Assembly (NCBI GenBank): GCA_028871795.1
Contig: JAGWMG010000001.1
Coordinates: 278,786 to 342,785 of the forward strand
DNA from: Alphaproteobacteria bacterium
Lineage (GTDB): Bacteria; Pseudomonadota; Alphaproteobacteria; Micropepsales; Micropepsaceae
Length of the DNA: 64,000 nucleotides
Direction of reading: 5' to 3'
A program made the position numbers and the translations under genes. Below, piece after piece: positions 1-64,000 of this stretch. The notes under the pieces are model-generated. The model searched no databases and was not told where the DNA came from. It saw nothing but the letters and a program-made list of their open reading frames with translations. How positions within the stretch are numbered: position 1 is the first letter of the stretch; each line of letters opens with the position of its first letter.

Positions 1-2460
1 GCACTCCTCATTCGTGCCTTTTCCGTCTTTTCCCAGCTCGCCAACATCGCCGACGACCATCTCGTCCATATCCAGGCGGGGCCTGGTCCGTTGCAACAGT
101 TGGAATCGCATGCCCACGTCAACGCCCGGAGGGTGCGCGCCTATCTGTCGAACGCGCTGCTTTCGCCCGTCATCACCGCACATCCGACCGAGGTTCGCCG
201 CAAGAGCATCCTGGATCGCGAAACCGACATCGGTGCGCTTCTGATGTTGCGCGAGCGGGCGAACCCGCAGACTGGCGAGCTTCCCGAAATCGAGGCTCAG
301 CTCAAGCGCGAGGTCAAGATCTTGTGGCAAACGCGCATGCTGCGCCCGGTCCGAATCCACGTCACCGACGAGATCGAGAACGCCGTTTCCGTCTTCGCGC
401 GCACCTTCCTTTCCGAGCTGCCGACGGTCAAGCGCCGGCTGGTGCGTCTGTTCGGTTTCAACGGCGAGGTCCTGCCGTTTCTGAAACCGGGCTCGTGGGT
501 GGGTGGCGACCGCGACGGCAATCCCTACGTCTCCGCGCAGACGCTGGAATATGCCATCCGCCGCCAGTCGGAAACTGTCCTCGATTATTACCTCGAACAA
601 GTGAATTCGCTGGGCACCGAACTTTCGATTTGCGACGACTACGTGTCGACCAGCGCGGAATTGAAGGCGCTCGCCGCAAGCCCGGAACACACCTCCCTTC
701 AGCAGATGGACGAACCCTATCGACGCGCGCTCACCACCTGCTATGCGCGGCTGGCCGCCACGCGCAAGACGCTGATCGGCCGGGCGACCCAGCACCCGGC
801 GCGCTGGGAAGCCGAGCCCTATGCCGCCGCCGAGGCGTTCGCCGCCGACCTTGCAGTCATCGCGGATTCGCTGCGCGCGAACGGCGACGGCGACCTGGCC
901 GACGGACGGTTGATCGATCTGCACGAGGCGGTGGGCGCCTTCGGCTTTCACCTCGCGGTCATGGATCTGCGCCAGAATTCGGACGCTCACGAACGCGCAC
1001 TCGACGAGCTGTTCCGCGACGCCGGCGTCGTTGCGTCGTACTGCGGCCTCAAGGAACCAAAGCGCATTTCGCTGCTGCTCAAGGAATTGGCCACGCCGCG
1101 GCTGCTGCGCTCGCCTTATCGGCGCTATTCTGAGGAGACCCAGCGCGAGCTCGAAATCGCCGACAAGGCGCATTCCCTCAAGCGGCGCTTCGGGGACTGT
1201 TGCATTACGAACTACGTGATCTCGAAGACTCAAAGCGTCTCCGATCTGCTGGAAACCGCCTTGCTGATGAAAGAGGCGGGGCTTCTTGTGCCGGGCAAGA
1301 AACCCAGCGCTTCCCTGCGCATCGTTCCGCTGTTCGAAACCATCGACGATCTGTGCACCTGCGCCGAGGTGATGGGCGCTTATTTCGACCTGCCGGCGGT
1401 ACGCGCCATGCTTGATGCCCGGGGCGGCGTCCAGGAGGTGATGATCGGCTATTCCGACAGCAACAAGGACGGCGGCTATCTCACCTCCAATTGGGAAATC
1501 CGTTCCGCCATCGCACAGCTGACGGTGCTCGGCCGCGAGCGTGGGATCAAGATGCGCTTTTTCCACGGCCGCGGCGGCGCGGTGGGGCGCGGCGGCGGCT
1601 CGAGTTCCGATGCCATTCGCGCGCTTCCGGCGGACGCTTCGGCCATCGGCATCCGCATCACGGAGCAGGGCGAGGTCGTGGCCAGCAAATACGGCGATCC
1701 GGAAATCGGCCGTTCCAGCCTGGAAACCATCATCGTCGCGGCCTTGCTGTCCCAGCTCAACCACGAGAAGGACGCCGCCGACGGCGAAGCCGGCGAACAT
1801 CTGGCCCGGTTGAGCGCTTCCGCCTATCGCGCGTATCGCGGTCTCGTTTATGAGACCGAGGGTTTCGACCGCTATTTCCACGAGTCGACGCCGTTGCCGG
1901 AAATCTCGAATTTGAAGATCGGCAGCCGTCCGGCGTCGCGCAACAAGTCGGGGCGCATCGAGGACTTGCGCGCCATTCCATGGGTATTTTCCTGGTCGCA
2001 AGCGCGCGTCATGCTGCCGGGTTGGTTCGGCTTCGGTTCGGCCGTGCGCGAGGTGGGGACAACGCCTCTGCGTCCGCTCTGGCGGAGTTCTCCTTTTTTT
2101 CGCACCACGGTGTCTAATATGGAAATGGTTCTCGCAAAATCGAGTCTTTCCATCGCGCGGCGCTATTCCGAACTTGTCGAGAACAAGACGCTCGCGGAAA
2201 AGGTGTTTACACGCATCGAAAGCGAATGGCATGCCACTGTAGAGGCGGTTCTGGCGATCACGGGTCAATCGGCGCTGCTTGAACGCCACCCCAGGCTGAT
2301 GAACTCCATCCACCTCAGGCTTCCCTATATCGATGCGCTGAACCACTTGCAGGTCGATCTGCTTCGCCGCCGCCGGGCTGGAGACGACAGCGAGGAGACG
2401 CGCCGCGCCATTCACATGTCGATCAACGGCGTGTCCGCCGGCCTGCGCAACAGCGGTTAA
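1..2460 (+). CDS. ppc: Phosphoenolpyruvate carboxylase, 5'-truncated by window edge
   Basis: Frame stays open to base 1 (ALLIRAFSVFSQLANIADDH...); motifs SPVITAHPTEVRRKS, GGDRDGNPYV, FFHGRGGAVGRGGG typical of PEPC. Confidence 0.96.
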   Translation, partial: ALLIRAFSVFSQLANIADDHLVHIQAGPGPLQQLESHAHVNARRVRAYLSNALLSPVITAHPTEVRRKSILDRETDIGALLMLRERANPQTGELPEIEAQLKREVKILWQTRMLRPVRIHVTDEIENAVSVFARTFLSELPTVKRRLVRLFGFNGEVLPFLKPGSWVGGDRDGNPYVSAQTLEYAIRRQSETVLDYYLEQVNSLGTELSICDDYVSTSAELKALAASPEHTSLQQMDEPYRRALTTCYARLAATRKTLIGRATQHPARWEAEPYAAAEAFAADLAVIADSLRANGDGDLADGRLIDLHEAVGAFGFHLAVMDLRQNSDAHERALDELFRDAGVVASYCGLKEPKRISLLLKELATPRLLRSPYRRYSEETQRELEIADKAHSLKRRFGDCCITNYVISKTQSVSDLLETALLMKEAGLLVPGKKPSASLRIVPLFETIDDLCTCAEVMGAYFDLPAVRAMLDARGGVQEVMIGYSDSNKDGGYLTSNWEIRSAIAQLTVLGRERGIKMRFFHGRGGAVGRGGGSSSDAIRALPADASAIGIRITEQGEVVASKYGDPEIGRSSLETIIVAALLSQLNHEKDAADGEAGEHLARLSASAYRAYRGLVYETEGFDRYFHESTPLPEISNLKIGSRPASRNKSGRIEDLRAIPWVFSWSQARVMLPGWFGFGSAVREVGTTPLRPLWRSSPFFRTTVSNMEMVLAKSSLSIARRYSELVENKTLAEKVFTRIESEWHATVEAVLAITGQSALLERHPRLMNSIHLRLPYIDALNHLQVDLLRRRRAGDDSEETRRAIHMSINGVSAGLRNSG

Positions 2461-2550
2461 GCGTCGTGCGCAACTTGCCGGCTGAAAATGCCTAGGGAAC
2501 TCTCCCCGCGCGAGGGGAAGGGCGCAACTCTTCCGGGAAGCAGTCGATTT

Positions 2551-3003
2551 TCAGCGCGCTGGTGCGTCCTCGACGTCGAACAAATGCGCCGTTTTTCCTT
2601 CGGCGAGTTGTTTGGCGAGGTTGAGTATGGCGCGCCTGTGCTTGGGGGATTGGATGGCCGCATAGGCCTCCAGCAGTTCCGCGGCGCCCGGTTCGTTCAA
2701 ACGGGCGACGTGGCGCGAGAAAGGCGAGGACGCCTTCGACTTGTCGAGATCACCCACGATGTCCATCACACCGCAGTGTAGCGCCTGGGCGATTTCGACG
2801 AGCCGCGAAAAGCTCACGCGGTTCGTTCCGTGCTCGTACTTCTGCACCTGCTGGAAGGTGATGCCGATCTGGCGGGCAAGCTGTTCTTGTGAAAGGCCAA
2901 GCTCCCGCCGCCGCAGCCGAATTCGAGAGCCCAGCGCGACGTCGAGTGGATGCGGAGAATTATCCTCCGTGAAAGCGCTCATGCCTTGTCCTTTGTGTTT
3001 CAT
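2551..3003 (-). CDS. XRE/Cro-CI family HTH transcriptional regulator
   Basis: RIRLRRRELGLSQEQLARQIGITFQQVQKYEHGTNRVS HTH_3 signature; start may be the internal Met 7 codons in. Confidence 0.88.
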   Translation of the reverse strand: MKHKGQGMSAFTEDNSPHPLDVALGSRIRLRRRELGLSQEQLARQIGITFQQVQKYEHGTNRVSFSRLVEIAQALHCGVMDIVGDLDKSKASSPFSRHVARLNEPGAAELLEAYAAIQSPKHRRAILNLAKQLAEGKTAHLFDVEDAPAR

Positions 3004-3226
3004 GAATCAGAGCATCCCCCGGCATTCTTGTCCATTGGCAATTGACCGCGAAACTCATCTACAAGTTGAAAGTCAATGCACGGACACGCGCCGTATTCCA
3101 GCTGCTTTCGTCAGCCTGGTTAATCGATGTTTGTCCTCGGCCGACTCGGCATTCCCCGAACGCCGTTCGTCAGTACACATTACACTGAAGGCACAGCGGC
3201 AACTGACCGGCGGTTAACGATGCCCT

Positions 3227-4087
3227 GTGCCGGGCTGGGACTCCGTCGCGCATCATCCGCTCTCGAACACGCGCGTACGGGCGTTTTGCTGTTGCGATCT
3301 GGCACGTTTCATTGCCGTTCGGCTGGCTTGTCTGATGCAGACCCGGTCTGGGAAGTCCTGCCCGAGACTGCGCGTGAGCATTCACCAAGATCTCCAAGAA
3401 ATGACGGCCGGCGAGCGGACAGTCCGACTCTTGCCGTCAGGACCGTGGACGTTCGGCAAGGCCCGTTTCGTTGCGGCAAACAGCAATGAAGGCTGGGCCC
3501 ATAAACCATCCAAGCGTCTGCTCGACCTCGCCATCGCCGTTCCCGCGGTCGTTTTCCTGGCGCCGCTATTGGCGGTTGTCGCTCTGCTGATTCGCTTGGA
3601 TACTCCCGGCCCGGTGCTCTTTCGCCAGAAGCGGCTGGGCTATTGCGGGCATCCGTTCAAAATCTTCAAGTTTCGCACGATGGTCGTCCAGGAAGACGGC
3701 GAGACCATCACACAAGCGCGGCCGGACGACAGGCGTACAACGCGGGTCGGACGCTGGCTCAGGGCCTTCAGCGTGGACGAGTTGCCGCAGCTCATCAATG
3801 TCGTGATCGGGGACATGTCACTCGTAGGCCCGCGCCCGCATGCCACGGCACACGATCTGTTTTATGCGCGCCTGATTCCCGGTTACCAGCTTCGCCAGGA
3901 GATCAAACCGGGTATGACCGGTTGGGCGCAGATCCATGGCCTGCGCGGGGCCACGCCGACGGTCGACCTCATGGCGCGCCGCGTCGACTTCGACGTCTGG
4001 TACGCAAACCACGCCAGCCTCCGCCTCGACGCGCAAATCCTCCTACGCACGCCGTTGGAGGTTCTTCGCCGCAGGAACGCCTGCTGA
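3227..4087 (+). CDS. Exopolysaccharide sugar transferase (polyprenyl-phosphate hexose-1-P transferase family); true start probably about 3402
   Basis: KRLLDLAIAVPAVVFLAPLLAVVALLIRLDTPGPVLFRQKRLG...FKIFKFRTM...SVDELPQLINVVIGDMSLVGPRPHA. Confidence 0.93.
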   Translation: MPGWDSVAHHPLSNTRVRAFCCCDLARFIAVRLACLMQTRSGKSCPRLRVSIHQDLQEMTAGERTVRLLPSGPWTFGKARFVAANSNEGWAHKPSKRLLDLAIAVPAVVFLAPLLAVVALLIRLDTPGPVLFRQKRLGYCGHPFKIFKFRTMVVQEDGETITQARPDDRRTTRVGRWLRAFSVDELPQLINVVIGDMSLVGPRPHATAHDLFYARLIPGYQLRQEIKPGMTGWAQIHGLRGATPTVDLMARRVDFDVWYANHASLRLDAQILLRTPLEVLRRRNAC

Positions 4088-4920
4088 TGCCTGCGCAAGC
4101 ACACACGATAAGTTTCGCGCCGGCGATCGAGCGCCGCTCCGGACCGCGTCTCTATGATCGCGTCGTAGTCGGCGGCCTGCGCACGGCTTGCGTGTCGCGC
4201 CGTCAGCTGGGCACGTTGATGGTCGGCGATTGTCTGGCCGCGCGCAACGGAAGACGGGCGCCAAAGCTGGTCTTCGCGTCGAACGGCCACAGTGTCGCGC
4301 TGGCGGCGCTGGATTCCGGTTTCCGCCGTCAGCTGGACCAGGCCGACCTGATCCATGCGGACGGAGCGCCCATTGTCTTCGCCTCCAGACTGCTGACCAG
4401 GACACCGGTGCCCGAGCGCAGCGCGACGACGGATTTCATTTTCGACGCCGCCGGCGTAGCCGGACAACATGCGTTGAAATTCTTTCTCCTCGGTTCGACC
4501 GAGGAGGTGAATGCGCGCTGTGCCGAGAACCTGCGCAAGTCCCACCCGCGCGTCGAGATCGCCGGCCGGCGAAACGGTTATTTCTCCGCTGACGAGGAAG
4601 GGCGCATCTGCGAGGAGGTCAATCGTTCGGGCGCTGACATTCTCTGGGTCGGACTGGGAGTCCCGCTGGAATACGAATTTTGCCTCCGCAACAAGAGCAG
4701 GCTCAAGGTCGGCTGGATCGTGACCTGCGGCGGTTGTTTCAATTTTGCGGCCGGCGATTACGTTCGTGCACCGCGATGGATGCAGAAGATAGGGCTCGAA
4801 TGGCTGCATCGGCTGTGGTGCGATCCCAAACGGCTGTTGTGGCGCTACTTGGTGACGAATCCCGTCGCCGTGGCGATGCTGCTGCTGAATACCACCAGCG
4901 CCAGACCTGCGTGGAGGTAG
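4087..4920 (+). CDS. WecG/TagA/CpsF family glycosyltransferase
   Basis: ATGA overlap with previous gene; FASNGHSVALAAL...DLIHADGAPIVFASRLL...ILWVGLGVPLEYEF family motifs. Confidence 0.9.
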   Translation: MPAQAHTISFAPAIERRSGPRLYDRVVVGGLRTACVSRRQLGTLMVGDCLAARNGRRAPKLVFASNGHSVALAALDSGFRRQLDQADLIHADGAPIVFASRLLTRTPVPERSATTDFIFDAAGVAGQHALKFFLLGSTEEVNARCAENLRKSHPRVEIAGRRNGYFSADEEGRICEEVNRSGADILWVGLGVPLEYEFCLRNKSRLKVGWIVTCGGCFNFAAGDYVRAPRWMQKIGLEWLHRLWCDPKRLLWRYLVTNPVAVAMLLLNTTSARPAWR

Positions 4921-4922
4921 CC

Positions 4923-6227
4923 ATGCTCGTCGGCGGGCAGCGCGTACTGCCTTCTTTCTTCCGGGGCGGCGATTGGATTCGCACACTGGCGCTGCCCTCC
5001 GCTGTCACCCGGTATGGCTTGTCGGTCACGGGGCCGGTGGCTGTCTCCGCCGCGCATTTCATCGCGTCGCTGATCTTCCTGCGGCTGCTGCAGCCCTACG
5101 AGTTCGGGCAATTTTCGTTCCTGTTGATCGTCGTGCCCTTTTGCCTGGGTGCGGCGGGCGCCCTGCTGGGCGCGCCCGCTGCGTTGACCCGCGGCAAGGA
5201 TGAGGTCACGGCGCGCGCGGAGATTTCCACTTTGCAGAAATCGAGTCTGGCGGTTGCGGGCGCTGCCGGAATCGTCGTGACCGCGCTGATGTATTCCACC
5301 CACGCCGACACGGCGGAAGCGCTGCTGTTCGGCCTTTACGGTGTGGGCGCGACCCTGCGCGCCTTTGCCCGCAGCCTTTCCAATGTCCACGCGCGCCTCT
5401 TGCGGGTTGCGGGTTCGGACCTTGTTTATGCGGTGCTGGTGGTCGCGAGCCTGTCGGGTCTCGTCGCCTTTGGCCGCTTGACCATGTTGAATGCCGCCGT
5501 CGTCCTCGTCGTCGCGACGGCGGCGGGCTGTCTGCCGTTCGGGTGGCGGCATTGGCGCGACCTGATCCGTTCCACGGGAATGCAGCCGTTCGGCCGTTAT
5601 CTGCCGATGTGGCGGGATGTGACGCGCTGGTCGCTGCTGGGCGTCGTCCTGACCGAGTTGACGGCGAACGCCCACGCCTATTTCGTCACGTTCATTTCCG
5701 GTCCCAAGGCATTCGGGTTGCTGGCGCTTGGCGCTCTCTTCATGCGGCCCGCCTCGCTTGTGCTGTCGGCGCTGCCGGACATCGACCAGCCGCTGATCAC
5801 GCGCCGTATCGCGCAGGGCGATCTGGGCGGCGCATTGCGGGTGGTTAAGGAATTCAGAACGGCAGGAGGCGCAGTCTTGGCCGTCACCATCCTGCTGTCG
5901 GCCGCTCTCGTGACCTGGTATCCGCATCTCTTCCTGAGCAAGGGTTATGGCGAGACCGATGTCCTAATCGTGCTCGCCTTGTGGATCGCCATCACGGCGG
6001 TCAGGGTTGTGCGCACGCCGGAAGCGGTGTTCCTGCAGGCGGTCGGCGACTATTCGGCATTGGCGCGCGTCGCTGCGTGGTCCAGCGCGACGTCGCTTGT
6101 CGTGACCTTTGGATTGTTGTGCATGGCGGGTCCGGTGGCGTCCCTCGGAGGCGTGCTGGCGGGCGAGATCGCGATCGTACTGGCGCTGTTCCCGCTGACA
6201 CGCGCTTGGAGGCGTCGCCATGCTTGA
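4923..6227 (+). CDS. Polysaccharide flippase (Wzx/MATE-like membrane protein)
   Basis: About 12 hydrophobic segments, located within the EPS cluster; start at 4923 inside longer ORF. Confidence 0.75.
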   Translation: MLVGGQRVLPSFFRGGDWIRTLALPSAVTRYGLSVTGPVAVSAAHFIASLIFLRLLQPYEFGQFSFLLIVVPFCLGAAGALLGAPAALTRGKDEVTARAEISTLQKSSLAVAGAAGIVVTALMYSTHADTAEALLFGLYGVGATLRAFARSLSNVHARLLRVAGSDLVYAVLVVASLSGLVAFGRLTMLNAAVVLVVATAAGCLPFGWRHWRDLIRSTGMQPFGRYLPMWRDVTRWSLLGVVLTELTANAHAYFVTFISGPKAFGLLALGALFMRPASLVLSALPDIDQPLITRRIAQGDLGGALRVVKEFRTAGGAVLAVTILLSAALVTWYPHLFLSKGYGETDVLIVLALWIAITAVRVVRTPEAVFLQAVGDYSALARVAAWSSATSLVVTFGLLCMAGPVASLGGVLAGEIAIVLALFPLTRAWRRRHA

Positions 6228-7149
6228 GGTCGTCGTCGCCATTCCGACGTTTCGCCGTCCGCGCAGCTTGGCGCGCCTCCTTGAGGCGATCGAGCGGATC
6301 GAGACGGAGGCGCATATCGTCGTGGTGGTCGCCGACAACGACGCCGAGTGCCACGAAGGCCATGATCTTTGTCTGGAACGGCGCACACAAGGTTATCGCT
6401 GGCCGCTCGATCCTGTGATCGCGCCCGAACGCGGCATCGCACAAGCGCGCAACGTGCTGGTCGCGCGCGCCCTGTCCCATCGTAACGCGGACTTCGTGGC
6501 GATGCTCGACGACGACGAATGGCCTTCGCCGCAGTGGCTCGACGAATTTCTGCGCGTACAGCGCCAAACGGGTGGCGATGCGCTGCAGGGCTCCATCCTG
6601 TTCGACGTCGCGTCGGGCGCCCGGTCGTGGGCTGCCGGCTTTGATGGCGTGAGTTCGATCCGCCGGCCCACCGCGCCGGTGGCCATGCTTGAGGGCGCGG
6701 GCAATCTGCTTTTGACGCGCGCCTGCCTGGAGAGCCTGGAGGCGCCCTGGTTCGATCCGGCATTCGGGCTGACGGGCGGCGAGGATCGCGATTTCTTCGA
6801 ACGGCTGGCCAAGGCGGGAAAGCGCTTCGCCTGGGCCGACGAGGCGACCGCCTACACGGTGGTGCCGGCCGCGCGAACCAGCCTCAAATGGACGCTGGCG
6901 CGCGCCTATCGGATCGGCAATTGCGACATGCGCATTTTTCTCAAGCACCGTCCGGGACGCTTCGCCCGCGCAAAGGAATACGCAAAGATCGTCCTGGCGC
7001 TCTTGTTGTCGCCGGTCTTGTTGGTCATCCTTGCGGCGGTTCCGAATCGTGCCGCCGATGCGCTGCGCCGGTTTTCCCGGAACCTGGGAAAGGTCGCGGC
7101 GCTGCTGGGCCGGCATTATAACGAGTATGCCGTAACGCATGGCGAATGA
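6220..7149 (+). CDS. Glycosyltransferase family 2
   Basis: VVAIPTFRRPRSLARLLEAI...ADFVAMLDDDEWPSPQWL; 8-nt overlap with upstream gene. Confidence 0.9.
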   Translation: MLEVVVAIPTFRRPRSLARLLEAIERIETEAHIVVVVADNDAECHEGHDLCLERRTQGYRWPLDPVIAPERGIAQARNVLVARALSHRNADFVAMLDDDEWPSPQWLDEFLRVQRQTGGDALQGSILFDVASGARSWAAGFDGVSSIRRPTAPVAMLEGAGNLLLTRACLESLEAPWFDPAFGLTGGEDRDFFERLAKAGKRFAWADEATAYTVVPAARTSLKWTLARAYRIGNCDMRIFLKHRPGRFARAKEYAKIVLALLLSPVLLVILAAVPNRAADALRRFSRNLGKVAALLGRHYNEYAVTHGE

Positions 7150-8437
7150 AGGTCTGGCCGTTGATGTGAACCGCGTGCAGCAGGCGTCGTGGATCGACGA
7201 AGCTGTCCTCTTGGCCTTCCTGCTTCTGGCGTTCGTTGGTCTCTCGCCCTTCGCCGTTCACGCGCCGGCGGTCACCGCGTTCGGAGAGGTCGGCACCACC
7301 GGAGCGGGGGATATGGCACGGCAATTGTGCTACCTCGCCGTATTTGTCGCCATTGTCATCGGCGCGCTCAGAACTCTCAGGATGGAGGCGCTTTCGCTGG
7401 TGCCGCTTCTGCTGGCGCTGCTGCTGACTTGGTGTTTGTTGAGCGCGGCATGGTCCGGCGAACCGGGCGTGACGCTGCGCCGCGCGGGACTTGCGGTCGT
7501 CCTGGTGATCTCCGCGATGCTGAGCGTGGAAACCGTGGGCGCCGGGCGCGCGCTCGTCTTGTGGCGCTGGGTTCTCGCGGGCGTCCTGATCGTAAATATC
7601 GCCTCCATACATTTCATTCCTCAGGCCGTGCACCTTCCGGGCGACGCCGACCCGAACCTGCTGGGCGATTGGCGGGGGCTTTACGGCCACAAGAATATCG
7701 CTGGCTCCGTTGGCGCGATGACGGCCATCGTGTTCCTGTTCTCGCCGCGCCCTTCTCCCGGCGTGTTTCGCACCTTGCTGGACGCGGCGATCACCGCCGC
7801 GGCGGTCGGCTTCACGGTGATGACTCGTTCGAAGTCCTCGCTTGGTCTGTTGGCGGTCGCGCTTCTTGCCGGCGCCGTCTATCGCATCGCCTGGAAAAGG
7901 AACTTGGACCGCACGATCGTCGTCGTGGGCGGCGCTCTGCTGGCGACCATCGTCTTGGTCTTCGTGCTTGCCGATCAATCGATAATCGCGCGTTTTTTCG
8001 AGGATCCGCAGGAGTTCACGGGTCGCACCGAGATATGGGCCGCCGAGATCGCCTACATCCGCGATCACGCCCTGCTGGGCGCCGGCTTCGGCACCTTCTC
8101 CGACACCGGCGGCTTGTCGCCGCTGCACAATTACGTCGGCAGCTCGTGGGTCGGCGAGGCGAGCCACGGTCACAACGGGTATCTTCAACTGCTCGTGACC
8201 ATCGGCGCGATAGGATTTCTTCTTGCTCTTGCCGGGCTCGTCGCGGCGCCTGCACTGGCGTTGTGGAGGCGCGGCGGCGACATCGAGATGAAGTCGCTGC
8301 TGGTCGCCTTGTTTGCATTTCTGCTGTTGCACAATCTCATGGAAACCGACTTTCTCGAGGGCGACGGCGTGACCTGGGTCGGCTATCTGCTGATGCTCGC
8401 CATGCTCGGCAATCTCGGTCGCCGCGGACTTGCCTGA
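7139..8437 (+). CDS. O-antigen ligase/polymerase family membrane protein
   Basis: Multi-TM; GLYGHKNIAGSVGAM and SHGHNGYLQLLVTIGAIG motifs of the Wzy/WaaL family. Confidence 0.88.
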   Translation: MANEGLAVDVNRVQQASWIDEAVLLAFLLLAFVGLSPFAVHAPAVTAFGEVGTTGAGDMARQLCYLAVFVAIVIGALRTLRMEALSLVPLLLALLLTWCLLSAAWSGEPGVTLRRAGLAVVLVISAMLSVETVGAGRALVLWRWVLAGVLIVNIASIHFIPQAVHLPGDADPNLLGDWRGLYGHKNIAGSVGAMTAIVFLFSPRPSPGVFRTLLDAAITAAAVGFTVMTRSKSSLGLLAVALLAGAVYRIAWKRNLDRTIVVVGGALLATIVLVFVLADQSIIARFFEDPQEFTGRTEIWAAEIAYIRDHALLGAGFGTFSDTGGLSPLHNYVGSSWVGEASHGHNGYLQLLVTIGAIGFLLALAGLVAAPALALWRRGGDIEMKSLLVALFAFLLLHNLMETDFLEGDGVTWVGYLLMLAMLGNLGRRGLA

Positions 8438-9363
8438 TGACGCCGTTCTTTTCGGTGGTGATCCCCGTTTACAACCGCACGGTGCCGCTGCGCCAGGCCC
8501 TGCGGTCGGTCTTGGCGCAGACGGAGCAGGACTTCGAGATCGTTGTCGTCGACGACGGTTCCAACGACGATCCACGGCGCGTGGTCGAAGAGGTTTCCGA
8601 TCCGCGCATCGTTTTCATCCGCCAGGAAAATCGCGGCGGCGGTGCGGCGCGCAACACCGGCATCGGCAAGGCGCGCGGACGTTATATCGCGTTCCTGGAC
8701 TCCGACGACCGTTTTTTGCCCTACCATCTCGTAACCATGCGCAGGCTCTTGGAACACACCACCCGGACGGCAGGCTATGCGCGGATCGTCGTCGACCGCG
8801 GCGAGGGCCGCCTGTTCCTCAAGCCGCCGCGCGCGATCGGCGAGGGCGAGGACATGGCGACATATCTTCTGTGCGACCGCGGATTCATCCCCACCAGCAC
8901 CGTCGTGGTGGAACGGAACGCAGCCGAGGCGATCCGTTATCACGAGAATCTGCCCGCCGCCGAGGATACGGATTTTGCCATTCGCCTGGCGCTTGCCGGC
9001 ATCCGTTTCGTGATGGCCGAGGAGCCCGGCGCGCATTGTAACGACGTCAGCGACCCCAGCCGCTTATCGGCGGGCCGCAAGGGCGCGACGATGCGCCAAT
9101 GGATCGAGGAACTTCGGCCGCGCATTCCGCAGAAAGCCTATTACGGTTGCCTCGGCTGGGCCTACGCGAAACATGTGGCGACGAGCGACCGCTTCGCCGC
9201 GCTGAAGCTCTTCATGGCGGCGCTGATACGCGGCTGCTATCGCCCGCCGCTGGCCGGGATCGTCTTCCTGCAGATTTTTCTTTCCGATCGGATGTATCGG
9301 AAAATGGCCGATGCCGCGATTGCGCGTCTGGGCGCGGGCTTGCGACGAGGACCGGGTTCTTAG
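8437..9363 (+). CDS. Glycosyltransferase family 2
   Basis: FFSVVIPVYNRTVPLRQALRSVLAQTEQDFEIVVVDDGSNDD...ARGRYIAFLDSDDRF. Confidence 0.93.
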   Translation: MTPFFSVVIPVYNRTVPLRQALRSVLAQTEQDFEIVVVDDGSNDDPRRVVEEVSDPRIVFIRQENRGGGAARNTGIGKARGRYIAFLDSDDRFLPYHLVTMRRLLEHTTRTAGYARIVVDRGEGRLFLKPPRAIGEGEDMATYLLCDRGFIPTSTVVVERNAAEAIRYHENLPAAEDTDFAIRLALAGIRFVMAEEPGAHCNDVSDPSRLSAGRKGATMRQWIEELRPRIPQKAYYGCLGWAYAKHVATSDRFAALKLFMAALIRGCYRPPLAGIVFLQIFLSDRMYRKMADAAIARLGAGLRRGPGS

Positions 9364-9450
9364 CGTTCCGTTTTGAAACAAGTCCCGGCGCCGACGGGAC
9401 GACCGGCGCATTTATGGAAGGTTGACCCTCGTCCCTTATGCTGCCGCAAC

Positions 9451-10653
9451 ATGACGCAGAAAATTCTTCTGGCGACAACCGTCAAATGGCCGTCGGCCGC
9501 TTACCTTGCCGGCGCCTTCGCCGCGTTTGGCTGCTTTGTCGAAGCGGTATTCCCGCGTGGTCATGTGCTGGGCGTGAGCCGGCATCTCGGCCGCGCACAT
9601 ATCTATCATCCGTTACGGCCGCATTCCTCGTTTGTGGCGGCCATTACCGCCTCGAGCCCGGATCTGGTCATTCCTTGCGACGACCGCGCCGTATTGCGCC
9701 TCTTGTCGATTCAGGCAGCGGCGCCGGAGCTTTCGGCGCTGCTGGCCGAATCGTTGGGCAAGATCGAGTCCTATCCGCTGATGATGGCGCGCGGCCGCGC
9801 CAGCGCCATTGCGCAAGCCGAAGGGATTTCCACGCCGCTGACCGCGACGGCGGCGGACGAAAGCGAACTCGCGCGCGCTTTGGAGTTCGTGGGGTTGCCG
9901 GCGGTGTTGAAGGCGGATGGCAGTTGGGGCGGCGACGGCGTCGCCGTCGCACGGACGCAGGAAGAAGCGGGCCGGATTTTTCACAGACTTGCGGGTCCCC
10001 CGTCCAGGCCTCGAAGCCTTGCGCGCGCGGTCCTGCGCCAGGACCTGCATTTTCTGCATGAAGCGCTCGCTCCAAAGGCGGCGGCGGTCGAGGTGCAGCA
10101 GTTCATCGCGGGCGGGCCCGCGACCAGCGCCTTTGTCTGCCGCGACGGGAAAGTGCTCGCGTCAATTCACATGGACGTCGTGGAGTCACGGGGGCCGACG
10201 GGACCCGCTTCTCTGATCCGGCAGACGGATTGCAGCCGGATGGACGAGGCGGTCCGCCGGATTGCTCGCCGGTTCGCGCTCAACGGCCTGCATGGGCTGG
10301 ATTTCGTCCGCGACCAACGCGGCGTCCCGCATCTCATCGAAATCAATCCCCGCGCCACTCAGATCTGCCATCTGGCCTTGGGGGCAGGCCACGATCTTCC
10401 GTCGGCGCTTCTCGGCCTGCCGCCGCGGCCGATTACCGTCGACAAGCCTCTGATTGCACTCTTCCCGCAGGCGTGGTTACAGGGACGCCTCGCGCCGGAC
10501 GCTCGAGCCGCTTATCTGGATGTGCCTTGGAATGATCCCGCAGTTCTCGCCGCCCTTGCCGCGGCGACGCCAGACGAGCCTGCCCGGGCGCTCCAATTCT
10601 TAACTGGCGGACTTGCGCCGAACCGCACAAGGCCAAGCGGGCTGCGGCTTTAG
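9451..10653 (+). CDS. ATP-grasp domain protein in EPS cluster
   Basis: GLPAVLKADGSWGGDGVAVART and GLHGLDFVRDQRGVPHLIEINPRATQ ATP-grasp motifs; Met at 9451 is the likely start. Confidence 0.8.
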   Translation: MTQKILLATTVKWPSAAYLAGAFAAFGCFVEAVFPRGHVLGVSRHLGRAHIYHPLRPHSSFVAAITASSPDLVIPCDDRAVLRLLSIQAAAPELSALLAESLGKIESYPLMMARGRASAIAQAEGISTPLTATAADESELARALEFVGLPAVLKADGSWGGDGVAVARTQEEAGRIFHRLAGPPSRPRSLARAVLRQDLHFLHEALAPKAAAVEVQQFIAGGPATSAFVCRDGKVLASIHMDVVESRGPTGPASLIRQTDCSRMDEAVRRIARRFALNGLHGLDFVRDQRGVPHLIEINPRATQICHLALGAGHDLPSALLGLPPRPITVDKPLIALFPQAWLQGRLAPDARAAYLDVPWNDPAVLAALAAATPDEPARALQFLTGGLAPNRTRPSGLRL

Positions 10654-10768
10654 GACGATCGGGAGCGCCCAGAGCGTTAACCATTCGTCAGCCCAATCGG
10701 GAGAGACTCAGGTTAAAGGCGCCGAAGGGAGGCTTGCAGCCGACTGGAAGCTCGAGACAACACGGTCC

Positions 10769-12877
10769 ATGGCCATCGACATATCCGCCTCAGCTTTTGC
10801 TCCTCCGGCGCCTGCCACAGCATCCTTTGGCGTCGGCGATTTCCTGCGCGTGCTGGACGAGCGCCGCAGTTTGATCCGCAACATCACGCTGGGGGTCGCT
10901 GCCCTGACCTTGGCAGTGCTGCTGTACCTGCCGACGCTGTATTCGTCGTCTGCCGTCATCATGCTCGACCAGCGCAAGAACAACGTGGCCGACTTGTCTT
11001 CGGTGCTGTCCGCCCTGCCGACCGATCCGTCATCGGTGCAGAATCAAATTCAGGTCTTGTCATCGCGCGATCTGGCGCAACGCGTCATTGGCAAACTCAA
11101 GCTTTACGACGACCCGGAATTCAATCCGGCTTTGAACAGGAACGGCGCGCCGGGCATCCGCGATTTTGTCCGCTGGTTGAATCCGGCAAGCCCGCCACCC
11201 CGGAGCGCAAGCGCCGATCTCGAACGCGACGAAATCGTCGACACGTTCCTCAACCGTCTCGACGTGAGCGCGCTGGGCCTGTCGACGTCGATCACCGTGA
11301 CATTTGCTTCGCGCGATCCCGAGAAGGCCGCCTTGATCGCCAATACGCTTGCGGACGCCTACACCGAGGACCAGATCGACATCAAAGTCGCAGCCGCGCG
11401 CAAGGCGACGCAATGGTTGACCGACCGCATGGGTCAGCTGGCGCAACAAGTCCAGGCCGGGGAAAGCGCGGTTGCGCAATACAAGGCGGCGCACGATCTC
11501 GTGGAGTCGGCACAAGGCAATTCGCTGGTCGACCAGCAGCTTGTCGCGATTAATGCCCAGCTGATCGAGGCGCAATCGGACCTGGCGGAAAAAAAGGCGA
11601 CATACGACCACGTCCAGGCGCTGCTGCGCTCGGGAAACGCTGCGGATATTTCCCAGGTCGTTTCCTCGGCCCTGATCGTGCAGTTACGAACGCAGGAAGC
11701 CGACCTTATTCGTCAGGAAGCCGATCTTTCGACGCGTTACGGCCGCAACCATCCCAAGATGCTCGCGATCCAGACACAAAAGCGGGACCTGGAAAGCAAG
11801 GTCACGCAGGAGGCGGCGCGTATCGCCGGCTCGATCGCCAACGATCTGGCGGTCGCTCATGCGCACGTCGATTCGATCGCGGCGAGCCTTGCCCGCGTGG
11901 AAAAGCACGCCGCGAGCGACGATATTGCGCGCGTCAAGCTGAACGCGCTCGAAGCCAATCTGGCCTCCACGCGCGCCATGTACGAATCGTTTGTCACGCG
12001 CCTTCGCGCCACGCAGGACCAGGACGATCTGCAGAATCCGGAAGCGCGGATCATTTCCAGGGCTCCCATACCGACCGCGCCGTCCTCGCCGAAGCGTCTC
12101 TTGTTCTTCGCTGCATCACTGCCGGCTGGTCTGATGTTGGGGCTCTTGGCGGCGCTGCTGGCGGAGCGGTTTCAGGCGCCTCTGCCGCGGCAGGGACGTT
12201 TCTTCGAACGGCTGGCGCCCGCCCAGGCAAGGCCGTTTCCCGCGCTTTTGGGCGAACTTCCGGCTACTTCGGACTTCCGCGCCGCCGATTTTGTCGTCGA
12301 CAACCCTGGGGCTCGCTACAGCCAGGCCTTGTCGTTTCTTTTGGACCGCATCGCTCGGCGGCCGGGTTGGATCGTCAGTTTGACCGCGCCCGGCTCGGAT
12401 GCGGGAAAGTCGGTGATCGCGCTTTCCCTGGCGCGCGTGGCCGCAAGCCGAGGCCTGCGTACGGTCCTGCTGGACGGCAATTTTAACCAGCCCGTGATTG
12501 CCCGCGCCGCAGGTTTTGGCACCGCTCCCGACGGTATCGCGGAACTGCTGGGCGGATCGCTGCCGTTGTCGCGCGTCCTCTCAAGGGACCCAAGATCGGG
12601 CGCATTCCTGTTGTCGGCGGCACGTCCGGCGGCTGTGGCGCAACAGCTGTGGACGTCGCCCAAGATGGCGGAACTGCTGAGCTATTTTCGCCGGAATTGC
12701 GATCTTGTGATTGTGGACGGCGCGCCCGCAATGGCCGATATGCCCTTCCTGGGGCGGCTCTGCGACCAGGTTGTCCTCGTCGCACAGGCGCGTGCGTCTC
12801 AAGCGGTTCTGGAGCATGCCCTGCATGCGCTTCATGCCTTCGGGGTGGCTCAACCTGGACTCGTTATCACCCGATAG
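10769..12877 (+). CDS. Polysaccharide co-polymerase / BY-kinase-like protein (Wzz domain plus ATPase-like domain)
   Basis: Wzz-like N-terminus (DFLRVLDERRSLIRNITLGVAALTLAVLLYLPTLYSSSAVIMLD), coiled coil, second TM, then APGSDAGKSVIALSLARVAASRG. Confidence 0.85.
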   Translation: MAIDISASAFAPPAPATASFGVGDFLRVLDERRSLIRNITLGVAALTLAVLLYLPTLYSSSAVIMLDQRKNNVADLSSVLSALPTDPSSVQNQIQVLSSRDLAQRVIGKLKLYDDPEFNPALNRNGAPGIRDFVRWLNPASPPPRSASADLERDEIVDTFLNRLDVSALGLSTSITVTFASRDPEKAALIANTLADAYTEDQIDIKVAAARKATQWLTDRMGQLAQQVQAGESAVAQYKAAHDLVESAQGNSLVDQQLVAINAQLIEAQSDLAEKKATYDHVQALLRSGNAADISQVVSSALIVQLRTQEADLIRQEADLSTRYGRNHPKMLAIQTQKRDLESKVTQEAARIAGSIANDLAVAHAHVDSIAASLARVEKHAASDDIARVKLNALEANLASTRAMYESFVTRLRATQDQDDLQNPEARIISRAPIPTAPSSPKRLLFFAASLPAGLMLGLLAALLAERFQAPLPRQGRFFERLAPAQARPFPALLGELPATSDFRAADFVVDNPGARYSQALSFLLDRIARRPGWIVSLTAPGSDAGKSVIALSLARVAASRGLRTVLLDGNFNQPVIARAAGFGTAPDGIAELLGGSLPLSRVLSRDPRSGAFLLSAARPAAVAQQLWTSPKMAELLSYFRRNCDLVIVDGAPAMADMPFLGRLCDQVVLVAQARASQAVLEHALHALHAFGVAQPGLVITR

Positions 12878-13055
12878 AACGCTGGGCCCGCTTGACATTT
12901 TGCCCCGGGGGCGGTTCATACGCCGCGCGTTCAGGGTAACCATCTTGCAGAAATTCGGATTGAGTTTTCCGCGATAAATGAGATATGCGGAACACAGGAT
13001 CGTGCCTTCCTCGGACGCAGCCAATTTTCACCAGCGGTAGCAAAGCGAACCCCAC

Positions 13056-13691
13056 ATGAGCGAAACGCCTTCCGTGAGCCCAACACATTCCGCGCCGGCG
13101 CGTATGGCGACTGCCATCGGCGGTCTGCCTCCCGCGTTGACACGCATCGCGGTCTTCCTCGCCGTCTTCGTCATCGGCGGGGTCGGCGGCTGGATCGGCC
13201 GCGGTGTTCTGGCCGGGCCCGCCGACGTGCCGACCATGAACGTCTTTCAGGATTGGCGGCTGTTTTGCCCCGCGAGCAAGGACAAGGACTCGTCCTGTGA
13301 GATGAGCCAGGATGTGATCAATCAGCAGGCCGGCATGCGCGTGGCGCGGCTGGTCATGGCCAGGGACAAGGACAAGAGCATGGTGTTGGCCATCACCGTG
13401 CCGTTGCAGGTTCTCCTGGAACCGGGCATGGGGCTTAAGATCGGCGACGATCAGGTGCGCGTGTATCAGTACAAGACTTGCACGGAAGCCGGCTGCCTTT
13501 CGATCATCCCGGTGAACGATCAACTCGAGGCGGCTCTTTCGAAGTCGCAGAGTGGCGGCGTCGACGTCGCCCAGCCTAATGGAAAAGCCGTGGAACTGCC
13601 GTTCTCGATGAAGGGCTATGTCGAGTCCTACAAAGCGTTCTTGAGCAACGAATCCAAACGCAAGTCCTGGTGGCGGAGATTATGGTCATGA
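13056..13691 (+). CDS. Invasion-associated locus B (IalB) family protein
   Basis: FQDWRLFCP...CEMSQDVINQQAGMRVARLVM...PLQVLLEPGMGLKIGDDQ...YKTCTEAGCLSIIPV. Confidence 0.82.
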   Translation: MSETPSVSPTHSAPARMATAIGGLPPALTRIAVFLAVFVIGGVGGWIGRGVLAGPADVPTMNVFQDWRLFCPASKDKDSSCEMSQDVINQQAGMRVARLVMARDKDKSMVLAITVPLQVLLEPGMGLKIGDDQVRVYQYKTCTEAGCLSIIPVNDQLEAALSKSQSGGVDVAQPNGKAVELPFSMKGYVESYKAFLSNESKRKSWWRRLWS

Positions 13692-14305
13692 AGTCGGTTC
13701 GTATTCGATTTGCCGGTCTCTGTGCCGGCGTTGCGGCGCTTTCGCTTCTCACGGGCGCGGCGTCGGCGAAGGCCGCCGCTCCGGCGAAGACCGCCCCGCC
13801 GGTGTCCGCCGATGCCGGCAAGCCCGCCCAGCCGACCGAATCCAAGGACTTCGGCGATTGGACCGTACGCTGCTATCCGGCTTCTACGGGAACGCCTTGC
13901 GAGATGATCGAACTGCTGGTGAACAAGAAATCCGGCAGGCGCGTCCTTGGCGTGCTGATTGTCTATAATCCGTCGAACAATCAAAACGTGATGCAGGTCG
14001 CGATGCCGCTGGGCGTGATGCTGCAGAACGGCGCCGTGCTGAACGCCGACACCTACACGTCCGGCGTCCTGCACTATCGCCTTTGCGACATGCAGGGTTG
14101 CTATGCTCTCACGGCATTGGACGATGGCGCGATCAAGGCGCTTGGACGTGCGACCAAGGCGCAAATGAATATCGTGTCCGCGGACGGCAAGAAGTTCGAC
14201 ATCGGCTTTTCGTTGAACGGATTCACCGCGGCCCATAGCGCGCTGATGGACATGACGCGCAAAGCGCCGCCCCCGGCGGCGCCTTCCGCACCACCGGGTC
14301 AGTAA
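13688..14305 (+). CDS. Invasion-associated locus B (IalB) family protein, signal-peptide bearing
   Basis: FGDWTVRCYPASTGTPCEMIELLVNKKSGRRVLGVLIVYNP...PLGVMLQNGAVL...YRLCDMQGCYAL; paralog of preceding gene. Confidence 0.85.
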   Translation: MKSVRIRFAGLCAGVAALSLLTGAASAKAAAPAKTAPPVSADAGKPAQPTESKDFGDWTVRCYPASTGTPCEMIELLVNKKSGRRVLGVLIVYNPSNNQNVMQVAMPLGVMLQNGAVLNADTYTSGVLHYRLCDMQGCYALTALDDGAIKALGRATKAQMNIVSADGKKFDIGFSLNGFTAAHSALMDMTRKAPPPAAPSAPPGQ

Positions 14306-14568
14306 GCTTCCCGGCGGACTTCACCACGCCAGACGGCTCGCCGGGAGCTTGGCGTTCCGTATCTGTTCCGTAGTTTTGGAATGAGCAGTCGGCCGACACC
14401 CACGGCGCATCGGACGCACGCGACTCGGTTTCGCGACAATTCGGACAAATTTCCCGAAAACCGCTCTGCTATCTCCATATATGTCTAGAATTCCCTGCCG
14501 TGTCGGAAGATTCGTAGGGGAACTGCGCAGCCGTCGCGCACGGTCGCGAGCCAGCATCGGAATATCGC

Positions 14569-16131
14569 ATGAGAAGCCAAGGCGACGAGACGAACCGCTT
14601 TCAAGCCGCGGCCGAAGACGCCCGCCGCAATTTTGAAGAGGCGCGGCATCGTTTCGAGGAGACTGGAGCTCGCATCGAGCCTTATCTGAGGAAGGCCGAA
14701 GGAGTTCTGAGCGGAGTCAGGGGTTGGTGTTCGAACCATCTGCCGGGCGGGGAACGCACGATGTGGGTTGCGCTTGGGCTTATCCTGCTCGTGGTCTTCG
14801 TATGGGCGATACTCCCGGGCAATGGCGGTGGCAATCAGGGAGGCTTCGGCACGGGCGGCCCGCAGCCTGTCGGCGTCGCCGTTGCCGCCAAGGGCGACAT
14901 CGAAATCACGCTCGACGCGCTTGGTACCGTCACGCCGATCGCGACCGTCACCGTCAGGCCGCAGGTGAGCGGCCAGCTTGTGCGCGTCGATTTTCTGGAA
15001 GGTCATGTCGTGAAGGCCGGCGATCTTCTTGCCGAAATTGATCCGCGCACCTTTCGAGCGGCACTCGATCAGGCCAAGGGCCAATTGGCGCGCGATCAAG
15101 CCGCGCTCGTCAATGCGCGTCTCGATCAGAAACGGCAGCAGGCGCTGTTCGCGGCAAGCGCGACGTCGCAGCAGGCGCTCGACACGCAGGAGGCCCAGGT
15201 CAAGCAGGACGAGGGCGTCGTCAGCGCCGATCGGGCCAGCGTCGAATCCGCTGCGGTCAATCTCGGCTATACGCGCATCGTATCCCCAGTGGCGGGGCTC
15301 GCAGGCCTGCGCCAGGTCGACGTCGGCAACTTCGTCGCTGCCGGGCAGGCGACGGGCATCGTCGTTGTTACGCAATTCGAACCGATTTCCGTGCTCTTCA
15401 CCGTACCCGAGGACAATATCGACACCATCGTTTCGCGCCTGAGGTCCGGCGCCCAGCTTGCCGTCACCGCATATGACCGCAGCCAGACCACAATACTTGC
15501 CACGGGCAAGCTGCTTGCCGTGGATTCGCAGGTCGACACCACGACGGGCACCGTCAAGATGCGTGCGCTCTTCGACAACAAGAACGGCGTGCTGTTCCCC
15601 AACCAGTTCGTCAACGTACGCCTGCTGGTCGACACCCTGCACGGCCAAATCGTGGTGCCGGCGTCCGCGATCCAACGCGGTTCGCAGGGCGCCTACGTTT
15701 TCGTGGTCAAGGCGGACCATACGGTCGCGATGCGCGCCGTGACACTCGGCCCGCAACAGGGCGACCGCGTTTCCGTCGTCAAAGGGCTCAATCCTCGCGA
15801 AACCGTGGTGACCGACGGCGGCGATCGCTTGCGCGACGGCGACGAGGTGACGATTCCGGGCGGCCAGAAGGTCGCGGCTGTGGCGCCGCCGAAAGACGCG
15901 TCCGCGCCCCCGGAGAGCACGCAATCGTCGCGCCGCAACCGCAATTTCACTGTGATGCGCAAGTTGTCGGCGGACGAATGCACGAAGATCCACGCCATGA
16001 GCCGGGAAGATCGTAGCGCGTGGATAAAGGACCATCGTGAAGAGGTGATGCAGCGTCCGGACCAGCCCGGCGGCGGCTGCAAATTCGGCGGCGGTGGTGG
16101 AATCGGGACGCGCGGCAGTGCCGGCAATTGA
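14569..16131 (+). CDS. mdtA-like: RND efflux periplasmic adaptor (MdtA-like)
   Basis: VRPQVSGQLVRVDFLEGHVVKAGDLLAEIDPRTFRAALDQAKGQL...YTRIVSPVAGLAGLRQVDVGNFV. Confidence 0.92.
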   Translation: MRSQGDETNRFQAAAEDARRNFEEARHRFEETGARIEPYLRKAEGVLSGVRGWCSNHLPGGERTMWVALGLILLVVFVWAILPGNGGGNQGGFGTGGPQPVGVAVAAKGDIEITLDALGTVTPIATVTVRPQVSGQLVRVDFLEGHVVKAGDLLAEIDPRTFRAALDQAKGQLARDQAALVNARLDQKRQQALFAASATSQQALDTQEAQVKQDEGVVSADRASVESAAVNLGYTRIVSPVAGLAGLRQVDVGNFVAAGQATGIVVVTQFEPISVLFTVPEDNIDTIVSRLRSGAQLAVTAYDRSQTTILATGKLLAVDSQVDTTTGTVKMRALFDNKNGVLFPNQFVNVRLLVDTLHGQIVVPASAIQRGSQGAYVFVVKADHTVAMRAVTLGPQQGDRVSVVKGLNPRETVVTDGGDRLRDGDEVTIPGGQKVAAVAPPKDASAPPESTQSSRRNRNFTVMRKLSADECTKIHAMSREDRSAWIKDHREEVMQRPDQPGGGCKFGGGGGIGTRGSAGN

Positions 16132-16168
16132 TGCCGTCGGCCGTGCGGCGTCCTGAGAGCAAATAGAT

Positions 16169-19100
16169 ATGAATCCTTGCGCGCCCTTTATCCAGCGACC
16201 GGTCGCGACATCCCTGTTGATGATCGCGATCATGCTTTTGGGATTTTGGGGCTACACCTACCTGCCGCTGGCGGCCCTGCCCGAGGTCGATTATCCGACG
16301 ATCCAGGTGCAGACGTTCCTGCCCGGCGCCAGCCCGGACGTGATGACGAGCTCGGTCACGGCGCCGTTGGAACGTCAGCTCGGGCAGATGCCCGGCTTGA
16401 AGCAGATGTCGTCCGTCAGCTCCGGCGGGGCCTCGGTCGTCACCCTGCAATTCGACCTGAGCCTCAGCCTCGACGTCGCCGAACAGGAAGTGCAGGCGGC
16501 GATCAACGCCGCGAACAACCTTCTGCCGCAGAGTCTTCCGGCGCCGCCGATCTACGCCAAGGTCAACCCCGCCGATGCGCCGATCCTGACGCTGGCCATC
16601 CGTTCCACGTCGTTGCCGCTTACCCAGGTGGAAGACCTCGCCGACACGCGCGTCGCGCAGAAGATTTCGCAACTTTCCGGCGTCGGCCTCGTCAGCATCA
16701 GTGGCGGTCAGCGGCCCGCCGTGCGCGTCCGTGCCAACGTCAAGGCGCTGGCGGCTTACGGCCTCAACATCGACGATCTCAGAACGACGATCGCCAACGC
16801 CAATTCCAACGCGCCGAAAGGCAGCTTCGACGGTCCTTCGCGCTCCTACACGATCAACGCCAACGACCAGATCAAGACCGCCGAGCAATACAAGGACATC
16901 ATCGTCGCCTACAAGAACGGGGCGCCGGTTCGCCTCTCCGACGTCGCCAGCGTGGACGAGAGCGCGGAGAACGTGCAGCTGTCGAGCTGGATGAATACGA
17001 CTCCGGCCATCCTGCTCAACGTGCAGCGTCAGCCGGGCGCCAACGTCATCAACGTCGCCGACTCCGTCAAGGCGCTGCTGCCGGAGATCAAGGCGTCGCT
17101 GCCCGCCTCGATCGCGATCGACGTACTGACCGACCGCACCAATACGATCCGCGCCTCGGTGGCCGACGTGCAGTTCGAGCTCGAACTGGCGGTGGTGCTG
17201 GTGGTGCTGGTGATTTTCCTCTTCCTGCGCAACATGTCGGCGACCTTCATCCCCAGCCTGTCGGTTCCGCTTTCGATCGTCGGCACGTTCGCCGCCATGT
17301 ATCTGCTCGGCTATTCGCTCAACAATCTTTCGCTCATGGCGCTGACCATCGCGGCGGGTTTTGTGGTGGACGACGCCATCGTGATGATCGAGAACATCAC
17401 GCGTTATCTCGAGGCGGGCTACTCTCCGTTCGACGCCGCCATGAAGGGCTCCGGCGAAATCGCCTTCACCATCGTGTCGTTGACGGTGTCGCTGATCGCG
17501 GTTCTGATCCCGCTGCTGTTCATGCAGGAGGTGGTGGGGCGGCTGTTCCGCGAGTTCGCGGTGACGCTGGCGGTCACCATCCTGATCTCCGCCGTCGTCT
17601 CGCTGACTCTCGTACCGATGTTGTGCGCGAAATTGCTGCGCCGCCGCGCCGACACCGCCGAGATGGGCGCCGTCGCGCGCAAGGCCGAGGAATACTACAA
17701 CCGTCTGGTTCACGAATACGACCGTCTTCTCAGATGGGTCCTCGACCATCAGCCGCTGACGCTCGCGGTTGCCGCGGGGACGCTGGTCTTGACGGTCCTG
17801 CTTTATGTACTGATTCCCAAGGGCTTCTTTCCGGTGCAGGACACCGGCTTCATCCAAGGCTACACCCAGGCGGGTCCGACGGTCTCCTTTGCCGAGATGT
17901 CGAGGCGCCAGCAGGCCCTTGCCGGCGAAGTACTGCGTGATCCCGACGTCGCAAGCCTTTCTTCTTTCATCGGTGTGGACGGTACCAACACGACGCTGAA
18001 CAGCGGCCGCATGTTGATCAACCTCAAGGACAAAAGCCGGCGCAGCGGCGACATCGCCGCGACCATGCGCCAGCTTCTCAGCCAGTCGCACGGGGTTGCC
18101 GGCATCTCGCTCTACTTGCAGCCGGTGCAGGACTTGACGATCGATTCGACCGTGAGCCGTGCCGAATATCAATTCGTGCTCGAAGACGCCAGCCTTGCGG
18201 TCCTCAACCAATGGGTTCCGAAATTCGTGGAGCGGCTGTCCCAGGATCCGGCGCTTGAAAGCGTCTCGACGAATTTTCTGGATCGCGGCCTGTCGGCCTA
18301 TGTGACGGTCGACCGCGACACCGCCGCCCGCTTCGGGGTCACCGCCGCGACCATCGACAACGCGCTGTACGATGCTTTCGGGCAGCGTATCATCTCGACG
18401 ATTTTCACCGAATCAAACCAGTACCGGGTGATCCTGGAGGCAGGCGGCGGGATGCAGGGTTCCGTCGCCTCGCTTTCGAACATCTACCTTCCGACCGCGG
18501 GCGGCGGACAAGTGCCGCTGGCGGCCTTGGCACGCGTCGAGGTGAAACCCACGCCGATCGAGAACGACCATCTCGCCCAGTTCCCGGCGGCCATGGTGTC
18601 GTTCGACGCGGCGCCCGGCTATTCGCTGGGGGCGGCGGTCGATGCGGTGCAGAAGGCGGAAAAGGATGCCGGCCTTCCCGCCAGCATCAACACCAGCTTT
18701 CAGGGATCGGCGTTGGCCTTCCAGTCCACCCTGGGCAACGAACTGCTGCTGATCCTGGCGGCAATCGTCACGGTCTACATCGTGCTGGGCGTCCTCTACG
18801 AGAGTTTCATCCATCCGGTGACGATCCTGTCCACGCTTCCTTCCGCGGGCATCGGAGCGCTGCTGGCACTGATCTTGAGCGGCCACGACCTCGATGTCGT
18901 CTCGATCATCGGCATCATCCTCTTGGTCGGCATCGTCAAGAAGAACGCGATTATGATGATCGACTTCGCGCTGGTGGCCGAACGCCGCGACGGCAAGAGT
19001 GCGCGTGACGCGATTTATCAGGCGGCGATGCTGCGCTTCCGCCCGATTATGATGACGACGGTGGCCGCGATGTTCGGCGCGTTGCCGCTGATGGTGGGCA

Positions 19101-19246
19101 GCGGCATGGGATCGGAGCTTCGCCATCCGCTGGGCATTTCCATCGTCGGTGGACTGGTCGTCAGCCAGCTTCTGACCCTGTTCACGACGCCCGTCATCTA
19201 CATTTATTTTGACAGGTTGGTGCACGGCCGGACCGTCTTGCCATGA
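16169..19246 (+). CDS. mdtB-like: RND multidrug efflux permease (MdtB-like)
   Basis: [65 protein letters not shown]. Confidence 0.96.
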
Positions 19247-22200
19247 ATTTCGTGCGCCTCTTCATCGAACGTCCGGTCGCCACCGCCTTGCTGACGATGG
19301 GGCTGGCTCTGTCCGGCCTCGCCGCGTTCTTTCTCCTGCCGGTGGCGCCGTTGCCCAGCTTCGATCTGCCGGTGATTTTCGTCATGGCGCAAATGCCGGG
19401 CGCTAGTCCGGAGACTATGTCCAGCAGTGTCGCCACGCCGCTGGAGCGCCATCTCGGTGCCATCGCCGATGTCGACGAGATGTCGTCGTCCAGTTCCGTC
19501 GGTTCTACAAGTGTGGTGCTGGTCTTCGGCTCCGATCGCAACATCGACGGCGCCGCGCGCGACGTTCAAGCGGCAATCAACGCCGCACGGGCCGATCTTC
19601 CCGCCGCTTTGCGCTCGAATCCCGTCTACCGCAAGATCAACCCGGCGGATCAGCCGGTGCTCATCCTGGCGATGACCTCCGACACGCTGACGCCGGGCCA
19701 GATCTACGATTCCGCCTCCACGATCGTGCAACAGAAGCTGAGCCAGGTGACAGGCATCGGCCAGGTGCAGCTCGGCGGCAGTTCGCTGCCCGCCGTGCGT
19801 GTGGACCTCAATCCGCGCGCCTTGTTCAAATACGGCATCGGCTTCGAAGACGTGCGCGCGGCGCTTTCCGCGGCCAACGCCAACGCGCCCAAGGGCGCGG
19901 TGGAGGCGGGGTCGCAGCGCTTCCAGATTTACGTCAACGACCAATCGCGCACGGCGACCGATTTCCGCTCGCTGGTCGTCGCCTATCGCAACGGTGCGGC
20001 GGTCAGATTGTCCGACGTCGCGGCAGTCTATGACGGGGTCGAGGATGTGCGCAATCTCGGCATGGCCAACGGAAAACCGGCGATCCTCGTAATTCTCTTC
20101 CGCCAGCCGGGCGCCAACATCATCCAGACGGTCGACAATGTGAAGGCCGCGCTGCCTCAGCTTCAAGCCTCCCTGCCGCGGGCGATTCACTTGATCGTCG
20201 CCAACGACACCACCACGTCCATCCGCGCTTCGTTGCACGATATGCAAATCACGATGGCGATCGCCATCACGCTGGTGATGTTCGTCGTCTATCTGTTCCT
20301 GCGCAATGCCCGCGCCGCCCTGATCCCCTGCATCGCAGTTCCATTGTCGCTGCTCGGCACGTTTGTCGTGATGTACTTGCTCGGCTTTTCGCTCGACAAC
20401 ATGTCGCTGATGGCACTGACGGTGGCGACGGGATTCGTCGTCGACGACGCGATCGTCGTGCTGGAGAATGTGACTCGTTACATCGAGCAGGGCATGTCGC
20501 GCTTCGAGGCGACGTTGATCGGCGCGCGCGAGGTCGGCTTCACGGTCCTGGCGATGAGCCTGTCTCTGATCGCGGTATTTCTGCCCATTCTGCTGATGGG
20601 CGGGATCATCGGGAAGTTCTTCCAGGAATTCGCGGTGACTCTTATGACCGCGATCGTTGTTTCGCTTGTCGTTTCCCTGACGACGACGCCGATGCTCTGC
20701 GCCCATCTCGATCTCCACCGGCAAGACCGCCAGCAGGGCTGGCTTCTGCGCCAATCCGAACGGGTTTTCGAATGGGGTAAGCGCGTTTACGGCAAGTCCC
20801 TTGCCTGGGCGCTCTACAATCCGCGCACGATCATGTTCACCTTGTTCGTGGCGGTGGGCCTTAATTTCTTTCTGTACTATGAAGTTCCCAAGGGGTTTCT
20901 TCCCAGCGAAGACACCGGCGAAATCATGGGCGGCATCCGCGCCGACCAGAGCATTTCGTTCCAGCTGATGGAGAAGAAGTTCACCCAATTCGTGCAAATC
21001 GTCGCCAAGGATGCCGCCGTCGGCAGCGTCGTCGGGTTTACCGGCGGCGGCGGCGGCGGACCGGGCCGCGTCGGCACGAATTCGGGCAATGTCTTCGTCC
21101 AGCTCAAGCCGCTTTCGCAACGAAGCGGCATGACGACCGAGGAGGTTATCCAGCGCTTGAACGGCGAACTCGGCGGCGTGGCAGGTGCGCGCATGTTCCT
21201 GCGCAGCACGGGGAATTTCCGCTCGGGCGGGCGTTCGAGTCTGGCGACCTATCAATACACCCTGCTGGGCGACACGCTCTCCGACGTGGACAAATGGACG
21301 CCGAAAATCACCGCGGCGCTGGAGAACGTCCCCGAGCTGCAAGACGTCAATTCCGACCGCGAAGACCGCGGCCTCGAGGTGGCGCTGTCGATCGACCGCG
21401 CCACGGCGACCAGGCTTGGCGTGAGCGCGTCGCAGATCGACAGCGCTCTCTATGACGCCTTCGGCCAGCGGCAGGTGTCCACGATCTACAACGACCAGAA
21501 CCAGTATCACGTCGTCATGGGCGTGGCGCCGGCGTTCTGGCAAAACCCCGATACTTTGCAGGACATCTATGTCAGCACCTCCGGCGGCGCCGTGTCGGGT
21601 ACGCAGGCCACGGGCGCCGTAGCGGGGACAACGGTGGTTTCCAGCACGGCGGCGCTAACTGCCGCGGATGTCGCCGCCGACGTCCTGCGCAACCAGCAGC
21701 TCAACGCCCTGACCACCAGCGCGCGCGGCGGCGTTTCAACCGGCACGGCCGTCAGCACGCGCCTCGAGAAGATGGTGCCGCTGGCGGCGTTCACCCATTA
21801 CGGACCCAGCACCACGCCGCTTTCGGTCAACCACCAGGGTCCGTTCGTGGCCACGACGTTCTCCTTCAACCTGCCGCCCGGCGAATCCCTGGGCACGGCC
21901 ACGAGCGCCATCCAGCGCACCATGGCCAAACTGAACGTTCCGATCACATTGCACGGCGAATTCGCGGGTAACGCCAAATTGTTCAGCCAATCGATCGCCA
22001 ACGTGCCGCTGCTGCTCGTCGCCGCGATCCTCACGATCTATATCGTGCTTGGCATTCTCTATGAAAGTCTCGTGCATCCCTTGACGATTCTTTCGACGCT
22101 GCCGTCGGCGGGCGTGGGCGCCGTGATCGCCCTGCTCATCACGGGAACCGATTTCAGTCTGCTGGCGGTGATCGGCGTCATCTTGCTGATCGGCATTGTG

Positions 22201-22560
22201 AAGAAGAACGCGATTATGATGATCGATTTCGCACTGGTGGCCGAACGCGACCACGGCCTGAAACCGCGCGACGCCATCTTCGAGGCGTGCCTGTTGCGGT
22301 TCCGCCCGATTATGATGACCACCTTTGCCGCCATCCTGGGCGCGCTGCCGCTGGCGATCGGATTCGGCAGCGGCGGGGGCTTCCGTCAGCCCCTGGGCAT
22401 TTCGATCGTCGGCGGACTGGTGGTCAGCCAGTTGCTGACGCTGTACACGACACCGGTCGTCTATCTCTACATGGACCGCTGGCGGCTGCGCGCCAAACGC
22501 GGCTGGAACCGCTGGTACTCGCGACTGCTGGGCGATCCTGCACCCGAGGCGGCCGAGTAA
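19243..22560 (+). CDS. mdtC-like: RND multidrug efflux permease (MdtC-like)
   Basis: ATGA overlap with upstream permease; [49 protein letters not shown]. Confidence 0.96.
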
Positions 22561-22567
22561 CCGCCGG

Positions 22568-23293
22568 CTAAAGGTCCGGCGTATCCTGGATGTCGGGGGC
22601 GCCGTTGCGGATTTCGGAGTTGCGATATTGGCGATAGAGGCTGCGCGTCGTGGCGTAGAAGTCGATCGACGTGCGTTCGATCTGCTCCACCGTGTCGACG
22701 TTTCGCGCCCGCAGATCCAGCACGCTCGCGCCGGTGCGCACGGCGTACCAGGTATCGGAACCGTGGAACTTGATGTAGGTGAGCGGGTCCATGAAGATGT
22801 CGACGACGTCGCCGGTCAGGTCGCGCGGCGGGTCGGGCCCGACGAACGGCAGGACGAGATAAGGCCCTTCGCCGGCGCCCCAGACACCCAGCGTCTGCCC
22901 GAAATCTTCGGAGTGATCGGGGACGCCCATGATGGTTGCGACGTCGAACATGCCGGCAACGCCTATCGTGCTGTTCAGCGTGAATCGTTCCAATGTCTGG
23001 CTGGCGCGAGTGGCCTCGCCCTGGAGGAGGTCGTTGCCGAAGACAACCGGTTTGTCGAGATTAGTCAGGATATTGTGGATGCTGTCGCGCACCGGCACGG
23101 GGACGGCGTGATTGTAGAATTTGGCGACGGGCTTCGCAAAATTCCTGTCGAGCGACATATTGGCATTGAATACCGCCCGGTTGGTCGACTCGTAAGGATC
23201 GTTCTGGGCGATGGCTTCAGGCGTGCTCGTCGCGCAACCTGCCGTCAGAACGGCCACCAAAGCAACCGCCAGGAATAACGAACTCTGCCGCAT
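22568..23293 (-). CDS. mlaA: MlaA (VacJ) family lipoprotein
   Basis: Lipobox LTAGC; NDPYESTNRAVFNANMSLDRNFAKPVAKFYNHAVPVPVRDSIHNILTNLDKPVVFGNDLLQGE. Confidence 0.93.
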   Translation of the reverse strand: MRQSSLFLAVALVAVLTAGCATSTPEAIAQNDPYESTNRAVFNANMSLDRNFAKPVAKFYNHAVPVPVRDSIHNILTNLDKPVVFGNDLLQGEATRASQTLERFTLNSTIGVAGMFDVATIMGVPDHSEDFGQTLGVWGAGEGPYLVLPFVGPDPPRDLTGDVVDIFMDPLTYIKFHGSDTWYAVRTGASVLDLRARNVDTVEQIERTSIDFYATTRSLYRQYRNSEIRNGAPDIQDTPDL

Positions 23294-23409
23294 ATGAACC
23301 CCGTCGGAAACCCGCGTCCAAGAATCAACCATTAATGTTTCAACATCGTTGAATATCGGGTCTGAATCGGGTCTGGACAAGGGGTAATCGAGGTTTCTTT
23401 GTGGTTTCG

Positions 23410-24180
23410 TCAAATGCCGGCATACCAGTTGTAGCCTTGATCTTCCCAGTATCCGCCACGTCCGCCGTTGATATGGGCAAAGCCCTCTACCAGCTCTATC
23501 CGTCTTACATATTTGGCCATTTTGTAGCCAAGTTGACGTTCCGCGCGCAGCCGCACGGGGGCACCGTGTTCTATTGGCAACGCTTGGCCGTTTAATTCGT
23601 AGGCAAGCAGAGTCTGGGGGTGGGTCGCCTCCAGCAGGTCGAGGCTCTCGTAATAGAACTGCGGTGTATCGCCTGCGACAGCCATGTTGTCGGCGCAATG
23701 GAAGACGACGTAGCGCGCATCCGGTTTTACCTTGGCGGCGGCGAGAACCAATCGCAACGGCATTCCGGTCCACTCGCCGATGCAGCTCCATCCTTCGACG
23801 CAGTCGTGGCGCGTGATCTGCGTGCGCGATGGAAAACCGCGCAGTTCCGCAACGGAAAGCGAAAGGGGCCGCTCCACCAGCCCGCCGACCTCGATACGCC
23901 AATCGCGGAATCCGTTGGCGGCATGTGCGTTGTAGTCGGGGGTCGCGGGATCGAGCGTCCCGTTGGCGCGGAAGACCGGGGCGATGTCCTTTTTCGAGAA
24001 TTCGGGCGCCAGGGTTTGCGAGCCCGCAAACAGCCGTTGCGCGTGGCGTGTCAGGATTTCCACATCCGACAACAGGTCCGTGACCCATTTCCGTTGGGAG
24101 AGGCTGGTGCATCCCGATAACAACACGGCGGCGGCGCCGGCGCCCGCACGGCTCAGGAAACGGCGGCGGTTCTCAGCCAT
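23410..24180 (-). CDS. Sulfite oxidase-type molybdopterin-dependent oxidoreductase
   Basis: Tat-like N-terminus (ENRRRFLSRAGAGAAAVLLSGC); DWRIEVGGLVERPLSLSVAEL, RHDCVEGWSCIGEWTGMPLRLVL. Confidence 0.9.
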   Translation of the reverse strand: MAENRRRFLSRAGAGAAAVLLSGCTSLSQRKWVTDLLSDVEILTRHAQRLFAGSQTLAPEFSKKDIAPVFRANGTLDPATPDYNAHAANGFRDWRIEVGGLVERPLSLSVAELRGFPSRTQITRHDCVEGWSCIGEWTGMPLRLVLAAAKVKPDARYVVFHCADNMAVAGDTPQFYYESLDLLEATHPQTLLAYELNGQALPIEHGAPVRLRAERQLGYKMAKYVRRIELVEGFAHINGGRGGYWEDQGYNWYAGI

Positions 24181-25033
24181 CTTTGTTGTCCTCGATTGCG
24201 TAGGAACCGGTAATCATCGCGCGAAGATTGTTCCAGCCGCCCGAGAGGATCACCATCACGATGTGCACGACGAGAAATCCGAGAAACGAGAACGCGCAGA
24301 TGAAATGGATCGTCCGCGCGCTCTGCCGTCCGCCGAAGATCCACAATAGTTGAGGGAAGGCGCTGTCCATGGTTGGCGACATGGTGAGCCCCGTCAGCAC
24401 GATGAGCGGTCCCAGCCCGAAGATGACGAAGAGGTAGGCGAGCTTTTGCAGCGTGTTGTAGCGTTTGGCGCCCTCGCCCCTGGGGAATTTAAGCTTGATG
24501 TGATTGGCGATCTGGCGCGGCAGTTGCGCGAGATCGCCTTTCGTCGGCAGAAGATCGCGGCGCGCATGGCCCAGCGCGGCGGCATAAGCCCAGAACAGCA
24601 AGCCGTTGATTGCGAACAGCCAGGCGAAGGCAAAATGCCAGAGCCGGCCCATCGCCAGCCATTGCGGTCCGGGCAGTGTCGCCCAGTCCGGAAAGCCGCG
24701 CGCCGTGCGAATGCCGTCAACATCCGAAGCGCCGAGGACGCCCGTCGTGTCGAAACGCCAAGGTCCGATCTGGGTTACGCCGATCATGCCCTGGTCCGTG
24801 TCCTGTGCGGTCAGCGACAGCACGGGATGGTCGAAATCCGAGCTCTTGCCCCAATACAGCGCCGGATGGGCGTTGAAAATCTGCAGGCCGCTCATCAGGA
24901 GGAACAGCAGGCAGCCCGCGTTGACCCAATGGGAGATGCGGACAAAAACGGTGTGGCGCCGGAAGAAATAATGCGGGCCCGCCGGACGAAGGCCCAAGGC
25001 CCGACGCAGGATCTTTGCAGGCCCGATTTCCAT
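24173..25033 (-). CDS. Cytochrome b/b561-type membrane subunit, partner of the molybdoenzyme
   Basis: RISHWVNAGCLLFLLMSGLQIF...RLWHFAFAWLFAINGLLFW...IHFICAFSFLGFLVVHIVMVI; 8-nt overlap with molybdoenzyme gene. Confidence 0.88.
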   Translation of the reverse strand: MEIGPAKILRRALGLRPAGPHYFFRRHTVFVRISHWVNAGCLLFLLMSGLQIFNAHPALYWGKSSDFDHPVLSLTAQDTDQGMIGVTQIGPWRFDTTGVLGASDVDGIRTARGFPDWATLPGPQWLAMGRLWHFAFAWLFAINGLLFWAYAAALGHARRDLLPTKGDLAQLPRQIANHIKLKFPRGEGAKRYNTLQKLAYLFVIFGLGPLIVLTGLTMSPTMDSAFPQLLWIFGGRQSARTIHFICAFSFLGFLVVHIVMVILSGGWNNLRAMITGSYAIEDNKDG

Positions 25034-25183
25034 AGCCCCGGCTCCGCGATCAGTCGCCACGGACGATAGCAAGCCTCGCCGGCATCTGCCACGCGTTCGG
25101 GCGGCTATACTTGTCTTTGATGGATATTCGCACCACGCCTTGATAACGTTACGGTTTGCATACTTCTTTTCAAGGTTTGCGCC

Positions 25184-26596
25184 ATGACGTCCGTGCTCCG
25201 TCTTCATCCAGACCGCTTCTTTCCACCGGACGAGTCGGTCCGCAGCGTGGCGCGCCACCTGTTCGCCCAGGTCGAGAAGCTGCCGATCATCAGCCCGCAC
25301 GGGCACACCGACCCCGCCTGGTTCGCGGCCGATGCGCCGTTCGAGGACGCCACGAGCCTGTTCCTGTGGCCCGACCATTACGTCCTGCGCATGCTTTACA
25401 GCCAGGGCATCGGATTTGACCGCCTCGGGATTGCCCCCGTCGACGGCAAACCGGCCACGGCCGACCGCCGCGCGGTCTGGAGACTGTTCGCCGAAAACTA
25501 TCACCTGTTCCGCGGTACGCCCTCGCGGACCTGGCTTGATCACGCCTTCGCGACGGTCTTTGGGCTGGAGGTGCGCCTCGAAAGAACCACGGCCGATCTT
25601 TACTACGACACCATCGGCGAGGCGCTGGCGAGGCCCGATTTCCGTCCGCGCGCGCTGTTCAAGCGCTTCGACATCGAAGTCCTGGCCACCACCGAAAGTG
25701 CCACCGACGCGCTCGTGCATCACGCCAGGATCAAGTCCGAGTGGGGCGGGCGCGTCGTCACCACCTTCCGCCCCGACGGCGTGGTCGATCCCGATGCCGA
25801 AGGCTTCACGGCGAACGTCGCGCTTCTCGGTGAGCTGACCAAGGAGAATACCGCCGCCTGGAAAGGCTATCTGCAGGCGCTCGCCAACCGGCGCGCCTTC
25901 TTCCGTGCTCACGGCGCCACCGCCACCGATCACGGCCATCCCACGCCTCGGACCGCCGATCTGGCCGCGAACGAATGCCAGGGCCTGCTCGACCGCGCGC
26001 TCAAGGGCACGCTGGCGGCGGGCGAAGCCGAGCTGTTCCGCGCCCAGATGCTGACCGAAATGGCGCTGATGTCGTGCGAGGACGGCATGGCGATGCAGAT
26101 CCATCCGGGTTCGTGGCGCAACCACAATCCGGCGCTGTTCGCCGCTTACGGGCGCGATCGCGGCGCCGACATTCCGATGCGCACCAGCTACGTGGACACG
26201 CTGAAGCCGCTGCTCGACCGCATCGGCAGCCGCACGGACCTCACCATCATCTTGTTCACGCTCGACGAGAGCAATTACGCGCGCGAGCTGGCCCCGCTCG
26301 CCGGCCACTATCCCTGCCTCAAGCTCGGGCCGGCCTGGTGGTTCCACGATTCGCCCGAAGGCATGATGCGTTTCCGCCGCCAGACGACCGAGACGGCGGG
26401 CTTCTACAACACGGTCGGCTTCAACGACGATACGCGCGCCTTTCTCTCGATCCCGGCGCGCCACGATCTGGCGCGGCGCATCGACTGCGCCTATCTGGCG
26501 GAACTGGTGGTGACGCATCGCCTGGCCGAAAGCGAAGCGGCGGAGATCGCGGTCGACCTCGCCTACAATCTGCCGAAGAAGGCGTACAAGCTATAG
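25184..26596 (+). CDS. uxaC: Glucuronate isomerase
   Basis: FFPPDESVRSVARHLFAQVEKLPIISPHGHTDPAWFA; PAWWFHDSPEGMMRFR; ending LAYNLPKKAYKL. Confidence 0.95.
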   Translation: MTSVLRLHPDRFFPPDESVRSVARHLFAQVEKLPIISPHGHTDPAWFAADAPFEDATSLFLWPDHYVLRMLYSQGIGFDRLGIAPVDGKPATADRRAVWRLFAENYHLFRGTPSRTWLDHAFATVFGLEVRLERTTADLYYDTIGEALARPDFRPRALFKRFDIEVLATTESATDALVHHARIKSEWGGRVVTTFRPDGVVDPDAEGFTANVALLGELTKENTAAWKGYLQALANRRAFFRAHGATATDHGHPTPRTADLAANECQGLLDRALKGTLAAGEAELFRAQMLTEMALMSCEDGMAMQIHPGSWRNHNPALFAAYGRDRGADIPMRTSYVDTLKPLLDRIGSRTDLTIILFTLDESNYARELAPLAGHYPCLKLGPAWWFHDSPEGMMRFRRQTTETAGFYNTVGFNDDTRAFLSIPARHDLARRIDCAYLAELVVTHRLAESEAAEIAVDLAYNLPKKAYKL

Positions 26597-27763
26597 CCGC
26601 TCGACGATCGTCACGTTGGCCATGCCGCCGCCTTCGCACATGGTCTGCAGGCCGTAGCGTTTGTTGGTGTCGCGCAGCGCGTGCACCAGCGTCGTCATCA
26701 GCTTGGTGCCGGAGGCGCCCAGCGGATGGCCAAGCGCGATGGCCCCGCCGCGCAGGTTCAGCCGCGAAGGATCGGCGCCAGTTTCCTTGAGCCAGGCCAA
26801 AGGCACCGGCGCGAAAGCTTCGTTCACCTCGTAGAGATCGATGTCGGCGATCTTCATCCCGCTCTTGGCCAGTGCGCGCTTGGTCGCCGCGATCGGCGCA
26901 TCCAGCATGATGACGGGATCGCCGCCCACGACCGTCATGGCGTGGATGCGCGCCAGCGGCTTGGCCCCCAGCCGTTTCAATCCGGCTTCGTTGGCGACGA
27001 GCACGCCGGAGGCGCCGTCGCAAATCTGGCTCGAGGTCGCCGCGGTGATGGCGCCGCCTTCGCGGATCAGCTTGACGGCTTTGATGGCCTCCAGGCTGGC
27101 GTCGAAGCGCACACCTTCGTCCACCGCATGTTCCCCCTTGCTGCCGTCTTCCAGCGTTATGGAGAGCGGCACGATCTCGCGGGCGAATGCTCCCGCCGTG
27201 GTCGCGGCGGCGGCTTTCCTGTGGCTGTCGTAGGCGAATTGATCGAGCGCATCCCTCGTGAGGCGGTATTTTTCCGCCATCATCTCGGCGCCGACGAACT
27301 GGCTGAATTGCACGCCGGGATAGCGCGCGGCGATCCTCGGGCTCATATAGGTGCCGAAGTTGTTTTGCGCCGGCAGCATCACGGAAAGTCCCATCGGCAC
27401 GCGCGTCATGCTCTCGACGCCGCCCGCGATCACCACATCCATCGCGCCGCACATCACGGCCTGCGCCGCGAAGTGCAGGGCTTGCTGGGAAGAGCCGCAC
27501 TGGCGGTCCACGCTCGTCGCGGGCACGCTGTCGGGTAGTTTGGAGGCGAGCACCGCATTGCGCGCGACGTTGACGGCCTGTTCGCCGATCTGCATGACGC
27601 AGCCCAAGATCACGTCCTCGATCACCGCGGGATCGGCGTTGGCGCGCGTCACCAAGGCGTCGATCAGCGCTCCGCCCAGATCGGCCGGATGCCAATCCTT
27701 GAGCTTGCCGCCTTTGCGTGCGCCGGCCGTGCGTGCCGCTGCGACGATATAAGCTTCTGCCAT
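26591..27763 (-). CDS. Acetyl-CoA acyltransferase (thiolase)
   Basis: YIVAAARTAGARKGGKL; DRQCGSSQQALHFAAQAVM; GGAIALGHPLGASGTKLMTTLVHAL; CEGGGMANVTIVERL. Confidence 0.95.
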   Translation of the reverse strand: MAEAYIVAAARTAGARKGGKLKDWHPADLGGALIDALVTRANADPAVIEDVILGCVMQIGEQAVNVARNAVLASKLPDSVPATSVDRQCGSSQQALHFAAQAVMCGAMDVVIAGGVESMTRVPMGLSVMLPAQNNFGTYMSPRIAARYPGVQFSQFVGAEMMAEKYRLTRDALDQFAYDSHRKAAAATTAGAFAREIVPLSITLEDGSKGEHAVDEGVRFDASLEAIKAVKLIREGGAITAATSSQICDGASGVLVANEAGLKRLGAKPLARIHAMTVVGGDPVIMLDAPIAATKRALAKSGMKIADIDLYEVNEAFAPVPLAWLKETGADPSRLNLRGGAIALGHPLGASGTKLMTTLVHALRDTNKRYGLQTMCEGGGMANVTIVERL

Positions 27764-27953
27764 CTGTGTTTCTCCTGCCCGCCGCTGCGGCGGAATTGAC
27801 ACAACTCCTGCAAATACAGTGACTTGCGGAATACAAAATGTTGTAGTCACGAAACTGTCGTATTAACATGAGGAAAGGTGTAAGTTAACGGCATAAGGCT
27901 GAGTAGCCCAAGCGAAATGCTGCCGGCCGGAGCGGGGTCAATGACAGGGGCTT

Positions 27954-27970
27954 TCACGAGCAATTCGTGA
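27954..27970. promoter_or_regulatory. Inverted repeat TCACGA-GCAAT-TCGTGA upstream of the TonB-dependent receptor gene, candidate operator
   Basis: Perfect 6-bp arms around a 5-nt spacer, about 85 bp upstream of ATG 28056. Confidence 0.4.
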
Positions 27971-28055
27971 AGGACGGCACGTCTCCGACACGGTCCGCAG
28001 AGGCCGGGCGCGTGGTTTGGTGCGTCTAATCAGCAGGAAAAGGGGGAATACCAAA

Positions 28056-30674
28056 ATGCAACTGAAGAAAAACTTGTTCGCGGGCGTTAACGCGGTCGCG
28101 ATCCTTGCGGTTCCGTTTGTCCTGACCGTCGCACCGGCGCTCGCGCAATCAACGGGCACGCAGGAGGTCGAAACGGTTGTGGTGACGGGCACGCGGGTCA
28201 ACCTCAACGGCCTGATGAACGCGGCGCCGATCTCGAAGGAACGTTCGACGGTCACCAGCGAATTCCTTAACACGCAGATCGCCGGCCAGACGGTCTTCCA
28301 GTCGCTGAACTTCATGCCCGGTGTGAACTTCACCAACAACGATCCCTATGGCTCCAGTGGCGGCAACCTTCGCATGCATGGCCAGGACGGCAACCATATT
28401 TCGTTGACCTTGGACGGCATGCCGCTGAACGACACCGGCAACTATGCCATCTACACCAACCAGATGGTCGATGCCGAAGTGGTGGATCGCATCAGCGCCA
28501 ACCAGGGCTCGACCGACGTGGACAGCCCGACCGCGGCAGCCACGGGCGGCGTCGTCGCCATCGTCACCGATCGGCCGCATGACGAATTCGGCGCCGAGGC
28601 GGTGATCACCGGCGGTTCCTTCAGCGACGAGCGCTTTTTGGGCCGCGTCGATACCGGCAAGTTCGGCCCCTGGGGCACGCAGGCTTTCGCCGAAGCGTCC
28701 TATCAGGACTACGACAAGTACAAGGGCCCCGGCCACGAGAGGAAGATCCAGGGTAACGTCAAGTTCCTTCAGGATTTCGGTTCGGCGGGCTGGATGACGC
28801 TGGCCGGCCACTGGAACTCCAACCGCAACAATTCCTATTACGCGGAAGACTACGTGCCCAACACGACCGGGTTTGCATCGGCATACTTGATCGGGACTGC
28901 CGACCTCATCAAGAATCCGAGCGGCGGCGGCTACATCGCCAATCCGCTCAACACCACTGGCGGCAACTTCGGCGGCACCGGCTGGAACCGCGACTATATG
29001 CCGGCCTGCGCCTACACCGCGCCGACGAACGGCGTAGCCGACAACGTGATGACCACCTGCGGCAACTGGTACAAGGGCAAGATCAATCCGTCCGACACCG
29101 GCAATATCCGCGAACAGTCCCTGTGGCATCTGACGGATGCGCTGACGCTGACAGTCGACGCCAACCTGCAATATGTGCTGGCGAATGGCGGCGGCATTTA
29201 CACCTTCAAGGAAAACGCCGGGCAGCTGATCGGCAGCTCGACGGGCGGCGCCACCGTACATGTGTCGCCCATTGAAACCTGCATTGCGGGCTCGGGCTGC
29301 GACCTCAGCGGCGATGGCGATGTGAAAGACACCGTCGCGCTCTATCAACCCAGCACCACCAACACCCGCCGCTGGGGCTTCAGCTCTTCGCTGATCTATC
29401 AGTTCGACGACAACAACACCGTCCAGGCGGCCTATACGCTGGATTTCGGCCTGCATCGCCAGACCGGCACGACCTCGTTCATCAATCCGGTGACCGGCCC
29501 CTACGATCCCTACGCCGGTCTGAAGGATCACGCGCACGAAGTCTTCGACGCCACCGGCGTGCCGCTGCGCTACCGCGACCGCAAGTCCAAAGCGATCATG
29601 AATCAGGCCTCTTTCGACTATGAAGGCAAATTCTTCGACCAGAGCCTTCTGATGTCGCTCGGCTTCCGCCTGCCGTTCTTCGAGCGCGACCTCAACCAAT
29701 ACTGCTATGAATATCTCGGCAGCAGCAACGCCTACTGCACCACGCAGATACCGAATGCGACCTTCGCGAACAACACGGTCACCTTTGCCGGCAGCTCGAC
29801 CCATTATATCCCTGGCGGGAAGACGGTTAAGCGGTATACACGCTTCCTGCCGCATCTGGGCCTCACCTATCTGCCCTTTGGCAAGGAGCACCAGTTCTTC
29901 GGCTCCTATACCCAGGAAATCGCGGCGCCGCGCACCGACAATCTCTACACCAGCGCCTTGTCGGACCCCAGCAACAGCGCTTCGCCCTGGATGACCTTCG
30001 CCCGCACCAAAGCGGAAACATCGACGACCTATCAACTCGGCTATCGCTATCTGGGCGAAGACTTCCAAGCCGCGCTCATTCTGTGGAACTCGCAGGTCAA
30101 GAACCGCATCGTCAGTTCTTTTGACCAGGCGACGAATACCTACTTCGACCACAACGTCCCGGGGATAAATTTTTCCGGCGTCGACTTCGAATCGAATTAC
30201 TTCGTGACGGACGCGCTTAGCCTCTATGCCAATGTCGGCTACGACCACGCGCGCATCATCTCGAACATTCCGGTCGGCGGCGGGTTTGCGCAGACTTTGA
30301 ACAAACAGCTTTCCGAGACGCCGAAGTGGACGCTCACGGGCCGCGTGCAGTACGACATTCTTCCGGACTTGAAGTTTGGCGTCAGCGCCAAGTACGTCAG
30401 CCGCCGGAACCAGACGGAAGACAACAACGCCTTCGTTCCGGACTTCTTTACGATCAATGCGGACCTCGGCTACGACCTCGATAAGCTCGGGATGACGGGT
30501 TCCTCGCTGCGCTTCAATGTCGACAATATCTTCGACAAGCACTACTTCACCAGCCTTGGCACGCAGACCTGCTGGACGCCCATCGCGCCCACCACCAGCG
30601 GCTGCACCACTTACCCCTATGCCTATCTCGGGGCGCCGCGCACGTTCCAGGTGACGCTGACAGCCCGCTACTAA
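28056..30674 (+). CDS. TonB-dependent receptor
   Basis: Signal peptide, ETVVVTGTRV TonB-box region, plug GNLRMHGQDGNHISLTLDGMPLND, C-terminal YLGAPRTFQVTLTARY beta-strand. Confidence 0.94.
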   Translation: MQLKKNLFAGVNAVAILAVPFVLTVAPALAQSTGTQEVETVVVTGTRVNLNGLMNAAPISKERSTVTSEFLNTQIAGQTVFQSLNFMPGVNFTNNDPYGSSGGNLRMHGQDGNHISLTLDGMPLNDTGNYAIYTNQMVDAEVVDRISANQGSTDVDSPTAAATGGVVAIVTDRPHDEFGAEAVITGGSFSDERFLGRVDTGKFGPWGTQAFAEASYQDYDKYKGPGHERKIQGNVKFLQDFGSAGWMTLAGHWNSNRNNSYYAEDYVPNTTGFASAYLIGTADLIKNPSGGGYIANPLNTTGGNFGGTGWNRDYMPACAYTAPTNGVADNVMTTCGNWYKGKINPSDTGNIREQSLWHLTDALTLTVDANLQYVLANGGGIYTFKENAGQLIGSSTGGATVHVSPIETCIAGSGCDLSGDGDVKDTVALYQPSTTNTRRWGFSSSLIYQFDDNNTVQAAYTLDFGLHRQTGTTSFINPVTGPYDPYAGLKDHAHEVFDATGVPLRYRDRKSKAIMNQASFDYEGKFFDQSLLMSLGFRLPFFERDLNQYCYEYLGSSNAYCTTQIPNATFANNTVTFAGSSTHYIPGGKTVKRYTRFLPHLGLTYLPFGKEHQFFGSYTQEIAAPRTDNLYTSALSDPSNSASPWMTFARTKAETSTTYQLGYRYLGEDFQAALILWNSQVKNRIVSSFDQATNTYFDHNVPGINFSGVDFESNYFVTDALSLYANVGYDHARIISNIPVGGGFAQTLNKQLSETPKWTLTGRVQYDILPDLKFGVSAKYVSRRNQTEDNNAFVPDFFTINADLGYDLDKLGMTGSSLRFNVDNIFDKHYFTSLGTQTCWTPIAPTTSGCTTYPYAYLGAPRTFQVTLTARY

Positions 30675-30701
30675 GCGCGCTGCTGCTTGATGTTTTAATT
30701 G

Positions 30702-30734
30702 GGCCGGCCGGGAGAAATCCCGGCCGGCCTTTTT
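30702..30734 (+). terminator. Rho-independent terminator after the TonB-dependent receptor gene
   Basis: 12-bp perfect stem GGCCGGCCGGGA / TCCCGGCCGGCC with GAAA loop followed by TTTTT. Confidence 0.95.
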
Positions 30735-30779
30735 GATGGCGAACGGAAGGCGGCAGGATTCGCCCGATTTTCGTTTGGC

Positions 30780-31604
30780 ATGAGCCTGGCGCCGGGCTAT
30801 CAGTCGCAGCGGATCGTCGAAGGCATGGTGATGACGGCAAGCCGCGGCTGGTTGGGTCGCCTCCGGAAGCAGGAAACCCTGCCCAGGATTCCGGAAGGAA
30901 CGCGTCTCTATGCCGTGGGCGACGTCCATGGACGCCTGGACCTGCTGGAACAGCTGTTGCGGCAGATCGAAGACCATGCCGCCGGGCGGGGACGAAAGAA
31001 CACGCTCGTATTCCTGGGGGACTACGTCGATCGCGGGCTTCAGTCGAAAGGCGTGATCGATCGCCTGCTGAATCCCGGATTTCCCGACTGGGAAATCGTC
31101 TGCCTGCGCGGCAATCACGATCAGGCCGTCCTCGATTTCGTGGACGACCCCAACATCTATCGCACCTGGAAGGAACTGGGCGGCGCCGAGACTCTGCTCA
31201 GCTACGGGGTCATGCCCCCGCGCTTCGACGACCAGGCGGTCTTCGCCGAAGCGCGCGACGATTTCTTGCGCAAATGTCCACCGCCGCATCTCGAATTTCT
31301 TCACGGTCTGCGCTTCTTCCACATGGCCGGGGACTACATGTTCGTCCATGCGGGCGTGCGTCCCGGCATCGCGCTGAACAGTCAATCGCCGCAAGACATG
31401 ATGTGGATTCGCGACGAATTCCTGCAGTCCGATCTGCGCCTCGACAAGGTGGTGGTGCACGGCCACAGCCCGAACGAGCGTCCGGCCGTGCGCCCCAACC
31501 GCATCGGCATCGACACCGGCGCGTATGCGACCAATTGCTTGACCGCCGTGGTCTTGGATGGCGAAGAGCGGAGCTTTCTTGCGACGGCCGCCCAAACAAA
31601 ATAA
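30780..31604 (+). CDS. Serine/threonine protein phosphatase-type metallophosphoesterase
   Basis: LYAVGDVHGRLDLLEQLL, VFLGDYVDRGLQSKGVIDRLL, CLRGNHDQAV, VVHGHSPN; the ORF start at 30699 would lie inside the terminator, so 30780 or 30828 is more likely. Confidence 0.9.
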   Translation: MSLAPGYQSQRIVEGMVMTASRGWLGRLRKQETLPRIPEGTRLYAVGDVHGRLDLLEQLLRQIEDHAAGRGRKNTLVFLGDYVDRGLQSKGVIDRLLNPGFPDWEIVCLRGNHDQAVLDFVDDPNIYRTWKELGGAETLLSYGVMPPRFDDQAVFAEARDDFLRKCPPPHLEFLHGLRFFHMAGDYMFVHAGVRPGIALNSQSPQDMMWIRDEFLQSDLRLDKVVVHGHSPNERPAVRPNRIGIDTGAYATNCLTAVVLDGEERSFLATAAQTK

Positions 31605-31639
31605 TCGAGCCGCCTCGAAGCGCGGACAAGGAAATGCTC

Positions 31640-31957
31640 CTACCGCCCTTCCATCTTGGCGAAGACTTGGCGGTACTTGTTGTCCTGCATCAGTGCGCTG
31701 AGACCGGAAATCGTGGCGAGGCCAAGCCCTCCCGGCATTCCCGTTTCGGGATCGGCGGTGATTCTCGAATAACTCTCGCCCGCAACCTTCTCCCATTTTC
31801 CGATGGGTTTCTTGATCTCCAGGCTCGCAACCGTCGCCTTCAACACCAGGCGGACGATCGCGACATCAGGCTGGGACGGTTTGGTCAGGCTGGGATGCCC
31901 CCCGATCATCTGCCAGCCGTTCGCCAATGCCCATGCGGTCAATTCGTCCTTGGTCAT
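31640..31957 (-). CDS. Hypothetical protein (105 aa)
   Basis: Plausible composition; overlaps the dusB 3' end in another frame. Confidence 0.5.
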   Translation of the reverse strand: MTKDELTAWALANGWQMIGGHPSLTKPSQPDVAIVRLVLKATVASLEIKKPIGKWEKVAGESYSRITADPETGMPGGLGLATISGLSALMQDNKYRQVFAKMEGR

Positions 31958-32957
31958 CGTGGGGTCCCTCGTCCAGCCACAGGGCGATCAACGCCCTTTC
32001 CACTTCGCGCGGATCGTCGAGTCGGCACAGCCGCGATTTTGCAACACGGCGCGCTTGCGCACAAATCGGCCAAGGGGCGCCTTCGACGTACCAGCCCAGA
32101 TGTTTGCGAAAGATCTTCAGTCCGAGGGCGTCGCCGTAGAAGCGCAGGCTGTCGTAAAAATGATCCAGCACGATGTCCGTCCGCCTCCGGAGATTGGGCT
32201 CGGCCATCGCCCCGCCGGTGTGCAAAGCCTGAGCGACGGCGCCGGCAATCCAGGGCCGCCCGCAGCCGGCACGGCCGATCATCACGGCGTCGGCGCCCGA
32301 CTGGCGCAGCGCTTCGCGGGCGGACACCTCGTCGACGATGTTGCCGTTGACGATGACGGGCAGGCGTGTCGCCGCCTTCACCTTCGCCACCGCGCGCCAA
32401 TCGGGCAAGCCTTTGTAGAATTGTTGGCGGGTGCGGCCGTGGACCGTGATCGCCTTCGCGCCGCAACGCTCGGCGCGGAGCGCCAGTTCTGCGGCGTTTC
32501 TGCTCGCATCGTCCCAGCCGAGCCGCATCTTCAAGGTGACGGGCCGGCCGGTTGCTCCGATCGCGGCTCGGATCAGGCTTTCGGCATGATCGAGGTTGCG
32601 CATCAGCGCCGAGCCGGAGAGCCCGCCGGTGACTTCCTTGGCCGGGCAACCCATGTTGAGGTCGATGATGTCCGCACCCGCCGCCTCCGCGATCGCAGCG
32701 CCCTTTGCCATCCAATGCGCCTCGCGCCCGGCGATCTGGACGACCATCAGCGGCAGGCCTTCGCCCACCGCCGCGCGCCGCACGACGTCGGGCCGTCCGG
32801 CGGCCAGCGCCTCGCACGCCACCATCTCGGTGACGACGTAAGGCGCGCCGAGTCTCGACGCGGCGCGGCGGAACGGCAGGTCGGACACGCCCGACATCGG
32901 CGCGGTCAAGACGCGGCCGGCGATGGTGACGTCGCCGATGCGGAATGTTTGGGTCAT
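31866..32957 (-). CDS. dusB: tRNA-dihydrouridine synthase (DusB-like)
   Basis: LTAPMSGVSDLPFRRAASRLGAPYVVTEM, DIIDLNMGCPAKEVTGGLSGSALMRN, ITVHGRTRQQFYKG, VMIGRAGCGRPWI. Confidence 0.94.
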   Translation of the reverse strand: MTQTFRIGDVTIAGRVLTAPMSGVSDLPFRRAASRLGAPYVVTEMVACEALAAGRPDVVRRAAVGEGLPLMVVQIAGREAHWMAKGAAIAEAAGADIIDLNMGCPAKEVTGGLSGSALMRNLDHAESLIRAAIGATGRPVTLKMRLGWDDASRNAAELALRAERCGAKAITVHGRTRQQFYKGLPDWRAVAKVKAATRLPVIVNGNIVDEVSAREALRQSGADAVMIGRAGCGRPWIAGAVAQALHTGGAMAEPNLRRRTDIVLDHFYDSLRFYGDALGLKIFRKHLGWYVEGAPWPICAQARRVAKSRLCRLDDPREVERALIALWLDEGPHDDQGRIDRMGIGERLADDRGASQPDQTVPA

Positions 32958-32988
32958 CTTTCGCGCCCATCCATAACAGTGGCGCGGC

Positions 32989-33178
32989 GTATCGCCAAAA
33001 TGGCCCAACAGAGACTGAAGCGCGTGCATGACGCATTTGGCACCTCAGAGACGGTCTCTGGCACACGACGTTGAACCAGTCGGCGCGAATTCGTCCGATA
33101 TTCCCGTCGGGTGCGCCGTAGCGTAAAATACATCAATACATTGATATTAAAAGAGAAATTTACTGGCGGAGCCGGAGT
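32989..33178. repeat. Dispersed repeat, copy A, ending in 14 nt of the tRNA-Ser 3' end
   Basis: GTATCGCC(A/G)AAATGGCCC...GAAG...GCGTGCAT...CAGAGACGGTCTCTGG...GCGAATTCG...TTGATATTAAA(A/G)GAGAAA...ACTGGCGGAGCCGGAG shared with 61992-62195 and, in part, 59266-59400. Confidence 0.85.
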
Positions 33179-33345
33179 CCCTGATTTGAAAATGGCCATG
33201 CGCCAATGACGGCGGAGGGCGCCTCGCCCAAAAGCCGAACAAAAGCGTCTTGAATCGCGATCGATGTCTGCTGCGAGCGCGACTGTACCGGTTTGCGGCG
33301 CGGCTTTCGCGCGATCTGCCCCTGCTTCGTCATCGGCTTGAAAAC
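33164..33345 (-). pseudogene. TetR-family regulator N-terminal fragment truncated at the tRNA-Ser 3' fragment
   Basis: Minus-strand frame MTKQGQIARKPRRKPVQSRSQQTSIAIQDAFVRLLGE then abrupt loss of similarity and stop in ...GLRLRQ* (the tRNA 3' fragment). Confidence 0.5.
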
Positions 33346-33412
33346 CCGAACACCTGAGCGGTGAGTTTGGACTAGACTGACGCCAGTTAGGCTCCGGGAA
33401 CAATGATTTTTC

Positions 33413-35137
33413 ATGTCACGGGAGAGACAGAACATGCCAAACGTCGCCAGACAAGCCGCAGCTGCGAACGAGACCAAATTGGCGGGTCAGGACCGCTACG
33501 GCGCGGCGACTCACGAAGTGCTGAACCAGCCGTTCGAACTCGTGGATTTCAATTTGTTCGCCTCGGACGTTGCGCTCAAGGAGGCGGTGGCGCGCGAGGG
33601 AGCAGGCTGGGCCGAGGCGGAACTTACGCAATTTGGCGCCCGCTTTGGCTCGGCGGAATATCTCGAACTCGGTGCCCTCGCCAACAAGCATCAACCCGAA
33701 TTCGATACGCACGATCGCTACGGGCGGCGCATCGACCTCGTGCGCTTTCATCCTTCCTATCATACGCTGATGCGCACCGCGATCGAAGCAGGGCTGCACG
33801 CATCGCCCTGGAGCGATCCGCGTCCCGGCGCCCATGTCGCGCGCGCGGCGCGTTCTTACATGCATTCGCAAGTCGAGGCCGGTCATGGTTGTCCGATCAC
33901 CATGACCTTCGCGGCGACGCCGTGTCTCCTCCTGCAGCCCGACCTCGCTGAGAAATGGCTGCCGAAAATCATGTCGCGCGTCTACGATCCGCGCAACGTG
34001 CCTGTCGAGCAAAAGCAGGGCGCGACCATCGGTATGGCGATGACCGAGAAGCAGGGCGGCTCGGACGTGCGCGCCAACACCACGCGCGCCATTCCGATCG
34101 GCGTGGAAGGTCCGGGCCAGGCTTATGAGCTTGTCGGCCATAAATTCTTCGTCTCGGCGCCAATGTGCGACGCTTTTCTGCTTCTGGCGTGGGCGCCCAA
34201 CGGGTTGTCCTGCTTCCTGGTGCCGAGGTGGCGGCCCGATGGGACAAAAAATCCGCTGCAGATTTTGCGGCTCAAGAAGAAGATGGGCAACGTCTCGAAT
34301 GCATCGTGCGAAACCGAATTGCGCGGCGCCCTTGGCTGGATGGTCGGCAAGGAAGGGCGAGGCGTGGCAACCATCCTCCAAATGGTCGCGATGACCAGAT
34401 TCGACTGCATGGTCGGATCGTCGGCGGGGATGCGCATGGCGACCAGCCAGGCGATCGATCATTGCCGCCAGCGAAAAGCCTTCGGCAAATTGCTGATCGA
34501 TCAACCCGTGATGCAGAACGTGCTCGCCGAACTTGCGGTTGAGGCGGAAGCCGCCGCCGCATTGACGATGCGTATCGCGCGCGCACTCGACAATCGCAGT
34601 GATGCCCATGAAGCCCGGCTGATCCGGCTGGGCACGGCGCTGGGCAAATATTGGATTTGCAAGCGCACGCCGGCGCACGCGCATGAAGCCATGGAATGTA
34701 TCGGCGGATCGGGCGTTATGGAAGATTCGCCCATGCCTCGGCTTTATCGCGAGGCGGCGGTCAATGCCATTTGGGAAGGCAGCGGCAATATCCAGTGCCT
34801 TGACGTTCTGCGGGCTTTATGCCGTACGCCCGAAACGCTTGACGCCTATTTCGCCGAGGTTGATACGGCGCGTGGCGGTCACGCCGCGCTCGACCGCCAT
34901 ATCGACTCGTTGAAAGAGGACATGCGCGAAACATCCGATTTTGAATATCGCGCGCGCGACCTCGTCGATCGTCTGGCTTTGAACTTTCAGGGGAACCTCT
35001 TGGTCAAACACGCGCCAGCCGGAGTGGCCGACGCCTTTTGCCGTTCCCGGCTCGACGGACGTGGCCATCACCTATACGGGGCGTTGCCGCGCGGCATCGA
35101 TTTCCAGGCCATCATCGAACGCGCGGCGCCGCGCTGA
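33413..35137 (+). CDS. Acyl-CoA dehydrogenase (AidB-like subfamily)
   Basis: EKQGGSDVRANTTRA, KFFVSAPMCDAFLLLA, ECIGGSGVMEDSPMPRLYREAAVNAIWEGSGNIQCLDVLRA. Confidence 0.93.
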   Translation: MSRERQNMPNVARQAAAANETKLAGQDRYGAATHEVLNQPFELVDFNLFASDVALKEAVAREGAGWAEAELTQFGARFGSAEYLELGALANKHQPEFDTHDRYGRRIDLVRFHPSYHTLMRTAIEAGLHASPWSDPRPGAHVARAARSYMHSQVEAGHGCPITMTFAATPCLLLQPDLAEKWLPKIMSRVYDPRNVPVEQKQGATIGMAMTEKQGGSDVRANTTRAIPIGVEGPGQAYELVGHKFFVSAPMCDAFLLLAWAPNGLSCFLVPRWRPDGTKNPLQILRLKKKMGNVSNASCETELRGALGWMVGKEGRGVATILQMVAMTRFDCMVGSSAGMRMATSQAIDHCRQRKAFGKLLIDQPVMQNVLAELAVEAEAAAALTMRIARALDNRSDAHEARLIRLGTALGKYWICKRTPAHAHEAMECIGGSGVMEDSPMPRLYREAAVNAIWEGSGNIQCLDVLRALCRTPETLDAYFAEVDTARGGHAALDRHIDSLKEDMRETSDFEYRARDLVDRLALNFQGNLLVKHAPAGVADAFCRSRLDGRGHHLYGALPRGIDFQAIIERAAPR

Positions 35138-35180
35138 CACGCCTTGTCGGCATTGCACCGCTGATTTTGGAAATTTTCCA

Positions 35181-36635
35181 TCAAGTCGTACTTGAATAGA
35201 CCGATAGGCCCCTGCGGTTTTCGTCGACTGCGAGCTTGTACTGCAGCGACGGCACCGCGCGGTCGGCGCAATCCGTTCGTTCGCAGATCCGGCAGCTCAC
35301 GCCGATCGGCGTGACGATCAGCGGGTCTTCGAGCGCCAGACCGTCTGCGTAAGCGACCTCGCGCGCATGGGACAAAGGGCAGCCCAGGCCGATCGCCAGC
35401 TGGGTGACCCTGGAACCGAAAGGGCGGTTGCGGCTTTGCCGGCCGATCGGCGTGATGGTCCGCGCGACGCAGAAATAAGCGGCGCCGTCGGGCATCTGGC
35501 TGACCTGGACGCGCAACATCCCCGGCGTGGCGAAGGCGTCATAGACGTTCCAGCGCGGGCAGGCCGCGCCGAAGCGGGCGATGCGAATGCCGGAACCGCT
35601 GAAGCGCTTGGAGATATTGCCGGCAATGTCGACCCGGATGAGATGAAAGGGCACGCCTTCCGCACCGGCCCGCCGCAATGTGGTCAGGCGGTGGCAAACC
35701 TGTTCGAAGCTGGCGCCGAAACGGTGCTGCAGGATGTCCAGGTCGTGGCGCGTGGCGCGCGCCGCTTCGCGAAAGCGCGCATAAGGCATCATCACCGCGG
35801 CGGAGAAATAATTTGCCAAGGCGGAGCGCGCCAGCATGCCCGCTTCCTGCGTCGTGAACTTGCCGCGGCCGGTGAGCCGGTTGATCTCGTCATGCCAGCC
35901 GAGCAAGGCGATCTGATGGGCGAGCTGGAAGTTGCGGCTCTGCGGCGGCAGCATTTCCGAGAGACGGAGCTGGCGCTGCAGCGGTCTGTACTCCCGTAGC
36001 GTGCTGCCCATGGTTTCGGCCGGCAGCACGGCGACGTCTACGGCAAAGCGCATCGCCAACAGCGTGACCAGCCCCGGATAGAGATTGTCCAGCGACAGGC
36101 CATGCTCGGTCCACAGCGTTTCGGCGGCGAGCTCGAGATTGTGGAAATAATTGCCGTGCTGGTGGATGAAGTCCGAGACTTCCTCCGAGGGCATGCCGGC
36201 CGGCAATGCGATGATTTCACCGCCCGCGTTGTTGTCGTCGCCGTATGGCTCGCTGTCCGGGGCGCGGGACGGTGTCCGCGCGCCGCGGCTGGCCTGGTAG
36301 AGCGTCAACAGCGCCCTGCCCAGCGCCGGCGAGACGTTCACCAGTTCTTTCAGGTCGGCGGACTTGATGGCGTGGACGTCGAACAGCGGATCGGAAAAAG
36401 CCTCCATCAGGTCTGACAGCAATTGCGGCTCGTCGTCGGCGTTGAACAGATCGATGTCGACCGAGAAGCGCTGCACCAGCTTGAGGAGGACCGGTACCGT
36501 GATCGGCCGCTGGTTATGTTCCAGCAGGTTGAGATAGCTCGCGCTGATCTCGAGCTGCTGGGCCATTTGGGCCTGTGTGAGTTTGCGCTCGTGGCGCAGG
36601 CGGCGGAGTTTGCCGCCTAGACGTGTGTCCACCAT
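35181..36635 (-). CDS. RamB/ScfR-type XRE regulator with IrrE-like domain and C-terminal DUF2083-type region
   Basis: KLRRLRHERKLTQAQMAQQLEISASYLNLLEHNQRPITVPVLLKL; cysteine-containing C-terminus (CRICERTDCADR); divergent from aceA. Confidence 0.9.
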   Translation of the reverse strand: MVDTRLGGKLRRLRHERKLTQAQMAQQLEISASYLNLLEHNQRPITVPVLLKLVQRFSVDIDLFNADDEPQLLSDLMEAFSDPLFDVHAIKSADLKELVNVSPALGRALLTLYQASRGARTPSRAPDSEPYGDDNNAGGEIIALPAGMPSEEVSDFIHQHGNYFHNLELAAETLWTEHGLSLDNLYPGLVTLLAMRFAVDVAVLPAETMGSTLREYRPLQRQLRLSEMLPPQSRNFQLAHQIALLGWHDEINRLTGRGKFTTQEAGMLARSALANYFSAAVMMPYARFREAARATRHDLDILQHRFGASFEQVCHRLTTLRRAGAEGVPFHLIRVDIAGNISKRFSGSGIRIARFGAACPRWNVYDAFATPGMLRVQVSQMPDGAAYFCVARTITPIGRQSRNRPFGSRVTQLAIGLGCPLSHAREVAYADGLALEDPLIVTPIGVSCRICERTDCADRAVPSLQYKLAVDENRRGLSVYSSTT

Positions 36636-36651
36636 GGCCGCTCAGTATGAA

Positions 36652-36695
36652 ATTTACAGATTTACACAATTGCATTGTCGGCAAGTCCTGTAAAT
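36652..36695. promoter_or_regulatory. Inverted repeat ATTTACAG...CTGTAAAT in the regulator/aceA divergent intergenic region, candidate operator
   Basis: Perfect 8-bp arms at 36652-36659 and 36688-36695; CAGATTTA also repeated directly nearby. Confidence 0.55.
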
Positions 36696-36788
36696 ATCAG
36701 ATTTATGTATTAATATCATATAGTTATTGCATTTGTTCAGTTGTCGCTAATTATTGAGAACGGAAGATCATCGCATTCGGGAGTAAAA

Positions 36789-38054
36789 ATGCTTACACAG
36801 GGACATTCTGCAAGATTTGCCGGTATCCAGCGCGATTTCACCTCCCAGGACGTCGCAAAGCTGCGGGGTTCGGCGCGGATCTCTCACACACTCGCTGAAA
36901 AGGGCGCGGCCCGGCTGTGGGCTGCCCTGCACGGAAAGCCGTTCGTCCGGGCGCTCGGAGCCTTCACCGGCAACCAGGCGCTGCAGATGGTCAAGGCCGG
37001 CCTCGACGCCATCTATCTCTCGGGCTGGCAGGTTGCCGCCGACGCCAACAACGCCGGCGAGATGTATCCCGACCAGAGCCTCTACCCGAGTTCGAGCGTG
37101 CCGGAAGTGGTGCGCCGCATCAACCGCACGCTCCAGCGCGCCGACCAGATCGACCACTTGGAGGGACGCGAGGGAACCGACTGGTTCGTGCCGATTGTTG
37201 CCGATGCCGAAGCCGGTTTTGGCGGGCCGCTCAACGCATTCGAACTGATGAAAGCGATGATCGAAGCCGGAGCGGCGGCGGTGCACTACGAAGATCAACT
37301 CGCCTCCGAAAAGAAGTGCGGCCATCTTGGCGGCAAGGTCCTGGTCCCGACCCAGGCCTTCATCCGCACCCTCAATGCGGCGCGGCTTGCGGCAGACGTC
37401 CTCGGCGTGGAGACGCTGCTGATCGCCCGCACCGATGCCCATTCCGCGCAGCTGATCACCGCCGACATCGATCCGCGCGACCATGCGTTTCTCACCGGAG
37501 AGCGCACGCCGGAAGGATTCTACCGCCTGCGCGCCGATGCCGGTGTGAGGCATGCCATTGCCCGCGGCCTCGCCTATGCGCCTTATGCCGATCTGCTGTG
37601 GTGGGAAACGTCGAAGCCGGACCTGGGCGAGGCGCGCGAATTCGCGGCGGAGATACACCGCCAGTTCCCCGGCAAGCTGCTGGCGTACAACTGCTCGCCC
37701 TCTTTCAATTGGCGGGCGAAGCTGGACGAGAGAACCATCGCGACCTTCCAGGACCAATTGGGCGAGATGGGTTACAAGTTCCAGTTCGTCACGCTTGCCG
37801 GCTTCCACAGCCTCAACTACGCTACGTTCCAGCTGGCCAGCAACTATCGCAGCCGCGGTATGGCGGCGTATTCCGAACTGCAGCAGGCGGAATTCGCCGC
37901 CGAAAGCCGGGGATACACCGCAACGCGCCACCAGCGCGAAGTGGGCACGGGCTATTTCGACGCCGTGACGTTGGCGATCTCCGGCGGCAACTCGAGTACG
38001 ATGGCAATGGCCGACTCGACGGAAGCCGCCCAGTTCATCAAAGCGGCCGAATAA
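36789..38054 (+). CDS. aceA: Isocitrate lyase
   Basis: [56 protein letters not shown]. Confidence 0.97.
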
Positions 38055-38096
38055 AGTCATGGCGCCGCGGGCCGGCGTCGCGTGAAAGGACGGAAG

Positions 38097-40283
38097 ATGG
38101 GCGACGAGCGCGTCCGACGGGGCCCGCTTCGCGTGGCGAAGGTCTTGCACGACTTCATCAATGACGAAGTGCTGCCGGGCACGGACCTGCCGGAAGAGGG
38201 CTTTTGGTCCGCCTTTGACGCCATGCTGCACGATCTGGCGCCGCAGAATCGCGCCCTGCTCGCCCGCCGGGACGATCTGCAGCATCGCATCGACGATTGG
38301 CATCGCGCGCATCGTTCCTTCGATGCCGTCGCTTATAAGGTCTTTCTCCGCGAGATCGGTTATCTGGAAGCGGAAGGCGAGGACTTCTCCATCGCCACCG
38401 AACGGCTCGATCCGGAAATCTCCACCATAGCGGGTCCGCAATTGGTGGTCCCGGTGACGAATGCCCGCTTTGCGCTGAACGCCGCCAACGCACGCTGGGG
38501 CAGCCTCTACGACGCGCTCTACGGCACCGACGCGCTTTCCGGCCCGCTTCCGCGCGTCGGCTACGACGCCGAACGCGGCGCCAGGGTCATCGCCTTTGCT
38601 CGCGACTTCCTCGATCAAGTTGCGCCGCTGGCCGACGGCTCCCATAAGGAAGTCGGCACCTATCGCGCGGAAGATGGTCGGCTCGCGGTCACGCTGACAA
38701 ACAACCGCTTGTGCGGCCTCGCCGACCCGCAAAAATTCGTCGGCTATCGCGGCGGCGCCGCATCGCCGTCCGCGATCTTGCTGGCCAATAACGGCCTGCA
38801 TGTCGAAATCGGCATCGACCGCGGGCATCCCATCGGGCGAACCGACGCCGCGGGAGTGTTCGACGTCATTCTCGAAGCGGCGGTCACCACGATCATGGAC
38901 TGCGAGGACTCGGTCGCGACGGTCGACGCCGAGGATAAGACAGCCGCATACCGCAACTGGCTGGGTCTGACCAAGGGCACGCTGACCGCCAGCTTCGAAA
39001 AGGGCGGCGGCCTGGTCGCTCGCCGCCTCAACGCGGATCGTACTTACACTGCGCCGGACGGCAGGCCATTTTCGCTCACGGGGCGGTCGCTGATGCTGGT
39101 CCGCAATGTCGGCCATCTGACGATGAGTGAGGCAGTGCTGCTCGAAAACGGCGAAGCGGCGCCGGAAGGCATCTTGGATGCGATGATCACCTGCGCCATC
39201 GCGCTGCACGATTTCCGCCCAAGGGAAAATGGCGGGAACTTGCGGCGCAATTCGCCCGCCGGATCGATCTACATCGTCAAACCGAAGATGCACGGTTCGG
39301 ACGAGGTGGCGTTCACCGACCGTTTGTTCGCCCGCGTGGAGGACGCCCTGCGCCTGCCGCGGCACACGATCAAGGTCGGCATCATGGACGAGGAGCGGCG
39401 CACCTCGGCCAACCTCAAGGAATGCATCCGTGCGGTGCGCCATCGCATCGCCTTCATCAACACCGGTTTCCTGGACCGCACGGGCGACGAAATCCACACC
39501 TCGATGGCGGCCGGCGCGATGATCCGCAAGAACGACATGAAATCGTCCGCCTGGATCAGGGCCTACGAAGACCGCAATGTCGATGTCGGCTTGGCGTGCG
39601 GCCTGAAAGGGCGGGCGCAGATCGGCAAGGGAATGTGGGCGATGCCCGATCGCATGGCCGACATGCTGTCGGCCAAGATCGCCCATCCTCTCGCCGGTGC
39701 GAACACGGCGTGGGTGCCGTCGCCCACCGCTGCGACTCTGCACGCCCTGCATTACCACAAGGTCGATGTCGCGGCGCGGCAGGAGACACTGAAGAATCGC
39801 CCATGCGTACCGGTCGGCGATCTTCTGGCCATTCCTTTGGCCTCACGGCCGCAATGGCCGGCGGCCGACATCCAGCAGGAGCTCGACAACAACGTTCAGG
39901 GCATTCTCGGCTATGTCGTGCGCTGGATCGATCAGGGAATCGGCTGTTCGAAAGTTCCGGACATCGACAATGTCGGGCTGATGGAAGACCGTGCCACCTT
40001 GCGTATTTCCAGCCAGCATATCGCCAATTGGCTGCATCACGGCGTTTGCACGGCGGACCAGGTGCTCGCGACGCTCGAACGCATGGCCGCGGTGGTCGAC
40101 CGCCAGAATGCCGGCGATCCGGCCTATCGGCCGATGGCGCCCGACTTGGCGCACAGCATTGCTTTCCAGGCGGCCAGGGCGCTGATTTTCGAAGGCCGGG
40201 ATCAGCCGAACGGATATACGGAACCCATATTGTATCGCTATCGTGCGATGGCAAAACTGCGCCGCGCTGCGCCGAACTGTTAG
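38097..40283 (+). CDS. glcB: Malate synthase G
   Basis: [84 protein letters not shown]. Confidence 0.97.
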
Positions 40284-40825
40284 ACGACCACCGGTGTAAA
40301 AACGCGGGATGCCGCCTCTGGTTAAGAGGTGCGACAGTCTGCGTCGCGCCATAGTCCTTCGCTGGACCAGCGAAATGGACCAGGACGAGATTTTGTCCGG
40401 TTTTGCTGCTGCACGCCTCTAATTACTTCAAGGCGTTAGCTTGAAACTGGCGGCGGAGGCAGTCTGCCGCGAACGCGTCTTACCCCTCATTCCCTGCTGT
40501 GCGGGAATTTACCAGGGTATTTTGCCAAATTCGGCGAAAAAAGTCATCTGACGGCGTAATTTTAGCCGGACATTCCGGGCACTTACGCACGAATTCCCTA
40601 ATTCAGGAACAGGGAACCTGTTCTTGCTGAGCAGGGAAAGAAAATATGGATCTGCCCCCGCGACGGGAATTGTTCCGCGGCGACGACCCCAAGGCTCCGA
40701 TATTCAATCCCGCAACCGTCGGGCGCCGCTGAACGTGTGATTGACGCCAGCGAAGCCTTAAACATAGAGGAACTCACAAGGCTAGCGCGGCCCAGATTAT
40801 CGGTCGGGTCCGAATGCTGAGACAT

Positions 40826-41125
40826 TCAGGCAGCCCGTTCGGCGACAGCTTCCATCACCTCCTTGGGGCGATGTTGGATGGCGAGGAGATAGGCAGCGGC
40901 CGGCGCATCAGGGTACCGCCGGCCCTGCTCCCAGTTCTTGAGCGTTGCGAGCGGAATCCGAAAGGACACCGAAAACCGCTGCTGGGACATGTGGAGCGAC
41001 CGGCGGATGGCCCGAACGTCGGGAACATCCACCACAGTCACCCGCATGCCAGGCACCTTCTTGCCCTTGGTAAGCTCCACAGCCTGGCCCAGGCTGGTAA
41101 CCAAGTCTTCGCCGAACTTGCTCAT
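40826..41125 (-). CDS. HTH antitoxin of RelE/HigB-type toxin-antitoxin pair
   Basis: VPDVRAIRRSLHMSQQRFSVSFRIPLATLKNWEQGRRYPDAPAAAYLLAIQHRP; ATGA overlap with the upstream toxin gene. Confidence 0.88.
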   Translation of the reverse strand: MSKFGEDLVTSLGQAVELTKGKKVPGMRVTVVDVPDVRAIRRSLHMSQQRFSVSFRIPLATLKNWEQGRRYPDAPAAAYLLAIQHRPKEVMEAVAERAA

Positions 41126-41493
41126 CTACGGCCTCCTTGCGGGCGCCTGTTTCGGGCCGCAGTTTTCAGAACCACAGTTAATTTCCGCACGGCCTTCTTT
41201 TCGTCCGGCGTCATGTCTTCGCGCGCTGCCTTGGCATAAACCATCAGCAGATAGAGCGGGCTTTCGGGGTCGTAGTAGAAGTAAACGACCCGAACCCCAC
41301 CTCTCTTGCCGCTCCCGGCTCTCAGCCAACGGAGCTTTCGGACACCGCCAGTCTCCGGAATGATGTCCCCGGCCTCGGGGTTGCGCGCGATGAAATCCAC
41401 GAAATCGTCGTGTTCGGCTGTGTCCCAAATATCGTTCGCCTGCCGCACAAAGAGCGGGGTTTCGGCGACGGTAATAATTGGCCGACCAGCCAT
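41122..41493 (-). CDS. RelE/HigB-family toxin
   Basis: FVRQANDIWDTAEHDDFVDFIARNPEAGDIIPETGGVRKLRWLRAGSGKRGGVRVVYFYYDPESPLYLLMVYAKAAREDMT. Confidence 0.9.
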   Translation of the reverse strand: MAGRPIITVAETPLFVRQANDIWDTAEHDDFVDFIARNPEAGDIIPETGGVRKLRWLRAGSGKRGGVRVVYFYYDPESPLYLLMVYAKAAREDMTPDEKKAVRKLTVVLKTAARNRRPQGGRR

Positions 41494-41505
41494 GAAGCCC
41501 TATAT

Positions 41506-41551
41506 ACGCCAATGGCGCCCAATTATCCAGCAAAAAGACGCCAATGGCGCC
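41506..41551. promoter_or_regulatory. Two direct repeats ACGCCAATGGCGCC, 32 bp apart start-to-start, candidate TA operator
   Basis: Identical 14-mers at 41506-41519 and 41538-41551 immediately upstream of the toxin gene. Confidence 0.6.
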
Positions 41552-41615
41552 TACGCGGCCCACCGTGTGGCCGTAGGCGCGCAATTTTTGTGGACATCGT
41601 TCTAAGAATATTGAC

Positions 41616-41633
41616 CACAACGAATATGTTGTG
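41616..41633. promoter_or_regulatory. Inverted repeat CACAAC-GAATAT-GTTGTG, candidate operator of the ImmA/XRE gene
   Basis: Perfect 6-bp arms 14 bp upstream of ATG 41647. Confidence 0.5.
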
Positions 41634-41646
41634 TTCATATTCCGTC

Positions 41647-42936
41647 ATGCCCATCCTGAATCACCGAGATTATCGATCTGCCAAGACCCTAATGGCGCAA
41701 ATCTCACGAGCCTTAGGCCCGGACGGCGTCATTGAAGACATTGCTTCATGCCTGCCGGCTGATGTCGCCGCCGCAAGACAGCAAACCCTCAAAACCGAGC
41801 TTCAACGTCTGCAGGCCGACATTGCCGCCTACGAAAAACTAAGAGGTCAAGAGAACAACGGCGAAGCTGAGATTGATGTCGACGATCTTGGACTCCTCCC
41901 GATCATTGGGCGAATCACACGCCGGCTGTCGCAACGCGAACTTGCCGAACGGCTCGATATCAAGGAACAGCAAGTTCAACGGTACGAAAGCGAGAGATAC
42001 GCCGGCATTAGCCTTGCGCGATACCAAAAGACACTGGATGCGCTCGGAATAGAACTACAGCCCCGGTTGATTCCATCATGGAACGCAGACGAGCCGGATG
42101 GCCCACCGAACGAACCCCAATTTCAAATTGCGCCAGATATTCTCCGCGAAATCCGCAAGCGCAAATGGGTTGAACTTCCAAACGGCGTCGGGAGCGATGA
42201 CGTTGCACACATCATCGGTAGATACGTCGAGCACGCCTCTCAATTGTCGAAAGGAACGCCGTTCCACCGAAAGTCAACAGCGGCAAACTCGGAATCGGCT
42301 GAAAGCGCACTGAAGGCGTGGCGCGCGCGCGTTTTGCGCACCGGCGCCGAACAGCGCGCAAGAGTGAAAACGAAATTCAATATCGCCGATACGACTTGGC
42401 TTAAGAAAATCGTGACGTTGAGCGTCTATCCGGACGGTCCGATTCGTGCCGCCGAACTACTGCGGGAAAAGGGCATAATACTCGTCATCGAGCCACAGCT
42501 GCCGCACACGCTTCTCGATGGCGCAGCCCTTCTGCTATTGGAGTCGGTTCCCGTCATTGGTCTCACGCTTAGACACGACCGGCTGGACAATTTTTGGTTC
42601 ACATTGTTGCACGAGTTAGGACACATCTTCCTGCATTTCAATCACGGCCTCGATGCCGGTTTTCTCGATGATTTGGACGATGGCAGTAGCGTAAAAGCGG
42701 AATCGGAAGCGGATAGCTTCGCCCAGTCCCACTTACTTCCAGATGAGGTATGGAGTTCGTCGCCAGCGCGATTCTCGAAATCGGCCGAATTACTAAAGAG
42801 CTTCGCCGAATCGCGTAATATTCACCCTGCCATCGTCGCGGGTAGAATCAGAAGAGACAGGAATAATTATCGGATGTTCGATGAGATGGTGGGGCGCGGG
42901 CAAGTTCGTCGCTTGTTTCTCCATCAAACGGCGTGA
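41647..42936 (+). CDS. XRE-family HTH plus ImmA/IrrE metallopeptidase domain protein
   Basis: LSQRELAERLDIKEQQVQRYESERYAGIS HTH; FTLLHELGHIFLHFNHG zincin motif with ESEADSFAQSHLLP. Confidence 0.9.
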   Translation: MPILNHRDYRSAKTLMAQISRALGPDGVIEDIASCLPADVAAARQQTLKTELQRLQADIAAYEKLRGQENNGEAEIDVDDLGLLPIIGRITRRLSQRELAERLDIKEQQVQRYESERYAGISLARYQKTLDALGIELQPRLIPSWNADEPDGPPNEPQFQIAPDILREIRKRKWVELPNGVGSDDVAHIIGRYVEHASQLSKGTPFHRKSTAANSESAESALKAWRARVLRTGAEQRARVKTKFNIADTTWLKKIVTLSVYPDGPIRAAELLREKGIILVIEPQLPHTLLDGAALLLLESVPVIGLTLRHDRLDNFWFTLLHELGHIFLHFNHGLDAGFLDDLDDGSSVKAESEADSFAQSHLLPDEVWSSSPARFSKSAELLKSFAESRNIHPAIVAGRIRRDRNNYRMFDEMVGRGQVRRLFLHQTA

Positions 42937-42948
42937 AGGACGCAGACT

Positions 42949-44097
42949 ATGTACCCTTTAGACGAGAAATTTTATTCCACGGCGCTACGAGCGAAAGCGG
43001 GAGAATTCGTTGCCTGTTTGGATCTCAACAATCCCAGCAAAGAGCGCCTCCTCCCCGATTTCATTCTGCCGCCTCTGGCGGCTCAGGAAAACAACGCGTT
43101 ATCGATTGATGGCGTAATCGAAGTTCAAGTTGGCAAAATCTCCGCTCATTGGGGATCGCGCCCGTGCCTGTTGGACCCGAGATTCCTCAGATTTGACCCT
43201 GACGGCGGAGTCGACGCCAGTCGCATAAGCCAATTGCTGGCGCGAACGCGCCTTTCTAGATGCCGCGTCATTCCCGTCATAGATCTAACCACGGACTTTT
43301 ACCGAGTTTCGGCAGTGAGTGCCCATATCAGGATCGCCAAAAGTGGCGCCGCGCTCCGCGTGACGCTAGGCGACCTAAACAATCTAGAACTGAAGCAGCT
43401 CATCGACACTCAGCTGACAAATCTCGGCGTGTCATCGAACGAATGTTTGATTGTTCTCGATCTCTCCGATGCGGATCTTTCGGAACCCGAGGAGTTTGCA
43501 GAATTCGCCAGTGATTGGCTTTTCAAACTTCGTGAGTTTGGAATGTGGCCCCGGATAATTCTGCAAGCCACAAATTACCCGCGGACCAATCCAGCGCCGG
43601 CCAAAGGTCAGACGAGGGTTTCACGCGCGGAGTGGTTGATATGGCAATGCATTATTCAACTTGATACGAAAATCAGCGATTTCGTTATGTTTGGTGATTT
43701 CGGAGCCGACAATGCGCATATGGATTTTGCGCCTGGTGGTCGCGCCATAACACATCTTCGTTATGCGACCGAGACCGGCTGGCTGGTGGTGAGGGGTGAG
43801 GCCAAGCGTGAAACGATCAGATCGGTGGCTGATCTTATTGTGAAATCTGGTTCTTATAGCGGTGAGCTGTTTTCTGCGGGAGACGAATTTATCGCAAGCC
43901 GCGCGCGCGGACTGGCCGGCGTTGGCAATCCAATGATCTGGCGATCCGTTAATATGAACCATCACATGACGCTTGTGACCGCAAATCTGGGTACGCTTTA
44001 TGGAACGCCTGTCCCACAGGCCGCGCAGCGTCGAAAGCCTGTGCAGGAAGAACTTTTCGTCCATCCTATGGGTCAAACTATTCCGGTTGCAGAATAG
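42949..44097 (+). CDS. T4 beta-protein-like (Beta_protein/sce7725-like) family protein
   Basis: YP.l..KAGEF start, GAALRVTLGDLNN, ITHLRYATETGWLVVRGEAKRE, GNPMIWRSVNMNHHMTLVTA typical of the family. Confidence 0.65.
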   Translation: MYPLDEKFYSTALRAKAGEFVACLDLNNPSKERLLPDFILPPLAAQENNALSIDGVIEVQVGKISAHWGSRPCLLDPRFLRFDPDGGVDASRISQLLARTRLSRCRVIPVIDLTTDFYRVSAVSAHIRIAKSGAALRVTLGDLNNLELKQLIDTQLTNLGVSSNECLIVLDLSDADLSEPEEFAEFASDWLFKLREFGMWPRIILQATNYPRTNPAPAKGQTRVSRAEWLIWQCIIQLDTKISDFVMFGDFGADNAHMDFAPGGRAITHLRYATETGWLVVRGEAKRETIRSVADLIVKSGSYSGELFSAGDEFIASRARGLAGVGNPMIWRSVNMNHHMTLVTANLGTLYGTPVPQAAQRRKPVQEELFVHPMGQTIPVAE

Positions 44098-44136
44098 CTA
44101 TCTTGCCCTGAACGCGCCGCTCGAGAGAGCGTTTTG

Positions 44137-44532
44137 TCAGTGCCCGTATCCGTCGGTGCCGGCTAGGTCATCAAGTAATCCGCATAATTCGTTCAATTTT
44201 CCACGCGCTACCGCGAGCTTTCCTGCGGCAAAGCCGCGCTCGCGTCCGGCAAGAAGCAAGAAGCCGCTGACAACCGCATCCGAATGCCGCGCCAGAATCG
44301 ACAAATGTTCACCGCTAGGCCCTCTTATGCCGGCGAACCAATACTTAACTGTCCGTTCGCTCACCCCCGTCCATTTCATAACTGCCTTGATAGCACTGCT
44401 CGTATTCCCAAGGTCTTTGCGCAAAGCCGTCGCAACCATGCCAGCGTATTGTACACGATCCCGTCCTGCAGCAATCGTGTTCGGAACAATTGTGCCCATC
44501 TTAGGAACAGATGTGCCCTTTTTAGATCGCAT
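44137..44532 (-). CDS. Small HTH-like hypothetical protein
   Basis: SSAIKAVMKWTGVSERTVKYWFAGIRGPSGEHLSILARHSDAVV looks like an HTH. Confidence 0.6.
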   Translation of the reverse strand: MRSKKGTSVPKMGTIVPNTIAAGRDRVQYAGMVATALRKDLGNTSSAIKAVMKWTGVSERTVKYWFAGIRGPSGEHLSILARHSDAVVSGFLLLAGRERGFAAGKLAVARGKLNELCGLLDDLAGTDGYGH

Positions 44533-44675
44533 ATGCCCGCTCTCCCGCGCCTAGAGTAAAAAAGTCAGCGAAAGCCATCCGGGATAACGGTGGATCTTCG
44601 ATATCCGAAAAAAGGGTTCAGGTGACGTGAACCAAGATCGTAAGGGTCAGTGGTTTGGCGAGTTTGCGCGACAGA

Positions 44676-44884
44676 GGTGCTGGAAGCGACAAAACTCGCG
44701 CGGATGACGACAGTCGTGCCCTACGCGCTGCCGAATACGTTCGCATGTCGACGGAGCATTAGAAGTACTCGACCGAGAACCAAGCTGACGCGATCCGCGA
44801 ATATGCGGCGCGTCGCGGAATCGAGATTGTTCGGACCTATGCCGATGCGGGAAAGAGCGGGCTTTCCTCGGTTGCTATTGCATA
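44676..44884 (+). pseudogene. Serine recombinase (resolvase) N-terminal remnant with internal amber stop
   Basis: AAEYVRMSTEH*KYSTENQADAIREYAARRGIEIVRTYADAGKSGLS; stop TAG at 44760-44762 where the family usually has CAG (Gln). Confidence 0.85.
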
Positions 44885-45064
44885 ACAGACGCGCCATGAA
44901 TCACGCGATTATTGAGGGGCTGTTGGGTCTTGGAGCGGTTCCAGCGGTATTGAGCCGCATTTACCCCTCGTTGCAAAGCCTCTGATTTCAATCTATCATT
45001 TGCAACGTCGGGCGCTGGCGGTGCACGACCACTCGCAGCGCTCTCTTGAAGTCCGGGGGGGGCG

Positions 45065-45259
45065 ATGAAGCTCGCTGCGGAAAAGACTGGCCGGCGCGGC
45101 TATGGCATCGAACTCGACCCGTACTATGTCGACACAATCATCAAGCGTCTGTCGGATGTATTTGGCCTCGAAGCGGAACTCGCAGGGCGCAGACTGAGCT
45201 TCGAGGGAGTGGAAAAGAGGCGCGGCCTCGATGCCAGGTTTGCACACGCAATGAACTGA
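45065..45259 (+). pseudogene. C-terminal remnant of an adenine-specific DNA methyltransferase
   Basis: MKLAAEKTGRRGYGIELDPYYVDTIIKRLSDVFG matches the C-terminal SAM-binding region of N6-adenine MTases; upstream domains missing. Confidence 0.8.
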
Positions 45260-45528
45260 TTTTGGGGAAAAGTGCATGGTGAGTCTCGATCACGCCTGCT
45301 TCGGTCCGGCACCGCGTCGCTGCCGTCTAAACTGGGTAGGTGCGGTGCCTGCGCGCCGGCGGCGCCACACATGCATTGTCTGCATGTTGTGCTGAGAACT
45401 AATCCGAGAGCATCGCGCGGCACATCCTGCGGCGCAAGCTACAGGCCTTTGGCCTGATTGTCCTGACTAGAAAGCGGAATCACAGACCCGGTCGAAGAGA
45501 CCGGTGTCGCTACGTTGGAGTTGGAGCA

Positions 45529-45936
45529 ATGACACATGTCCCGCCATCAGAAATGAAGTATGACGTCGGATACGGCAAGCCGCCAAAGGACAGGCAGTTT
45601 AAGCCTGGCCAATCCGGCAATCCGAATGGAACGCGCAAGAAGAAGAGCCCAGCTATGGCATCCATCATGCAAGCTGCGTTCGCCGAGCGGGTCAGGATAC
45701 GCGTGAACGGCAAGTCAAAGACGGTTACACGCAAGGAGTTGATGATCGAGCAGCTGGTCGCGAAGACTCTGAAGAGTGACAGGAGGGCGCTTAAGAGGCT
45801 TCTCAAGTTGCGAGACTATGTCGAGGCCGCCGGTGAGATGGAGCCGGTAGTCATTCGGATGTCGAAGGACCTGGCACGAGCGGTTGCGCTGCCTGACTGG
45901 GAGGCAAGGACGGCGCATTTAATTGCCTCCTCTTAG
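45529..45936 (+). CDS. DUF5681 domain protein
   Basis: DVGYGKPPKDRQFKPGQSGNPNGTRKKK. Confidence 0.85.
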   Translation: MTHVPPSEMKYDVGYGKPPKDRQFKPGQSGNPNGTRKKKSPAMASIMQAAFAERVRIRVNGKSKTVTRKELMIEQLVAKTLKSDRRALKRLLKLRDYVEAAGEMEPVVIRMSKDLARAVALPDWEARTAHLIASS

Positions 45937-45958
45937 CATGTGGTGAAGGAGGCCTGCC

Positions 45959-46336
45959 ATGAGTGATATAGCAAACTATGAGGTCGGTTATCGCCGGCCG
46001 CCCAAGCATACGCAGTTCCAGAAGGGTGAATGCGGGAACCCAAGGCGCAAGCGCAAGGCGAGAAGTCAGACCTTTGCAAGTCTGATCGATGGTGCACTCG
46101 AGCGGCGGATCTGGATAAGCGAGGGTGACCGTCGCAAGCGCGTGACGATTCTGGAAGCCATTACCACGCAGCTCGCTGATGCCGCGGCCAAGGGTGACGG
46201 GGAAGCCGTCGACCTTCTGATGCTGCTGGACAGCCGCGGAAAGAAGCACGGTAGGGGCCAGACTGTCATTGTGGAGATCATTCCGGACGATGGAAAGGTC
46301 ATCCGCTGTGACAGGGACGACGACGGGGATCATTAG
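45959..46336 (+). CDS. DUF5681 domain protein (tandem paralog)
   Basis: EVGYRRPPKHTQFQKGECGNPRRKRKARSQTFASLIDGALE. Confidence 0.82.
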   Translation: MSDIANYEVGYRRPPKHTQFQKGECGNPRRKRKARSQTFASLIDGALERRIWISEGDRRKRVTILEAITTQLADAAAKGDGEAVDLLMLLDSRGKKHGRGQTVIVEIIPDDGKVIRCDRDDDGDH

Positions 46337-46507
46337 AATCGCTGGAAATCGTCGCGCGGTCAGTGCCGCGCGGCGATTGCGCACTCGGTGAGTCGGTCAG
46401 CGAAACTTGTGTCATGAGGATTGAGTCAGGGCTCGGGGTTGCGGTGGCCGGGTGCGGCGGCTTCCCCCCATGCATCACACGGCTTGCTGTCCGGCGCCTG
46501 AGCGCTA

Positions 46508-46732
46508 CTACCGCGCCTTCTTAGGTGCCGGATCGAGCAGTGTGCCCGGCGATACATCTAGCGTTTTGGCCAATTTGCCGACGATCGTGAGTGTGGGGTT
46601 GCGGACGCCACGCTCGATCCCGCTGACATAGGTGCGATGGATGCCGCTTTCGAAGGACAAGTCCTCCTGGGACCAGCCCTTTTCGCGCCTAAACCGCTGG
46701 ATGTTGAGGTCAAGCTGCCTGCGGATATCCAT
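46508..46732 (-). CDS. Small XRE-family HTH regulator
   Basis: NIQRFRREKGWSQEDLSFESGIHRTYVSGIERGVRNPTLTIVGKLAKTLDVSPGTLL. Confidence 0.92.
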   Translation of the reverse strand: MDIRRQLDLNIQRFRREKGWSQEDLSFESGIHRTYVSGIERGVRNPTLTIVGKLAKTLDVSPGTLLDPAPKKAR

Positions 46733-46825
46733 GGCCGAAGGGGACGGCGATGTAGCCGATCGATCTACAGCCGATGAGTCACATTCCGCTTGACTTGAGG
46801 CCGCCCGGCAAGCGTTGCTGGCCCC

Positions 46826-47320
46826 ATGAAAACCGGCGATCCGGCCCTGGAATCAAGGCTGACAAGCACCCAGATTGGCGCAATCGGCGAGGCCGTCATT
46901 GCCGCCGGTCTGATGCTGGCGTCAGATGGCCGGCTCGCTCCATTCAAGCCATTTGCCGATGACGACGGGATCGACTTGCTCCTCTTCGACAAGGTGACCA
47001 AGCAGGCCGTTCCGCTCCAGGTCAAATGCCGCACAAAGGTCGACGACGATAGCGCCGAAACGGTGCAGTTCGACGTGCGGCGCGGCAAGTGTCCACCCGG
47101 CGGATTTGTTCTCACTGCCTTGCTGGATGGCGCCTCGGTTCGAACCGTGTGGCTCGTCCCGGTCCAAGAGTTCAAAACTCGTGCCCAACAGAAAGCCGAG
47201 AAGTTTGTAATGGTGGCAAGTGCCAAGCCCACCGCAAATGATCAATATCGCGTGTTTCGGCATGACGGTCTGGCAACCGCAGCCCGTGCGATCCTCGCGC
47301 AACTCTCGTCCGCGCCGTAG
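46826..47320 (+). CDS. PD-(D/E)XK endonuclease-like protein
   Basis: TSTQIGAIGEAVIAAGLMLASDGRLAPFKPFADDDGIDLLLFDKVTKQAVPLQVKCRTK. Confidence 0.75.
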   Translation: MKTGDPALESRLTSTQIGAIGEAVIAAGLMLASDGRLAPFKPFADDDGIDLLLFDKVTKQAVPLQVKCRTKVDDDSAETVQFDVRRGKCPPGGFVLTALLDGASVRTVWLVPVQEFKTRAQQKAEKFVMVASAKPTANDQYRVFRHDGLATAARAILAQLSSAP

Positions 47321-47405
47321 GTATTAGGGCGACGGTTAAACGAGCCTTCCAGACACGAGTGGACTTCCGGCGCGAAGAGAGCGTTCCTGGCGACCGGAGG
47401 TCGCC

Positions 47406-47669
47406 ATGGAAAATCATCACCGGGACCTGGCTCGGAGGTTGTTCGTCGTTGCGACCGAACTCGTGGAAGATGTCCACGAGGCGGCCGTAGCGGGCCAGTC
47501 TCCGAAGCTGACTATTCCTCTCTGCCTCGATGTGGCGCGCCACCTTCGGGGCGTGGCCGACGCGCTTGGCGCGCTTGCAGTGACGGCAGAGACCGTGGCC
47601 CGATCGGCCGGTAGGCGCGACAAAACCAAAACCAGCCCAGTACGGAGCCGGCGCCAAAATCCCCGTTGA
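47406..47669 (+). CDS. Hypothetical protein (87 aa)
   Basis: Alpha-helical composition and RBS-like ggaggtcgcc upstream; no recognised family. Confidence 0.4.
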   Translation: MENHHRDLARRLFVVATELVEDVHEAAVAGQSPKLTIPLCLDVARHLRGVADALGALAVTAETVARSAGRRDKTKTSPVRSRRQNPR

Positions 47670-47920
47670 TCCAATTCGAACCCGCAGGCGCGAGACCGTG
47701 CTGAATGGTCTAGCCCACGAGCCCTCGATGGCTGGATGTGCGCGATCTTCGCCAGAAGATTGCTCGCATTCGACTGGACTTCCATGGTGACAAGAGCGTT
47801 GCTGTCCAGGTCCTTAGCGGCCTGTGCACCGCTTCGGGATTCACCTCGCCGGTCGCTGTCCGACCTGCGGGGCTTTGGCAGTGACGGCGCGAGCGCCGAT
47901 CGTAACCAAAGGAGATCCCG

Positions 47921-48493
47921 ATGAAGCTCACCGATTCCCAACTCGTAATCCTCTCCGCTGCCGCCAAGCGCGATGACGGCGCCATCCTGCCGCTTCTAAA
48001 GTCCGTAAAGCTCAACAAGGGCGCAGTTACGCTCGTGCTCAAGAGCCTTCTCAAGCACAAGCTCGTCACTGAACGAGATGCAGCACCCGGCGATGAAGCC
48101 TGGCGTGAACAGAGGGACGGACGGCGCTGCACGCTCGCGATCACGAACGCCGGTCTCAAGGCCTTGGGCGTCGAGGCCGCGCCTGAGTCGAAGGCTACTC
48201 AAACGAAGCCTGAATCCGTTCAGCGAAAGGCCGATGTAAAGACGACCGCGGCCGTGGCGAAGAACCCTTTGAGGGCGCCAAAACGCAAGGGGACAAAGTT
48301 GTCCCTCCTGATCGACCTCATGAAACGCAAAGGCGGAGCCACCATCGAGGAAGCCGCAAAGGCGACAGGCTGGCAGCACCATTCCGTGCGCGGCGCGATC
48401 AGCGGCGCGCTGAAAAAGAAGCGGGGACTCGAAGTGACCTCGACCTCGGTCGAAGGCCGCGGCCGCGTCTATCGCATCCCGGCGCAGGCCTGA
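47921..48493 (+). CDS. DUF3489 domain protein
   Basis: KLSLLIDLMKRKGGATIEEAAKATGWQHHSVRGAISGALKKKRGLEVTSTSVEGRGRVYRI. Confidence 0.92.
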   Translation: MKLTDSQLVILSAAAKRDDGAILPLLKSVKLNKGAVTLVLKSLLKHKLVTERDAAPGDEAWREQRDGRRCTLAITNAGLKALGVEAAPESKATQTKPESVQRKADVKTTAAVAKNPLRAPKRKGTKLSLLIDLMKRKGGATIEEAAKATGWQHHSVRGAISGALKKKRGLEVTSTSVEGRGRVYRIPAQA

Positions 48494-48506
48494 TCTCCCC
48501 ACGGGC

Positions 48507-48707
48507 ATGGGAGTAAAATCAATGGATACGAGGAACATCAGCCCGTTCTTGCGGCGTCCGCTGCGCAGCCTTCAGGAGTTCATTCAGAAGCGACCTCCGC
48601 AATCGAAGGACGCGCAGATGGTATCGAAGGAGAATGAGCCCAATGATCCGGTAACCACGCAACCCCCTATCGGTGGATCTTCAACCGATACGTCAGGCAG
48701 GGGGTGA
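48507..48707 (+). CDS. Small hypothetical protein (66 aa)
   Basis: ORF between DUF3489 and DUF2924 genes, overlapping the latter's start by 4 nt. Confidence 0.4.
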   Translation: MGVKSMDTRNISPFLRRPLRSLQEFIQKRPPQSKDAQMVSKENEPNDPVTTQPPIGGSSTDTSGRG

Positions 48708-49198
48708 TCGTGGCTCGAACATTGGCTCAGCTGAAGGAACGCTTGGAGGAACCCTCGAAACTCGGCGCGCTTGATCTGCGCGCCGAGTGGGCTGCTTTGT
48801 TTGGCCGCCCCTCTCCGCGGCACGTGAGCCGCGACATCCTCTTGCGGGGTATGGCCTATCGGCTGCAGGAGCAGATGTATGGCGGGCTCAAGCGGGCCAC
48901 ACTCAAGCAGCTGAAGCGCCTGGCCGCTGAACTTCGGGATGGCGGCTCGATCGCGCCGGCGCCGACCGCGTTGCTGCGGCCGGGCGTGCGGCTATTACGG
49001 GAATGGAATGGCGAAACCCAGATCGTCGAGGTGCTACCGGACGGCTTTGCCTGGCGCGGCGCTCAATATCAGTCGTTGTCGGCAATCGCCCGCGCCATCA
49101 CCGGGGTCCAATGGTCCGGACCAAAGTTCTTTGGGCTGCTCGATAAGCACCGCAAGGAAGCCACCGATCTGAGGGATCTGGCGGCGGCCCTCAAATGA
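48704..49198 (+). CDS. DUF2924 domain protein
   Basis: RHVSRDILLRGMAYRLQEQMYGGLKRATLKQL...LLREWNGETQIVEVLPDGFAWRGAQYQSLSAIARAITGVQWSGPKFFGL. Confidence 0.93.
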   Translation: MIVARTLAQLKERLEEPSKLGALDLRAEWAALFGRPSPRHVSRDILLRGMAYRLQEQMYGGLKRATLKQLKRLAAELRDGGSIAPAPTALLRPGVRLLREWNGETQIVEVLPDGFAWRGAQYQSLSAIARAITGVQWSGPKFFGLLDKHRKEATDLRDLAAALK

Positions 49199-50934
49199 CC
49201 GAGCGCCAGAAAAAGACACTGCGCTGCGTCATATATACCCGCAAATCTTCGGAGGAGGGGCTGGAGCAGGAGTTCAACTCCCTCGAAGCGCAGCGGGAGG
49301 CCTGCGAGGCATATATAAGGAGTCAGGCGCACGAAGGGTGGCGCCTCGTTTCCGAGCGGTTCGACGATGGTGGGTTTTCGGGAGGGACGCTCGAACGCCC
49401 CGCACTCCAGCGGCTGCTTCAGAAGATCCGCGAGAAGCGCGTCGACGTCATCGTTATCTACAAGATCGACCGGCTAACCCGTTCGCTCATGGACTTTGCG
49501 AAGCTGGCCGAACTCTTCGAAAGCGAAGGTGTCTCGTTCGTCTCGGTAACGCAGCAGTTTAGCACCACGACCTCCATGGGCCGGTTGATGCTGAATGTCT
49601 TGCTTTCCTTCGCCCAGTTCGAACGTGAGATCACCGGGGAGCGCATCCGTGACAAGATCGCCGCCTCCAAAAAGAAGGGTATCTGGATGGGCGGCAACGT
49701 GCCCATCGGCTACGAGTTCAAGGACCGGGCTCTCATCATCAACGATGACGAGGCCGAGACGGTAAGGACGATATTCCGGCTCTATCTGGAGCAAGGCAAT
49801 GTGCGGAAGGTCTGGGTGGAGGCCGGTCGGCTTGGTCTCAAGACCAAAGTGAGACCCAAGTCGGATGGGCGGATCATTGGCGGGAACAGGTTCTTCCCGG
49901 GACATATATATAGCGTCCTCAAATGCCCTATCTATGTCGGGCGGATTCACCACAAGGGTGAGACCTTCCCTGGCAACCATGCCGCCATCATCGATTCTGA
50001 GACCTGGGATGCGGTACAGGCAAGACTAGCTGGGAATCGCGTGGACCGGCGTTCGTATCCCAACGCCAAAGATCCGAGCCCGCTCGTAGGCCTCATCTTT
50101 GATTCCAAAGGGACCCGCTTCACGCCAACTCACACTTCGAAGGGCGGTAAGCGTTACCGCTATTATGTCGACCAGGCCCTGACCAAAGGCATTACACCTG
50201 CGACGGCGGATATACCGCGTATTCCGGCGATGGAGATCGAGCATATCGTGCGCAAGGGGTTCGCCGATTTCTTGGCGAACACGAAGAATCTGCTGGATGC
50301 GTTGGGCGACGGTTTGAATGGTGTCGCGACCGAGCGCGCGCTCAAGCAGGCGCGTGCGCTGGAAGCGGAACTACGCGCGGCCACACCGTCATCTTGGATG
50401 CCGCTCATCCGACCGGCGCTACAACAGATTGTCATTGAAGAAAGGGCGATCCGGTTACGAATCGTGCGCGATGGGCTCCGCACAATTCTGTCGCCGCAGA
50501 GCGACCACAACTTAGCTCAATCTTCGGACGACACTGAAGAAGAGTATAGGCAGCAGATCTGTGAACATGTGATCGCCGCGCGTATGCGAACACGGAGCGG
50601 TGTCATAAAGCTCATCATTGGAAACGGTGCAGAGCGCACAATGACTGAGCCCGACTTAACGCTGTGTAAGATGATCGCCCGCGCACACGGATGGATCGAG
50701 CGGTTAAGTGCTGGACACGTCCATTCGGTACGAGCCCTCGCGAAAGCCGAAGGCATCACTGAATCATACGTCACGCGCGTCCTGCGGCTTGGCTTCCTTG
50801 CGCCTTCGGTCGTCGACACGATCCTCGACGGGCGACACCCGGTCGAGATCACTGCAGACCAGCTAACCTTGCGGGAGGACATCCCGACGATCTGGGTAGA
50901 TCAGAGGCGGCAGTTGGGATTTGATCCTGTTTAG
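49195..50934 (+). CDS. Large serine recombinase (resolvase/recombinase family)
   Basis: RCVIYTRKSSEEGLEQEFNSLEAQREACEAYI, VIYKIDRLTRSLMDFAKL, TTSMGRLMLNVLLSFAQFEREITGERIRDKIAASKKKGIWMGG; ATGA overlap with DUF2924. Confidence 0.96.
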   Translation: MTERQKKTLRCVIYTRKSSEEGLEQEFNSLEAQREACEAYIRSQAHEGWRLVSERFDDGGFSGGTLERPALQRLLQKIREKRVDVIVIYKIDRLTRSLMDFAKLAELFESEGVSFVSVTQQFSTTTSMGRLMLNVLLSFAQFEREITGERIRDKIAASKKKGIWMGGNVPIGYEFKDRALIINDDEAETVRTIFRLYLEQGNVRKVWVEAGRLGLKTKVRPKSDGRIIGGNRFFPGHIYSVLKCPIYVGRIHHKGETFPGNHAAIIDSETWDAVQARLAGNRVDRRSYPNAKDPSPLVGLIFDSKGTRFTPTHTSKGGKRYRYYVDQALTKGITPATADIPRIPAMEIEHIVRKGFADFLANTKNLLDALGDGLNGVATERALKQARALEAELRAATPSSWMPLIRPALQQIVIEERAIRLRIVRDGLRTILSPQSDHNLAQSSDDTEEEYRQQICEHVIAARMRTRSGVIKLIIGNGAERTMTEPDLTLCKMIARAHGWIERLSAGHVHSVRALAKAEGITESYVTRVLRLGFLAPSVVDTILDGRHPVEITADQLTLREDIPTIWVDQRRQLGFDPV

Positions 50935-51429
50935 GTCCGCTTTTCAAAGCGAACACTCTCCGTGCGGTTGGCAGGACCCGACGGAAACGCTCTGACCACC
51001 GCACGTTAACGCGGCAAGAATTTTCAACCGCGTCTGGCTGTAAACCGAGGAGGGCTATGAGTGACAGCCGACGTGATCGAAGCGCAGCGAAGGACCAGAT
51101 TCCGGAGTAGGGGGTTCGGCCTGTACGGAGCGAAGCGAAGGAAAGCCAGGGATACTCCCGGCATCTGGCTCGCAAAGGCTGAGGTACGCCGCACAAAAGG
51201 GAGCGCTGCCCACAGCCTCTACCCAGGTGAAGGATCGTCACGCGTCAGGGCCAAGACCTGCCGCGCATGGCTTTGGGGCGTCGCGCGCCCGTGAACCGAG
51301 CCCGCAAAGGCACGCACCGCAGCTGCGCTTGCCCGATTGCCAGTTTTTTCAAGGAGTTATGCTTCAAAAAACGACGCTTGGTGTAGAATAAGGCCGCAAG
51401 GGCAGCTGCGAAATATTTCTCTATCGGCA

Positions 51430-51467
51430 TTTCCGGTTTTCCCGCGGACAGACGATTGGAGGGTTAG
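51430..51467 (+). promoter_or_regulatory. Candidate sigma-factor-dependent promoter box, copy 1 (TTTCCGGTTTTCC-N21-TTAG)
   Basis: 13-mer identical to that at 56282-56294 with the same 21-nt spacing to TTAG; lies about 60 bp upstream of the sigma factor gene. Confidence 0.65.
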
Positions 51468-51488
51468 GCGCCTGCTTGGAGAATGATC

Positions 51489-52268
51489 ATGGTCGTGTCC
51501 ACGGAGCTTGAAGACCCTGGTGACGATGCGCCGCAGGCTGCACCCAAAGCTGGCGGCGCCGAAAAGAAATGGGATGGGGTCGTTCGTCGCCCTCTTGCCA
51601 GCTGCGACAGACGCCCAGAGGTCGAGGTGGAGTTAGGATCGTGGTTGGCCTTGGAAGAAGTGCAACAGCGTCTTGCGCTCCGCGAAGTTATTGAGGGTGG
51701 CCGCGCTGTCAGTGCTGAAGCGCTGGTTCATATGTGCCGCCGGGCACATGAAGCCGGCGACCGGCGAATGCTAAACCTGGCATTCGAGGCTCTCAGCAAA
51801 GTCGTAACGCCTCTCCTCTTGTCGCAGGCCTGGGGGATGTCGAGGGAAGACCGGCGCGACCAGGCCCAGCAGGTACTTCTGGAGACGTTCGCGGCGATCC
51901 AGAACGGCAAGGCAGATCTGGCGGAAAGTCTATTTCCTGCTTTCTCCTTGCGAAGAACCATTTCACTCTATCGGGCACGGCGAGCACGCTTTGAAGGCGT
52001 CAATCGCAGAATCGAGCCAACTGAAACAATCGATCCTCTTGACAGCATTCCGGATCGTGTTCCAAGCGCCGAAGCGCGAGCATTGCTCACATTGGCGCTC
52101 GACAAGTTACCACCGAAACATCGGGCAGCGTTCATCCAGTATCACAACTTCGATATGACACAGGAGGAAATTGCCGCTCATCACAGAGTCGACGTGCGCA
52201 CGGTCCGTTCTTGGTTGAAGAAGGCCAGCGCCGCGGTCGGACTTACTGGAGACGAAAATGACCGCTAA
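51489..52268 (+). CDS. Sigma70-family RNA polymerase sigma factor-like protein
   Basis: C-terminal region-4-like HTH: ALDKLPPKHRAAFIQYHNFDMTQEEIAAHHRVDVRTVRSWLKKASAAVG. Confidence 0.85.
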   Translation: MVVSTELEDPGDDAPQAAPKAGGAEKKWDGVVRRPLASCDRRPEVEVELGSWLALEEVQQRLALREVIEGGRAVSAEALVHMCRRAHEAGDRRMLNLAFEALSKVVTPLLLSQAWGMSREDRRDQAQQVLLETFAAIQNGKADLAESLFPAFSLRRTISLYRARRARFEGVNRRIEPTETIDPLDSIPDRVPSAEARALLTLALDKLPPKHRAAFIQYHNFDMTQEEIAAHHRVDVRTVRSWLKKASAAVGLTGDENDR

Positions 52269-52881
52269 TCAGAACCACAAGCCCGCACTTGAGGACGTGC
52301 TGGCTTTGATCGCCGCCGCACCGGCACCGCCGGACGCACAGGTCCTGCGCGCCTGGATGGCGAAGTATCCCGAGTTTGCTGATGAGATCGTCGAATTTGC
52401 GACCGATTGGGTCGAGATGGAGGTTGCGCGCGCCGAGATCCCGGTCGTAGCCGAAGATGTCGACGTGGTTGTGAACAGAACCATGAGCCGCGTTCAGGCG
52501 CTGCTGGATGCCGCAGAGCGGTCAGATATGTTGACCGATCTTGCGGCAGACATCCACGCGGCTGGTTATGATTTTGACTCGTTCCAACTCACGGTCAACA
52601 TTGACCGATCGATCTTGGATTGCCTGATCGCTCGGCTTGTTAAGCCGGCGACGGTGCCAGCCAAACTTGTGTCGATTTTGGCCGACACGGTGAACCGCTC
52701 AAGCGATCGCATACGTGATTACCTGCGCTTGCCACCGCAACCGGTCGCAGCTTACAAGTCTCGGACGCGACCAGACATCAAACAGGCCGACTTCGCGCTC
52801 GTTGTCCAGCACTCGCAACTATCCGAGGCGGACAAAGCGCGTTGGCTCGCGGAAGCGCCAGATCCGGCCTTGCGAGCGTAA
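52258..52881 (+). CDS. Conserved hypothetical protein between sigma factor and ImmA-helicase; candidate antirepressor/anti-sigma partner
   Basis: APPDAQVLRAWMAKYPEFADEIVEFATDWVEMEV; overlaps sigma gene by 11 nt and lies 3 bp before the helicase gene. Confidence 0.75.
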   Translation: MTANQNHKPALEDVLALIAAAPAPPDAQVLRAWMAKYPEFADEIVEFATDWVEMEVARAEIPVVAEDVDVVVNRTMSRVQALLDAAERSDMLTDLAADIHAAGYDFDSFQLTVNIDRSILDCLIARLVKPATVPAKLVSILADTVNRSSDRIRDYLRLPPQPVAAYKSRTRPDIKQADFALVVQHSQLSEADKARWLAEAPDPALRA

Positions 52882-52884
52882 GAT

Positions 52885-55800
52885 ATGGACAGCTTCGGCG
52901 CCGTGCGCGCGCTTGCGAATATGAAGCACGCGCTTATGCGGGCGAAGGCCGGCGGCAAATCCTCGGCAGCCGCTCTGTTGACCGCCGCGCGCGAGACTGA
53001 AGCCGTCACCGCCCAGAGCGTAGCTCCGGATCACCCGCTTCTGGCGGGCGGTGATGGCGCTCTCCACCGCGCAGGCTCGGCGCGATCGATCTATATCTCA
53101 GCAGCCATTGATCCCGAATTGGCCGCCTATGTCGAAGCGCATGAGTTTGGGCATCTGTGGATTGAGACGCCGAATGATCCGGTGATCGTCCCGCGTGGAT
53201 CCGATCCCGGTACACCGGAGGAGCCGACCCCGCTGGGGCTGCGGCGTGTCGAGGTCTATAGTGCTCAGGAACATCGCGAGCGGTGCGCCAATGTGTTTGC
53301 GCGCGAGTTTCTGCTCCCACGCGATGAGGCGCGGCGTCTGTTCATTGACGGTGGTCAATCGGCCGTCAGCATTGCGAGCAGCCTTGGCCTCCCCACCGGG
53401 CTTGTCCATCAGCAACTCGCCGTTGCACTGCTGTTGCCGGAGCCAGCGTCAGCCAACGCCAAGGCGGCGCCGAGCGAAAGGCCGGGGCTCGACGCGTCGC
53501 AAAAAAAAGCGGCCGAGCACGAAGGATCGCCGCTCCTGGTTGAAGCAGGTCCCGGGACCGGCAAAACGCGCACACTCATTGCCAGGGTCGAGCATCTCTT
53601 AGCCAATCACGTTCCGACGCCATCGATCTTGGTGCTCACGTTCTCGAACAAAGCGGCTCGAGAGATCAGGGAACGCGTTGCCGCAAGCGTTCCGGCCGCC
53701 GCGACCGAGTTGTGGGCGGGTACCTTCCATGCCTTCGGTCTCGAACTCGTGCGCAAGTTCGGTCATCTGGATGGGATTCGCGAGCCCGTCCAGTTGCTCG
53801 ATCAGGCGGACCAGCTTGCCTTTCTCGAGCGTGAACTTCCGGCGCTGGGCCTGGATCACTATCTGCGGCTGCATGAGCCATTGCTGGAACTTCGGTACAT
53901 TCTGGGAGCGATTTCGCGTGCGAAGGATGAGGTGTTTTCGCCTGCCGACTACGCGGCTGCCGCCGTCCGCATGCAGAATGCGGCGCGGAACGACGAGGAT
54001 AGGCTCAAGGCGGACAAGGCTGGGGAAGTCGCGCGCGTCTATAACCACTATGAGAGGCGGATCCGGGCCGATGGCATTGTCGACTTCGCCGATTTGATCA
54101 ATCGGCCGATCGAGATCCTGCGCAAACACCCAGACATATGTGACGAACTGCGAACACAATATCGGCATTTGCTCGTCGACGAATACCAGGACGTCAACCG
54201 TGCCAGCGCGCTCTTGCTCAAGGAACTCACCGGTGACGGCGAACGTCTTTGGGTGGTCGGCGATGCGCGCCAGTCGATCTACCGATTTCGCGGGGCTGCT
54301 CCCATTAACACACGAGATTTCGAGAAGGATTACCCGAACGGTAAGCGCAAACCGCTGGCTGTGAACTACCGCTCTCGCAAGCAGATTGTTGATACCTTCG
54401 GCGCCTATGCGAAGGGTATGCGGGTGGGCAGAGGACGAAGTTGCGAGCTTGAAGCCAAGCGCGGCGAAGGGGTCAATCCCGTCGACTGCCATATCGCGAC
54501 AGACCGCAATGCGGAAATCGCAGGGATCGCGGCGACGATTGCCGCGCTTAAAGCGGACGGCGTGGCCTATCGCGACCAGGCAGTGCTCTGCCGCACGCAT
54601 GGCAATCTGGAGAAGATCGCGTTGGGTCTGGAAGCAGCCGGATTCCCGGTTCTATATCTCGGCGATCTGTTCGAGCGGCCCGAGATCCGGGACCTGCTTG
54701 CGCTACTCTCCTTTGTCTCCGAGCCGCACAGAGGCGGGCTCCACCGCGTCGCGACCTTGGCTCCGTATCGCACGCCCTTGCACGACGTGCGCGTCCTGCT
54801 CGACCATGCGGCGGCCACCGAAAAGACACCATTAGCGGCGCTCGCCGATGCGGGTGCACTCCCAGGTCTCTCAGCAGACGGGCGCAGGGCGCTGGTATGT
54901 CTCAGCGCCGATGTCGCGTCTGTTGGCTTCAAAACAGGTCCCGGCGCATTCTTGTGCGACATGCTGTTTAACCGCGGTGCGTTGCTACGCGCGCATCTTG
55001 AAGGCAACACGGCGGCCGATCAGCACCGTCGTCTGGCTGTCCATCAATTTCTGCAATTCGCGATTGAGAACGATACGCCCGGCGAAGGCGATCCCAAGCG
55101 CAGCTTGCTCAATTGGGTGCGCCGCCTCGAAGTGTTCGGTGACGAGCGTGCGCTTCGCGACCCGCCTGTGGCGGTAGAGGAAATCGACGCCGTACGGTTG
55201 ATGACGGTCCATGCCAGCAAGGGATTGGAATTCAAGGTGGTGCACTTGCCGACCTTGGGCGCCGGAATCTTTCCGCTGCGCTGGCAAGGCGAACGGTGTC
55301 CGGCGCCGCTTGGCATGTTGCCGACCATTGTCGCGGATGACCATAAGGAAGAGGAGGAGTGCCTCTTCTTTGTCGCGCTCTCGCGTGCCCGTGATCATCT
55401 TTCATTGTCGCGGGCCCAACGCTATTCGGACAAGCAGGCCTCAAACCCGTCGGATGCCCTGAAGTCGATCGCGTCTCGGCTGCCGCGCGCGTGCGACGGC
55501 CCTCCCACTTGGACAGGTCGCCTTCCCGACGTCATTGATACCGGCGAGCGCGCGGACTTAAAGGTTACCGTCCGCGAGCATGATGGAGGCGACATTGAAC
55601 TCTATCTCGGCTGTCCGCGACGTTATCTCTATCAAGTCGTGCTGGGGCTTAGCGGGTCGCGCGAGGATAACGGATATGTACGTTTCCATCGTGCGGTCTA
55701 TCGGGTATTGCGATGGATGGGCGGCCAGGGCGATGTCATCGAGACAGGCGCTCTGATGGCCGAGTTCGAGCGCGCCTGGTCGGATATCGGTCCATTCGAT

Positions 55801-56265
55801 CATCCACTTAAGGATCTGTATCGAAAGGCGGCTCGGCGCATTCTAGACCAAGCGACCGGACGATCTCGGGTCGGGATATCCTTCGGTGACGTGCTGCATG
55901 TTGTCATTGATGGCCACAACATCTCGATTCCGATCGATGAGGTAGAGCGTTCCGCCAACGGGTTCACGATCCGGCGTTTGCGGACAGGGCGTCCGCCAAA
56001 AAAGCCCGATCAACGCGTGCTTCATGCGCTCATGGCGGAAGCCGGCCGACAGGCGCATGGCGGCGGAGGGCGCTTCGAGCTGCAATATCTCACCACCAAC
56101 GAGGCGGTCGGCGTTTCACTCGCCGGGGTCATGACAGATCGGCTCGAAAAGACTCGTGAGGCGCTGGCCGGCTTGGCTTGCGGTCTCTTCGCAGCCGACC
56201 CAGACAACCGCGAGAATTGTCCGCGCTGTCCGCACTACTTCATCTGTCCAGCCGTTCCACACTGA
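52885..56265 (+). CDS. Fusion protein: N-terminal ImmA/IrrE-like zincin, UvrD/Rep SF1 helicase, C-terminal Fe-S RecB/AddB-like (degenerate PD-(D/E)XK) domain
   Basis: VEAHEFGHLWIE; LLVEAGPGTGKTRTLIARV; HLLVDEYQDVNRAS; VVGDARQSIYRFRGA; RLMTVHASKGLEFKVVHLP; LYLGCPRRYLYQ...NCPRCPHYFICP. Confidence 0.92.
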   Translation: MDSFGAVRALANMKHALMRAKAGGKSSAAALLTAARETEAVTAQSVAPDHPLLAGGDGALHRAGSARSIYISAAIDPELAAYVEAHEFGHLWIETPNDPVIVPRGSDPGTPEEPTPLGLRRVEVYSAQEHRERCANVFAREFLLPRDEARRLFIDGGQSAVSIASSLGLPTGLVHQQLAVALLLPEPASANAKAAPSERPGLDASQKKAAEHEGSPLLVEAGPGTGKTRTLIARVEHLLANHVPTPSILVLTFSNKAAREIRERVAASVPAAATELWAGTFHAFGLELVRKFGHLDGIREPVQLLDQADQLAFLERELPALGLDHYLRLHEPLLELRYILGAISRAKDEVFSPADYAAAAVRMQNAARNDEDRLKADKAGEVARVYNHYERRIRADGIVDFADLINRPIEILRKHPDICDELRTQYRHLLVDEYQDVNRASALLLKELTGDGERLWVVGDARQSIYRFRGAAPINTRDFEKDYPNGKRKPLAVNYRSRKQIVDTFGAYAKGMRVGRGRSCELEAKRGEGVNPVDCHIATDRNAEIAGIAATIAALKADGVAYRDQAVLCRTHGNLEKIALGLEAAGFPVLYLGDLFERPEIRDLLALLSFVSEPHRGGLHRVATLAPYRTPLHDVRVLLDHAAATEKTPLAALADAGALPGLSADGRRALVCLSADVASVGFKTGPGAFLCDMLFNRGALLRAHLEGNTAADQHRRLAVHQFLQFAIENDTPGEGDPKRSLLNWVRRLEVFGDERALRDPPVAVEEIDAVRLMTVHASKGLEFKVVHLPTLGAGIFPLRWQGERCPAPLGMLPTIVADDHKEEEECLFFVALSRARDHLSLSRAQRYSDKQASNPSDALKSIASRLPRACDGPPTWTGRLPDVIDTGERADLKVTVREHDGGDIELYLGCPRRYLYQVVLGLSGSREDNGYVRFHRAVYRVLRWMGGQGDVIETGALMAEFERAWSDIGPFDHPLKDLYRKAARRILDQATGRSRVGISFGDVLHVVIDGHNISIPIDEVERSANGFTIRRLRTGRPPKKPDQRVLHALMAEAGRQAHGGGGRFELQYLTTNEAVGVSLAGVMTDRLEKTREALAGLACGLFAADPDNRENCPRCPHYFICPAVPH

Positions 56266-56281
56266 GCGCAACACAGGCGAC

Positions 56282-56319
56282 TTTCCGGTTTTCCAGGGGC
56301 GCTGCGACTAACCCTTTAG
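56282..56319 (+). promoter_or_regulatory. Candidate sigma-factor-dependent promoter box, copy 2 (TTTCCGGTTTTCC-N21-TTAG)
   Basis: Same 13-mer and spacing as at 51430-51467; just upstream of the Ubl gene. Confidence 0.65.
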
Positions 56320-56366
56320 AGCGTCCACTCCAATGGTGGGATGGACCAATAAGAAGGGTTCGCACA

Positions 56367-56882
56367 ATGCGTCCGATTGACGTTTTTATCCAAGGCGAGG
56401 GTCTCGCCGACATCATGGTCGCCAGCACGGCGCCGCACCACAGCCTCGCCGAAGTACTCGCCGCCCTCGAACATCCGATCCTGAAGGAAGAAGGTTTCCT
56501 CGTCTTTATCGAAGACGTGCCGGTGCCGCTCGATCCTGAAACGATCGTCGAGGAACTGTTGCCACTTGCCACCGCTGACGACGCGATCCTTGTTCCGTTG
56601 CGCCTCCATGTCAGTCACTGCCATCATATCGACGTTTCGGTGCGCTTCAACGGCGAGGACGCAAAGCGACGGTTCCCGCCGAGCACGACCATCGCACGCG
56701 TTCATCACTGGGCGGCCCGGCGCGCGTTTCATCTGGCGCCGCGCGACGCCGCCGAGCATGTCTTGCAGCTTCAGGGCTCGACCAAGCGTCCCGATCGGGA
56801 TGTGCATCTCGGGTCGTTGACGGATCGCAAGATTTGCGCCGTGGCCTTTGACCTCGTTCCCCGCAAGCGGGTGGAGGGCTGA
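56367..56882 (+). CDS. bilA-like: Tandem ubiquitin-like protein (BilA/ISG15-like)
   Basis: 171 aa; second half [30 protein letters not shown]...[40 protein letters not shown] fits a beta-grasp Ubl; operon with E2, JAB, E1. Confidence 0.78.
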
Positions 56883-56884
56883 GC

Positions 56885-57358
56885 ATGGGGGACGCGATTT
56901 CGCCCGCGGAGGCTGTCTTCCGCAACCATCTGTCCGGTGGTCGTTTTCGCAACGGAGCGGCTACCGGACGCTGGCGCTCGGTGTCGGTGACGTGGCCGCA
57001 CGCTGTGTTCGGGGTGCGCGCCGCAGATGGCATCGAATACGGGCTGCGGTTTGAATGCAGTGACTATCCGCGTACGCCGCCAACGGCGCAGCCCTGGGAT
57101 CTCGATCAGAACACTCCGCTCAGTCACAATCTGTGGCCGAGCGGCCGGGAGCGTGTGCCGCTGGCCTTCAATCCGGGCTGGAAGAACGGCACCTGCCTCT
57201 ACCTTCCGTGTGATCGTCAATCTATCGAGGGCCACGCGAACTGGTATCAGCTTCATCCCAGCCTGATCTGGGATCCCGCAGCTGGAATTGTTCACTACCT
57301 TCGCGTCGTCGCCGACCTCCTAAACTCCGGTGACTACGGAGGCCGCCGTGCAGCCTGA
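56885..57358 (+). CDS. bilB-like: E2-like ubiquitin-conjugating fold protein (BilB-like)
   Basis: [17 protein letters not shown] parallels the E2 active-site segment (HPN...G.xClD.L); located between Ubl and JAB genes. Confidence 0.78.
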
Positions 57359-57833
57359 TCCCCGTCTTCGTCTGACACGGCACATGTGGACGGAACTGAC
57401 CGGTGAGCTCGGTCGCCGGACCGAGGGGTGCCATGAGTCCGGCGCCTTCCTTCTTGGGCGGAAAGATGAAGATGGTCGGCGAGCGCTGTCGCTTGTCTAT
57501 TACGACGAGCTTGATCCGCGGGCCTATGACTCTGGGGTCTGCATCTTGCACGCGGATGCGTTCGGACGGCTGTGGGAGCGGTGCGCCGAGCTTGGCTTGG
57601 CGGTCGTGGCTGACGTGCATGTTCACGGCTGTGGTGCCGCACAGAGCCGCGCAGACCGCGAAAACCCGATGATCGCGCGGCCGGGCCATCTGGCGTTGAT
57701 TCTTCCTCTCATGGCGCGGGTGCCTGTCCGCCGATGGGCGGTCGGACTCTACGAATATCTAGGCGATCACAGGTGGCGCGCACACGGGGGGTGCAATGTC
57801 GCCCGCGTTTTGAAGATCGAGGATAAACCATGA
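57330..57833 (+). CDS. bilC-like: JAB/JAMM (MPN+) metallo-deubiquitinase-like protein (BilC-like)
   Basis: [11 protein letters not shown] (JAMM Glu) and [22 protein letters not shown] (HxH...SxxD); GTG start at 57330 or 57348 overlaps E2 gene. Confidence 0.87.
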
Positions 57834-59185
57834 CGCATTTGGAAGAGGTCGCCGATCGCCTGAACCGAATGGTCAAGCTGGCACTCGACACCGGTGAGGC
57901 GTCGAGCCTTGAGGAAGCCCAGCGAATTTTCGCAGGATACCGCCTGCAGATCATCGTTGGGGCTGATGTGGCGCAGGAGCCGGTGTTGCAGGCTGCGTTG
58001 TTGACGGCGGTGAATTGTGCGGTGCGCACTTTGCTGGGTGGTGTCACCGTGGTTGGCGCCACCGGTGCGTTGCGGGTTCTGCTGCCGCCTTTCGGCGACC
58101 TCGAAGAAGCGATTGTGGGATTGGGTGGCCGATTGATCAGGGAAACCAACCCCGAGACGTCGACTTTGGTGATTGGAGAGGTCGATGAGAAGGGTCTGGA
58201 ACCCTTGGCGATCCGGGCAACTTTTAATGAGTGGTGCGGCGGCGTCGTTCCGGTCGCCAATCACGAGCGGCTCGCGGAGACTGGTGCGTTCACGCCGGCC
58301 GGTGTCCTCGCGGGTGCGTTGGGCGTGTCAGAGATTTTTCAGAGGTTGCGTGGCGGAATGCCGATGGCCTGTCGACGTGGTGTCGGCCTCAATCTCTGGC
58401 GGCCGGAACGCGATTGGTTGCGCGGTGAGTTCGCGCCTGCGCTGGATTGTTTGCCGTCGGCGGCTTGGCTTGTCGGTCTGGGCAATCTCGGCCAAGCCTA
58501 TCTCTGGACGCTTGGATTGCTACCCTACGGGGGAGAGGGCGCCGAACTTGTGCTACAGGATATAGATGTGCTGGCACCGTCGAACCTCAGTACGTCGCTT
58601 TTGACGACGCCGGAGCGCCTCGGACGGCGCAAGACACGCGCGATGGCCGATTGGGCGGAGGTGCGGGGCTTCAAGACCGCGATCATCGAGCGCGGTTTCG
58701 GTGCCGACTTTCATATCGGTCCGCGCGAACCTCCCGTCGCGCTGATCGGCGTCGACAATGCCTTGGCACGGCAATCGGTCGAGGACGTCGGTTTCGAGCG
58801 GGTGATTGAGGCGGGCCTTGGCGGCGGACTGCAGGATTTTCTCGGTATCGATCTGCATACTTTTCCGGCATCGAAGCCAGCCCGTGAAGTCTGGCGCGAC
58901 ACTGCTGTATCCGACATCGATCTCGGACAACCGGCATATAAGGCGATGCTGGAACAATCCAAGGATCAGTGTGGGATTGTTCGGCTTGCCGGTCGGACCG
59001 TTGGGGCACCGTTTGTAGGGTCGGCGGCGGCGGCGCTGGTCATCGCAGAGCTGATGAGGCTGACGCTAGGGGGCGCGCGGTACGAGATGATCTCGTGTCA
59101 TCTCCGCGACCTCGAGGGGCGATTCGTGGTGGGCGGCAATCCCTGGTCGGCGTTCAACCCAGGCGGCATCCGGTTGGCGGCGTGA
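57830..59185 (+). CDS. bilD-like: E1-like ThiF/MoeB-family ubiquitin-activating protein (BilD-like)
   Basis: AWLVGLGNLGQAYLWTLGLLP...LVLQDIDVLAPSNLSTSLLTTPERLGRRKTRAMADW Rossmann; QCGIVRLAGRTVGAPFVGSAAAALVIAELMRL; ATGA overlap with JAB gene. Confidence 0.88.
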   Translation: MTHLEEVADRLNRMVKLALDTGEASSLEEAQRIFAGYRLQIIVGADVAQEPVLQAALLTAVNCAVRTLLGGVTVVGATGALRVLLPPFGDLEEAIVGLGGRLIRETNPETSTLVIGEVDEKGLEPLAIRATFNEWCGGVVPVANHERLAETGAFTPAGVLAGALGVSEIFQRLRGGMPMACRRGVGLNLWRPERDWLRGEFAPALDCLPSAAWLVGLGNLGQAYLWTLGLLPYGGEGAELVLQDIDVLAPSNLSTSLLTTPERLGRRKTRAMADWAEVRGFKTAIIERGFGADFHIGPREPPVALIGVDNALARQSVEDVGFERVIEAGLGGGLQDFLGIDLHTFPASKPAREVWRDTAVSDIDLGQPAYKAMLEQSKDQCGIVRLAGRTVGAPFVGSAAAALVIAELMRLTLGGARYEMISCHLRDLEGRFVVGGNPWSAFNPGGIRLAA

Positions 59186-59265
59186 GCGTGTGATTTCAGC
59201 GACTTAGACTTCCTGAAGGTTGAACTCCTGCATTTGCCGAAATTGCCCGTTCCTTCGCGCACTTT

Positions 59266-59400
59266 GACCATCGAAATGTCGTATCGCCGAAATGGCCCGA
59301 CAGAGACTGAAGCGCGTGCATCACCCATTTTGCGCGCCAGAGACCGTCTCTGTGGGGCGCCGTTGATTCAACGGCTGCGAATTCACCGGAAATTCTAGCC
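59266..59400. repeat. Dispersed repeat, copy B
   Basis: GACCATCGAAATGTCGTATCGCCGAAATGGCCCGACA near-identical to copy C; palindrome CAGAGAC-C-GTCTCTG at 59338-59352. Confidence 0.85.
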
Positions 59401-59618
59401 AGTTACGGCGCGCCATAAACCGTGCAAATCAACGGGCGTTAAACGGAAAAGACGTTGGCGGAGTTGCAATGATTCAAACCATCGATATGGGATTCAATCA
59501 TTTCCGCTAACCCACGGAAATATCGGAAGAATTCCGCCTGTTCGAGACCGCCCCAACCCAAAATGCCCCGGCCACGAGGCACGTTTCATAGTATCTATCT
59601 CTAAACTTGCACGGACAC

Positions 59619-59628
59619 CGTACGTACG
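59619..59628. promoter_or_regulatory. Palindrome CGTACGTACG upstream of the DUF1778 antitoxin gene, candidate operator
   Basis: Perfect 10-bp palindrome about 30 bp upstream of ATG 59657. Confidence 0.5.
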
Positions 59629-59656
59629 CTAAAGTGGCGTCAAATTGGAGGTTGAG

Positions 59657-59932
59657 ATGGCGTCTGCTGTCGCCCGCGATGACCGGATAGAGTTGAGAGC
59701 CACCAAGGAGGAGAAGCGCCTTCTGGTGGCTGCGGCGGCTCAGGAACGGCTGGACGTCACAAGCTTTATCATGCGCCGCGTGTTGCCGGCCGCGCGCGAG
59801 TTGGTGGATCAGGCAGAGCGGATTGTTCTGTCGAAACAAGATACCGAGCGGGTCTTGGACCTGCTCGAAAATCCGCCCAGGCCCGCGCCTGCGTTGCTTG
59901 AGGCCGCGCGCCGCCGCCGTACGCGCAAGTGA
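59657..59932 (+). CDS. DUF1778 (TacA/AtaR-like) ribbon-helix-helix antitoxin
   Basis: RDDRIELRATKEEKRLLVAAAAQERLDVTSFIMRRVLPAARE. Confidence 0.93.
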   Translation: MASAVARDDRIELRATKEEKRLLVAAAAQERLDVTSFIMRRVLPAARELVDQAERIVLSKQDTERVLDLLENPPRPAPALLEAARRRRTRK

Positions 59933-60462
59933 CGGCAAGCATCGCCTGGTACGAAGAAGCGATCGCCAAGCATCACGACCGCAAGAATTTCGATTGCGGC
60001 GTGCCGGCACTCAACGAGTATCTGGATCGCTACGCTCGCCAGAACCATGAGACCGGCGGTGCGAAAACATTCGTCGCTGTGCCACCCAATGCGCCTGCTC
60101 GTGTTCTTGGGTACTATTCTATCAGCCCTGGATCGATCGAGTTCGCACGCGCGCCAGCAAAGCTCACGAAGAAACTCGGGCGTTACGACGTGCCGATCTT
60201 CCGGCTCGGCCGATTGGCGGTTTGCCTGTCGATGCAAGGAAAAGGACTTGGCGCCGATCTACTGTTTGCGGCAGGAGAGCGGGCCCTGGTCGTTGCCGCA
60301 GAAGTTGGTGGCGTGGCTCTTGCCATCGATGCGAAAGACGATCGGGCGGCCAAGTGGTACGAGCGTTTTGGTGCAGTGCCCTTGCTGGACGATCCGCTCA
60401 AGCTCATTTTGCCGCTCGACGTGATTGCAGCAGCGGTCAAGACCGTATCAAAGGATCGGTGA
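59929..60462 (+). CDS. GNAT-family acetyltransferase toxin (TacT/AtaT-like)
   Basis: FDCGVPALNEYLDRYARQNHETGGAKTFVA...LGYYSISPGSI...PIFRLGRLAVCLSMQGKGLGADLL...WYERFGA; GTG start overlapping antitoxin stop. Confidence 0.93.
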   Translation: MTASIAWYEEAIAKHHDRKNFDCGVPALNEYLDRYARQNHETGGAKTFVAVPPNAPARVLGYYSISPGSIEFARAPAKLTKKLGRYDVPIFRLGRLAVCLSMQGKGLGADLLFAAGERALVVAAEVGGVALAIDAKDDRAAKWYERFGAVPLLDDPLKLILPLDVIAAAVKTVSKDR

Positions 60463-60464
60463 CG

Positions 60465-61799
60465 TTAGCGGCGCAATTTGCCGATGCCGAGTTCGTCCCA
60501 CATCCAACGCAAATCATAACCGGCCATCGCAGATCCGCTTCCCTCCCGGGCCGCACCGTTCTCCAGAGCCTTGAGCCAGTCAACGAGCTTCTGGCGCCCT
60601 TTTGCCGTCTTCGCGGCGCGGCGCGGCGTGATGTTTCCGAGCATCGGCACCGGTTCATCCAATAGATTCACGTAGTGCCGGTCCATATTCGCATGGATGA
60701 TGGCGCGCTCTTCGTCCGGCGAGAGCCCGGACGACAATTCCTCCGATTTGCCCACGGGACGAGATGCCATCATCTCGGCGACCGTCTTGGACTCAATCGT
60801 GGGCTGGCCGACAAGACCTGCAAGAACGGGTTCGATCAGGGTCCGCCCTCTTTCCGCGCGCTCTCGGGAATTCGCTTCGAGAATAAGCGCGCGGTCGTTC
60901 ATCTCCAGCGTCCCGAGCACCACCGAGCCATCGTCGAGGGTGGTGATGATCGTCTGCTTTTCCGCAGGACGCTTCTTGCCTATGCGTCGTTCGACGCCGA
61001 TCCAGTTCCAGAACGTCTCGCTTTCCGGGCGAAGCGACGGAATCGCCGCGAGCGCAAGTCTAACGGCCTTCGCGTCGGTCCCTCGTTTCAGCGGGTAGCT
61101 TGCCGTCGTCCACACGATCTCGTCGCCGTCGCTGTTGCACAGATCCGGCAATTTCGGATGGAGCGTTCGGTCCAAAACGTCGTCGAGCCAGAGACCGATG
61201 AACATGAAAGCCGTCGTACGCAGCGTTTCCGTATCCAGTGCTACCCGTGCCTTCTTGCCCGCGTGGCGAATGGCATCAAGAACCGTCTCGCTCAGGTCGT
61301 AATCGAAAGGTAGGGCTCCACCCGACATTTCGATCCTTGAGCCGATCTGCACGATGCGCGCGGCGATCCGGTCCCATTGCTTGAGCGAATACGTTCCGGA
61401 CTTCTCGTTCACGCGTACCGGTTCGCCGTCCCGCACCAGATCGCGGGCAAGAAAAGACTCGTCCCGCACGATGTCGCTCACCTCGTAAAGGCTTATCACC
61501 GACGAACGAAGCGCCATCATGTATCTCTTGTTGGGAACGCTCTCGTTCCAGCCGCGCCGTTTCAGATAATCGTCGACGACGTTGCTGCCGTCTTCGAGTT
61601 CGCGTGTCAGGAAATCCTCGAATACGCAGCCCCACAGAACCCCGGTACGATCATCACCGATGAGATCGGGCAGATTCTCGATGGCGACACCCGCTTTCGC
61701 ACAGGGCGCTCCCAAATGAAGTGCCGTCGTTTCGTTGAACGCGTCGCGCCATTCTTCGCGCTGGCACCACTTCATCAGGCCGGAGAGGGAATGAGCCAT
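60465..61799 (-). CDS. Hypothetical protein with C-terminal MbcA/ParS/Xre antitoxin-like (DUF2384-like) motif
   Basis: HYVNLLDEPVPMLGNITPRRAAKTAKGRQKLVDWLKALE near C-terminus; 444 aa; ends 2 bp from the GNAT gene end (convergent). Confidence 0.65.
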   Translation of the reverse strand: MAHSLSGLMKWCQREEWRDAFNETTALHLGAPCAKAGVAIENLPDLIGDDRTGVLWGCVFEDFLTRELEDGSNVVDDYLKRRGWNESVPNKRYMMALRSSVISLYEVSDIVRDESFLARDLVRDGEPVRVNEKSGTYSLKQWDRIAARIVQIGSRIEMSGGALPFDYDLSETVLDAIRHAGKKARVALDTETLRTTAFMFIGLWLDDVLDRTLHPKLPDLCNSDGDEIVWTTASYPLKRGTDAKAVRLALAAIPSLRPESETFWNWIGVERRIGKKRPAEKQTIITTLDDGSVVLGTLEMNDRALILEANSRERAERGRTLIEPVLAGLVGQPTIESKTVAEMMASRPVGKSEELSSGLSPDEERAIIHANMDRHYVNLLDEPVPMLGNITPRRAAKTAKGRQKLVDWLKALENGAAREGSGSAMAGYDLRWMWDELGIGKLRR

Positions 61800-61991
61800 G
61801 CCTCAGGCTCGCCGCGAAATTTGCGCAGATCAAGCATTGAACAGTCGTGCCGAGAAAATTGCCCACAAAGAATTAGAGAATGGAGCGCCGGAACCCTTTG
61901 CGCATTCCAGCGCGACCGTGTTGCCTGTGTTGCGAAGCAACGTGGCCAGAATTCCTGTGCAGACCGAAATTCCCGTCCACTTACGCTAATT

Positions 61992-62195
61992 GACCATCGA
62001 AATGTCGTATCGCCGAAATGGCCCGACAAAGACGAAGGCGTGTGCATCGTCCATTTGGCCCTCCAGAGACGGTCTCTGGCGTCCGAACGTGATTCAGCCA
62101 GTGCGAATTCGCGCGACATTTCCGTCGGCTGCAGCGCACAATGATTTATTCTAAGCTATTGATATTAAAGGAGAAAGGCACTGGCGGAGCCGGAG
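61992..62195. repeat. Dispersed repeat, copy C, contiguous with the tRNA-Ser 3' end
   Basis: Similar to copies A and B; palindrome CAGAGAC-G-GTCTCTG at 62064-62078. Confidence 0.85.
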
Positions 62196-62275
62196 GGATT
62201 CGAACCCTCGATACGGTTTTTCAGCCGTATAACGGTTTAGCAAACCGCCGCCTTCAGCCTCTCGGCCACAGCTCC
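62182..62275 (-). tRNA. tRNA-Ser (anticodon GCU), CCA encoded
   Basis: Reverse complement GGAGCTGTGGCCGAGAGGCTGAAGGCGGCGGTTTGCTAAACCG...GGTTCGAATCCCTCCGGCTCCGCCA; acceptor, anticodon and T arms fold; loop TTGCTAA. Confidence 0.97.
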
Positions 62276-62557
62276 GCATGTGCGGCTAAGCCGCGCGCGA
62301 GGCACTCTTTGCCCGAGATCGTCGTCGGCCTCAAGCCCGCGTCCGCCTGGGGTGCCGAAAGTTGAGGTTTAACAGGGGGTAACCCGGCAGCACAGCGCAC
62401 TCTTGCAAGATTGTCGCAACGGGAGCAGCCTTCGGCACGCGGGGGTAACCGAAAGGACCTCGACGGCTCCGCCGCAAAGTTGACGGGTATTAAAGTCCGC
62501 AGCAGAAAGGTGGTGTGTCGGTGTCCAAATGCCCTTAGGGCCGTAGGAGCGACACGC

Positions 62558-62995
62558 ATGCAGGTCATACAGATTCTTCGTGTAAAAGGCCGCGAGGTCG
62601 TAACGCTGATGAGCGACGCCACCTTATCGGAGGCGACGCGTCTCTTGGCACGCAAGCGCATCGGCGCCCTTATGGTGAAGGACCGCAACGGCGCGCTCGC
62701 CGGCATTCTGTCCGAACGCGACGTCGTGCGGGCGCTGGCGGCGGAAAGTGTGTCCGCTTTGGCACGGCCCGTGAGCGCCTACATGACGCGCGACGTGGCC
62801 ACCTGCACCGAACTCGACACCGTCGAAGAGCTCATGGAAATGATGACGCAAGGCCGTTTCCGCCATGTTCCCGTCCTGGACGGGAACGACCAACTCTGCG
62901 GTCTGGTTTCGATTGGCGATGTGGTCAAGACACACATCGAGGAAACGACGCGCGAAGCAGCTAGTCTGCGCCAATACATTGCGGCGGCGGGCTGA
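62558..62995 (+). CDS. CBS-domain protein (two CBS repeats)
   Basis: ATRLLARKRIGALMVKDRNGALAGILSERDVVRAL and VEELMEMMTQGRFRHVPVLDGNDQLCGLVSIGDVVK. Confidence 0.93.
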   Translation: MQVIQILRVKGREVVTLMSDATLSEATRLLARKRIGALMVKDRNGALAGILSERDVVRALAAESVSALARPVSAYMTRDVATCTELDTVEELMEMMTQGRFRHVPVLDGNDQLCGLVSIGDVVKTHIEETTREAASLRQYIAAAG

Positions 62996-63244
62996 GACGT
63001 AGGGTTTGTTCCCGGCGACGAGATCGTCCACGGCCCTTTCCGGCAGGGCACGCCAGTGCGCGACATTTCTTCGCTTCGCGCCGGCCGGGAGTAGGCAAAT
63101 AGATATTGAGTCGAATCCCGGGTTGCCCACAACGGCTTGAGCAATTTGCTGGTCGGCGGAATCGGCCGAATCCGGGGCAAAACAACCATCCACAGGCCCG
63201 TGCCGCAGCGCGAAAGAAAAGCAAAAAATTCGTCAATTAAGCGT

Positions 63245-63273
63245 TTGACAGGCTATTTGGGCGCGCCTATACA
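63245..63273 (+). promoter_or_regulatory. rRNA operon promoter (TTGACA-N17-TATACA)
   Basis: Consensus -35 at 63245-63250 and -10 at 63268-63273; leader contains boxA-like GCTCTTTGACATTGTG near 63355. Confidence 0.85.
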
Positions 63274-63596
63274 CCCCGCCCACGCCGCTCGCTGGGCGCA
63301 GGTCTTGCGGGCGGTGTTCTGTCTGAACCGAAACGTGAATTCGCCTCAGGCGGCGCTCTTTGACATTGTGATTCGAGGAAGGGGAACGTGGGCGGCGGCT
63401 CGGCTTGCCACACGTCGGGCGAAATGCCTGGCGGTAACAAATCGAGCAGCTACGTAATGAATGCTCGCGTTCCTTTGCATACACAAAGATGTTCGATTGT
63501 TTCGGGCCCGTGACGGGACCGGAACAGTCAAACCTCGTCAAACGTGTAAGCGAACTAACGCAACATTGAGCATTCAGCGTCGTTGCTCAGGATCAT

Positions 63597-64000
<404 letters not shown>

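Follow-up and report, generated by a model that had tools for sequence, protein, structure and literature searches.

A helicase-fused M78 protease with an inactive nuclease-like domain, the probable sensor of a proposed regulatory module beside bacterial ubiquitin-like operons

CapP and IrrE/PprI are ssDNA-activated proteases that cleave HTH repressors, and the M78 protease substrates known so far, DdrO and CapH, are DNA-binding repressors (PMC10904395, PMC13373217). In the IrrE/PprI–DdrO system of Deinococcus, the ssDNA-activated M78 protease cleaves the HTH regulator (PMC10904395), and CapH+CapP, which consists of an HTH repressor and a stand-alone ssDNA-activated M78 protease, lies upstream of CBASS and Bub operons. 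CapK+CapS and CapW also lie upstream of immune operons, including Bil and Bub operons, and are responsive to DNA damage (PMC13373217). Here we describe a three-gene module that adjoins ubiquitin-like (Ubl) conjugation operons, starting from a window of 64,000 nucleotides of an alphaproteobacterial genome of the family Micropepsaceae (the whole stretch of DNA that was analysed; Table 1). We found no published description of this module in open papers, a scope outside which the key Bil/Bub papers lie.

The module consists of a gene for an ECF-like sigma factor, a gene for a Cro/CI-type HTH protein of around 200 amino acids and a gene for a fused protein, in an order that is conserved in relatives (three-gene profiles). 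Genes 1–3 are packed: the start of gene 2 overlaps gene 1 by 11 nt, and gene 3 begins 3 nt beyond the end of gene 2. Downstream of the fused gene, bilA, bilB, bilC and bilD follow in order and constitute an antiphage ubiquitin-like operon (PADLOC); the start of bilA was assigned by comparison with relatives and from the presence of a ribosome-binding-like AAGAAGGG.

Table 1 Positions of the module, the promoter-like elements and the Bil operon in the window.
Feature	Position	Strand	Basis
P1, TTTCCGG-N16-CGATT	51430..51457	+	25 nt from its end to sigma-gene ATG
Gene 1, ECF-like sigma-70 factor, 261 aa	51483..52268	+	Region 4 clear; whole-length ECF match
Gene 2, Cro/CI (XRE)-type HTH protein, 207 aa	52258..52881	+	Family consensus; kept in module loci
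Gene 3, fused M78 zincin, UvrD-type helicase and predicted inactive Fe-S PD-(D/E)XK domain	52885..56265	+	Intact ORF, ATG, 1126 aa
P2, TTTCCGG-N16-CGACT	56282..56309	+	Within 98-nt gap before bilA
bilA, ISG15-like ubiquitin-like protein	56364..56882	+	PADLOC BilA 1e-52
bilB, E2-like	56885..57358	+	PADLOC BilB 6e-60; Pfam DUF7665 5e-61
bilC, JAB/MPN peptidase	57330..57833	+	PADLOC BilC 8e-62
bilD, E1-like	57830..59185	+	PADLOC BilD 2e-165

Pfam places Peptidase_M78 at residues 56–178 of the fused protein (4e-8, above cut-off), UvrD-helicase at 203–484 (8e-69), UvrD_C at 765–844 and PDDEXK_1 at 904–1122 (6e-9, above cut-off), the last with near-complete coverage of its profile and reaching the C terminus. 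The helicase part spans residues ~200–850, matches the PcrA model (3e-88) and carries the complete UvrD/PcrA SF1A motif set, Walker A and DExx included. In 22 full-length relatives, the helicase motifs AGPGTGKT (Walker A), DEYQD, GDxxQSIYRFRG, NYRS and HxxKGLEF are invariant or nearly so, as are the zincin residues H86, E87 and H90 (within HEFGH, residues 86–90) and E132, the Glu further downstream, in the (E)xxANxFAxxLL motif, that marks membership of M78. Domain matches and motif conservation thus confirm that one open reading frame encodes both an M78 zincin and a UvrD helicase, as originally predicted from the window. When the full-length protein was used as a query for related loci, it retrieved mostly housekeeping UvrD-type helicases; elsewhere in the 2.98-Mb genome it has one other match, to the helicase part alone, which resembles an ordinary UvrD-type helicase. 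The C-terminal part has relatives in 86 plasmid records, and a search of phage records for relatives of this domain returned none.

The C-terminal domain appears to have lost the metal-binding DxK motif of a nuclease throughout the family. In a profile–profile alignment with AddB proteins of related genomes, in which the match is weak yet the register is consistent with the motif order, ‘ADRID...IVDYKTG’ of AddB pairs with ‘PIDEVER...TIRRLRTG’, and Arg stands at the Asp as well as the Lys position of DxK. This is the register in which the original prediction had read TIRRLRTGR as a DxK region with both residues changed. The alignment of homologues that it had proposed as a check points the same way: among 33 aligned C-terminal domains, the Asp position holds D in none and Arg in 24, and the Lys position holds K in 5 and Arg in 23. 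As the Asp is absent throughout these relatives, the loss is a family trait rather than a local mutation, and an active nuclease was rejected on this count. The predicted loss of nuclease chemistry stands for DxK and needs tempering elsewhere: the first nuclease His (H935) is kept in 27/33 and the motif-II D1018 in 24/33 relatives, so that the active site has been erased partly, not wholly. The Fe-S-type cysteines C910 (in GCPRRYLY), C1112, C1115 and C1121 (C-x2-C-x5-C, in CPRCPHYFIC) are kept in 33, 33, 33 and 32 of 33 relatives, respectively. An Fe-S cluster is predicted from these four residues, in agreement with the earlier view that the fold had been kept. A search of PDB profiles with this domain returned only the Fe-S loop of endonuclease III (E 0.17, not significant), and the AlphaFold model of the domain (mean pLDDT 44) was too low in confidence for use. 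As far as sequence can tell, the domain matches the RecB/AddB/Cas4 fold profile, lacks the catalytic D-x-K and is an inactive member; a zincin and a helicase that are predicted to be live, joined to Fe-S cysteines and a predicted dead nuclease, are a trait of the family.

Gene 1 matches Sigma70_r4_2 (4e-11, Pfam) and, over residues 100–251, TIGR02983 (2e-11), and its family profile matches ECF sigma entries in the PDB. Sigma region 4 is clear in 16/21 members and Pfam sigma region 2 is found in 1/21; the window protein is matched by whole-length ECF models. The gene-2 family is assigned from its consensus, which matches HTH_26 (3e-5) and HTH_3 (5e-5), both above cut-off; a consensus may outscore every individual sequence behind it, and no Pfam family matched the window protein when it was queried by itself. 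Profile matches of gene 2 in the PDB are weak, with a 434-repressor design among the best, and its AlphaFold model (mean pLDDT 57) was too low in confidence for use. Anti-sigma genes often overlap their sigma gene, and gene 2 is a candidate anti-sigma factor or repressor. It is also a good candidate substrate of the fused protease: its HTH fold class is that of DdrO and CapH, which would make it the natural target.

A Ubl conjugation operon adjoins the module in all 32 loci examined. The operon is BilABCD in 12 (window included) and multiubiquitin–E1–DUF6527 or a close variant in 20. Genome sampling with the domain profile or the protein as the sole query yielded nine of the 32 loci, again including the window, and each of these nine shows the linkage. 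Given linkage in 32/32 loci, we reject the possibility that the module is a chance neighbour of the bil genes. Individual loci show interruption, decay or rearrangement: a transposase gene interrupts the sigma gene in L093, L097 has its fused gene in two separate frames, transposase genes separate the module from its operon in L088, and in L090 and L107 the module and the multiubiquitin operon are divergently oriented. A decayed copy without a Ubl operon in Roseomonas (L102) is outside the 32 counted. One Escherichia coli chromosome carries an intact module with a multiubiquitin operon (L242, locus 6563–13836) downstream of fimH, with IS elements in the region; a match to the fused gene over at least 80% of its length was found in only 1 of 5,426 E. 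coli genomes. In the window, genes for DUF3489, DUF2924 and a large serine recombinase (47921–50934, + strand) lie just upstream of the module and a tRNA-Ser gene lies at 62182–62275, which suggests a mobile island that includes the module and the bil genes.

Between gene 3 and a codirectional Ubl operon there is a gap of 65–120 nt, and in the window this gap and the region upstream of the sigma gene each contain a bipartite, ECF-type element with the consensus TTTCCGG-N16-CGAYT. The pattern TTTCCGGTTTTCC-N10-CGAYT, with ≤1 mismatch allowed, has exactly two sites in the 2.98-Mb genome, P1 and P2, and a reversed control pattern has none. With a shorter pattern, P1 and P2 are the sole exact genomic matches, and one-mismatch matches are at background level. 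A loose form of the motif occurs in the gap of 20/29 loci, compared with a mean of 0.5 and a maximum of 3 in shuffles. The motif was first spotted by eye in plasmid loci, so the tests on other loci weigh more: there it precedes 9/10 module-linked Ubl operons (one of the ten, L003, had already been seen before the test) versus 1/11 unlinked ones (Fisher P = 3e-4). Gap and upstream sites are more alike within a locus than between loci (0/5,000 permutations). Where the motif diverges, some loci carry one particular variant at the gap and upstream sites alike; in L086, L103, L105 and L087, the elements depart from the common motif and match each other within each locus, which hints at co-evolution of sigma factor and promoter. 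Many Bil-type loci, including that of the window, have a copy before the sigma gene. In most multiubiquitin-type loci the gap copy alone was found and no upstream copy, so self-activation is not universal. The divergent loci L090 and L107 lack the motif, and another type of promoter must serve their multiubiquitin operons. We infer that the motif is a recognizable −35/−10 promoter, probably that of the gene 1 product.

The tree of the fused protein, in which the longest branches are uncertain, requires at least three switches between Bil and multiubiquitin operon types, and the module therefore moves between systems. Among 399 Pseudomonadota genomes, 12 have multiubiquitin genes, accompanied by the module in 4 and by a divergent HTH_3 + M78 pair in 3; in a further sampled genome (G522), the module accompanies a variant operon, one that had escaped the search for multiubiquitin genes. 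The multiubiquitin operons L227, L229 and L233 have a divergent, CapH+CapP-like HTH_3 + M78 pair in place of the module. BilD occurs in four genomes, including that of the window, and the module is optional, because the Bil operons of the other three lack it. The module is thus one among several interchangeable controllers. Elsewhere in the window, a gene for a second HTH_3 + Peptidase_M78 protein of 508 amino acids (41410–42936, + strand) is followed by a PF14350 ‘Beta_protein’ gene (42949–44097, + strand); this pair may be a further locus of the defence type that has a controller of its own.

We consider it probable that the three genes form a regulatory module for Ubl defence operons, with the fused protein as its sensor-protease. 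In the model that we propose, the ECF-like sigma factor would recognize dedicated promoters, namely that of the Ubl operon and, in many Bil-type loci, its own, and the Cro/CI-type protein would keep either the sigma factor or its promoters silent. When phage infection or damage gives rise to abnormal DNA in the form of a free end, a gap or ssDNA, the helicase motor would engage it together with the inactive Fe-S nuclease domain, which would clamp without cutting. Engagement would activate the attached zincin, gene 2 would be cleaved, and the sigma factor would then drive transcription of the Bil or multiubiquitin operon and, in a positive feedback loop, of the module itself. The earlier reading of the window, DNA binding or sensing coupled to proteolysis, is consistent with all of our findings, but it had missed both the sigma partner and the downstream Bil operon. 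In its full form, the HTH-type anti-sigma factor would be destroyed by a DNA-translocating helicase-protease whose nuclease domain has been turned into a DNA clamp that does not cut, and a private sigma factor would switch on Ubl conjugation. The model would then define a new class of controller, in which an intracellular DNA signal, rather than an envelope signal, frees an ECF sigma factor through proteolysis; we advance this version tentatively, as a serious possibility that falls somewhat short of an even chance. The weak sigma region 2 of most gene-1 members, the missing upstream copy of the motif in most multiubiquitin-type loci, the lack of the motif in L090 and L107 and the optional nature of the module all count against the model.

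Several other readings share part of this evidence. Gene 2 may be a plain DNA-binding repressor of the DdrO/CapH type that acts on P1 and P2 and is cleaved by gene 3 on DNA damage, with a sigma factor that is constitutive or merely needed for transcription. The HTH_26/HTH_3 match of the gene-2 family and the occurrence of CapH+CapP in the corresponding position of sister loci are both what such a repressor would lead one to expect; against them stand the overlap with the sigma gene, an arrangement frequent among anti-sigma genes, and the finding that a sigma-type −35/−10 pair was the only shared element seen in most multiubiquitin loci. On balance we regard a plain repressor as rather unlikely.

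More distant from our model is the proposal that the fused protein is itself the defence effector, a DNA-processing enzyme similar to Gabija or RecB that is encoded with the Ubl operon incidentally and has the zincin as an accessory. Its intact helicase motifs and strong helicase match, with GajB among the best PADLOC matches, would suit an effector, but the nuclease is predicted to be inactive family-wide, a sigma factor and an HTH protein accompany the fused gene, the gap with its promoter motif separates that gene from the Ubl operon, and CapH+CapP takes its place elsewhere; this makes an effector role improbable. The C-terminal domain might also still cut nucleic acid through a migrated active site built on H935 and D1018. 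Their frequent retention is compatible with such cryptic activity, which we nevertheless consider highly improbable given the uniform absence of the DxK Asp, the prevalence of Arg at both DxK positions and the lack of any conserved acidic-x-Lys replacement in the alignment of the 33 domains.

If the sensor-protease model is correct, the controllers of bacterial immune operons gain another family, and Ubl conjugation is tied to a sensor that is amenable to assay in vitro. The model is testable in laboratory E. coli, because an intact module and multiubiquitin operon are present on an E. coli chromosome. The fused protein is also a clear-cut example of an enzyme domain that appears to have lost catalysis family-wide while retaining its Fe-S ligands, and the module exemplifies a regulator that has passed between one Ubl system and another.

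Parts of the module have counterparts in known systems. AddA/AddB and RecBCD likewise combine an SF1 helicase with a PD-(D/E)XK domain, and we take the CxxCx5C and distant Cys pattern of the fused protein to resemble that of AddB; RecC also carries an inactive nuclease domain. The fused protein differs from these enzymes in being a single chain with an N-terminal zincin and in having lost the DxK Asp in every relative. ECF sigma/anti-sigma pairs that are freed by proteolysis share the overlapping genes for the sigma factor and its partner and the bipartite promoter before their own operon, whereas the presumed protease of the module is soluble and DNA-engaging, not membrane-bound. CapK+CapS and CapW rely on kinase/STAS or WYL chemistry and have no protease, helicase or sigma factor. 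IrrE/PprI–DdrO has neither a helicase nor a sigma factor, and its regulon differs. Closest is CapH+CapP, in which an M78 protease also stands beside a Cro/CI-type HTH protein and adjoins an immune or Ubl operon, and beside some multiubiquitin operons of the same type such a pair takes the place of the module as controller. The protease of the module is not a separate protein, as CapP is, but is fused to a UvrD helicase and to a nuclease-like Fe-S domain that is predicted to be inactive, and instead of simple derepression there is an ECF-like sigma factor that has a promoter motif of its own. The module thus resembles CapH+CapP in its probable working, yet is not a member of that system.
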